This document shows positions 1 to 38,731 of a stretch of 38,731 nucleotides of DNA, piece after piece; positions within the stretch are counted from its first letter, which is position 1, and every line of letters begins with the position of its first letter. The stretch is from Bacillota bacterium (GTDB lineage Bacteria; Bacillota; Clostridia; Peptostreptococcales; Anaerovoracaceae): NCBI GenBank assembly GCA_017442785.1, contig JAFRZB010000017.1:1-38731 (forward strand). Direction: 5' to 3'. The notes below the pieces were generated by a model that did not search any database, was not told where the DNA came from, and was given only the letters and a program-made list of their open reading frames with translations. A program made the translations under genes and the position numbers.

Positions 1-179
1 AAATGATTCAGGCATTTGTTATGTATTACAACAATATGCGACCTGCATTTGCGCTGCAATACAAAACCCCAGTCCAGTACAAAACCGAATTGGGGTTCTT
101 GTAGCTTTTTTAAAACTGTCTACTTTGTGTTGACAAGTTCAGGACTTGCCCGATCCTTTTATATTTCCTGTAAACTGTA
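1..179. other. Intergenic DNA with a candidate terminator hairpin
   Basis: No convincing gene is seen here. A 7-bp inverted repeat (AACCCCA at 65-71 with TGGGGTT at 91-97, 19-base loop) would form a hairpin. Read on the minus strand it is followed by TTTTGTATTG, so it could end transcription of the transporter gene that stops at 180. Read on the plus strand the nearest T-run (106-111) is about 8 bases away. A second small inverted repeat, CAAGT/ACTTG, lies at 134-148 without a T-run. The terminator call is weak because the loop is large and the T-run is broken. Confidence 0.35.
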
Positions 180-1589
180 CTAGCAGCCGAGAAGTCCGGA
201 AGCCCACGGAATGAGCACTGCTACGAGCACGACGATGATCACTGAGATAGGAATACCTGATTTCATCATGTCGCCGAAGCCGTAGTACTTGAACTTGTAG
301 GTGAACATAGGTACGGCGTCTGTGGGCAGTACGAACGTTACCGCCGACCAGAAGGATACCAGTATGGCCGCGCCTACCGGGTTGACGCCCGCCGTAACGG
401 CAAGCTCGACGATAGGAATTACCGCAAGGCCTGCAACTGCCGGTCCGGACGGGATGAGTATGTGGATGATGCACACGAGAGCGGAGATCATCAGGAATAC
501 CAGGAACGGGCTCCAGTTGGCAGCTCCGCCCAGAGTCGTGGTAACGAGCCACTTTGCAGCGCCGGTGTTAAGAGCGGCGTCGGCAAGAGCGCCTACGGAA
601 CCTACCATGAAGGATGCATCCCAACCGCCCTTCTCGGAATATTCGTTCCAGGTAAGAGCATCGATCCCCGGGAACATGAAGAGGCATGTACCCATCAGAG
701 CTACACATGTAGCGTTGAGCAGGTTGGCGTTGGTGACGAAGGAGGAAGCGACCCATGCAATGAACATTGCGATAACTACTCCTATGACTCTCTTTTCCCT
801 TCCGGTAAGAGGACCGTTGCCGTGGATCATCTCATTGGCCTTTTCCAGAGCCTCAGACTTGATCTCTTCCGGCTTGTGTATGAATGTGGTCCAAAGAGCA
901 ACTATGACGACGCATACGAGTCCGATGGGATATCCCTGAGCCATCCACTGAAGGAAGGTGATCGGACGGCCGATCTGAGCAAGATAGTTGAACGCAAAGA
1001 TGTTTGTGGGGCCGCCTGCCGGTGTCATGTATCCGCCTATTACGGAGCCTGCCGGTATAGCTATCATGAGGCACTTACCGAGGTTGGAAGTACCGGGCTT
1101 GGGGTCCCCGTTCGCCTTCATTACGGCGATTCCCAGAGAAGCGAACAGAGCGCAGGTAGGAATGTTGGACATGATAGAGGAAAGGATGGCCGTGCCTACA
1201 GCGAATCCTACTACCAGCTTCCTGGGGCTGTTCTTGGCCCACTTCATGATGAGTCCTGCAAGTCTGGTGGGGACCGTGGTGGACGCCATGGCCGTGGTTA
1301 TGGACATGGTACCTACCATGAAGAAGAATACGCTTCCGCCGAAACCTTTGAACATTTCGCCGGGAGTCATTACTCCGAGGAACGTAAGCAGAGCTGCCAT
1401 GAATATACCTACGATGGCCATGTTCATAGCTTCTCCTACCCACAGGACGATAGCGCCTAAGATGACGCCGAATGATTGCATACCCTGCCTTGTAAGGCCT
1501 TCCGGAAGAGGAAGAACGCTGGACAGGATGATCAGTACTGCTGCGATGCCGATAAGCAGCCACTTTTTCGACATACTTTTCTCTGACAT
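180..1589 (-). CDS. DASS/SLC13-family anion (dicarboxylate-type) symporter
   Basis: A 469-residue, very hydrophobic protein that fits a sodium-coupled divalent-anion symporter of the DASS (SLC13) family in the cytoplasmic membrane. Landmarks are SNIPTCALFASLGIAV in the first half, TPAGGPTNIFAF after it, and LPTDAVPMFTYKF near the C-terminus; these correspond to the two substrate/sodium loops, although the usual SNT motifs are altered (SNIPT and PTDA). About a dozen membrane segments are evident. The start at 1589 has GGAGG seven to eight bases upstream; a second in-frame ATG five codons later is possible. A good promoter lies just upstream, so it is probably transcribed alone. The substrate cannot be read from sequence; C4-dicarboxylates are a family-based guess. 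Confidence 0.85.
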   Translation of the reverse strand: MSEKSMSKKWLLIGIAAVLIILSSVLPLPEGLTRQGMQSFGVILGAIVLWVGEAMNMAIVGIFMAALLTFLGVMTPGEMFKGFGGSVFFFMVGTMSITTAMASTTVPTRLAGLIMKWAKNSPRKLVVGFAVGTAILSSIMSNIPTCALFASLGIAVMKANGDPKPGTSNLGKCLMIAIPAGSVIGGYMTPAGGPTNIFAFNYLAQIGRPITFLQWMAQGYPIGLVCVVIVALWTTFIHKPEEIKSEALEKANEMIHGNGPLTGREKRVIGVVIAMFIAWVASSFVTNANLLNATCVALMGTCLFMFPGIDALTWNEYSEKGGWDASFMVGSVGALADAALNTGAAKWLVTTTLGGAANWSPFLVFLMISALVCIIHILIPSGPAVAGLAVIPIVELAVTAGVNPVGAAILVSFWSAVTFVLPTDAVPMFTYKFKYYGFGDMMKSGIPISVIIVVLVAVLIPWASGLLGC

Positions 1590-1629
1590 AAAAACGCCTC
1601 CATTAATATTTATTCAAATTAATAAAATA

Positions 1630-1658
1630 ATTATATTCTCATTAATTTATAAAATCAA
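1630..1658 (-). promoter_or_regulatory. Sigma-A type promoter of the DASS transporter
   Basis: On the minus strand TTGATT (1658-1653) and TATAAT (1635-1630) are separated by 17 bases in an AT-rich gap. Transcription would start about 35 bases upstream of the ATG at 1589. Confidence 0.6.
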
Positions 1659-1670
1659 GACATTAACGCA

Positions 1671-1769
1671 CTAAGACAGGTACTGGAATATGTTAAAAGC
1701 AACAAAAATGCAGAGCAGCAGGAGCAGCGCCATCCCCGCTATGAACAGTATTTTCGATAATGCATCCAT
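1671..1769 (-). CDS. Candidate 32-residue single-membrane-segment peptide
   Basis: This is a small ORF of 33 codons including a TAG stop. The predicted peptide has a short polar N-terminus (MDALSK), then about 22 hydrophobic residues containing a run of five leucines, and ends FNIFQYLS, so it would be a single membrane-spanning peptide. It lies 20 bases downstream of the esterase gene on the same strand and could be the last gene of that transcript. The ribosome site is weak (GGA about eleven bases upstream of ATG). I recognise no family. The clean hydrophobic composition argues that it is real, but an ORF this short can occur by chance. Confidence 0.4.
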   Translation of the reverse strand: MDALSKILFIAGMALLLLLCIFVAFNIFQYLS

Positions 1770-1789
1770 ATGATATATCCAAAACCTCG

Positions 1790-2482
1790 CTAAAACGCGT
1801 CTGAGAGCCTGTTAAGGCACCACACAAAGCCTTTAGCTGTCCTTATGTCAGGTTCTCTGAAGTGATTCCCCGCGTTCCACTCGAGTACAGTGTTCTTGCT
1901 ATCCGCTCCCCCGAGAAGCGCATGCTGCCTGCGTATGCAGTCCCCTACCGCAGACATTACGGGGTTTCTGGCCTTCTCTTCCTTATCTCCGAGGCTGAGG
2001 TAGATGTACCCGGATTTAGGAGCATTCTTTTCCGCGTAGTCTATCCATCCCGGGAACCACACCGACGGAGAAGCTGCGCATACCGCGGCGAACCTGTCCG
2101 TCTGATACGACGCCCAGAGGCTGAAAAAGCCCGCCAGAGAATATCCTCCCAGGACTATGGGAACATCCCCGGATAGCTCAAGCTCTCCTAAGGTCCCGGG
2201 AAGGAGCTCCTCCTCTATGTATCTTAGCGTCTCAGAGGCGCCGGCCCCGAAGGCACGATCGCCGAATACAGGCGGAGCCTCCCAGGGGGAAAGATCCCTG
2301 TTCCAGTCCCTTACAGGAAGGACCGCGAGTGCAAAAGGAACGCCGCAGCTCCTGCGGATATGCTCAACGAGCGAGTCCATCCCCCGCATGTCGCTGTCAT
2401 CCACAGGCTGCACCAACAGGACAGAAGGCTTCGGATCCCTGTACATTATTTTCCATGTGTAATAGCCTTCAGAGCTGCTCAA
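1790..2482 (-). CDS. Alpha/beta-hydrolase esterase (IroE/esterase-D-like)
   Basis: This 230-residue putative esterase carries the nucleophile elbow GGYSLAG (GxSxG). A late Asp region (YLSLGDKEEKARNP) and a C-terminal His (WNAGNHFREPD) complete a plausible Ser-Asp-His triad. The family hydrolyses carboxylic esters; the substrate is unknown and no signal peptide is visible, so it should be cytoplasmic. I placed the start at TTG 2482 because GGGAGG lies exactly six bases before it. A longer reading from TTG 2503 would overlap the upstream stop (TTGA) and has no comparable ribosome site. It directly follows the unknown membrane protein gene, so the two are probably co-transcribed. Confidence 0.75.
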   Translation of the reverse strand: MSSSEGYYTWKIMYRDPKPSVLLVQPVDDSDMRGMDSLVEHIRRSCGVPFALAVLPVRDWNRDLSPWEAPPVFGDRAFGAGASETLRYIEEELLPGTLGELELSGDVPIVLGGYSLAGFFSLWASYQTDRFAAVCAASPSVWFPGWIDYAEKNAPKSGYIYLSLGDKEEKARNPVMSAVGDCIRRQHALLGGADSKNTVLEWNAGNHFREPDIRTAKGFVWCLNRLSDAF

Positions 2483-2499
2483 AACAGGCCTCCCGCGCC

Positions 2500-3711
2500 T
2501 CAAAACTTATTTTTCTTAATTATGATATATACCAGGTACGCTATCAGCACCGCAAGGAGCGACACGTAGTAGTAGATGTTCCTGCTTCCTATGTTGGTGA
2601 GCGCGGTATAGACCGTCTCGATAAGCGTCATGCCCGTTATTGCCAGCAGGAAGCCGTTCTTCAGCCTGTCGGACCTCTCCTTTTCCTTGGCTTCAACGGA
2701 CCTTTGCAGAGATTCTATTATGGCCTTGTTGTTGCGGTTGCGTTCTATTATCACCGAGACGCCAAGGTCCGCGGAGATCATGCGCATCTCCTCGTGTATG
2801 GTGGCCCATTTAAAGAGCGATACATCGTATAAGACCGATGACTGGCCGAGCGCCGCGTCTATCCTTGTGAGCTCTTCCTTTATGGCGTCGGCCTTCATTG
2901 TCCTGAAGCGCTTGCTCAGGTCCGCCAGCCGGCTTGCTATGTTGGTAGCCGAGGCGTCTCTTAAGAGTATCTGTTCCACGAAATATATCTCGGACGCCTG
3001 ATAATCTATCCTGTCCGCGTCCGAGGGCTTTTCCTGCTCGGTGCTCACCTCAAGGAGTGTCGTGGTGGAGGCATAGGTCCTGGAGCCGGAATACTGGCTG
3101 CGGTTCTGGTTGCGGACCTTGTCCAAAAGGACGCCCTCCACGTCTCCGTCGTGAGGCGTAAGCTCGTTTGCCAGGCAGTGCACGCACTCCTGCTCGCTCG
3201 GGTTTCCGTAAGCAAAGACTGCAGAGCGCTTAAGGCCGGTGACGGTTATCTCAAGGTCCTCAAGGAATTTCTGTACAAGGATGAAGTCTTCCCGCCCTTC
3301 CGGCCTTATCCAGACCCTGTCGTTGCCGTAGCATTCCAGCATCTGCACGCCGTCATCGGAATTGGGTATGTATATCTCAAGAACGCACAGCTTGGTGCTG
3401 TCGTGGTGAGCAAGCATGCACGATACCCCGTCCTTAAAGACCGTGTCCAGCCTGGGCATGTCGGGATCCGGATCGAAACGCAGCTCCGCCGTGCCGAGAT
3501 TGTAACGGGTGACAGCCTTCTGCGCGGCCTCGCTCATCTCTATGGATACGTTCTTGACTATGGCGTCGATAAGATCCTTCGTGGCTTCGGAATGCTTTAC
3601 GGGAAGGTCCTTGAGCCTCTGTCCGCCCGCCCTGTCCCGGCGCCCCGGTATCATAAGGACTATGTCACAGTCGGTCATCATTTTGACTTTCGAAAGATCT
3701 TTTTCACTCAT
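2500..3711 (-). CDS. Unrecognised protein with C-terminal two-helix membrane anchor
   Basis: I do not recognise this 403-residue protein. The N-terminal half (about 1-210) is soluble alpha/beta in character. The middle (about 225-345) is rich in charged heptad-like stretches and probably forms long helices. Residues about 353-371 and 380-398 are two hydrophobic segments joined by a short loop (TNIGSRNIYY), followed by a basic tail KKNKF. This layout resembles CorA-type magnesium channels, but the diagnostic GMN motif is absent, so I do not assign that function. The ATG at 3711 is chosen because GAGG lies nine bases upstream; a longer in-frame reading from 3771 has no ribosome site. The esterase gene follows immediately. 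Confidence 0.65.
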   Translation of the reverse strand: MSEKDLSKVKMMTDCDIVLMIPGRRDRAGGQRLKDLPVKHSEATKDLIDAIVKNVSIEMSEAAQKAVTRYNLGTAELRFDPDPDMPRLDTVFKDGVSCMLAHHDSTKLCVLEIYIPNSDDGVQMLECYGNDRVWIRPEGREDFILVQKFLEDLEITVTGLKRSAVFAYGNPSEQECVHCLANELTPHDGDVEGVLLDKVRNQNRSQYSGSRTYASTTTLLEVSTEQEKPSDADRIDYQASEIYFVEQILLRDASATNIASRLADLSKRFRTMKADAIKEELTRIDAALGQSSVLYDVSLFKWATIHEEMRMISADLGVSVIIERNRNNKAIIESLQRSVEAKEKERSDRLKNGFLLAITGMTLIETVYTALTNIGSRNIYYYVSLLAVLIAYLVYIIIKKNKF

Positions 3712-3747
3712 TTTTTTCGGCCTCGCACTACCATTTTTGATGAATTT

Positions 3748-3756
3748 ATTGTAACA
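3748..3756 (-). promoter_or_regulatory. Candidate extended -10 promoter of the unknown membrane-protein gene
   Basis: On the minus strand TGT-TACAAT (3756-3748) forms an extended -10 element about 37 bases upstream of the ATG at 3711. No good -35 is visible (TTTATA at about the right place). It lies in the short AT-rich divergent gap shared with the acetyltransferase gene. Confidence 0.3.
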
Positions 3757-3765
3757 TAAATTATC

Positions 3766-4338
3766 ATGCATATAAATTTAAAAACCACCAGAATAGTAAA
3801 TGAAAAGCGCCCCGAGGCAAAGCTCGTAAAGGCGCTCTACGAACGATCCTTTCCGAAGATAGAAAGGGTGGCGTTTTCCCTTGTCTTAAAATGCGCCGGG
3901 ACCGACAGGGCAGAGCTGTTCTCCTACAGCGACGGCGGAGAGTTCGTAGGCTTTGCCTTCGTGCTCCTTCCGGGGAACTACGCCTACCTGCTGTTCTGCG
4001 CCACAAAGCCGGAGCTTAGAAGCCGCGGCTACGGCTCTGCCATGCTTAAAAAACTCAGGCGCCGCTATCCGGACCGCGCCTTGGTCCTTGACATAGAACC
4101 CATGTCCGAAAGCGCTCCCAACAGCGAACAGCGCCTGCGCAGGTACATGTTCTACAAGAACAACGGCTTTATCGACACCGGCTACGAGATGCGCGATGTC
4201 ACCGGGGAATACCGCATCCTTTCCGACGGAGGGGATCTGGACCTAAGCGCGTTCGTGGAGAGCTACGACATCCTTCCCGAGATATTCGAAGGCACGCAGA
4301 TCTTCCGTGACGGAGAAAAAGAGGCGGTCCGTCTATAG
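3766..4338 (+). CDS. GNAT-family N-acetyltransferase
   Basis: A 190-residue protein of the GNAT fold. The acetyl-CoA pyrophosphate loop is visible as ELRSRGYGSAMLKKL (R/QxxGxG/A type, about residues 85-99) after a hydrophobic strand (YAYLLFCATKPE). The segment RRYMFYKNNGFIDTGYEM is the usual GNAT C-terminal YxxxGF element. The acceptor substrate is unknown. The start at 3766 has no ribosome site in front of it (AT-rich sequence only), so the transcript may be nearly leaderless or the start may be wrong. The next in-frame Met is too far inside the fold. Its stop TAG overlaps the stop of the convergent patatin gene. Confidence 0.8.
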   Translation: MHINLKTTRIVNEKRPEAKLVKALYERSFPKIERVAFSLVLKCAGTDRAELFSYSDGGEFVGFAFVLLPGNYAYLLFCATKPELRSRGYGSAMLKKLRRRYPDRALVLDIEPMSESAPNSEQRLRRYMFYKNNGFIDTGYEMRDVTGEYRILSDGGDLDLSAFVESYDILPEIFEGTQIFRDGEKEAVRL

Positions 4339-5187
4339 ACCCGCCTCCAGAAACGCCCTTACCTCGGGCAGCCTTCTGTTTCCCTCTTCCCTTCCGATCC
4401 TGTAGACTCTTTCGAGTTCCTTCGGATCCTTTTCAGTGCGCTTTATGCCAAGAGCCTCCGGCGGACGTATCACCAGAGACATGCCGCTTATTCTGCGCTC
4501 TTCTATGCAGCGCATCTGATCGTTATACATCAGATACCTGTTCTCCATGGCCTCGGCGGCCTTGGGATATCTGCCGAGAAACATCCGTATAAGCCCGGAC
4601 AGGCTGCTCTTTTTCTTAAAATATCCCTCAGGCTGCGTAAGCACTATCACGTTGCGGTCGTAGCCGAGGCTCTCCATGTATTCGAACGGGACGGAGTCCG
4701 TTATCCCTCCGTCCAAAAGCTCGTATCCGTCCACCTTAACGACCCTTGATACCACGGGCATGGAAGCGGACGCCCTTATCCAGAGCATGTCGGTCTCCCC
4801 CGCGTCTTTGCAGAGGTGGTATACTGGTTTTCCTGTCCTTACGTCAGTTGCCCCTACGTAAAACTCCATGGGATCGGTCCTGAACGCCTCATAATCGAAG
4901 GGGTCCAGCTCGTCAGGTATTGCCCTGTAGCAAAAGTCCGCTCCGTAAAGATCGCCTGTCTTTATTAGCGACCTTAAGCTGCAGTACCTGGGATCCCGGC
5001 TGTATCTCATGTTGTACCTAACCGCGCGCCCCGGCTGGTGAGATTTGTAATTGCAGCCAAAAGTGGCGCCGGCGGATATACCGGCGGCGCCATCGAAACG
5101 TATGCTGTTTTCCATGAAGACGTCCAGCACGCCGCAGGTAAACATCCCGCGCATTGCTCCGCCTTCAAGTATAAGCCCTTTCTTAAT
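4333..5187 (-). CDS. Patatin-like phospholipase with probable ATT start
   Basis: A 284-residue patatin-family acyl hydrolase. The first motif is GGAMRG (residues 9-14, oxyanion hole), then GISAGA (36-41) with nucleophile Ser38, and the catalytic dyad Asp in LDGGITD. The first ATG in frame is codon 12, inside the oxyanion-hole motif, so it cannot be the start. Upstream there is no ATG, GTG or TTG before an in-frame TGA; the codons read AAG GCA ATT AAG AAA GGG. ATT at 5187 gives the family-typical N-terminus (M)KKGLILEGGAMRG. GAGGGG lies nine bases before it and overlaps the TAG of the TRAP permease gene, which suggests translational coupling. Lipid substrate and role are unknown. Confidence 0.75.
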   Translation of the reverse strand: MKKGLILEGGAMRGMFTCGVLDVFMENSIRFDGAAGISAGATFGCNYKSHQPGRAVRYNMRYSRDPRYCSLRSLIKTGDLYGADFCYRAIPDELDPFDYEAFRTDPMEFYVGATDVRTGKPVYHLCKDAGETDMLWIRASASMPVVSRVVKVDGYELLDGGITDSVPFEYMESLGYDRNVIVLTQPEGYFKKKSSLSGLIRMFLGRYPKAAEAMENRYLMYNDQMRCIEERRISGMSLVIRPPEALGIKRTEKDPKELERVYRIGREEGNRRLPEVRAFLEAGL

Positions 5188-5201
5188 TGCCTTTCACCCC
5201 T

Positions 5202-7193
5202 CTAGGATGTGCCCTTATGAGCCTTCTTTTTCATGTTGATGCGCTGGACTGCAACGCATATTAGCAGTATCACAAGGCCCACAAGGTCTGTCATGAGATT
5301 CGGGTCTATCATCATTATCCCGCCTGCGGCAAACAGGAAGCGCACCGGCGCCGGTATCCTGCAGAACAGGTAGCCGTTGAGCGCGGCGGCAAGCCCGAAT
5401 ATTCCGAGCAGGGAGGTGATTATGATCTCCACCACCTGAAGCACCGTAGTATCGATAAGCAGCATCGCCGGGTTAAGGCAGAACACGTACGGAACTATGA
5501 ACGCGCCTATGGCAAGCTTGGTGGCGTTAACACCGGTCTTCATGGGGTTACCCTTCGCTATGGCAGAGCCCGCATAGGCCGCAAGCGCCACAGGAGGCGT
5601 AATGTCCGCGACTATTCCCAGATAGAACACGAAGAAATGCGCCGCCATTACCGGCACTCCCATGGTTATGAGTATGGGGGCGCAGGTTGAAGCCATGATG
5701 CAGTAGTTTGCCGTCGTAGGCACTCCCATGCCGAGTATTATACAGCAGATCATGGTCAGGAACAGAGCCACAAGCACAGGGCTTATGAACGTGACGCTGT
5801 TGCTGAAATTGACTATGGCCGAGATGAGCTTTGATGCAAGGCCTGTAGCGGTTATGCATCCCGCGATGACTCCGGCCATGGAGCAGGCTACCGCAACGGT
5901 TATGGTGCTCTTGCCGCCTGCCTCGAGCGCGCCGAGCACCTTGCGCCATGACATGTCGTTCCCGGTGCCGGACGCCTTGTCTATGAAGTAATCCAGTATG
6001 CTGACGACTATCGTCGCAAGGATGGAAAGCGTTGCCGCGGTCTGCATTGTCCTTGTTCCGGAGGCTACCAGCCAGACCAGAAGGACCAGCGGGATAAGCA
6101 GGTAGAGCTTCCTTGCAAGCTTGCCTATCCTGGGGAGCTTTTCTTTGGATATGCCCCTGAGTCCCAGCTTTTTGGCCTCCAGGTGGACTGCTATGAATAT
6201 TCCGGAGAAGTACAGTATGGCCGGAAGTATGGCCCTTAAGGCCACCTCCGAATAGGGCTTGTTCATGTACTCCGCCATAAGGAAGGCAGCGGCTCCCATT
6301 ATGGGAGGCATTATCTGGCCTCCGGTGGAAGCTGCGGCCTCAACTGCGCCCGCAAATTCCGCCTTGTAGCCGGTATCCTTCATCATGGGGATGGTAACGG
6401 AGCCCGTGGTAACGGTGTTGCCTACAGAAGATCCCGACACCATGCCGCAAAGAGCCGACGATATTACGGCCACCTTGGCGGGTCCGCCGGAATATTTGCC
6501 GACAAGGGCGTTGGCCAGCGATATGAAGAACTGCGCTATGCCCGTCCTCTCCAGGAAAGCCCCGAAGATTATGAACACCGCTATGTAGCGCGCGCAGACC
6601 TGCACAGGGGTGGTAAGCACTCCTTCCGTGGAATAGAAGAGTATGTATATCACCCTCTTAAGACGCGTGCCTGTGGCAAAGGTGTAGATCAGTATCGCTC
6701 CCGCAACGCAGAGGATGGGTATACCCACGCAGCGTCTGCAGAGCTCCATAAGGCATATCACGCCGGCAATGCCTATGGCTATGAATGTCGGCGTCATCCT
6801 GGAAGCAGAAGTCAGCTCCCAGACTATGCTGTCGTAGCTGAAGTAATAGTAGAAGAAGCAGCCTGCTCCGACCACCATTATTATCCAGTCGAACCACGGG
6901 ATGTAATTAGCCTTTTTGACATGCTTGGTAACAGGATAAGTAAGGAAGCCCATGACGATGATAAGGCCCAGGAACATGGTAAGCCTTTTTTCGAGCGCCT
7001 CCGTGCTGAAAAGCGTGGACCACATGCAGTACAGGGAAAACAGCACCATTATCACGCGGATGACAGAGGCCTGCCATCCCTCCCAGATCCTGGTGTTGGA
7101 CTCCCGGTCGTACTTTTTCATTATGCTGTCGACGCTTACATCAGCGGGGGCCGCAGCGTTTATTTCGTTGTTCTTCTTCCTTAACTTACCCAT
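5202..7193 (-). CDS. TRAP transporter fused permease (4TM/12TM, TAXI type)
   Basis: A 663-residue integral membrane protein that combines the small (DctQ-like) and large (DctM-like) subunits of a tripartite ATP-independent periplasmic transporter. The N-terminal 50 residues are hydrophilic, then membrane segments fill the chain. The DctM core is marked by AALCGMVSGSSVGNTVTTGS, EAAASTGGQIMPPIMGAAAF and GMGVPTTANYCIMASTCAP, with helical-hairpin repeats. It works with the lipoprotein encoded 24 bp upstream, using a cation gradient to import a small organic acid; the substrate cannot be told. The patatin gene follows after 14 bp, so the three genes form one likely operon. Confidence 0.9.
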   Translation of the reverse strand: MGKLRKKNNEINAAAPADVSVDSIMKKYDRESNTRIWEGWQASVIRVIMVLFSLYCMWSTLFSTEALEKRLTMFLGLIIVMGFLTYPVTKHVKKANYIPWFDWIIMVVGAGCFFYYYFSYDSIVWELTSASRMTPTFIAIGIAGVICLMELCRRCVGIPILCVAGAILIYTFATGTRLKRVIYILFYSTEGVLTTPVQVCARYIAVFIIFGAFLERTGIAQFFISLANALVGKYSGGPAKVAVISSALCGMVSGSSVGNTVTTGSVTIPMMKDTGYKAEFAGAVEAAASTGGQIMPPIMGAAAFLMAEYMNKPYSEVALRAILPAILYFSGIFIAVHLEAKKLGLRGISKEKLPRIGKLARKLYLLIPLVLLVWLVASGTRTMQTAATLSILATIVVSILDYFIDKASGTGNDMSWRKVLGALEAGGKSTITVAVACSMAGVIAGCITATGLASKLISAIVNFSNSVTFISPVLVALFLTMICCIILGMGVPTTANYCIMASTCAPILITMGVPVMAAHFFVFYLGIVADITPPVALAAYAGSAIAKGNPMKTGVNATKLAIGAFIVPYVFCLNPAMLLIDTTVLQVVEIIITSLLGIFGLAAALNGYLFCRIPAPVRFLFAAGGIMMIDPNLMTDLVGLVILLICVAVQRINMKKKAHKGTS

Positions 7194-7217
7194 CTGAACC
7201 GATCCCTGCGATCCGTC

Positions 7218-8213
7218 TTATCTTGTCTTAACAGTTATGTTCTTCTCTGCGTAGTACTTGGCAGCGCCCTTGTGGAAGGGAACTGCGGTAACGGAGGTAG
7301 CAAAGCCCAGATCGAGGTCCGCGGCCTTTCCGTGCTGGATCTTGTCCTTTCCTTCGAATATAGTCTTTACTATGCTGTAGACTACGTCTTCGGAAACATC
7401 ATTTCTTACGAGAACCATGGCCGCGATAGCGACTGTCTGCGCATCCTCGGAAAGATTGTAGACATCCTTGGAAATGACGGACTTGCTGTAATAGGGGGAC
7501 ATCTGGATGAGCTTCTGAACGTGCTCGTCGTCTATGGTAACGATGTACGCCTTCTTGGCAGTGGAAAGATCCACTATGGAGTTGGTGGGAGCACCGGCGA
7601 CTACGAAAGCAGCGTCAATCTTGTTGTCCTTAAGAGACTCAGTGGAATCTCCGAAGTTCTGGTACTTGGGGTCGATGTCGTTAAGCGTCATGCCGTAAGC
7701 CGTAAGGACATCCAGTGCGTTGAAATACACGCCGGATCCCTGTACGCCGACAGAGACGGTCTTTCCCTTAAGATCTGCAACGGTCTTGATGTCCGGGTTG
7801 CAGGTGACTATCTGCACCTGCTCAAGATACAGAGCCGCAACTGCGGAGAAGCTGTCGATCTTGTTCTTAAAGAGATTCGTCCCGCTGTATGCATAGCTCA
7901 TTACGTCGGACTGGCAGAACGCAAGCTGAACGTCTCCGCCGTCGAGGTCTTCAACGTTGGCCTGGGAACCGTTTCCGGTGATGGCCTTGATCTTTACCAC
8001 GTCGGAGTTGTTGGAAACGTACTCGGCAAGGACTGTTCCGTATGCAAAGTAAGTTCCTGCGCTTCCGCCGGTAGCGAAGGTGAGTTCGGGGACCTTTACG
8101 GGCGCCGCATTATTGCCGTTAGAGGCGTTGTTGGACTGTCCCTGTCCGCCGCCGCAGGCAGCCAGACCGAGGCAAAGGCAAAGAGCCATAATGATCGCGA
8201 TCGTTTTCTTCAT
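7218..8213 (-). CDS. TAXI-family TRAP transporter substrate-binding lipoprotein
   Basis: A 331-residue extracytoplasmic solute receptor. The N-terminus is a lipoprotein signal: MKK, hydrophobic core, then lipobox LAAC with Cys20. A low-complexity Gly/Asn linker (GGGQGQSNNASNGNN) follows. The mature domain starts LTFATGGSAGTYFAYGTVLAEYV, the classic opening of TAXI receptors, and contains VSVGVQGSGVYFNALDVLTAYG, the second-lobe motif. It should be tethered to the outer face of the membrane and deliver substrate to the adjacent fused permease. The ribosome site AAAGGAAG lies a little far (about nine bases) before the ATG. It is the first gene of the TRAP-patatin unit. Confidence 0.9.
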   Translation of the reverse strand: MKKTIAIIMALCLCLGLAACGGGQGQSNNASNGNNAAPVKVPELTFATGGSAGTYFAYGTVLAEYVSNNSDVVKIKAITGNGSQANVEDLDGGDVQLAFCQSDVMSYAYSGTNLFKNKIDSFSAVAALYLEQVQIVTCNPDIKTVADLKGKTVSVGVQGSGVYFNALDVLTAYGMTLNDIDPKYQNFGDSTESLKDNKIDAAFVVAGAPTNSIVDLSTAKKAYIVTIDDEHVQKLIQMSPYYSKSVISKDVYNLSEDAQTVAIAAMVLVRNDVSEDVVYSIVKTIFEGKDKIQHGKAADLDLGFATSVTAVPFHKGAAKYYAEKNITVKTR

Positions 8214-8293
8214 AATACTGCTTCCTTTCTGAATAAAACCTGAATAACAGTGCTTTGTTTTTAAATCATAGTTTTTTCTGTATAATGTTTGTT

Positions 8294-8322
8294 ATTATAC
8301 CATAAATATGCATATGCCGTAA
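8294..8322 (-). promoter_or_regulatory. Candidate promoter of the TRAP operon
   Basis: In the 168-bp gap between the antiporter and lipoprotein genes the minus strand has TATAAT at 8299-8294. The matching -35 position (8322-8317, TTACGG) is poor. No other gene is seen in this gap. Just past the antiporter stop there are two short palindromes (GGGCCC and GCTTAAGC) but no T-run, so no terminator is called. Confidence 0.35.
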
Positions 8323-8381
8323 GCCAAAATATACGATATATGCAGATTTTTTCGCTTAAGCTCTGTTCGGGCCCTGTAATT

Positions 8382-9890
8382 CTACGCCTTCTTCTTCGTG
8401 AAGGTGATGTTCGTGCGGCTCAGAATAAGTATAGCTGCTATCAGAAGGATCACACCTGCGATTATCGCGGCCCAGGGAGTAAGCGTTATTCCCGTTATGA
8501 GATATCCTATGGCGCAGACCACGGCCACAAGAGTCGCGTACGGCAGCTGAGTCTCCACGTGCCTTATGTGCTGGCACTCAGAACCCGTGGAGGATAGTAT
8601 CGTGGTATCGGATATGGGCGAGCAGTGGTCTCCGTAAACAGATCCCGCAAGCGTTGCTCCCAGGGTCGGTACCAGATATGCTCCCGCGCCCTCCGCGCTG
8701 CAGATCATGGTCACGATCGGTATGAGCATTCCGAAGGTTCCCCAGGAGGTGCCCATGGAAAAGCTCATCAACGCCGCTATCACGAAGATGATGAACGGCA
8801 GCAGGCCAAGCGGAAGATTTGACGTGCTGACGAATCCGGATATGAACTGGCCCGTTCCTATAAGCTGGCGGCATACGCCTCCGAGGCTCCAGGAAAGGAT
8901 GAGTATCAGCATCGGCGGAACGATGTTTCCTATTCCGCTTACTATGGAATCTATGTATTCTTTGGCAGTCATGATCCTGCGCGGGATATACATTATGAAC
9001 GCGGTGATAAGCCCCGCGAAAGCTCCCAGAGTAAGGCCCGCGGTGGGATTATAGCCTATGGCCTCGGAAAAGCTCGTTCCCTCGAAGAAGCCGCCCACGT
9101 AAGCCATTCCCAGTATGGCGCAGATGATCAGGACCAGTATCGGGAGCACCAGGTCTATCACCCTGCCCTTCTGCTCTGTTTCCTCAGTTCCCGACGCATC
9201 TTCCGCTGCGTATTTTGCGGCGAGCTCCTCGGCCTTTTTCATGGGGCCGAAGTCTTTTCCGGAAAAGCACAGGAAGAAGACCATCACTATGGTAAGAAGA
9301 GCGTAGAGATTGTAAGGGATGGTGGAGAGGAATATGTTGAATCCTCCCGTCTCGCTCACCTCGCTGGCAACAGCTACGGCCCAGCTGGACACCGGCGCAA
9401 TGATGCATACTGGAGCAGCGGTGGCATCGATGATATACGCAAGTTTTTCCCTTGAGATGTTCAGCCTGTCCGTTATCGGGCGCATTACGGTGCCGACGGT
9501 AAGGCAGTTGAAGCCGTCGTCTATGAAGATGAGTATTCCCAGAAGGGAAGTTGCGAAGGCTGCGGACTTCTTGCTTTTAAGTCTCCTGCCCGCCCAGCGC
9601 CCGTAGGCCTGGCTTCCTCCGGACTTTGACACCAGCATCACCACGCCCCAAAGCAGAGCCAGGAAGATGATCATGTAGGCATTGTCCGCGATCTTGGAAT
9701 ACATCATGTCGAAGGTCGTGGCCGCCACGGACACTATGCCCGCGTGGCTCGCGACGGCATAGATGATGACGCCTGAGAACAGCCCTATAAACAGCGAGGA
9801 ATAAACCTCCTTGGTTATGAGCGCCAGAGCTATCGCTATTATTGGCGGCAGCAGCGACACCCAACCGGTCTCGATCATTGTAAAATCCAT
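8382..9890 (-). CDS. NhaC-family Na+/H+ antiporter-like transporter
   Basis: A 502-residue membrane protein of the NhaC/ArsB-like group of the ion-transporter superfamily. The start (SLLPPIIAIALALITKEVYSS), the pair DDGFNCLTVGTVMRP and APVSSWAV, and later SFSMGTSWGTFGMLIPI and YGDHCSPISDTTILSSTG are hallmark motifs. The DHCSPISDTT stretch is characteristic of transporters annotated as NhaC. Members exchange sodium for protons or carry amino acids or organic anions; which applies here is open. The gene starts 16 bp after a MarR-type regulator and is probably controlled by it. Its last residues (TFTKKKA) are cytoplasmic and basic. Confidence 0.85.
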   Translation of the reverse strand: MDFTMIETGWVSLLPPIIAIALALITKEVYSSLFIGLFSGVIIYAVASHAGIVSVAATTFDMMYSKIADNAYMIIFLALLWGVVMLVSKSGGSQAYGRWAGRRLKSKKSAAFATSLLGILIFIDDGFNCLTVGTVMRPITDRLNISREKLAYIIDATAAPVCIIAPVSSWAVAVASEVSETGGFNIFLSTIPYNLYALLTIVMVFFLCFSGKDFGPMKKAEELAAKYAAEDASGTEETEQKGRVIDLVLPILVLIICAILGMAYVGGFFEGTSFSEAIGYNPTAGLTLGAFAGLITAFIMYIPRRIMTAKEYIDSIVSGIGNIVPPMLILILSWSLGGVCRQLIGTGQFISGFVSTSNLPLGLLPFIIFVIAALMSFSMGTSWGTFGMLIPIVTMICSAEGAGAYLVPTLGATLAGSVYGDHCSPISDTTILSSTGSECQHIRHVETQLPYATLVAVVCAIGYLITGITLTPWAAIIAGVILLIAAILILSRTNITFTKKKA

Positions 9891-9906
9891 TTTTCTCCTC
9901 TTTTCC

Positions 9907-10413
9907 TTATCTCGGCGCGCCCTCGCACATGCCTTTAAGCGCGCGGTCCAAAAGTTCCTTTAATTTAAGAAGATCCTCGTCCGGAAGAGCAATGCAGCCC
10001 CGCATGGATGCGGGAACTTCTCTTGCCTTTATCTTAAGTTCCGCTCCTTCTTCCGTAAGCGAGACCATAAGCATCCTCTCGTCATCCGCAGGGCGCCTGC
10101 GGTCTATCAGCCCCGTCTTCTCCAGTCGCTTAAGCAGCGGCGCCAGCGTTCCGGAATCCAGATGCAGCCTGCATCCCAGCTGCCCCTCCGACATGTCGCC
10201 GAACTCCCAGAGCACCATCATCACGATGTACTGCGTGTAGGTAAGACCCAGCTCCGCAAGTGGCTTTCTGTAACGCCTTACCACTTCCTTGGCGCACGCG
10301 TAAAGAGGAAAGCACAGCTGGTTCTCCAGCTTTAGAGCCTCATCCGGACCGCCTGTCTTCTTTTCATCCACTTTTACGGTCATCTCTTTCCCAAAACCTG
10401 CTGTTGCGTGCAT
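9907..10413 (-). CDS. OhrR/SarZ-like MarR-family redox regulator
   Basis: A winged-helix repressor of the MarR family, 168 residues from the outermost ATG. The segment LENQLCFPLYACAKEVVRRY contains the reactive Cys of one-Cys OhrR-type peroxide sensors (Cys34 in this numbering). LTYTQYIVMMVLWE follows, then the winged helix with LHLDSGTLAPLLKRLEKTGLI and the wing RRRPADDERMLMVSLTEEG. Family knowledge: oxidation of this Cys releases DNA. Neither ATG 10413 nor ATG 10383 has a clear ribosome site; 10383 gives an N-terminus closer to family length. The gene is the first of a two-gene unit with the antiporter, and a palindrome lies just upstream. Confidence 0.85.
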   Translation of the reverse strand: MHATAGFGKEMTVKVDEKKTGGPDEALKLENQLCFPLYACAKEVVRRYRKPLAELGLTYTQYIVMMVLWEFGDMSEGQLGCRLHLDSGTLAPLLKRLEKTGLIDRRRPADDERMLMVSLTEEGAELKIKAREVPASMRGCIALPDEDLLKLKELLDRALKGMCEGAPR

Positions 10414-10418
10414 TCATA

Positions 10419-10447
10419 TTGTGCACAACCTAACCGGTTCAATTATA
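10419..10447 (-). promoter_or_regulatory. MarR-gene promoter -10 and palindromic operator candidate
   Basis: On the minus strand TATAAT lies at 10447-10442, with no strong -35. Just downstream are two palindromes: AACCGGTT (10432-10439) and TTGTGCACAA (10419-10428). The second sits at or just after the expected transcription start and directly before the regulator's first ATG. That is where an autorepressing MarR protein would bind. The assignment is inferred from position and symmetry. Confidence 0.45.
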
Positions 10448-10509
10448 CACCAATTATTGCGCTTTTTTGCATATTTATTCATAATTATATTGATAACAAT
10501 TTAACTATA

Positions 10510-10556
10510 CTCCGCGCACGCGGAGCGTCAAAAAACCGGGCGGAAAATGTTATAAT
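10510..10556 (+). promoter_or_regulatory. Inverted repeat and extended -10 promoter of the DUF362 gene
   Basis: TGT-TATAAT (10548-10556) is a good extended -10 element, about 43 bases upstream of the DUF362 ATG; the -35 region has no consensus match. Upstream lies a perfect 7-bp inverted repeat with a two-base centre, CTCCGCG (10510-10516) and CGCGGAG (10519-10525). It is GC-rich in an otherwise AT-rich gap and located where an activator or repressor site would be expected. It has no T-run on either side, so it is not a terminator. Confidence 0.45.
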
Positions 10557-10599
10557 AAAAAAAAATAATATCACCCGTAAAAGATCAGGAGAACATATC

Positions 10600-11598
10600 A
10601 TGTGCAGCAGTGCAAGACCGGGCACCGGCGGTGCCGAATACGTCCCCTACGAGAAGAGGACCGGAAATGAATCCATAGTATACTTTACAAGAGATCTTTC
10701 GCCGGAAGGCATAGAGAAGATGTACGGCAGAGTCTGCGCCAACTTAAGCGGCAGGCTCGCCGTAAAGCTCCACACAGGAGAGCCCCACGGCCCCAATATC
10801 ATCCCGAGCGCCTGGGTAAAGAAGTTCTTTGCGGACTGCCTTAAAGACCCTGTCATCGTGGAGACCAACACCTACTACGACGGAGACCGCTACACCACCG
10901 AGCAGCACAGAAACACCCTCAAGATCAACGGCTGGGACTTCTGCCCCGTGGACATAATGGACGAGGACGGAACTGTTATGCTTCCCGTAAAGGGCGGCAA
11001 GTGGTTTACGGAGATGTCCGTAGGAAAAGATCTCTTAAACTACGACTCCTTCCTTGCCCTGACCCACTTTAAGGGCCACACCCAGGGAGGCTTCGGAGGC
11101 TCCAACAAGAACATAGGCATAGGCTGCGCCGACGGCCGCATAGGAAAAGCCATGATCCACACCACGCCCGGCCAGGACGACCAGTGGGACATCGCAAGGG
11201 AAGAGTTCATGGAGAGGATGACGGAGTCCACTAAGGCCACGATAGACTACTTCGGAAAGAAGATATCCTACATAAACGTCATGCGCAACATGTCCGTCTC
11301 CTGCGACTGCGAGGGCGTTGCCGCGGCGCCCGTAGTTACCCCCAACGTCGGGATACTGGCCTCTTTGGACATCCTTGCCATAGACCAGGCCTGCATAGAC
11401 ATAGTCTACGCCATGAAGGAGGACGAGCACCACGATCTGGTGCACAGGATAGAGAGCCGTCACGGCCACAGGCAGCTGTCCTACATGAAGGAGCTTGGCA
11501 TGGGCAACGACCGCTACGTTCTGATAGACACGGACAACGGAGACGTGCGCATCACCGCAGCCGACGCCGTAAAGGATCTAAAGCCGTTTACCAGATAG
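10600..11598 (+). CDS. DUF362-domain protein
   Basis: A 332-residue protein of the DUF362 family. Recognisable family features are RLAVKLHTGEPHGPNII near the N-terminus, FKGHTQGGFGGSNKNIGIGCADGRIGK in the middle, and NVMRNMSVSCDCEG with VTPNVGILASLDILAIDQAC after it. The cysteines in SCDCEG could bind metal or an Fe-S centre; no separate ferredoxin domain is present. Family members are poorly characterised, so no reaction is claimed. The start at 10600 is chosen because AGGAG sits eight bases before it; the reading frame is open further upstream but runs through the promoter region. It converges on the MFS gene across a 54-bp gap without a clear terminator. Confidence 0.8.
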   Translation: MCSSARPGTGGAEYVPYEKRTGNESIVYFTRDLSPEGIEKMYGRVCANLSGRLAVKLHTGEPHGPNIIPSAWVKKFFADCLKDPVIVETNTYYDGDRYTTEQHRNTLKINGWDFCPVDIMDEDGTVMLPVKGGKWFTEMSVGKDLLNYDSFLALTHFKGHTQGGFGGSNKNIGIGCADGRIGKAMIHTTPGQDDQWDIAREEFMERMTESTKATIDYFGKKISYINVMRNMSVSCDCEGVAAAPVVTPNVGILASLDILAIDQACIDIVYAMKEDEHHDLVHRIESRHGHRQLSYMKELGMGNDRYVLIDTDNGDVRITAADAVKDLKPFTR

Positions 11599-11652
11599 AA
11601 GCGCAAAGGATGAGGATCGCGCTCTGTCATAGTCAGGATATGGTCGGCTGCT

Positions 11653-12843
11653 CTAGTACTTCTTCTTCAGCCTCAGAACAACGAAGGTATAGATCATCGC
11701 TATTATAAGCGGTATCACCATTATTCTGTACATCATGGAGTGCGCGGGAAGCTCCGCAACGCCTCCGGCCTGCAGCGTGTCGATTATAAGCCCGGAAACG
11801 TAGGCTCCGGCGAACTGTCCTATGTCAGCGCCTACGTACAGGGTGTTGCTGCCTACTCCGCTCTTCTCCTTAGGCGTGACCTTCATCCCGAGAGCCTGGA
11901 CGATCGGCATCCCCGCGCCGTGGCCGAGGTCGGAAAAGACCGCGGCAAGCAGGAACAGCGGAAGAGTCCTTGCGTAGCTTATGGTTATAAGGCACAGGGC
12001 GAAAAATCCCAGGGAAGGAAGAAGGACTGTGGTAAAGCCCACCTTCTCCGGAAGCCTTCCGGTAAGGGGCCGCACCGCAAAAAGCAGCACCGCGCATACC
12101 GTAAAGAACAGACCTATGTTCTCCACGCCGCAGAGCCCGCCGTATATCGCAAGAAAGCCGCTGATGCACGTATAGGCAAAATACGTCAGCATCGTAAGCA
12201 CCGCTATCGGAAGGGTCTCCTTGCATATTATGCGGTCTGGCCTTATGCGGTATCCGCGCTCCTTGGGACGGGGGTCGCTTGCGCAGAAAGAAAGTATCAC
12301 GGCGGCTATGCACTCAAAGCCGAACGCGACGATGAACGCGCCCCTGTAGCCTATGGAATTGGTCAGAGCTATTCCAAGGCTGGGCCCGATCGCCTGACCG
12401 AACGCCTGACCCAGAGAGTAGAAACTTACGCCCTTGGCTATCTGGGAGCCCGGCATCTTGGTTATGGCAAAGGCAAGGAGCAGCGGGATGCAGGTGCCCA
12501 CGCCAAGGCCGTGGATCAGCCGTCCTATCATTACCATGGTTATGCTGCTGCTCATTGCGTAGCAGCCGAAGGCCAGAATCATTATCCCGAGCGTCACCTG
12601 TATCAGGAGCTTTTTCCTTAGGATATCGAAGGCGGGGCTTGCGAAGGGCCTTACCAGAAGCGCCGCCGCGGAGAACAGGCCCGCGATAAGTCCTACCGTG
12701 GCCGAATCCGCACCAAGCACCTTGGCGTATTTGGGGACCAGTATGTTGGTGGTCTGGACGCCCATCTGCACGAAAATGTTTGCGATGAGCACCATAATGA
12801 ACGGCTTGGTCCAGAGCGTCTGTTTTTCCAAACTGTCGGGCAT
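11653..12843 (-). CDS. Major facilitator superfamily transporter
   Basis: A 396-residue protein with about twelve membrane segments in two halves and the MFS arrangement. The motif-A-like loop is FASPAFDILRKKLL (about residues 67-80), and RLIHGLGVGTCIPLLLAFAITKMP in the first half resembles drug/sugar exporters of the DHA1 type. FSDLGHGAGMPIVQALGMKVTPKEKSG is in the second half. The substrate is unknown. It is the last gene of the glutamate synthase operon, 28 bp after the ANTAR gene, so export or uptake of a nitrogen compound is a reasonable but unproven guess. Confidence 0.85.
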   Translation of the reverse strand: MPDSLEKQTLWTKPFIMVLIANIFVQMGVQTTNILVPKYAKVLGADSATVGLIAGLFSAAALLVRPFASPAFDILRKKLLIQVTLGIMILAFGCYAMSSSITMVMIGRLIHGLGVGTCIPLLLAFAITKMPGSQIAKGVSFYSLGQAFGQAIGPSLGIALTNSIGYRGAFIVAFGFECIAAVILSFCASDPRPKERGYRIRPDRIICKETLPIAVLTMLTYFAYTCISGFLAIYGGLCGVENIGLFFTVCAVLLFAVRPLTGRLPEKVGFTTVLLPSLGFFALCLITISYARTLPLFLLAAVFSDLGHGAGMPIVQALGMKVTPKEKSGVGSNTLYVGADIGQFAGAYVSGLIIDTLQAGGVAELPAHSMMYRIMVIPLIIAMIYTFVVLRLKKKY

Positions 12844-12871
12844 GCGCTTAACCTCCTCCTTCAGGACGGCT

Positions 12872-13456
12872 TTAAGTGTAGGTCCGGATTATCTCCTCCG
12901 CTATCTCCTTCCTTGATAGGCATCGGTCCATGGCCTGCTTTTCTATGTAACGGTGAGCCTGCGGCTCATCCATCTTAAGCTCGGATATGAGTATCCATTT
13001 GGCGCGGTTTACCACGCGGATCTCCTCCATCTTCTCCTCTACGGAAATGGTCTTCTTTTCCAGTCTTCTGAGCCTTTCCCTGGCGCTTTCCATCCAGTCC
13101 AGAGCGGTCTCCATAAGCTGCCTCGACAAAGGCTTGGCCAGCATGAAGACTCCGTGCTCCGAGACCTTGTCGAAGATCTCGTCGTACATTTCTGCTCGCG
13201 CCAAAAGAAGCACCACTACGCCCCCGGTGTTTCCGAGGTCTATGGCAAATCTTATCCCGGGGTCATCCGGAAGCGGCGAGTTGATTATGACAAGATCGTA
13301 AGACCTGTCGTTCCAGCACCGCTTTGCTGCGCTGACGTTAGGCACGATCCTGACCGGTCTGCAGCGCGCCTCCTCAAGGAGCCCGGAAAGCGCCGTATTC
13401 AGTTTTTCTGCCGCAGATACGACAAGAGCACTGTAGGTGCGCTCTTTTAGATCCAT
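12872..13456 (-). CDS. ANTAR-domain regulator with degenerate receiver
   Basis: A 194-residue protein with an N-terminal CheY-like domain (about 1-115), a helical linker rich in charged residues (about 118-140), and a C-terminal ANTAR domain (about 130-190) containing NRAKWILISELKMDEPQAHRYIEKQAMDRCLSRKEIAEEII. ANTAR domains bind tandem RNA hairpins in leaders and prevent termination. The receiver has Asn59 where the phosphorylated Asp should be (YDLVIINSPLPD), while the conserved Lys (LAKPLS) remains. Phosphorylation control is therefore unlikely and another input (a partner protein or ligand) is implied. GAAGGA stands seven bases before the ATG. The gene lies between glutamine synthetase and MFS genes, and attenuator-like leaders precede three nearby operons. 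Confidence 0.88.
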   Translation of the reverse strand: MDLKERTYSALVVSAAEKLNTALSGLLEEARCRPVRIVPNVSAAKRCWNDRSYDLVIINSPLPDDPGIRFAIDLGNTGGVVVLLLARAEMYDEIFDKVSEHGVFMLAKPLSRQLMETALDWMESARERLRRLEKKTISVEEKMEEIRVVNRAKWILISELKMDEPQAHRYIEKQAMDRCLSRKEIAEEIIRTYT

Positions 13457-13474
13457 GCAAGGTCCTTCCCGGGT

Positions 13475-14683
13475 CTATCCGGCGCTGTATATATCGAGTA
13501 TCCTGGAGGGGATGTATTTCTTTATGAAGCTGCTTGACGCAGCCTTGCTGCACGCCTCTTTGAAGGACTCCGGCAGCTTGTCGAACTTATTTAGAGTCTG
13601 AGGATCCGCCTTGTAGAAGTTGATGTCCGCGGGCGCCGTAAGCTCAAGTCCCTTCTCTATCCCCTCAAGACCTGCGTATATCATAAGCGCGAAGGCCAGG
13701 TAAGGGTTTGCTCCGGGGTCCGGTGAGCGAAGCTCCATGCGGCGGTATTCGCCTTCCGCGGCAGGGATGCGTATCAGCTGAGAGCGGTTCTCTGTAGACC
13801 AGGATATGTACTTGGGCGCCTTATGGCCGCCCAGCCTTGCATAGGAGCCTTCCGACGGGTTCAGGAAGGCCGTCATGCCCTTGATGTTGGCAAGGACTCC
13901 GGCTATCACGCGCGGGAGCAGCTCGTCCATGCCGCTGCTGAGAGAGCAGTTTATGTGGAAACCGTTGCCGGGCCTGTCCTTAAGAGGCTTGGGCGAAAAG
14001 TCCGCGCAAAGACCGTTCCTGTGCGCTATGGCCTTTACCACTCGCTGGAAGGTCATGGCGTTGTCCGCCGCCGTGAGAGCTCCGGAATAGCGGAAGTCTA
14101 TCTCGTTCTGGCCGGGGCCCTCCTCATGGTGCGAGCTTTCCGGGTGTATGCCCATCTTCTCAAGAGTAAGGCATATCTCACGCCTTACGTTCTCTCCCTG
14201 ATCATCCGGCGCTATGTCCATGTAGCCGGCTTCGTCGTAGGGGATCTTCGTGGGCTTTCCGTTCTCGTCCAGAAGGAAAAGGTAGAACTCCTGCTCGGCG
14301 CCGAAGAAAAATTCGAACTCCTTCTCCTGTGCCGTTTTTACGGCCTTCTTAAGAAGGCTCCTTGTATCGCATTCAAAGGGCGTTCCGTCCGGATAGGTGA
14401 TGTTGGAGAACATCTGGACCACGCTTCCGTGCTCCGGGCGCCAGGGAAGCGGCATAAGCGTCTCTGCTTCCGGATGAAGGAACAGGTCGCTGTGGGATTC
14501 GTCCCCGAAGCCCGCTATGGCTGAGGCGTCGAAAGCTATTCCGCTGTCGAACGCTCTGGGAAGCTCGTCCGGCATTATGGATATGTTCTTCTGTCTTCCG
14601 AAAACGTCGCAGAACGAAAGGCGTATGAACTTAACGTCTTCTTCTCTGGTGTATTCTATTACTTCGTCCTTGGAGTATTTCAT
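13475..14683 (-). CDS. glnA: Type I glutamine synthetase, short form
   Basis: A 402-residue GSI-fold ligase that would join ammonia and glutamate with ATP; usual GSI chains are about 440-470 residues. Visible elements are FDASAIAGFGDESHSDLFLHPE (latch region, 51-72), GAEQEF (128-133, metal ligands), HHEEGPGQNEIDF (185-197), GNGFHIN (239-245, replacing the usual GSGMHxH) and RSPDPGANPYLAFA. The missing length is mostly at the N-terminal domain and in loops. It is encoded within the split glutamate synthase operon, 24 bp after the GXGXG gene. Since a GSIII gene stands 8 kb away, this one may be a specialised or regulatory isozyme, or a ligase for another amine. Fold assignment is firm, substrate less so. 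Confidence 0.85.
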   Translation of the reverse strand: MKYSKDEVIEYTREEDVKFIRLSFCDVFGRQKNISIMPDELPRAFDSGIAFDASAIAGFGDESHSDLFLHPEAETLMPLPWRPEHGSVVQMFSNITYPDGTPFECDTRSLLKKAVKTAQEKEFEFFFGAEQEFYLFLLDENGKPTKIPYDEAGYMDIAPDDQGENVRREICLTLEKMGIHPESSHHEEGPGQNEIDFRYSGALTAADNAMTFQRVVKAIAHRNGLCADFSPKPLKDRPGNGFHINCSLSSGMDELLPRVIAGVLANIKGMTAFLNPSEGSYARLGGHKAPKYISWSTENRSQLIRIPAAEGEYRRMELRSPDPGANPYLAFALMIYAGLEGIEKGLELTAPADINFYKADPQTLNKFDKLPESFKEACSKAASSSFIKKYIPSRILDIYSAG

Positions 14684-14707
14684 GACATCTGCTCTCCTGA
14701 CTGATGC

Positions 14708-15430
14708 TTAGTTTGGAACATACATCTGCTTATATGGATTCTTGCTGTCCGGCGTTACTACGGTAAACGGTCCGGCAAGCACATCTTCAACATTATATCC
14801 GAAAATGTGGCAAAATTCAGAAATATATTCGCGGATCTCCTGTATTTCTTTTGCTTCGGCCGGCCTTGCAGTTACCTGTCTGGGGAACTCGATGTCTTTG
14901 CAGTCGGATCTTAAGAACATCTTCCCGCCGTGCATGCCGGTGCAGGGGAAGTAACCTACGATCTTGCTCGCAGGATCGACGAGATTCAGAACCACGATGA
15001 TGCCCCCTGCCTGATATTCTCCCAGGAAGCTGCCCGCCCTTCCGCCTATTATTATGACTGGCTTCTTCTCTTTATATTCCTTCATGTGTATACCCGCGCG
15101 GTATCCGGCGTTGCATTTGACGAAGATCTTTCCCCCGCGCATGGCGTATCCCGCGGCGTCGCCTATGTTCCCGTGGACTATTATGGAGCCCTCGTTCATG
15201 GTGTCTCCTACCGCGTCCTGGGCGTTTCCTCTTACCGTGACTGTGCTGCCGTTAAGGTAGGCGCCCAGAGCGTTGCCTGGGACTCCGCTTATCTCTATAT
15301 CCTGTCCGCTCATTCCGGCAGCTATGAAGCGCTGCCCGCAGCATCCCGCAAGAACGCAGCCTCCGGGAATCTTCCTAATGGCTTCATTGATCTGTCTGTG
15401 ATCCATTCCGTTCGTATCTATAAGATTCAT
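14708..15430 (-). CDS. Split glutamate synthase, GXGXG (alpha-subunit C-terminal) domain
   Basis: A 240-residue protein made of the right-handed beta-helix GXGXG domain that forms the C-terminal part of the large glutamate synthase subunit. Repeated glycine patterns are seen: GAYLNGSTVTVRGNAQDAVG, GSIIVHGNIGDAAGYAMRGG and GGRAGSFLGEYQAGG. The domain scaffolds the FMN-synthase and glutaminase parts rather than catalysing. The start overlaps the stop of the upstream oxidoreductase by four bases (15427-15430). Having this domain on its own gene is typical of the archaeal-type arrangement. Confidence 0.92.
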   Translation of the reverse strand: MNLIDTNGMDHRQINEAIRKIPGGCVLAGCCGQRFIAAGMSGQDIEISGVPGNALGAYLNGSTVTVRGNAQDAVGDTMNEGSIIVHGNIGDAAGYAMRGGKIFVKCNAGYRAGIHMKEYKEKKPVIIIGGRAGSFLGEYQAGGIIVVLNLVDPASKIVGYFPCTGMHGGKMFLRSDCKDIEFPRQVTARPAEAKEIQEIREYISEFCHIFGYNVEDVLAGPFTVVTPDSKNPYKQMYVPN

Positions 15431-16677
15431 ACCATTCCTCCGAACATTTTTTCACGGGCGCCTGCCGAAAACGCTGCTGTCGTGGCGGCCTTTTTCATCA
15501 TCTCGAAATCCACGGATGAAAGAGGCGTCCTGTTTCTTATCATGGAAGTGTATATCCCGGCCCTGTCGCTGCATCCTATCAGGACGAAGCCCTTAAGAAG
15601 GTCTCCTTCCGTGTAGAGGCGCTTTACCGAAGTGTCGGTCTTCTCCTCGAAAAGCTCTCCGTTGTACGACCCCGCTGTCATGGAGTGCAGTCCGAAGAAG
15701 CTTATGGAGTTCATCATTATCGCCCTGTCGAAGACCGCCGAGCCTCCCGCCATGTTGACGCCTGCCGCATATCCCTGCATGGCCGCGTTGGGAAGGTTGG
15801 AAAGGAGCTTTCGTTCTCCACAGGAAACGTCCGTGCTCTCCGTGCAGTCGCCCGCGGCGTAGATGTCAGGCAGCGATGTGCGCATGTGTTCATCCACCGC
15901 TATTCCCCGCTCCCCGGCACCTCCAATGTCTTTTACCAGCGAAGCGTTCGCTCTTGCGCCTATGGCAAGCACCAGCACATCGAAAGCAAGGACCGCGCCG
16001 CTCTTAAGCACTGCCCTATATGCTCCGGACGACGCATCCTTTTCAAAGCGGGCGGCGCTGTCGCCTAAGGCGAAGCGTATCCCGTGGTCCTCCAGGCGTC
16101 TTTGAACATATGCCGCGCATTCAAAATTCAGGAACGTGGGCAGCACATGATCCGCAAGATCACAGACCGTCACTTCCGCCACCCTTTCCGCAAGGCATTC
16201 GGCGCACTTAAGACCTATCATGCCAGCTCCTACTATCAGGACTTTGGAGTCTTTGTCTACCGCTTGCTCCAGAGCCAAAGCGTCGTCAAGAGTCGTGAAG
16301 GAGAACTTTTTTCCGACCTCATCCAGGCCTTCGAACTTCGGAACGAAGGGATGCGATCCCGCTGCCACACAAAGCGCGTCATAAGGAAGCAGTGTCCCGT
16401 CGAGCAGTTCCACCTTTTTGTCCTCCCTGTCTATGCGGACCGCTTTCCTTCTGTAAAGCATCTCGCAGCCCATGCGGTCGTAAAAGTCCGGATCTCTGTA
16501 CTGCATGCGCTTTTGGTCGGTCCTGCCATCGAGAAGATACGAGATCAGCGGCCTGCAGTACGCGGGGTGCGTCTCTTCGGATACTACGGTAATACGCCCT
16601 TTTGCATCGACGCTGCGTATGCCCTCTATGCAGTTGACGGCAGCTATGCCGTTTCCTATTATTACGTAGCGTCTCAT
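15427..16677 (-). CDS. FAD/NAD(P)-dependent oxidoreductase (glutamate synthase electron-input)
   Basis: A 416-residue pyridine nucleotide-disulfide oxidoreductase of the nitrite-reductase/rubredoxin-reductase-like class. The FAD site is GNGIAA (8-13), the NAD(P) site GAGMIG (150-155), and the second FAD element is DIYAAGDCTE. There is no CxxxxC redox disulfide. With the preceding polyferredoxin it probably replaces GltD, moving electrons from NAD(P)H to the Fe-S clusters and FMN of the synthase. It overlaps both neighbours by four bases (ATGA type), which indicates tight co-expression. Confidence 0.9.
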   Translation of the reverse strand: MRRYVIIGNGIAAVNCIEGIRSVDAKGRITVVSEETHPAYCRPLISYLLDGRTDQKRMQYRDPDFYDRMGCEMLYRRKAVRIDREDKKVELLDGTLLPYDALCVAAGSHPFVPKFEGLDEVGKKFSFTTLDDALALEQAVDKDSKVLIVGAGMIGLKCAECLAERVAEVTVCDLADHVLPTFLNFECAAYVQRRLEDHGIRFALGDSAARFEKDASSGAYRAVLKSGAVLAFDVLVLAIGARANASLVKDIGGAGERGIAVDEHMRTSLPDIYAAGDCTESTDVSCGERKLLSNLPNAAMQGYAAGVNMAGGSAVFDRAIMMNSISFFGLHSMTAGSYNGELFEEKTDTSVKRLYTEGDLLKGFVLIGCSDRAGIYTSMIRNRTPLSSVDFEMMKKAATTAAFSAGAREKMFGGMV

Positions 16678-17114
16678 TCTTCCTCACCTCGTTCCTCGTA
16701 GACTATCGCCCTGTTGGGACAGCCCTTTACGCAGGCCGGCTCGCCGCAGCTGTTCTGAAGGCAGAGCTCGCATTTCTGCATCACCCCGTCTTCTCCCGGG
16801 GCCAGCGCTCCGTACGGGCAGACCAGTATGCAGGTAAAGCAGCTTACGCATTTGGCCCTGTCTATCTTTACTACTCCGCCTTCCTTGGAGATTGCCCCGG
16901 CTATGCAGCTCCTTACGCATATGGGGTCCTCGCAGTGCCTGCACGACACCGCGTAGCTTATTTTTTCGCCTTCCTCTATGTGGATGCGCGGGTATATGGG
17001 CTTGCCTTTGAGCGCCAGCGCCATGTCCTGCATGCCTGAGTTTGCGAAAGCGCAGTTGTACTCGCAGAGGTGGCAGCCCAGACACCATTCTTCGTTTACG
17101 TATACTCTTTTCAT
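16674..17114 (-). CDS. Four-cluster ferredoxin-type [4Fe-4S] protein
   Basis: A 146-residue electron-transfer protein of the HycB/CooF-like type with four Cys groups: CLGCHLCEYNC (Cys11, 14, 17, 21), CRHCEDPICVRSC, CVSCFTCILVC and CELCLQNSCGEPACVKGC. It likely holds up to four [4Fe-4S] clusters and relays electrons between the FAD subunit and the FMN-synthase subunit. The gene lies four bases after the synthase gene and overlaps the FAD gene by four bases. A role with external ferredoxin is possible. Confidence 0.92.
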   Translation of the reverse strand: MKRVYVNEEWCLGCHLCEYNCAFANSGMQDMALALKGKPIYPRIHIEEGEKISYAVSCRHCEDPICVRSCIAGAISKEGGVVKIDRAKCVSCFTCILVCPYGALAPGEDGVMQKCELCLQNSCGEPACVKGCPNRAIVYEERGEEE

Positions 17115-17118
17115 AAGA

Positions 17119-18624
17119 TCACTCTCCCGCGTGCATTATTCCGAGGATGTCCAGTTCCTTCTGGTCCATGCCCACCCCGCGCAGCATTAGACGGTTTCCT
17201 CTTAAGGCTTCTATGGAGTTGATCCCCATGCCGCCCATAAGCTCCATTATCTCGTGGCGCCAGGCAGTCAGCAGGTTTACCAGGCGTTCGCTTCCTATCT
17301 CGGGATTGAGCCTTTTTACAAGGTCCGGACGCTGAGTGGCTATTCCCCAGTTGCAGCGTCCTGTCTGGCAGGTACGGCACAGGTGGCAGCCCATTGCAAG
17401 AAGCGCGGCAGTAGCTATGTAACACGCGTCCGCGCCGAGCGCCACGGCCTTCACAACGTCCGAAGCGCTCCTTATGGACCCTCCGGCCACCAGCGACACG
17501 TTGTTCCTTATGCCTTCATCGCGCAGCCTCTGGTCCACCGCGGCCAGGGCCAGCTCTATGGGGATACCGACGTTGTCGCGTATGCGGGTGGGCGCGGCTC
17601 CTGTGCCTCCGCGGAAGCCGTCGATCGCTATTATGTCTGCGCCGCTCCTTGCGATCCCGCTTGCTATTGCCGCTATGTTGTGCACCGCAGCTACTTTAAC
17701 TATTACAGGCTTGCGGTATTCCGTCGCCTCCTTAAGCGAGAACACCAGCTGCCTGAGGTCTTCTATGGAATAGATGTCGTGGTGAGGTGCGGGGGAGATG
17801 GCGTCGGAGCCTTCGGGGATCATCCTTGTGCGGGAAACGTCTCCGACTATCTTTGCTCCGGGAAGGTGCCCGCCTATCCCGGGCTTGGCGCCCTGCCCCA
17901 TCTTTATCTCTATGGCGGCTCCTGCTTCCAGGTAATCCTCATGGACGCCGAACCTTCCGCTGGCCACCTGGACTATGGTGTTGGGCCCGTACTGATAGAA
18001 GTCCTCGTGCAGGCCGCCTTCACCGGTGTTGTAGAGTATGCCGAGCTGTGTAGCGGCCTTTGCCAGCGACGCGTGGGCGTTGTAGCTTAAGGATCCGTAG
18101 CTCATGGCAGAGAACATGATCGGCATGGCGAGCTCTATCTGCGGAGGAAGTTCCCTTATTATCCTTCCGTCCGCGCTCCTCTGTATCTTTTCAGGCTTTT
18201 TGCCCAGCGACACCCTGGTCTCCATAGGCTCGCGGAGCGGATCTATGGAGGGGTTCGTCACCTGAGACGCGTTTATCAGGATCCTGTCCCAGTAGACCGG
18301 AAGAGGCTTGGGATTTCCCATGGACGACAGCAGCACGCCGCCGCTTGACGCCTGCTTGTATATCTCTCTTATGGTGTCGTTCTGCCAGTTTGCGTTCTCG
18401 CGGAGAACGCAGTCGCTTTTTACTATCTTAAGCGCCCTGGTGGGACACAGAGCCACGCAGCGCTGGCAGTTGACGCATTTCGTCTCGTCGCTTACCATCT
18501 TTGCGCGCGCGTCGCTGAAATGATGCACCTCGTTGGAACACTGTCTCTCGCACACGCGGCACGCGATGCAGCGGTCCTCGTTCCTTATCACATCGAACTC
18601 GGGATATATGAAGTCTGTAACCAT
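17119..18624 (-). CDS. Split glutamate synthase, FMN-binding synthase subunit with ferredoxin domain
   Basis: A 501-residue catalytic core that converts 2-oxoglutarate plus glutamine-derived ammonia to glutamate. The N-terminus has two [4Fe-4S] motifs (Cys19, 22, 25, 29 and Cys50, 53, 56, 60), typical of the archaeal-type enzyme. The TIM-barrel synthase domain carries GEGGLHEDFYQYG, KMGQGAKPGIGGHLPG and DGFRGGTGAAPTRIRDNVG. The cysteines of CHLCRTCQTGRC (413, 416, 419, 424) include ligands of the [3Fe-4S] centre. Start and upstream stop share one base (TGATG). The amidotransferase, GXGXG and electron-input functions are on neighbouring genes. Confidence 0.93.
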   Translation of the reverse strand: MVTDFIYPEFDVIRNEDRCIACRVCERQCSNEVHHFSDARAKMVSDETKCVNCQRCVALCPTRALKIVKSDCVLRENANWQNDTIREIYKQASSGGVLLSSMGNPKPLPVYWDRILINASQVTNPSIDPLREPMETRVSLGKKPEKIQRSADGRIIRELPPQIELAMPIMFSAMSYGSLSYNAHASLAKAATQLGILYNTGEGGLHEDFYQYGPNTIVQVASGRFGVHEDYLEAGAAIEIKMGQGAKPGIGGHLPGAKIVGDVSRTRMIPEGSDAISPAPHHDIYSIEDLRQLVFSLKEATEYRKPVIVKVAAVHNIAAIASGIARSGADIIAIDGFRGGTGAAPTRIRDNVGIPIELALAAVDQRLRDEGIRNNVSLVAGGSIRSASDVVKAVALGADACYIATAALLAMGCHLCRTCQTGRCNWGIATQRPDLVKRLNPEIGSERLVNLLTAWRHEIMELMGGMGINSIEALRGNRLMLRGVGMDQKELDILGIMHAGE

Positions 18625-19718
18625 CAGTACGCACCGTCCTTTACTCTTACTATCACCGGTTCGCCTCCGGAAGGAGCCCAGATGTTCTCTGCGTAGGGCT
18701 CCATGGCCCTTATCGCGGCCTCCTCGCTGGCTATGAACACACGGTCGTCCTTTTCACCGACTACCATGGATCGGAGCTTCAGCCTGTCGTTTAGAGCCAT
18801 CAGGCCGCCCGTAAAGCCCAGAACTATGGAGAAAGGCCCTGTTATAAGAAGGCTCGGGAAGACCGTCCTCAGGTACTCCTGCTCCCGCCTCTCGTCCTTA
18901 TCGTATTCCTTTTCGATGGTGCTCCAGAAAGGCGCTGCCACGACGCTTGCCGCCTCCTTAAGCGTAAGGCCCTGCCTTCGCACCAGGTAGTCCATGATGT
19001 AGGTTATTACCTCGGTATCGGTCTTGAGAGTGCATTTGTAGCCGAACATCTCTATGAACCTGCGGTTGGCGTCGTAGCTTGAGATCTCACCGTTGTGCAC
19101 TATGGAGTAGTCCAGAAGCGTAAACGGATGAGCGCCGCCCCACCAGCCCGGAGTATTCGTAGGATACCTTCCGTGAGCGGTCCAGGAGTAGCCCTCGTAA
19201 TCCTCGAGCATGTAGAACCTGCCGACATCCTCCGGAAAGCCCACGGCCTTAAATGTCCCCATGTTCTTTCCGCTGGAGAAGACGTAGGCACCTGTAAGCT
19301 CCGTGTTGATCTTCATTACCATGCGCGCCACCAGCTCTTTTTCATCCAGCTGGAGCTCCAAAAGCATGGATCTGAGCGGAGACACAAAGTAGCGCCATAT
19401 CATGGGCTCGTCGGTTATCTCCGGGATCTTCCTTGTTGGGATGCGCTCGGAATGGACTACCTCGAAGTATTCCTTAAGAAGCGCCTCGCAGTCTTTTCTT
19501 GTAGTCCTGTCGTCGAAAAAAGTGTGCAGAGCATAGAAATCCTTATACTCCGGGTATATCCCGTAACCCGCAAAGCCTCCGCCAAGACCGTTGCTTCTCT
19601 CGTGCATGGGCTTCATGGCCTGCGTGATCATCTCGCCGGACATCTTCTTTCCGTCTCTGGAGATCACCGCCGCTATGGCGCAGCCTGACGGGATGCGTAT
19701 CTCTCCTTCTCTGTTCAT
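18624..19718 (-). CDS. Split glutamate synthase, class II glutamine amidotransferase subunit
   Basis: A 364-residue Ntn-type glutaminase that would supply ammonia from glutamine to the synthase subunit. The nucleophile is Cys13 in IRIPSGCAIAAV, not Cys2, so a 12-residue propeptide must be removed for activity. No start codon lies right before the Cys. Other family elements are RSNGLGGGFAGYGIYPEYKD, WTAHGRYPTNTPG and VHNGEISSYDANRR. It overlaps the ATP-grasp gene upstream by four bases and the synthase gene downstream by one base. Confidence 0.9.
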   Translation of the reverse strand: MNREGEIRIPSGCAIAAVISRDGKKMSGEMITQAMKPMHERSNGLGGGFAGYGIYPEYKDFYALHTFFDDRTTRKDCEALLKEYFEVVHSERIPTRKIPEITDEPMIWRYFVSPLRSMLLELQLDEKELVARMVMKINTELTGAYVFSSGKNMGTFKAVGFPEDVGRFYMLEDYEGYSWTAHGRYPTNTPGWWGGAHPFTLLDYSIVHNGEISSYDANRRFIEMFGYKCTLKTDTEVITYIMDYLVRRQGLTLKEAASVVAAPFWSTIEKEYDKDERREQEYLRTVFPSLLITGPFSIVLGFTGGLMALNDRLKLRSMVVGEKDDRVFIASEEAAIRAMEPYAENIWAPSGGEPVIVRVKDGAY

Positions 19719-22303
19719 AAGTCCGATCTCCTTTCAAGTGTTATCATAAGGCGCCCGCCGGCCATGTCGCTCATGGCTTTGCAGTCTGCGCCGGATACAT
19801 CGTAAACGTGCACTATGTCCGAGAGCTCCTCTCCGCCCTCGAACTCCCGGACCCTGTCCGGAAAAGCCTTAAGCATCTCCGGTGAGTACTTAAGAGTCTT
19901 TTCGTTGTTGAACACCGCGGTGTACAGTATCTCCGCCTCCACAAGGTCCTGGAATATGTGGCTTCCGTAGGACAGCTCCGGGTTGTAGCCTGCCTTGGTC
20001 TCTTCCGTCTCGCATATTATCTCGAACGCGCTGATGTCGGAGAACGCGGTCGGAACTCCGAGCTCCGGAGACGACGTCCCCACGCGGCCGGGAACTATCA
20101 GCATCATGTGCCTTCCTGCGTCGCGGTAATACCAGTTGATGCGGCCGATAAGGCCTGCCACCGACGGCTTGCTCTTAAACGGCATGTTATAGTAGCCTAC
20201 CAGGTCCACATACACTATGGTGTCCAGCTTCGAAGTCCTGGACATGCCCATCGAAGCGCCTTTGCTGCTGAGGAATATGTGCTCCGCCGGAATGTCCTCC
20301 GGGATGACGGTGGCCGACCCGCTCTTCTGCAGCTGCAGCGGACGGCACTGCAGAAGATCTATCGAGTATTCCCCGTCCTCGGATATGTTGATGGTAAACT
20401 CCGTGTCCACAGGATAGTCGTACTCATCCTGGATGCATCGCAGCATGCGGCGCATCTGCCCCATCAACTGCTCGTTCTCCACCAGCCCTTTGCAGGATAT
20501 GAACCTTACCTGCTGCCGGCGTCCGAGCTCCTGCAGCCTGTCTTCGGCCTCGTAATCGTGCTCCAGCAGGACTTTGCCCAGATAATCCGGTATCACCGGC
20601 TCTATCTGATAGAACGGGAGCTTCTCCAGCGAGCGCGACGCCATGTTTATGACTTCCGCCTTGCCCTGAGAGAACTTGTGCTTATCCGCAGAGGTGGAAT
20701 ACGAGGTCTTTTCCGGATCGTCCAGGTTCACCACGCGGGGATACGAGCCCTCCGTCCTGTCTACCGCAGATGTTCCAAGCCCCATTACCAGCCTCAGCAT
20801 CCCTGCCGCGGGATCTATGTCCTGCATTATACGGTACGGGCTGTAGGAATAGCCTACGCCCGCCGCGCAGGGCATGTAGTACTGGCCGTAGTAGGAGCCG
20901 GACACGCGCTGTATCAGCAGCGCCATCTGCTCATCGCGCTTGTCCAGGCCGCGCCTTTTGCGGTAGTCCAGGGCCGAAAGGCTCATGGAGCTTGCGTATA
21001 CTGTTTTTATTGCCTTTTCGAATTCGTCCAGCCTCTCCTCAAGGCTTCCTCTGTTAGCGCAGAACACGGATTCGTACTTGCCGGCAAAGGCGTTGCCGAA
21101 GCCGTCCTCAAGGATGCTACTGGACCTTATGATGTACGGGTCCTGCCCGTAATACTCTATGATCCTTATGAACTGCCGGCGCATCTCCTCGGAAAAGCTG
21201 CCTTTCGTGATCCTGTCCGAGAACTCACCGGCCAGTGCAAAGTAGCCTGCGTCGGTGCGCTGCCTTATGCGAAGATCCCAAAGGCCGTTATCTACTATAT
21301 AGGTGTAATAAACGTCGGAGCCCACGTAGAAGGAATCGTGCGGTTCAAGAACATCGCTTATATCCGGCTCGCTGTTGCGTATTATGGCTCTTGCAAGGAG
21401 CATGCCGCAGGCCTTGCCGCCTATCATTCCGGTGCCTATCATGTGGTCCCTTACGGCAAAGTAGTCGGACGGCACGAAATGCTTCTTTACCATGCTGCGC
21501 ATCTTGTCGTCGCGGGTCATCATGATGTCGCACATCCTGGCGCACTCATCCGTCATGTCAGCGCCGCTCTCGTTTAAGAGCTTTATGCGGTTGAAGAACC
21601 TGTCCCAGGAGTCGGAGTATTGTTCCTCAGCCGAGCGCTGAGCAAGGCCCAGCGCCTGATAGAACCTGCTGGACTGCACACCGTCGAGTATTGGCCTGAA
21701 GCTGCCGCTTGCCAGATCGTAGATGTGCGGAAGGAACATGGTCTCGGAGCTGCGGTTCCAGACCTTTTCCGGACGCACGTATATGTTCCTCTTGTCCGAG
21801 TACACATCTATGAAAAGCTGCGTGGTATCCAGGATCTTGTTTACCGCCTGCACGGAATGCTTGCCCCGAATTATGGGGAAGAACGCTACAGTGTCGAGTA
21901 TAAAGAGGAACGGACAGGTGACCTTGAAGAAGTTCCCCATCATCAGGTCCGTTGCCCATGCGGCCTGCAGCTCCGAAAGGCAGTCGAAGACATAGAACGC
22001 GTCGAAGCCTTCCTTTTCTATAATGTTATGGATGTCTACGGTAAAGGTCTCGAACCTGTGGGAGAGCGGGACCTTTACGGTCTTTACCTCCGGGCGGTCC
22101 TTTATCAGGGGCTCGTGGCTGGCGAACCTGAAGTAGATGATGTTGCGCTTATCCTTTATCGCCTGCTCCACATAAGGCTCCATGAACAGCCTGAACTGCG
22201 AAAGGTCCGATACGCGGAACACTACATTGTCGCCCAGTCTTATGTTGTCGAAAGCCTCATCCATCTCGGGGATGCCGCTCTTTACTCTTTCGAACGCCGC
22301 CAT
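19715..22303 (-). CDS. PPDK-type ATP-grasp protein with degenerate KaiC-like N-domain
   Basis: An 862-residue protein heading the glutamate synthase operon. Residues 1-190 resemble a KaiC/RAD55 RecA-like domain: VKSGIPEMDEAF matches the KaiC opening, and DAFYVFDCLSEL looks like the Walker-B strand. However, the P-loop is absent, replaced by VFRVSDLSQF. Residues about 285-680 are the PEP-synthase/pyruvate-phosphate-dikinase nucleotide-binding domain (GGKACG 295-300, IIRSSSILEDGFGNAFAGKY 391-410, then a late IDLLQCRPLQ). The phospho-histidine and pyruvate-binding barrel domains are missing. The C-terminus has GRVGTSSPELGVPTAF and PELSYGSHIFQDLVEAE. The reaction is unknown; a phosphotransfer or energy-sensing role in glutamate synthesis is a guess. 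AGGAGG stands five bases before the ATG. Confidence 0.8.
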   Translation of the reverse strand: MAAFERVKSGIPEMDEAFDNIRLGDNVVFRVSDLSQFRLFMEPYVEQAIKDKRNIIYFRFASHEPLIKDRPEVKTVKVPLSHRFETFTVDIHNIIEKEGFDAFYVFDCLSELQAAWATDLMMGNFFKVTCPFLFILDTVAFFPIIRGKHSVQAVNKILDTTQLFIDVYSDKRNIYVRPEKVWNRSSETMFLPHIYDLASGSFRPILDGVQSSRFYQALGLAQRSAEEQYSDSWDRFFNRIKLLNESGADMTDECARMCDIMMTRDDKMRSMVKKHFVPSDYFAVRDHMIGTGMIGGKACGMLLARAIIRNSEPDISDVLEPHDSFYVGSDVYYTYIVDNGLWDLRIRQRTDAGYFALAGEFSDRITKGSFSEEMRRQFIRIIEYYGQDPYIIRSSSILEDGFGNAFAGKYESVFCANRGSLEERLDEFEKAIKTVYASSMSLSALDYRKRRGLDKRDEQMALLIQRVSGSYYGQYYMPCAAGVGYSYSPYRIMQDIDPAAGMLRLVMGLGTSAVDRTEGSYPRVVNLDDPEKTSYSTSADKHKFSQGKAEVINMASRSLEKLPFYQIEPVIPDYLGKVLLEHDYEAEDRLQELGRRQQVRFISCKGLVENEQLMGQMRRMLRCIQDEYDYPVDTEFTINISEDGEYSIDLLQCRPLQLQKSGSATVIPEDIPAEHIFLSSKGASMGMSRTSKLDTIVYVDLVGYYNMPFKSKPSVAGLIGRINWYYRDAGRHMMLIVPGRVGTSSPELGVPTAFSDISAFEIICETEETKAGYNPELSYGSHIFQDLVEAEILYTAVFNNEKTLKYSPEMLKAFPDRVREFEGGEELSDIVHVYDVSGADCKAMSDMAGGRLMITLERRSDL

Positions 22304-22321
22304 AGCTGCCTCCTGAAAAAT

Positions 22322-22360
22322 AAAAAACGCGCTCCATCAGTAAAGATGAAACGCCATTGC
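22322..22360 (-). promoter_or_regulatory. Attenuator-like leader of the glutamate synthase operon
   Basis: On the minus strand GCAATGGCGT (22360-22351) begins a 10-bp hairpin: GCGTTTCATC (22354-22345) pairs with GATGGAGCGC (22338-22329) around the six-base loop TTTACT. After one G comes TTTTTT (22327-22322). The hairpin plus T-run ends nine bases before the ribosome site, so it would stop transcription before the first gene unless disrupted. The 5' block GCAATGGCGT matches the leaders of the GSIII and glmS operons. The loop sequence is not shared. Confidence 0.65.
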
Positions 22361-22386
22361 TTCAACAGTTCTTAATTTATATACGT

Positions 22387-22415
22387 AAAATACACCCTGC
22401 CCGGACCGTTGTCAA
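22387..22415 (-). promoter_or_regulatory. Sigma-A promoter of the glutamate synthase operon
   Basis: TTGACA (22415-22410) and TATTTT (22392-22387) on the minus strand are spaced by 17 bases. The predicted transcript starts near 22380, leaving a leader of about 77 bases. It is divergent from the GSIII promoter, with the two -35 elements about 54 bases apart. Confidence 0.65.
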
Positions 22416-22469
22416 GCCTTTGCACGCCACAATTTGTCTGAAGGCAATAAAACATTCTGAAAAAACTTG

Positions 22470-22497
22470 TTGACACCACCAAAAAACAGAGTATAAT
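22470..22497 (+). promoter_or_regulatory. Sigma-A promoter of the GSIII-amt-purF operon
   Basis: TTGACA (22470-22475) and TATAAT (22492-22497) are perfect consensus hexamers with a 16-base spacer. Transcription would start near 22504, only a few bases before the conserved leader block. With both hexamers perfect and a long structured leader, control is more likely to act after initiation than on promoter strength. Confidence 0.8.
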
Positions 22498-22506
22498 GCA
22501 TTGCAT

Positions 22507-22558
22507 AAAGGCAACGGCGTCTATGAGTCAGCAGGCTCATGGGCGCCTTTTATCTTTT
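22507..22558 (+). promoter_or_regulatory. GSIII leader, first hairpin with terminator-like tail
   Basis: The block AAAGGCAACGGCGTCT (22507-22522) opens a continuous 13-bp helix: GGCGTCTATGAGT (22516-22528) pairs with GCTCATGGGCGCC (22535-22547), counting three G-T pairs, around the six-base loop CAGCAG (22529-22534). TTTTATCTTTT follows directly. It therefore has the form of an intrinsic terminator about 120 bases before the gene. AAAGGC (22507-22512) can alternatively pair with GCCTTT (22545-22550), giving a possible competing structure. The same 5' block and helix plan recur before glmS. Confidence 0.75.
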
Positions 22559-22588
22559 GATAAAGACTGCGGAATTGAATACGTATAG

Positions 22589-22636
22589 AAAGGCAAAGGC
22601 GTCTTTTGTGTTCACACGAAAGGAGTCTCTGCCTTT
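22589..22636 (+). promoter_or_regulatory. GSIII leader, second tandem hairpin
   Basis: AAAGGCAAAGGCGTCT (22589-22604) repeats the first leader block with one change. AAAGGCA (22589-22595) pairs with TGCCTTT (22630-22636), and inside, CTTTTGTG (22603-22610) pairs with CACGAAAG (22615-22622) across a TTCA loop. It ends about 28 bases before the ribosome site and has only a weak T-rich tail. Two related hairpins in tandem in one leader is the layout expected of an ANTAR-controlled or other two-state attenuator. Confidence 0.65.
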
Positions 22637-22677
22637 ATTCATTTATTCCGGAAGTAAGAGAGAAAAGGAGAAAAGAA

Positions 22678-24774
22678 ATGAGTACCGTATCTGATTATTT
22701 TGGAAGCCTTGTATTCGATGACCGCGTCATGCGCGCAAACCTCTCCGCCGAAGTGTACGGATCGCTGCGCAAGACCATAGACGAAGGAAAAGAACTGGAC
22801 ATCAGCGTAGCCAACGCGGTGGCTTCAGCCATGAAGGACTGGGCCGTAGCGCACGGGGCCACGCATTTCACACATTGGTTCCAGCCGCTTACAGGCATCA
22901 CCGCTGAAAAACACGACAGCTTCATTACCAGATCCCCGGACGGAAGCGTCATCATGGAGTTCTCCGGCAAGGAGCTGATTAAGGGCGAGCCGGACGCTTC
23001 GTCCTTCCCGAGCGGCGGCCTTAGGGCGACCTTCGAAGCGCGCGGTTATACCGCATGGGACCCGACCTCCTACGCATTCATAAAAGGGAAGACGCTTTGC
23101 ATCCCCACGGCATTCTGCGCTTACGGAGGACAGGCCCTCGATAAGAAGACCCCGCTTCTGCGCTCGATGGAGGTCCTGAGCAAGCAGGCCTTAAGGATAC
23201 TCCGCCTGTTCGGAAACGACACTGCAAAGCGCGTCGTCTCCTCCGTAGGCCCGGAGCAGGAATACTTCCTTATCACTAAGGAGATGTACGATAAGCGCCC
23301 GGACCTTCGCTTTACGGGACGCACGCTGTTCGGTGCCAAGCCCCCTAAGGGACAGGAGCTGGACGACCACTACTTCGGAGTCATAAAGCCGGGCGTTGCG
23401 GCCTTCATGGAAGACCTTAACGACGAGCTGTGGAAGCTCGGCATACTCGCAAAGACAGAACACAACGAGGTGGCTCCCGCGCAGCACGAGCTCGCCCCGA
23501 TATATACCACTACCAATGTCGCCACGGACCACAACCAGCTGACCATGGAGATAATGCAAAAAGTCGCCGCTAAGCACGGCCTTGTGTGCCTGCTCCACGA
23601 AAAGCCGTTCGCCGGCGTCAACGGATCCGGCAAGCACAACAACTGGTCCATAGCAACAGACAGCGGTCAGAACCTGCTGTCCCCGGGAGAAACGCCTTAC
23701 GAGAACGCTCAGTTCCTGCTCTTCCTATGCGCTGTGATAAAAGCCGTGGACGACTACCAGGATCTGCTGAGGCTCTCCGTAGCCACCGCCGGAAACGATC
23801 ACCGCCTTGGCGCTAACGAAGCGCCGCCGGCAGTGGTATCCATGTTCCTGGGCGACGAGCTGAACGCAGTCCTTGAGGCGATAGAAAAGGACAAGCCCTA
23901 CGCCGGAACTCAGAAGACCCAGATGAAGCTTGGCGTGGACGTGCTCCCCAAGTTCAACAGGGACACCACGGACCGCAACAGGACCTCTCCGTTCGCTTTT
24001 ACCGGCAACAAGTTCGAGTTCAGGATGCTCGGTTCTTCCAACAGCATCGCCTGCGCCAACATAATGCTCAACAGCGCCGTAGCGGAATCCCTTCGCATCT
24101 ACGCCGACAGGCTCGAAAAGGCAAAGGACTTCGAGGACGCGCTGCACAAGATGATCAGAAAGACCATCAAGGACCACAAGAGGATCATATTCAACGGAAA
24201 CGGCTACGACGACGCGTGGATAAAGGAAGCGACTGAAAAGCGCGGGCTCTGCAACTACCGCACCACGGCGGACTGCATGCCTCACCTTCTGGACAAGAAG
24301 AACGCGGACATGCTCATCTCGCTTGGGGTATTCACCGATGAAGAGCTGCGCTCCAGGCGCGACATCATGCTTGAGAACTACTGCAAGAGCGTGGTCATAG
24401 AGGCCAACACCATGGTGGACATGGCCCGCACCCAGATAGCGCCGGCCATAGAAAGCTACGCTGCAGACGTGGCGAAGGCAGCCTCCGCAAAGAAGGCCGT
24501 TGCGTCCGGGCTCAAGTGCTCCTACGAGAAGGGCCTCGTGGAGAAGCTCTCCGGTCTCATAGACGAGATAGCTGAAAAGACCGAAGAACTTGACGCCGCG
24601 ATAATAAAGATCCACGACGCGGAAGACATCATAGAGGAATCCGAGATGGTAAGGGATACGCTGCTTCCGATAATGAGCGAGCTGCGCGTGCCCTGCGACA
24701 AAGCGGAGCTGCTTACGGCAAAGAGCTACTGGCCGTTCCCGACCTACGAGGATCTCCTGTTCGGAGTTAAATAA
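22678..24774 (+). CDS. glnN: Type III glutamine synthetase
   Basis: A 698-residue GSIII, the normal length of this class, which makes glutamine from glutamate and ammonia in the cytoplasm. It opens MSTVSDYFGSLVFDDRVM. Class-typical blocks are WFQPLTGITAEKHDSF, GPEQEYFLITKEMY, APAQHELAPIYTTTNVATDH, CLLHEKPFAGVNGSGKHNNWS and FTGNKFEFRMLGSSNS; the C-terminal 100 residues are helical. ATG 22678 is chosen because AAGGAG lies seven bases before it; a longer open frame would begin inside the leader hairpin. It is the first gene of a six-gene unit and is followed after 21 bp by the ammonium transporter. Confidence 0.95.
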   Translation: MSTVSDYFGSLVFDDRVMRANLSAEVYGSLRKTIDEGKELDISVANAVASAMKDWAVAHGATHFTHWFQPLTGITAEKHDSFITRSPDGSVIMEFSGKELIKGEPDASSFPSGGLRATFEARGYTAWDPTSYAFIKGKTLCIPTAFCAYGGQALDKKTPLLRSMEVLSKQALRILRLFGNDTAKRVVSSVGPEQEYFLITKEMYDKRPDLRFTGRTLFGAKPPKGQELDDHYFGVIKPGVAAFMEDLNDELWKLGILAKTEHNEVAPAQHELAPIYTTTNVATDHNQLTMEIMQKVAAKHGLVCLLHEKPFAGVNGSGKHNNWSIATDSGQNLLSPGETPYENAQFLLFLCAVIKAVDDYQDLLRLSVATAGNDHRLGANEAPPAVVSMFLGDELNAVLEAIEKDKPYAGTQKTQMKLGVDVLPKFNRDTTDRNRTSPFAFTGNKFEFRMLGSSNSIACANIMLNSAVAESLRIYADRLEKAKDFEDALHKMIRKTIKDHKRIIFNGNGYDDAWIKEATEKRGLCNYRTTADCMPHLLDKKNADMLISLGVFTDEELRSRRDIMLENYCKSVVIEANTMVDMARTQIAPAIESYAADVAKAASAKKAVASGLKCSYEKGLVEKLSGLIDEIAEKTEELDAAIIKIHDAEDIIEESEMVRDTLLPIMSELRVPCDKAELLTAKSYWPFPTYEDLLFGVK

Positions 24775-24795
24775 AGGTTAAAAAGGTAATTACAT

Positions 24796-26520
24796 ATGTC
24801 AGTTGAATTCTGGTTTTTGATAGGCGCCGCATTAGTCTTCTGGATGCAGGCCGGGTTCGCGATGGTGGAGACAGGTTTTACCAGGGCCAAGAACGCCGGC
24901 AACATCATAATGAAGAACCTCATGGACTTTTGCATAGGCACCGTAGTCTTCTCTTTGCTCGGATACTCCCTGATGATGGGCGAGGACGCGTTCTTCGGCC
25001 TTATCGGGATACCCAATCTGGAGCTGTTCACGCATTTTAAGGAGTTCATAGCCTCCCCCGCCGACGGCTTTACGGACGCGAGCTACTTCGTGTTCAACCT
25101 GGTGTTCTGCGCTACTACCGCAACGATAGTATCCGGAGCCATGGCCGAAAGGACCAAGTTCTCGGCGTACTGCGTGTACTCGGGAGTAATAAGCCTTGTG
25201 ATCTATCCCATAGAAGCGCACTGGATCTGGGGCGGCGGCTGGCTGAGCAGGCTGGGCTTCCACGATTACGCGGGCTCCTGCGCCATACATATGGTAGGCG
25301 GCATAGCAGCGCTGATAGGCGCCATACTTCTTGGACCGCGCATCGGCAAATACGTTACCGATAAAAACGGCAAGGTCACCAAGGTAAACGCCATACCCGG
25401 CCATTCAATCCCGCTGGGCGCGCTGGGCGTGTTCATACTCTGGCTCGGCTGGTATGGCTTCAACGGAGCTGCGGCAACGTCGGTATCGGAGCTCTCTTCG
25501 ATATTCCTGACCACTACCATAGCACCCTCCGTAGCTACCTGCACCACCATGATCTACACCTGGATAAAGAACGGCAAGCCGGATGTATCCATGTGCCTGA
25601 ACGCCTCTCTTGCGGGGCTCGTGGGAGTTACCGCAGGCTGCGACGCATTCGACGCCTTAGGCGCCGCGGTCGTAGGCATAGTCTCCGGAATACTTGTCGT
25701 AGTAGTCGTAGAGACGCTTGACCTTAAGCTCCATGTAGACGATCCGGTCGGTGCCGTTGGAGTGCACTGCGCTAACGGCATCTGGGGCACCATTGCCGTA
25801 GGGCTTCTGGCAAACCCGGACGCTCCGGCAGGCCTTTCCGGACTGCTCTACACAGGAAGCTTTAATCAGCTGGGCCTGCAGTTATTAGGATTTATTGCCG
25901 TAGCAGCCTGGGCAGCCGTTACCATGACGGTATTCTTCAGGATACTTAAGAAGGCGGACTTCCTTCGGGCAGAGCCTGCGGACGAGCTTTCCGGCCTTGA
26001 CATAAGCGAGCACGGACTTCCCAGCGCCTACGCGGACTTCATGCCGGCAGTCGATAAATACGCCGAGTTCGGCACGGGCGATCAGATAGTCGCCGTCACG
26101 GGGACTACGCCAGTAGCGGAAGCCGTACCCGTAAAGCGCGAAGCTGCATTCAGGGCTGACGGTCACAAGTTCACCAAGGTGGAGATCGTCTTTAAGGAAG
26201 AAAAGCTCTACGCTCTTAAGGACGCCATGAGCAAGCTCGGGATCACCGGCATGACGGTATCCCACGTAATGGGCTACGGCATGCAGAAAGGACACACCGA
26301 ATACTACAGAGGCGTCGCGGTGGAGACGGACCTTAGGCCTAAGGTCCAGGTGGACATAGTCGTATCCAAGATACCTGTGCGCGACGTCATAGAGACCGCC
26401 AAGAAGGTCCTTTATACAGGCCACATCGGCGACGGCAAGATATTCGTATACGACGTGGAGAACGTTGTAAAGGTGCGCACCGGCGAGGAGGGCTACGATG
26501 CTCTTCAGGACGTCGAATGA
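24796..26520 (+). CDS. amt: Ammonium transporter fused to a PII signal domain
   Basis: A 574-residue fusion. Residues 1 to about 400 are an Amt channel with eleven membrane segments; the pore histidines lie in CAIHMVGGIAALIGA and VGVHCANGIWGTIAVG, and FWMQAGFAMVETGFTRAKNAGN is the family signature. After a linker, residues 457-574 are a PII (GlnB/GlnK) domain with T-loop GYGMQKGHTEYYRGV (Tyr504 at the modifiable position) and B-loop TGHIGDGKIFV. In other bacteria free PII plugs Amt when nitrogen is plentiful; here the brake is covalently attached. No separate glnB/glnK gene is in the window. Its end overlaps purF by 23 bases. Confidence 0.95.
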   Translation: MSVEFWFLIGAALVFWMQAGFAMVETGFTRAKNAGNIIMKNLMDFCIGTVVFSLLGYSLMMGEDAFFGLIGIPNLELFTHFKEFIASPADGFTDASYFVFNLVFCATTATIVSGAMAERTKFSAYCVYSGVISLVIYPIEAHWIWGGGWLSRLGFHDYAGSCAIHMVGGIAALIGAILLGPRIGKYVTDKNGKVTKVNAIPGHSIPLGALGVFILWLGWYGFNGAAATSVSELSSIFLTTTIAPSVATCTTMIYTWIKNGKPDVSMCLNASLAGLVGVTAGCDAFDALGAAVVGIVSGILVVVVVETLDLKLHVDDPVGAVGVHCANGIWGTIAVGLLANPDAPAGLSGLLYTGSFNQLGLQLLGFIAVAAWAAVTMTVFFRILKKADFLRAEPADELSGLDISEHGLPSAYADFMPAVDKYAEFGTGDQIVAVTGTTPVAEAVPVKREAAFRADGHKFTKVEIVFKEEKLYALKDAMSKLGITGMTVSHVMGYGMQKGHTEYYRGVAVETDLRPKVQVDIVVSKIPVRDVIETAKKVLYTGHIGDGKIFVYDVENVVKVRTGEEGYDALQDVE

Positions 26521-27943
26521 CAGACATTTAAACGAAGAATGCGGGGTGTTCGGGATATGGTCCCGGACACCCTTTGGGCTTGCGAACGTAGTCTACTACG
26601 GGCTTTACGCTCTGCAGCACAGGGGCCAGGAGAGCGCAGGGATAGTAGTCAATGACGACGGAACTTTCCGCGCCTGCAGAGAGCTCGGGCTTGTAAGCGA
26701 GGTGTTCTCGCATGAAAAGTTGGATGCCCTCGGGACAGGCGGAATAGCGGTCGGACATGTACGCTACGCCACGACCGGTGACGACAGCAGACGCAACATC
26801 CAGCCTCTTCTTATAAACCACCGCAAAGGAAGGATGGCTCTTGCGCACAACGGAAACCTCACCAACTCTTCCGCACTCAGGAAGGCTCTGGAAGACAGAG
26901 GCTCCATCTTCCATACCACTACGGATTCTGAAGTCATAGCGTACATCATAGTCCAGGAAAGGCTCAGGCAGGGCAGCATAGAGCAGGCTGTGGCCTCCGC
27001 GATGGACATACTCGAAGGCGCCTATTCGCTGGTCATATCATCGCCCAGTAAGCTGATAGGAGCCCGAGATCCTTACGGATTCAGGCCGCTTTGCATGGGA
27101 CGCCGCCCGGACGGGAGCGTCATTCTAGCCTCAGAGACCTGCGCGCTGGATGCAGTGGGAGCAGAGTTCGTAAGGGACATAGAGCCCGGAGAAGTGGTGA
27201 CCGTAAGCAGCGAAGGAATAAGCTCCGATAAGAGCCGCTGCGGCAAATGTCCCAAACGTCTGTGCGTATTTGAATACATTTACTTTGCCAGACCGGATTC
27301 CGTAATTGACGGAAGGAGCGTCTGCCTTGCGCGTCAGCAGGCGGGAGCGTTCCTTGCGCAGGAGCACCCGGTAGAGGCAGACGTGGTGATAGGCGTTCCG
27401 GATTCCGGGCTTGACGCCGCCATAGGATACGCCGGCGCCTCCGGCATCCCCTACGCCATAGGCTTTACAAAGAATAAGTACATAGGCAGGACTTTCATAG
27501 CGCCGTCCCAGGACCAAAGAGAGTCCGGCGTGGACATAAAGCTAAACCCAATAAAAGCAGTGGTGGAAGGAAAGCGGGTAGTCCTTATAGACGACTCCAT
27601 AGTGCGCGGAACTACCTGCCGAAGGACCATAGAAACGCTGAGAAAAGCAGGCGCGGCAGAGATCCACATGAGGGTAAGCGCGCCGCCGTTCATATCCCCC
27701 TGCTATTACGGCACGGACATCGACAGCGACGAAGGCCTTATAGCAAACCACCACACACCGGAGGAGATCGCAAAGATCATAGGCGCGGATTCCCTCGGAT
27801 ACCTGAGCCTTCAGCACGCAATGCAGATGGCAGGAGGCTCCGGGACCGTATGCACAGCATGCTTCAGCGGAGAATATCCCACAGCTATACCGGATCTGTC
27901 TTCAAAGGACCGGTTCGAAAAAAAGATACACTCAGAGGACTGA
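26498..27943 (+). CDS. purF: Amidophosphoribosyltransferase
   Basis: A 481-residue enzyme for the first committed step of purine synthesis: glutamine plus PRPP to phosphoribosylamine. The Ntn glutaminase begins at Cys15 after a 14-residue propeptide (LNEECGVFG). RGQESAG and AHNGNLTNS are its substrate loops. The PRPP motif is VVLIDDSIVRGTT. Cys in RLCVFEYIYFARPDS, SPCYYGTD and TVCTACFSGEYP match the [4Fe-4S] ligands of the Bacillus-type enzyme, which is oxygen-labile. GAGGAGG stands six bases before the ATG, inside the amt gene. The other early purine genes are not nearby, so PurF is placed with glutamine supply rather than with its pathway. Confidence 0.95.
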   Translation: MLFRTSNDRHLNEECGVFGIWSRTPFGLANVVYYGLYALQHRGQESAGIVVNDDGTFRACRELGLVSEVFSHEKLDALGTGGIAVGHVRYATTGDDSRRNIQPLLINHRKGRMALAHNGNLTNSSALRKALEDRGSIFHTTTDSEVIAYIIVQERLRQGSIEQAVASAMDILEGAYSLVISSPSKLIGARDPYGFRPLCMGRRPDGSVILASETCALDAVGAEFVRDIEPGEVVTVSSEGISSDKSRCGKCPKRLCVFEYIYFARPDSVIDGRSVCLARQQAGAFLAQEHPVEADVVIGVPDSGLDAAIGYAGASGIPYAIGFTKNKYIGRTFIAPSQDQRESGVDIKLNPIKAVVEGKRVVLIDDSIVRGTTCRRTIETLRKAGAAEIHMRVSAPPFISPCYYGTDIDSDEGLIANHHTPEEIAKIIGADSLGYLSLQHAMQMAGGSGTVCTACFSGEYPTAIPDLSSKDRFEKKIHSED

Positions 27944-27944
27944 T

Positions 27945-29528
27945 ATGTGTTCGATAATAAGCTACTGCAGGGCGGACGTGCCGCCCGAAAAGATACAGGA
28001 GAGCCTGGACAGGACCGCTTCCAGAGGCCCCGACGGGAGCCGTGTCATAGATACCGGCAAAGGACTCATGGGCTTTCGAAGGCTTTCAATAATGGGTCTT
28101 ACTCCTTCCGGAATGCAGCCTTTCGAGCTGGACGGAAGCTACGTGGTCTGCAACGGAGAGCTCTACGGATTCGAAAAGCAGCGTGAGGAGCTGAAGAAAA
28201 AGGGCTATACCTTCAAAAGCGACAGCGACTGCGAGGTGATCCTCCCCATGTTCCGCGAGTACGGCACGGACATGTTCTCCATGCTGGACGCGGAATTCGC
28301 CTGCGTCATCTACGACGGAGACTGCGGAGAGTTCATCGCCGCGAGGGACCCCATAGGCATACGGCCCCTCTACTACGGGTGCGACGGGAGCGGCGCTATG
28401 ATCTTCGCCAGCGAAGCAAAGAACCTTGTGGGACTTACCGAAAAGATAATGCCCTTCCCTCCGGGACACTACTGGAGGGAAGGCTGCTTCTGCCGCTACG
28501 CGGACATGACAAAAGTCGACGAGGTCTGCCATGACGATCTTGAGACCGCATGCAAAAAAATACGCGAAAAGCTTATATGCGGAGTAAAAAAGCGTCTTGT
28601 ATCCGACGCGAAGGTGGGCTTCCTGCTCTCCGGAGGACTGGATTCCTCCCTGGTCTGCGCCATAGCGGCAAAGGAGAGCAAGGAGCCTGTAAAGACCTTT
28701 GCCATAGGCATGAGCGAGGACGCAATAGACCTTAAATACGCAAAGCAGGCAGCAGACTTCATTGGGGCCGACCACACGGAAGTATATATGACGCCGGAGG
28801 AAGTCATCGGCACGCTGGAAGAGCTCATTGCGCTTCTCGGCACCTTTGACATCACCACTATACGCGCCAGCATGGGCATGTACCTTGTGTGCAAAGCAAT
28901 TCATGAAAAAAGCGACATAAGAGTGATACTCACAGGAGAGATCTCTGACGAGCTCTTCGGATACAAATATACGGATTTTGCGCCTTCTGCGGAGGAGTTT
29001 CAAAAAGAGGCCGAAAAGCGCATACGCGAGATCCACATGTACGACGTGCTCAGAGCCGACCGCTGCATATCGGTAAACTCGCTGGAGGCGCGCGTTCCCT
29101 TCGGAGACCTGGACTTTGTAAAATACGTCATGAGCCTGGATCCGGAGATGAAGATGAACAGGTACAACAAGGGAAAATACCTTCTGCGCCACGCCTTCGA
29201 GGGCCTGAGGTATCTTCCGGACAACATACTCTGGCGCGAAAAGGCCGCCTTCTCCGACGCCGTGGGGCACTCCATGGTGGACTACCTCAAGGAATACGCG
29301 GAGGCGAAGTATACGGACGAAGAATTTGAGAAGCTTTGCGGCAAATACATCCACGCAAGGCCTTTCACCAAGGAATCTCTGCTCTACCGGGAGATATTCG
29401 AAAAGTACTACCCTGGCCAGTCAGAGATGATAGCGGACTTCTGGATGCCCAACAAGTCCTGGGAGGGATGCGACGTAGACGATCCTTCCGCCAGAGTGCT
29501 TTCGAACTACGGGGAGAGCGGAAAATGA
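27945..29528 (+). CDS. asnB: Asparagine synthetase (glutamine-hydrolysing)
   Basis: A 527-residue AsnB converting aspartate, glutamine and ATP to asparagine. The glutaminase nucleophile is Cys2 (MCSIISY); RTASRGPDGS, VVCNGELYG and FAARDPIGIRPLYYG-like elements mark the Ntn domain. The synthetase domain has the PP-loop SGGLDSS (229-235) and later ILTGEISDELFGYKY. Length fits the bacterial/plant short form. It starts one base after the purF stop and overlaps dapF by four bases, so it is firmly inside the operon. Confidence 0.92.
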   Translation: MCSIISYCRADVPPEKIQESLDRTASRGPDGSRVIDTGKGLMGFRRLSIMGLTPSGMQPFELDGSYVVCNGELYGFEKQREELKKKGYTFKSDSDCEVILPMFREYGTDMFSMLDAEFACVIYDGDCGEFIAARDPIGIRPLYYGCDGSGAMIFASEAKNLVGLTEKIMPFPPGHYWREGCFCRYADMTKVDEVCHDDLETACKKIREKLICGVKKRLVSDAKVGFLLSGGLDSSLVCAIAAKESKEPVKTFAIGMSEDAIDLKYAKQAADFIGADHTEVYMTPEEVIGTLEELIALLGTFDITTIRASMGMYLVCKAIHEKSDIRVILTGEISDELFGYKYTDFAPSAEEFQKEAEKRIREIHMYDVLRADRCISVNSLEARVPFGDLDFVKYVMSLDPEMKMNRYNKGKYLLRHAFEGLRYLPDNILWREKAAFSDAVGHSMVDYLKEYAEAKYTDEEFEKLCGKYIHARPFTKESLLYREIFEKYYPGQSEMIADFWMPNKSWEGCDVDDPSARVLSNYGESGK

Positions 29529-30316
29529 GATTCACGAAGATGCAGGGGCTGGGAAACGATTACCTGTATGTATACGGAGATGTGCCGGAAGACATAGAGA
29601 ACCTTTCAAGAATGCTGTCCGACAGACATTTCGGCGCAGGATCCGACGGGATGATATACATATCCACATCGGAAGCCGCGGATTTTAAGATGCGTATCTT
29701 CAACGCGGACGGAAGCGAAGCCATGATGTGCGGAAACGGCATACGCTGCGTGGGAAAGTACGTCTACGATAAAGGTTACACCGATAAGACGCGCCTTACC
29801 ATCGAAACGCTGTCCGGGATAAAGACTCTGGATCTGGACATACGCTGCGGCAGGGTAAGGTTCGTTTCCGTGGACATGGGGCGGGCCGAGGTAAGCGATG
29901 AAATGGAGATCCCTGTCGGAGAAGACATTGTGATCTGCACTCCGGTAAGCGTCGGAAACCCCCACGCGGTGATCTTTATCTCAGATATTGAAAAGGCCCC
30001 GGTATCAGCGCTCGGGCCTCAGCTGGAGAAACACAGCTTTTTCCCCGGCGGAGTCAACGTGGAATTCGTGCAGGTGATCTCGGACCGGAAGCTCCGCATG
30101 AGAGTCTGGGAGCGCGGGAGCGGCATCACCATGGCCTGCGGCACAGGTGCCTGCGCATCCGCTGCTGCGGCGGTCCGAAAAGGATACTGCAGATACGGAG
30201 AGCCGGTAACGGTGGTCCTGGACGGAGGGGAGCTTAAGATAAGCGTAAGCCCTGACGGCAGCATTACCATGAGCGGCCCGGCGGAATTCGTCTATGAAGG
30301 TGAGGTGCAGGAATGA
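29525..30316 (+). CDS. dapF: Diaminopimelate epimerase
   Basis: A 263-residue enzyme that converts LL- to meso-diaminopimelate for lysine and cell-wall synthesis. The paired catalytic cysteines are Cys69 in MMCGNGIRC and Cys205 in MACGTGAC; the start MRFTKMQGLGNDYL is the family N-terminus. ATG 29525 overlaps the asnB stop as ATGA. The following aminotransferase makes its substrate, so both steps of the short DapL route are adjacent. Confidence 0.95.
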   Translation: MRFTKMQGLGNDYLYVYGDVPEDIENLSRMLSDRHFGAGSDGMIYISTSEAADFKMRIFNADGSEAMMCGNGIRCVGKYVYDKGYTDKTRLTIETLSGIKTLDLDIRCGRVRFVSVDMGRAEVSDEMEIPVGEDIVICTPVSVGNPHAVIFISDIEKAPVSALGPQLEKHSFFPGGVNVEFVQVISDRKLRMRVWERGSGITMACGTGACASAAAAVRKGYCRYGEPVTVVLDGGELKISVSPDGSITMSGPAEFVYEGEVQE

Positions 30317-31500
30317 CTACTCCTAACATGCATTACGCGGATCTTAAGGATTCCTATCTTTTCTTCCATATAGCCCGGAAGACGAAGGCTTATCTTGATG
30401 CCCACCCGGGGACTCACCTTTACCGCTTGGGGATAGGAGACGTTTCTCTGCCCCTTTGCAAGGCCGTAATAAAGGCGCTCCATGAGGCAGTGGACGACCA
30501 GGCCTTAAAGGAGACCTTCCACGGCTACGTCTCCGAGCTTGGGCTCCCGGAGCTTAGATCCGCCATTGCGCAGCACTACAGAAAAAGAGACATCGGCCTT
30601 TCCGATGACGAGGTGTTCGTTTCGAGCGGGGCAAGCGATGAGCTTGGAGACATACTGGACCTTTTCGACAGATCCTCCTGCGCGCTCATAACAGAGCCGG
30701 CCTACCCCGCCTACGTGGACGCCAATGTTATAGCAGGAAGAGAGATAGTCCACCTGGCCTCGGGAAGGGAGAACGGATTCCTTCCCTCTCCGAGCCCGGA
30801 TACAAAGGCGGATATAATATACATCTGCTCTCCTAACAACCCCACCGGAGCGGTCTTCAGCAGACAGCAGCTTAAGGAATGGGTGGACTTTGCGAACGCG
30901 AATTCTTCCGTGATACTGTTTGACGCGGCCTATGAAGCGTTCATAGAAGATCCGGACCTTCCGAGGAGCATATTCGAGATCGAAGGCGCAAGGAAGTGCG
31001 CCATAGAGATATGTTCTCTTTCCAAGACGGCCGGCTTTACAGGGACAAGGCTCGGCTACACCGTCATACCTAAGGATCTGATCAGGAAAGGTATGTGCTT
31101 CAACGACATGTGGATACGCAACAGGACCACAAAGACCAACGGCGTGTCTTACATCATACAGAAAGGCGGAGCGGCGGTATTTACCGAAGAAGGACAGCGC
31201 CAGATACGCGGGAACATAGAGTATTACAAGGAAAACGCGCGGATACTGATGTGCGCCCTGGATAAGGCAGGGATATGGTACTGCGGCGGAAAGAACGCTC
31301 CGTACATATGGCTTCGCTGCCCGAACGGAATGGGAAGCTGGGAGTTTTTCGATTACCTCTTAAATGAGATACAGGTCGTGGGGACACCGGGAGAAGGCTT
31401 CGGAGCGTGCGGAGAAGGATATTTCAGGTTCTCCACCTTCGGAAGCCGTGAGGACACCGTCCGGGCGGCGGAAAGGCTGATCCGGCTCCTGGGCGACTGA
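30313..31500 (+). CDS. dapL: LL-diaminopimelate aminotransferase
   Basis: A 395-residue PLP-dependent class I/II aminotransferase that makes LL-diaminopimelate directly from tetrahydrodipicolinate using glutamate as amino donor. It begins NMHYADLKDSYLFFHIARK, close to the known DapL N-terminus. CSPNNPTGAVF (172-182) and the PLP lysine Lys238 in SLSKTAGFTGTRLGY are clear. It overlaps dapF by four bases (ATGA). It is the last gene of the GSIII operon; beyond it a weak 5-bp inverted repeat (CTGCG 31503-31507 with CGCAG 31527-31531) without a T-run precedes the glmS promoter. Confidence 0.93.
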   Translation: MTTPNMHYADLKDSYLFFHIARKTKAYLDAHPGTHLYRLGIGDVSLPLCKAVIKALHEAVDDQALKETFHGYVSELGLPELRSAIAQHYRKRDIGLSDDEVFVSSGASDELGDILDLFDRSSCALITEPAYPAYVDANVIAGREIVHLASGRENGFLPSPSPDTKADIIYICSPNNPTGAVFSRQQLKEWVDFANANSSVILFDAAYEAFIEDPDLPRSIFEIEGARKCAIEICSLSKTAGFTGTRLGYTVIPKDLIRKGMCFNDMWIRNRTTKTNGVSYIIQKGGAAVFTEEGQRQIRGNIEYYKENARILMCALDKAGIWYCGGKNAPYIWLRCPNGMGSWEFFDYLLNEIQVVGTPGEGFGACGEGYFRFSTFGSREDTVRAAERLIRLLGD

Positions 31501-31539
31501 ACCTGCGCGGAAGGTCCGGGGTCTTTCGCAGAATTTAAG

Positions 31540-31569
31540 TTGACAGAAGGCCTTTACGGGGTGCATAAT
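31540..31569 (+). promoter_or_regulatory. Sigma-A promoter of the glmS-pur operon
   Basis: TTGACA (31540-31545) and CATAAT (31564-31569) are separated by 18 bases. The transcript should start near 31576, three bases before the conserved leader block, giving a leader of only about 73 bases. Confidence 0.65.
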
Positions 31570-31578
31570 TACCTTGTA

Positions 31579-31634
31579 AAAGGCAATGGCGTCTTTGGGT
31601 CCGGAGACTCATTTGACGTCTGTTTTTTCTTTTT
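31579..31634 (+). promoter_or_regulatory. Attenuator-like leader of glmS, related to the GSIII leader
   Basis: AAAGGCAATGGCGTCT (31579-31594) matches the GSIII block at 15 of 16 bases. GGCGTC (31588-31593) pairs with GACGTC (31615-31620); after a small TT/TTT internal loop, TGGGT (31596-31600) pairs with ACTCA (31607-31611) around the six-base loop CCGGAG. A T-rich tail, TGTTTTTTCTTTTT, follows at 31621-31634, ending just before the weak ribosome site AGAGG (31638-31642). Compared with the GSIII helix, several pairs differ on both sides (ATGAG/CTCAT against TGGGT/ACTCA), which supports a conserved fold rather than only a conserved sequence. The structure is a strong terminator candidate. Confidence 0.75.
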
Positions 31635-31648
31635 GACAGAGGTATCAT

Positions 31649-33472
31649 ATGTGCGGAATTGTCGGATTTACAGGTGAACAGAGCGCAGCGCCCATCCTTT
31701 TGGACGGGCTTAAGAAACTGGAGTACAGGGGCTACGACTCCGCGGGCATAGCCGTGATGGACAAGGGCTGCATCTCCGTAAACAAGGTGACGGGGCGCAT
31801 CGCAAATCTTTGCGAGAAGACCCGCGACGGAGCCGCAGTCCAGGGAGCCGCCGGCATAGGCCACACCCGCTGGGCTACCCACGGGGCTCCCACGGAGGAG
31901 AACGCGCACCCGCACCTGAGCAACGACGGACGCTTTGCCGTGGTCCACAACGGAATAATAGAAAACTACCTCGCCCTAAGGGACGAGCTGATAAAGGACG
32001 GCTACCACTTCGACAGCGAGACCGATACTGAGGTTATAGTGCACCTCATAGAGATGTACTACAAGGGGGACATGAGAGACGCCCTTATCCGGACCGCCAA
32101 CCGCCTTAGAGGCTCCTACGCCCTTGGCGTCATCTGCTCCGAAGAGCCCGGAAAGCTCTACGCGGTGCGCGAGGCCAGTCCCCTTATACTGGGCGTGGGC
32201 GTGGACGAGAACTATTTCGCCTCAGACGTCACGGCGCTGGTAAACTACACCAGGAATGTCATATACCTTGAGGACGGAGAGTTCGCGGAGCTTTCGAAAA
32301 ACTCGGTAAAGGTCTTCGACTGCCTGGGAAAGCCGGTGGATAAAAAGGTAAGCCGCATACTCTGGGACGTTCAGGCTGCCGAAAAAGGCGGCTACGAGCA
32401 CTTCATGCTGAAAGAGATAATGGAACAGCCCGGAGCCGTAAAGGCTACCATTTCGCCCAGGATAAAGGACGGAAAGATAGTATTTGAGGAGCTTAAGCTT
32501 ACCGCAAAAGAGCTTCTTAGGATAAGAAAGATAGTGATCACCGCCTGCGGCTCAGCTTACTACGCGGGCTGCGCCGCAAGATACGCCCTTGAAAGGATAA
32601 GCCACATACCCGTGGAGGTGGAGCTTGCCAGCGAGCTCAGGTACAGCGACCCCATGATAGACAGCCATACGCTGCTTATAGTAATATCCCAGTCCGGCGA
32701 GACGGCCGATACCATTGCCGCCCTGAAGGAGTGCAAGGCCAGGGGCGCAAAGACGCTCGCCGTGGTAAACGTCGTGGGAAGCACCGTCGCGAAGCTTGCG
32801 GACAATGTCATATATACATGGGCAGGCCCCGAGATAGCCGTGGCCACCACCAAGGGCTATACCACCCAGGTGGCCGTTCTCTGCATGCTCGCGGTATGGC
32901 TTGCGGACAGGATGGGCATGGAAGACGACAACTACCAGCGGCACGTCAGGGAGCTGCAGGCCCTTCCCCGCATGATACAGCAGGCCATAGACATGAACTC
33001 CTCAATTCCGTCTCTTGCAAAGAAGTACCACGAGAGCAAGTCCCTGTTCTTCATAGGAAGGAATACGGACTACGCGGTGTCTTTGGAGGGAGCTCTTAAG
33101 ATGAAGGAGATATCATACCTTCACTCCGAGGCCTACGCCGCGGGAGAGCTTAAGCACGGCACCATAGCCCTTATAGAAGAGCACACGCCCGTAATAGCGC
33201 TCTGCTGCAATCCGGCCATCATGGAAAAGACTCTGAGCAACATCATAGAGGTAAAGTCCAGAGGCGCGGAGGTGCTGGCTCTTACGTTCAAAAACAACCA
33301 GAAGATAGTATCCGTGGCGGACGATCTGATGTTCATCCCCAAAGTCGACCCCCTGTTCTCCGCAGTTGTGGAGATAGTTCCCCTGCAGCTGCTTGCTTAT
33401 TACGTTGCAAAGGAAAATAAATGCGATATAGATAAACCTAAAAATCTTGCAAAATCTGTTACCGTGGAATAA
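31649..33472 (+). CDS. glmS: Glutamine-fructose-6-phosphate aminotransferase
   Basis: A 607-residue enzyme making glucosamine-6-phosphate from fructose-6-phosphate and glutamine, the entry to cell-wall amino sugars. Cys2 (MCGIVGFTG) is the glutaminase nucleophile, with YRGYDSAG and GHTRWATHG. Two SIS sugar-isomerase domains follow ([31 protein letters not shown]), and it ends LAKSVTVE as expected. Full length. It begins a second operon with purC 47 bp downstream. No room exists for the glmS ribozyme used by many Bacillota; a GSIII-like leader is there instead. Confidence 0.97.
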
Positions 33473-33519
33473 AATGTGTAATTATTGTTTGTTGGCATCT
33501 CACAAATCCGGAGGAGAAA

Positions 33520-34242
33520 ATGACTAAGAAGGAACAACTCTACGAGGGCAAGGCGAAGAAGGTATTCGCCACCGAAGACCCCTCGCTTCTGATAGTATCA
33601 TACAAGGACGACGCCACCGCCTTCAACGGCCTTAAGAAAGGCACCATTGAAGGAAAAGGCGTCATAAACAACCGCATGAGCAACGCCCTTATGAGACTGC
33701 TTGAGAAGAAAGGCATACCCACCCACTACGTTAAGGAGCTGAGCGACCGCGACACCCTCGTAAAGAAGGTCTCCATAGTGCCGCTCGAGGTGATAGTAAG
33801 AAACATCGCCGCCGGATCCTTCTCCAAAAGGTACGGCGTGGAAGAGGGGCTGCAGTTCTCATCTCCTACCATAGAGTTCTCCTACAAGAACGACGCCCTG
33901 GGCGATCCTCTCATAAACGAATATCACACAGTTGCCATAGGCCTTGCCGACGCTTCTGAGATCTACACCATAAAGAAGCTGGCCTTTGCGGTAAACGAGC
34001 AGCTGAAGGCATTCTGGGCGTCCTGCGGGGTCACCCTGGTAGACTTTAAGCTGGAGTTCGGAAAGCTTGCGGACGGCTCCATAGTCCTGGCGGACGAGAT
34101 AAGCCCTGACACCTGCAGGCTCTGGGACAGCGCCACAGGTGAGAAGCTGGACAAGGACCGCTTCCGCAGGGATCTCGGCGGCGTTGAGGACGCTTACCGA
34201 GAGATAATGAAGCGCCTTGAGGAACACATATCGGAGGCATAG
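33520..34242 (+). CDS. purC: SAICAR synthetase
   Basis: A 240-residue enzyme that joins aspartate to CAIR with ATP in purine synthesis. The N-terminus [31 protein letters not shown] and VEVIVRN-type segment ([20 protein letters not shown]) are family signatures, and [14 protein letters not shown] is the C-terminal motif. GGAGGAG precedes the ATG. The 47-bp gap after glmS holds no terminator or convincing promoter, so read-through from glmS is likely. Confidence 0.96.
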
Positions 34243-34243
34243 C

Positions 34244-35518
34244 ATGAAGAACTGCGCTATAGTAGGCATCAACTGGGGAGACGAAGGGAAGGGCCGCATG
34301 GTGGACCTCCTTACCGAGGGCTACGACGTAGTCGTAAGGTACCAGGGCGGAGGAAACGCCGGGCATACGGTGGTAAACGAGAAGGGAAAGTTCGCGCTGC
34401 ACCTTCTGCCTTCAGGGATATTCAGGGACGGCGTGGTAAACGTCCTCGGAAACGGAGTGGCCCTGGACCCCGAGAACCTCTGGAAGGAGATGCAGGAGGT
34501 CTCCTCCAAGGGCATAGAGATAACCCCCGAGAACCTTAAGATAAGCGACAGAGCGTCGCTTCTTATGCCCTGGCACAGGGACATGGACGCGCTGGAGGAG
34601 CAGCGCCTTGCGGACAAGAAGTACGGCTCCACCAGGCAGGGCATAGCGCCCTTCTATTCCGACAAATACCAGAAGAAGACCATACTGGCCGGAGAGCTCT
34701 TCTACCCCGAAGAGCTGGAGGGCCATCTTGAGGCCATACTTGAGTGGAAGGACCTTACCCTTACAAGAGTGTACGGCGCAAAGGCCTACACCATGGAGGA
34801 GATAAAGGCCTGGCTTTCAGATTACTGCGACAAGATAAAGCCCTTCATCTGCGACACAGGAGAGTTCCTAAGGGACGCGCAGGATCAGGGCAAAAAGATC
34901 CTCTTTGAGGCCCAGCTGGGGGCTCTCAGGGATCTGGACTACGGCATCTACCCCTACACGACTTCTTCGAACGCCCTTGCAGCCTACGCTCCGGTGGGTT
35001 CGGGGCTTCCTTCGCTTAAGCTCTCGGATGTAATAGGCGTAGTCAAGGCTTATTCCACCTGTGTGGGAGAAGGCCCCTTCGTGTGCGAGATGTTCGGGGC
35101 GGAAGCCGACGAGCTCCGCGAGAAGGGCTTTGAGTACGGAGCCAAGACCGGACGCGCCCGCAGAGTAGGCCCCATAGACCTTGTCGCAACAAAATACGGC
35201 GTAGAGGTACAGGCAGCGACGAAAATTGCGCTCACCAAGATGGATGTCCTCAGTTACATGGACAGGATACCCGTGTGCGTGTGCTATAATATAGACGGTG
35301 CGGAAACGAACCGTTTCCCCTTCCCCGCAAAGCTTTCCGAGGCAAAGCCGGTAATAAAGTACGTGCCCGGCTGGAAGTGCGACATTTCCGGCGTCCGCCG
35401 CTGGGAGGACCTTCCCAGGGAGGCCAGGGATTACGTAGAGATGATAGAAAAGGCCATAGGCTGCCCCATAACCTACATCTCCGTCGGCCCGGAAAGGGAC
35501 AGCATCATCTACAGATAG
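34244..35518 (+). CDS. purA: Adenylosuccinate synthetase
   Basis: A 424-residue GTP-dependent enzyme joining aspartate to IMP on the way to AMP. The P-loop region GINWGDEGKGRMVDLL, the GGGNAGHTVV IMP loop and the C-terminal KYVPGWKCDISGVRRWEDLP are typical. ATG 34244 has GGAGG seven bases before it inside the end of purC, one base after the purC stop, so the two are coupled. A longer open frame upstream of this ATG has no support. Confidence 0.96.
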   Translation: MKNCAIVGINWGDEGKGRMVDLLTEGYDVVVRYQGGGNAGHTVVNEKGKFALHLLPSGIFRDGVVNVLGNGVALDPENLWKEMQEVSSKGIEITPENLKISDRASLLMPWHRDMDALEEQRLADKKYGSTRQGIAPFYSDKYQKKTILAGELFYPEELEGHLEAILEWKDLTLTRVYGAKAYTMEEIKAWLSDYCDKIKPFICDTGEFLRDAQDQGKKILFEAQLGALRDLDYGIYPYTTSSNALAAYAPVGSGLPSLKLSDVIGVVKAYSTCVGEGPFVCEMFGAEADELREKGFEYGAKTGRARRVGPIDLVATKYGVEVQAATKIALTKMDVLSYMDRIPVCVCYNIDGAETNRFPFPAKLSEAKPVIKYVPGWKCDISGVRRWEDLPREARDYVEMIEKAIGCPITYISVGPERDSIIYR

Positions 35519-35536
35519 AAGGCACAGGAGAAAGAC

Positions 35537-36952
35537 ATGACCAACAGTTACGAATCGCCGCTGGCGTCGCGCTACGCGTCGGAATACATGCTTAAGCTCT
35601 TCTCGGCTGATACCCGTTATCAGACCTGGAGAAAGCTCTGGGTGGCTCTTGCAAAGGAAGAGATGGCCCTTGGCCTTCCCATAACGCAGGAGCAGGTGGA
35701 CGAGCTTGCGGCGCATGTAACGGATATAGATTACGACGTGGTAAGGCAGAGGGAAAAGGAGGTGCGCCACGATGTTATGGCCCACGTCTACGCCTACGGC
35801 AAAGTAGCTCCCTCGGCAGCCGGGATAATACACCTGGGCGCCACGAGCTGCTACGTAACGGACAATGCGGACCTGATCCTTTACAGGGACGCTCTGAGGT
35901 ACATACGCAGGGAGCTCCTTTCGGTAATAAAGCAGCTTTCGGAGTTCGCCGAAAAGTACAAGGCTCTCCCGACGCTGGGATATACCCACTACCAGCCCGC
36001 GCAGCTCGTGACCGTGGGAAAGCGCGCTTCCCTTTGGATGCAGGACTTCCTTTCGGACCTTAAGGAGATCGATTTTGCGATAGAGAACATAAAGTTCCTC
36101 GGATGCAGGGGGACCACAGGCACCGAGGCCAGCTTTCTCGACCTGTTCGACGGCGACAGCGCAAAGATAGACGCCATGAATAAGGCCCTGGCAGAGGACT
36201 TCGGCTTTTCCGAGTGCTTCGATGTCTGCGGGCAGACCTACCCAAGAAAGGTGGACAGCCGGGTGCTAAACGCCCTGTCTTCCATAGCGCAGAGCGCGTA
36301 CAGGATGGCAAACGACATACGCCTGCTGCAGCATGACCGCCAGGTGGAAGAGCCGTTCGAAAAGAACCAGATAGGATCTTCGGCCATGGCATACAAGCGT
36401 AACCCCATGCGTTGTGAACGCATATGCTCCCTTTCAAGATACCTTATGGCAGACGCCATGAACGCGCCGATGACAGCCTCCGTTCAGTGGCTGGAGCGCA
36501 CCCTGGACGATTCCGCCAACCGCCGCGTATCGCTTCCGGAGGGCTTCCTGTGCGCGGACTCGGTGCTGAGGCTTGCGCAGAACGTTACGGACGGTCTGCA
36601 CGTAAACGAAAAGATAATAGAAAAGACCGTGCGCGAATACCTGCCCTTCATAGCCACCGAGAACCTCCTCATGGAAGCCGTAAAGCGCGGAGGAGACAGG
36701 CAGGAGCTGCACGAGATAATACGCAGATGCTCCATGGAAGCCACCGCAAAGATGAAGAACGGCGAGGAATGCGACCTTCTGGAAAGGCTTGCGGCGGAAA
36801 AGCAGTTCGGCCTCTCCGCAGATGACATGGAACGAGTCCTGGATCCCAGTCTCTACATAGGCAGATGCCCGCAGCAGGTGGACGCGCTTTGGGAGAAGAT
36901 CAGGCCGCTGCTCGAAGAAGCAGAAACTCAGAGCGTGGAGATAGATATTTAA
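35537..36952 (+). CDS. purB: Adenylosuccinate lyase
   Basis: A 471-residue fumarase/aspartase-superfamily enzyme that removes fumarate from both SAICAR and adenylosuccinate, so it finishes the reactions started by PurC and PurA beside it. [19 protein letters not shown] and the signature loop [20 protein letters not shown] are clear. It begins [18 protein letters not shown]. The gap to purA is 18 bp with GGAG in it. Confidence 0.95.
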
Positions 36953-36963
36953 GGAGTCGACCG

Positions 36964-38511
36964 ATGGAAAAGATACTGGTCCTCGATTTCGGAGGGCAGT
37001 ACGATCAGCTGATAGCCCGCAGAGTGCGGGAACTGAACGTCTACGCGGAGATCCGGCCGTACAACAGAATAACACCTGAAGAGATACGCGCCGAGGGATA
37101 CGTCGGCGTTATCTTTACGGGCGGGCCCAACAGCGTATACGACCCCGCGTCGCCTCACTGCGACCCTGCTGTGCTTAAGCTCGGAATACCCATCCTGGGC
37201 ATATGCTACGGACACCAGCTTCTTGCATGGGCGGCAGGCGGCGAGGTATGCACCGCTGCGGAAAAGAGCGAATACGGCAAAGTCACCGTAAACGTCAAAA
37301 AGCCCGAAAGCATCCTGTTCGACGGTATTCCGGCGGAGAGCGTCTGCTGGATGAGCCATACGGATTTCGTAAAGCAGGTACCGGAAGGTTTCTCCGTTAC
37401 GGCGGTGACCGGAGCCTGCCCCTGCGCGGCCTTCGAGGATCCTGAGCGCAAACTCTACGGAGTGCAGTTCCACCCGGAGGTCACCCATACGGAGTACGGC
37501 TTCAGGATGATAGGCAATTTCGTCCTTAAGGTCTGCGGCTGCAAGGCCGAATGGCGCATGGACGATTTCTGCAGAAAGTCCCTGGAGGAGATACGCGCCA
37601 AGGTCGGAGACGGCAAAGTGCTGCTGGCTCTGTCCGGAGGCGTGGACTCTTCGGTCTGCGCGGCTCTGCTTGCGGAAGCCGTCGGCAGCAATCTTACGTG
37701 CGTCTTCGTGGACCACGGCATGATGCGCAAAAACGAGCCGGAAGAAGTTAGAGAAGCCTTTTCCAGGTGGAACATCAACTTCATGGGAATAGACGCGTCA
37801 GAGCGCTTTTTAGAGCGTCTTCGGGGCATAACCGAGCCCGAGCGCAAAAGAAAGATAATAGGCGAAGAGTTTATCCGCGTATTCGAAGACGCCGCCAAGC
37901 AGATAGGTTCGGTGGACTTCCTTGCGCAGGGCACCATATACCCGGACGTAATAGAATCCGGACTTGGAGACGCAGCCGTCATAAAGAGCCACCACAACGT
38001 GGGCGGGCTTCCGGACTTCGTGGATTTCAGGGAGATAATAGAGCCGCTGCGGATGCTCTTTAAGGACGAAGTCCGTCAGCTGGGAAGAGAGCTCGGACTT
38101 CCCGAACCCCTTGTAAAGAGGCAGCCCTTCCCGGGGCCCGGACTTGCCATAAGGGTGATGGGCGACATCACAAAGGAGAAGCTGGACATACTGCGCGAGG
38201 CTGACGCCATATTCCGCGAAGAAGTAGACGCTTTCGCGGCCCGCGGCAAGCTGCCCGAGGCTGCCAGCCAGTACTTCGCGGTGCTGCTTAACACCCGCAG
38301 CGTAGGCGTAATGGGAGACGCGCGCACCTACGGCTACACGGTTGCCCTGCGCTCAGTCACCACCGACGATTTCATGACAGCCGACTGGACCCGCCTTCCT
38401 TACGAGCTCATGGCCGCCGCCGGGACCCGCATCCCCAACGAAGTAAGAAGCGTCGGCCGCGTGGTCTACGACATTACGAGCAAGCCTCCGGCCACGGTGG
38501 AGTGGGAGTAA
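36964..38511 (+). CDS. guaA: GMP synthase (glutamine-hydrolysing)
   Basis: A 515-residue enzyme converting XMP to GMP with glutamine nitrogen. The class I amidotransferase has Cys81 in [10 protein letters not shown] and the His-Glu pair in [12 protein letters not shown]. The ATP-pyrophosphatase loop is [11 protein letters not shown], and the dimerisation domain ends [19 protein letters not shown] overlaps the purB stop, seven bases before ATG 36964. It is the last gene of the operon, which makes AMP and GMP branch enzymes but lacks guaB. A strong terminator follows about 150 bp later. Confidence 0.97.
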
Positions 38512-38658
38512 TCCTATACGGCTTTACTCAAGTTCGGAAACCCCAGTAAAATAAGGGTATTTCGGACACTGGAAATGCAAAAAACAGGCGAAAAAGGTAT
38601 CAGTGATACCATTCCAGTACCACTTTTCTGATTAAGTGAATAATTCCAAAGTGGCTTT
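38512..38658. other. Non-coding stretch with nested inverted repeats after guaA
   Basis: No credible gene is seen. Three inverted repeats are packed here: GGTATC/GATACC with a three-base loop (38596-38610); ACTGGAA upstream and TTCCAGT around it (the latter at 38612-38618); and CCACTTT (38620-38626) with AAAGTGG (38648-38654). The density of symmetric elements suggests a structured 3' untranslated RNA or a small interspersed repeat. One copy only is visible, so neither can be decided. Confidence 0.4.
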
Positions 38659-38706
38659 ACGCCCTCGTTTTTCCCTCTTAAGGGGTTCAGAACGAGGGCG
38701 TTTTTT
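38659..38706 (+). terminator. Intrinsic terminator of the glmS-guaA operon
   Basis: A perfect 11-bp stem, ACGCCCTCGTT (38659-38669) with AACGAGGGCGT (38691-38701), encloses a small inner hairpin CCCT-CTTA-AGGG (38673-38684) and is followed by a T-run through 38706. It acts on the plus strand; there is no T-run on the other side. Confidence 0.88.
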
Positions 38707-38731
38707 GTTGCTTTTTTACTCTCGTTCACAA

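Follow-up and report, generated by a model that had tools for sequence, protein, structure and literature searches.

Single-hexaloop leaders before nitrogen and glutamine operons of a Clostridia genome are probable targets of an ANTAR antiterminator

The window, meaning the whole 38,731 nt stretch of contig JAFRZB010000017.1 that was analyzed, carries genes on both strands. On the forward strand a type III glutamine synthetase gene (GSIII; 22678..24774, PF12437) is followed by an ammonium transporter fused to P-II (24796..26520, PF00909 and PF00543) by the amidophosphoribosyltransferase PurF (26498..27943) and the asparagine synthase AsnB (27945..29528). Farther along the strand is GlmS (31649..33472), with PurC, PurA, PurB and GuaA after it. 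The reverse strand contains split glutamate synthase (GOGAT) genes and a PPDK_N protein (14708..22303; assigned by Pfam and gene order), a GSI-type glutamine synthetase-like protein whose catalytic-flap glutamate is replaced by lysine (13475..14683), and an ANTAR protein with a degenerate receiver domain (12872..13456). The ANTAR gene is the only one found in the genome, an assembly of 1.73 Mb that is 80% complete, and from strand and spacing it is predicted to form one operon with the genes at 14708..22303.

A sequence-only reading of this DNA had proposed that the GSIII and glmS operons share a leader sequence just past their predicted transcription starts, and this was borne out: AAAGGCAANGGCGTCT is found at 22507 and 31579, in each case 9 nt past a -10-like box. 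The GSIII promoter has a TTGACA -35 box (22470..22475) that is kept in two congeners and a predicted -10 box matching the consensus, TATAAT (22492..22497), while that of glmS has TTGACA at 31540..31545 and a predicted CATAAT at 31564..31569. The helix described earlier is also present, with GGCGTC opening it at 22516 and 31588, GGCGCC (22542-22547) and GACGTC (31615-31620) closing it, and a T-rich tail directly after each. Its apical loops can indeed be read as CAGCAG and CCGGAG, but the CNGNAG rule drawn from them fails in relatives, where the loop is CAGCGG or CAGATG in the GSIII leaders of two congeners, TTACTG in a congener glmS leader, and TTTATA or TGAAAA in two other genomes; we have rejected it as a signature. 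The conserved loop is instead the 5' one, AANGGC, which lies within the shared motif. By itself, AAAGGCAANGGCGTCTTT folds into a short hairpin, overlooked in the earlier account, whose hexaloop has A at position 1 and G at position 4.

Four such elements are known in the genome, all within the window and all with the A1/G4 hexaloop hairpin. In element A the arms AAAGGC and GTCTAT (22507..22524) enclose AACGGC, with an A-A mismatch at the second pair that is a weak point of this stem; the terminator stem (22516..22547, -25.2 kcal/mol) overlaps the loop and 3' arm of the hairpin and is followed by a T-rich tail (22548..22558). Element B (22589..22606), in the same GSIII leader, is a third exact copy that the earlier reading, right about the other two, had missed. 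Its hairpin (AAAGGC, loop AAAGGC, GTCTTT) is identical in two congeners, and its long alternative hairpin (22589..22636) ends in a weak T tail (ATTCATTTATT), the T run being poor. Element C, before glmS, consists of AAAGGC, loop AATGGC and GTCTTT (31579..31596), a terminator stem (31588..31620) and a T-rich tail (31621..31635). The diverged element D, also absent from the earlier account, lies on the minus strand (22364-22347) in the leader of the GOGAT/GS-like/ANTAR operon, where TGAAGC and GTTTCA flank AATGGC, and its terminator stem (22329..22354) precedes a T run at about 22327-22316. It is the weakest of the four, with E=0.02 in the window search and 0.9 in the genome search, and two congeners (L076 and L077) give weak model matches at the corresponding site. 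The hexaloop hairpin and the strong terminator are mutually exclusive, as the loop and 3' arm of the former fall within the 5' arm of the latter.

The sharing exceeds what chance would give. A search of the whole 1.73 Mb genome found three exact copies of the motif, none of them outside the window. When up to three mismatches were allowed, the window gave four matches against a shuffle mean of 1.19, and four were reached in 2 of 100 shuffles. A genome search with up to two mismatches gave no excess, its 59 matches being fewer than the 84 of the reversed-pattern control, so only exact copies are informative. Up to E=5, the covariance model matched nothing in its own genome besides the four elements or their reverse strands.

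In order to look for conservation, we used a covariance model built on the terminator fold and scored the hexaloop stem over all 52 available loci with non-seed matches, without selection. Paired cells made up 71.2% against 60.3% in shuffles, and changes on both sides of the stem numbered 37 against 14.8, neither value being reached in 2000 shuffles. All five inner pairs were kept in 25 of the 52 loci and at least four in 33; the 19 with fewer than four indicate that many non-seed model matches are not hexaloop elements. A smaller set without 14 loci gave stronger figures: 30 of its 44 sites kept the five inner pairs complete, and pairing stood at 81.1% against 68.8%. The seed alignment, whose members were picked by the exact motif, showed no covariation in this stem. 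Because the sites in these counts were anchored on AANG, loop conservation among them is circular. A pattern search yielded 125 matches in 117 loci, of which 17 matches (17 loci) were removed by judgement as coding; these were inside long frames, several of them transketolase-like, and mostly outside Clostridia. The family search also picked up two coding loci, L032 and L035.

The covarying elements, spread over many families, occur commonly in Clostridia from gut and rumen. A check set beforehand asked for covarying homologues before nitrogen genes, and such homologues precede GSIII, amt-PII, gltB, gdhA and amidotransferase genes, the genes downstream also including asnB, pyrG, guaA, purA and glmS. 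A termination switch shared by nitrogen genes, as proposed, is thus well supported. The leaders could instead be plain terminators or stabilizing 5' stem-loops, unregulated and alike through recent duplication. The leader hairpins are very stable (-16 to -38 kcal/mol), as this explanation would have it, and three model matches (L279, L280 and L284) resemble ordinary terminators that lack the hexaloop stem. However, neutrality is unlikely for a terminator that is joined to a conserved, exclusive hairpin and stands between a promoter and central-metabolism genes, and the spread over many families, the covariation, the narrow promoter spacing and the link to ANTAR genes described below make this explanation improbable in the extreme.

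After removal of coding matches, 60 of the 108 elements sit directly past a consensus promoter, and in 55 of these 60 the spacing is 8-11 nt. Each window element has one hexaloop rather than the paired hairpins with a short linker of the ANTAR motif. The rule of A1 and G4 in the hexaloop comes from ANTAR targets (Ramesh 2012, PMC3369931; Walshe 2022, PMC8934654), and, in the accessible text of both papers, antitermination in vivo by known targets requires both hexaloops. One alternative is a canonical dual target whose second hexaloop was overlooked, for example as a tandem copy or in an apical loop. GSIII leaders are often double-copy: where no promoter adjoins the element (48 cases), a further A1/G4 hexaloop lies 62-108 nt upstream in 24. 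Yet a spacing of about 80 nt makes it unlikely that two copies work together as a pair, since a 20-nt insertion between the hairpins is described, in the accessible part of the EutV literature, as abolishing EutV antitermination. Near the 60 promoter-adjacent elements a second A1/G4 hexaloop (stem of at least 5 bp) was found in just three cases within 40 nt downstream and three within 120 nt upstream, and the glmS leader of the window has a single copy. Next to ANTAR genes of the Tyr or Phe type, dual motifs were indeed found (G102, G177 and G084), in a scan that excluded seven His-type loci (L232, L234, L238, L242, L254, L257 and L341). The count of hexaloop-and-terminator sites given below includes these seven, and no further element was found in them. 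We regard an overlooked second hexaloop as quite unlikely. With one hexaloop, at or near the transcript 5' end, these leaders depart from known ANTAR targets and seem to need no second hairpin.

The earlier reading gave the factor as not known from sequence. However, the ANTAR-target type is recognizable in the 5' hexaloop, and 9 kb away an operon with a like element carries the one ANTAR gene found in the genome, which points to the product of that gene as the factor. The ANTAR domain scored 62 bits to PF03861, against a curated cut-off of 27.3, whereas Response_reg, at 27.8 bits, fell below its cut-off of 30.2; the receiver has Asn in place of Asp and has lost the acidic pair of a phosphorylatable receiver. 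The stacking Tyr164 of EutV aligns with a His of this protein. Near His-type ANTAR genes, 31 sites with hexaloop and terminator were found in 44 loci (at least one in 23), compared with a shuffle mean of 3.2 and 3 in the reversed control.

An ANTAR protein is encoded in 48 of 50 genomes chosen by the RNA motif (coding matches excluded) against 100 of 196 class-sample genomes, samples that are not matched for kinship. With the class model at E<=1e-3, ANTAR was present in 25 of the 28 matching genomes (Fisher 5.8e-6). The single-hexaloop elements occur mostly with ANTAR proteins whose receiver lacks phosphorylation residues. We rejected a tie to one ANTAR clade: Tyr- or Phe-type proteins were found in 4 of the 25 element genomes with ANTAR (G249, G257, G287 and G356), and a second pseudo-receiver group also co-occurs with elements (G297, G388, G221, G242, G270, G374, G330, G344 and G358).

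A metabolite riboswitch or T-box-like leader, sensing glutamine or ammonium directly and with no protein, would suit a regulon rich in glutamine enzymes, as well as the elements in G237 and in 2 of the 50 motif genomes that have no ANTAR match, for which assembly gaps are a possible cause. Against it stand the strong co-occurrence with ANTAR and the simplicity of an element of about 50 nt, two exclusive hairpins in which no conserved pocket was seen besides the hexaloop. The window has no Rfam family at gathering score; at E<=10 the GSIII leader gave nothing credible, an L10_leader match being far under its cut-off, and the glutamine riboswitch (RF01739) reached 13.1 bits, with 35 needed, at another site in the leader. 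Direct sensing is, in our view, very improbable.

The window system resembles EutV/EutW and the eut leaders of Enterococcus faecalis, as these are described in the accessible literature, in its A1/G4 hexaloop, hairpin-terminator overlap, ANTAR protein and nitrogen theme. It differs in that the eut leaders have two hexaloops, both needed, and in that EutV is activated by phosphorylation. AmiR of Pseudomonas aeruginosa is, like the window protein, a pseudo-receiver ANTAR protein and has His at the Tyr164 position; the available accounts have it controlled by its partner AmiC and class its target RNA as dual, unlike the single elements here. No AmiC counterpart was seen among the Pfam matches directly beside the window ANTAR gene. 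NitR of solvent-producing Clostridium and Clo1313_2030 of C. thermocellum are encoded in GS-GOGAT clusters, as in the window, and were proposed to be ammonia-sensitive antiterminators, in accounts whose accessible text contains neither a single-hexaloop RNA target nor a wide amidotransferase regulon (PMC4676874). The regulons found by covariance search in Desulfotomaculum and Pelobacter have ANTAR targets upstream of genes for P-II, amt and glutamate/glutamine synthase, much as here, but single-hexaloop elements fall outside that definition because, in the text available, the motif was set as two hairpins (Ramesh 2012, PMC3369931). Walshe 2022 (PMC8934654), as far as its accessible text goes, treats the single hexaloop as such and proposes it as the minimal site. 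Among the literature titles listed, with subscription papers mostly beyond reach of the search, none dealt with an ANTAR leader of one hexaloop upstream of GSIII or with a GS-like partner of an ANTAR protein.

Exclusive folds, covariation, promoter spacing, gene context and ANTAR co-occurrence are observed in the sequences themselves, and each leader is very probably a single-hexaloop antiterminator of transcription under ANTAR control; antitermination by the window ANTAR protein is the candidate mechanism, strongly supported by comparison. Polymerase would make AAAGGC-AANGGC-GUCUUU first, placing a short hairpin at the start of the message or close to it. The active ANTAR protein (12872-13456) would bind and hold this hairpin, keeping GGCGUC from the terminator and allowing read-through into GSIII/amt-PII/purF/asnB, glmS/pur/guaA, or the GOGAT/GS-like/ANTAR operon. 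With ANTAR inactive, GGCGUC would pair with the downstream GRCGYC and transcription would stop at the T run. Current ANTAR models, in their accessible description, call for two hexaloops, the first of which recruits the protein ahead of terminator formation. The signal would be nitrogen or glutamine status, with the switch predicted to turn on when either runs short, and the ANTAR operon may regulate itself through element D.

Since the receiver lacks phosphorylation residues, the activator is probably a partner protein rather than a kinase. Of the 44 His-type loci, 27 have a GSI-type gene adjoining the ANTAR gene, and the encoded protein lacks the flap glutamate in 18 of these 27 (Lys in 11, Arg in 1, Asp in 5, absent in 1). 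We tentatively speculate that the GSI-type protein, having lost catalysis, is a glutamine sensor that binds the phosphorylation-dead ANTAR protein, the latter acting on single hexaloops at transcript 5' ends in roughly a dozen types of nitrogen operon found among Clostridia, its own included.

A widespread natural class with one 5' hexaloop makes the two-hexaloop model of ANTAR action directly testable, and would support the minimal-site proposal as it stands in the available text of Walshe 2022. The system is a candidate master switch in gut and rumen Clostridia that joins ammonium uptake, glutamine synthesis and the enzymes that consume glutamine.

The sequence-only reading had described two leaders, those of the GSIII and glmS operons, and this description was borne out, with exact copies of AAAGGCAANGGCGTC at 22507 (element A, GSIII leader, plus strand) and 31579 (element C, glmS leader, plus strand). 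A third exact copy at 22589 (element B, GSIII leader) had been overlooked; the three are the only ones in the organism's own genome (1.73 Mb, 80.35% complete), and all lie inside the window. Screening for terminators overlapped by a hexaloop hairpin identified a fourth element, D (22364-22347, minus strand), with arms TGAAGC and GTTTCA enclosing the loop AATGGC, and with a terminator and T run downstream, immediately 5' of where the divergent operon probably has its ribosome site. A covariance model was built from 11 elements on the terminator fold, in which covariation is present; with 17.2 bits (E=0.02) element D was its fifth-ranked match in the window, and two congeners had weak matches at the equivalent position (L076, L077). 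Up to E=5, the model gave six matches in the own genome, all at the four element places or on their reverse strands.

The proposed pairing of GGCGTC with the downstream GRCGYC is real and constitutes the terminator, but the motif's own hairpin had been missed: the shared motif folds alone, as AAAGGC, loop AANGGC, GTCTTT. Conservation of the apical loops CAGCAG and CCGGAG did not hold up. Among the elements folded, the 18-nt hexaloop hairpin has about -3 to -4 kcal/mol and the full terminators -16 to -38 kcal/mol; element A, where A faces A at the second pair, has a best fold of four pairs (-2.7 kcal/mol). Since the loop and 3' arm are common to hairpin and terminator, the two folds are mutually exclusive. 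The rule for ANTAR target RNA, in the available text of Ramesh 2012 (PMC3369931) and Walshe 2022 (PMC8934654), is a hexaloop with A at position 1 and G at position 4. The hairpin of element B (22589-22636, plus strand) is identical in the own genome and two congeners, whereas element A varies. Element B has a weak T run, and may act on translation or pausing more than on termination.

Pairing of the hexaloop stem was examined at 52 loci with non-seed model matches, unselected; sites were anchored on AANG, which makes loop conservation, but not pairing, a matter of construction. All five inner pairs were intact in 25 loci and at least four in 33; the changed pairs include AAGCAC/GTGTTT, TACAGC/GCTGTG, GTGAGC/GTTCAC and TAGAAC/GTTCTT. 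Paired cells reached 71.2% (60.3% shuffled) and both-sided changes 37 (14.8 shuffled), values attained by 0 of 2000 shuffles in either case, although the shuffles ignore relatedness. The remaining 19 loci were mostly plain terminators, coding matches or poorly anchored. Because the 5' arm can also join the outer terminator stem, its covariation serves both folds. The model seeds alone showed no hexaloop-stem covariation, as expected for seeds chosen by exact motif.

The exact motif was found in 9 of 197 family genomes, as a coding coincidence in two of the nine. The covariance model was searched against these 197 and 196 class genomes, the own genome, a seed, being counted in both. At E<=1e-5, 11 family genomes matched, seven of which had supplied seeds, and 11/11 have ANTAR compared with 56/197 overall (Fisher 4.6e-7). 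The matches in G164 and G149 (L083, L084) are doubtful, L083 pairing at 2/6 and L084 at 5/6 with a loop of unusual form. In the class sample ANTAR was present in 12 of 13 matching genomes at E<=1e-5, and in 25 of 28 at E<=1e-3 versus 100/196 overall. Two of the three exceptions reflect matches without the hexaloop stem (L279, L280); the third, G237 (L265, L290, L291), has genuine tandem elements and no ANTAR match in its genome. Judged by eye, these tandem elements precede a glutamine-amidotransferase-like frame. A motif scan of one genome per species gave at least 125 matches at no fewer than 117 loci; after removal of 17 coding loci, 100 loci with 108 elements remained among the matches listed, and for the first 50 of these loci ANTAR was present in 48 of 50 genomes, against a class baseline (100/196) that is not kinship-matched. 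At L139, L140, L155, L195 and L205 the 16-mer falls by codon chance within frames that by eye are transketolase-like, a trap for motif scans. L127 carries two copies on its minus strand (121-155 and 269-306), about 150 nt apart, with no downstream gene resolved in the stretch examined.

The element-linked ANTAR proteins have mostly lost the phosphoacceptor Asp, with Asn in most and, in a second group, Gly or Ser (it is retained in L249, L304 and L306), and mostly the acidic pair as well. By alignment, most have His at the position of EutV Tyr164 (numbering as in the available text of Walshe 2022, PMC8934654), as does AmiR. Of the 25 class genomes with ANTAR and a match at E<=1e-3, 18 have this degenerate, His type by alignment, three by profile score only, and four the Tyr- or Phe-type. 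A single hexaloop with terminator occurs at 31 sites in 44 His-type loci (at least one in 23 loci), compared with a shuffle mean of 3.2 and 3 in reversed sequence; some of these loci include seeds of the model, and nine were chosen because of earlier results on their genomes. The Tyr- or Phe-type loci, 17 in all, had three such sites (0.7 shuffled, 0 reversed).

A TTGACA/TATAAT-like promoter lies directly 5' of 60 of the 108 listed elements, versus 25 of 2160 random positions. The spacer is 17 in 49 of these 60, and the -10 box ends 8-11 nt from the hairpin in 55; from this spacing, the hairpin should begin no more than a few nt from the first base of the transcript. Element D, unlike these, has 22 nt between its best promoter and the hairpin. 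A further A1/G4 hexaloop (at least 5 bp) lies within 40 nt downstream in three of the 60 and at 41-200 nt in 13. Half of the other 48 elements (24) have a second hexaloop 62-108 nt upstream, consistent with their being tandem second copies. Across 37 His-type loci there were three apparent duals, with weak upstream partners (3 Watson-Crick pairs). Dual motifs with terminators adjoin three Tyr- or Phe-type ANTAR genes, of 17 such loci (G102, L221; G177, L222; G084, L247). These three dual-hexaloop leaders come from the same family.

The single ANTAR match in the own genome (12872-13456, minus strand) is a protein with an ANTAR domain (62 bits) and a receiver-like domain that, at 27.8 bits, stays under the 30.2 cut-off of Pfam. 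Its gene is in the presumed operon headed by element D, 3' of a GSI-type glutamine synthetase-like gene and the split genes for glutamate synthase. Within 14708-19718 (minus strand), the glutamate synthase amidotransferase, FMN and GXGXG parts are separate genes, with ferredoxin-like and pyridine-nucleotide oxidoreductase genes interspersed. The plus-strand operons encode GSIII, Amt-PII, PurF, AsnB, DapF and DapL, then GlmS, PurC, PurA, PurB and GuaA; one frame (24796-26520) joins ammonium transporter and P-II domain. By best match to window proteins, the genes 3' of the 108 listed elements are GSIII (56), Amt-PII (9), AsnB (4), PurA, GlmS, GltB-type and GuaA (2 each), and GSI, DapL-like and PPDK_N (1 each), with 28 unmatched. 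The GltB-type match at L181 resembles glutamate synthase, at a score under the NCBIfam model's cut-off. NCBIfam scanning of eight proteins gave, among the unmatched, CTP synthase (2), glutamate dehydrogenase (1), diaminopimelate epimerase (1) and a GlnQ-like ATPase below cut-off (1), and no family for two of the eight; further unmatched genes were assigned by eye.

Control of nitrogen genes by ANTAR proteins is already known, and an ANTAR gene within the C. thermocellum GS-GOGAT cluster has been noted with reference to nitR (available text of PMC4676874). In the literature searched we found no report of a transcript-initial form with a single hexaloop, of how widely such a form is spread in Clostridia, or of its regulon of amidotransferase genes.

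A possible sensor, the GSI-type glutamine synthetase-like protein, is encoded beside the regulator. The gene for an NMT1-like protein (7218-8213, minus strand), of the fold class of NasS, lies about 5 kb away from that for ANTAR; since a DctM permease gene adjoins, a role as transporter receptor is likelier than one as partner of ANTAR. Among the 44 His-type loci, 27 have a GSI-type gene directly adjoining the ANTAR gene. Of the other 17, one has a contig end at the ANTAR gene, and 16 have a window-type gene near it, by best match GuaA-, PurF-, AsnB-, GSIII- or Amt-PII-like (one at only 29% identity). In the window's glutamine synthetase-like protein (13475-14683, minus strand), Lys replaces the catalytic-flap glutamate, which we take to be E304 in B. 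subtilis numbering. This residue is lost in 18 of the 27 ANTAR-linked GSI-type proteins, the window's included (Lys 11, Arg 1, Asp 5, missing 1; kept in 9), where Asp may be a conservative change; the remaining catalytic glutamates are mostly retained. Two more glutamine synthetase-like genes occur in the own genome: that for GSIII, and a second on a different contig. A degenerate glutamine synthetase is thus a plausible candidate sensor for the ANTAR protein, by analogy with AmiC for AmiR in Pseudomonas aeruginosa.
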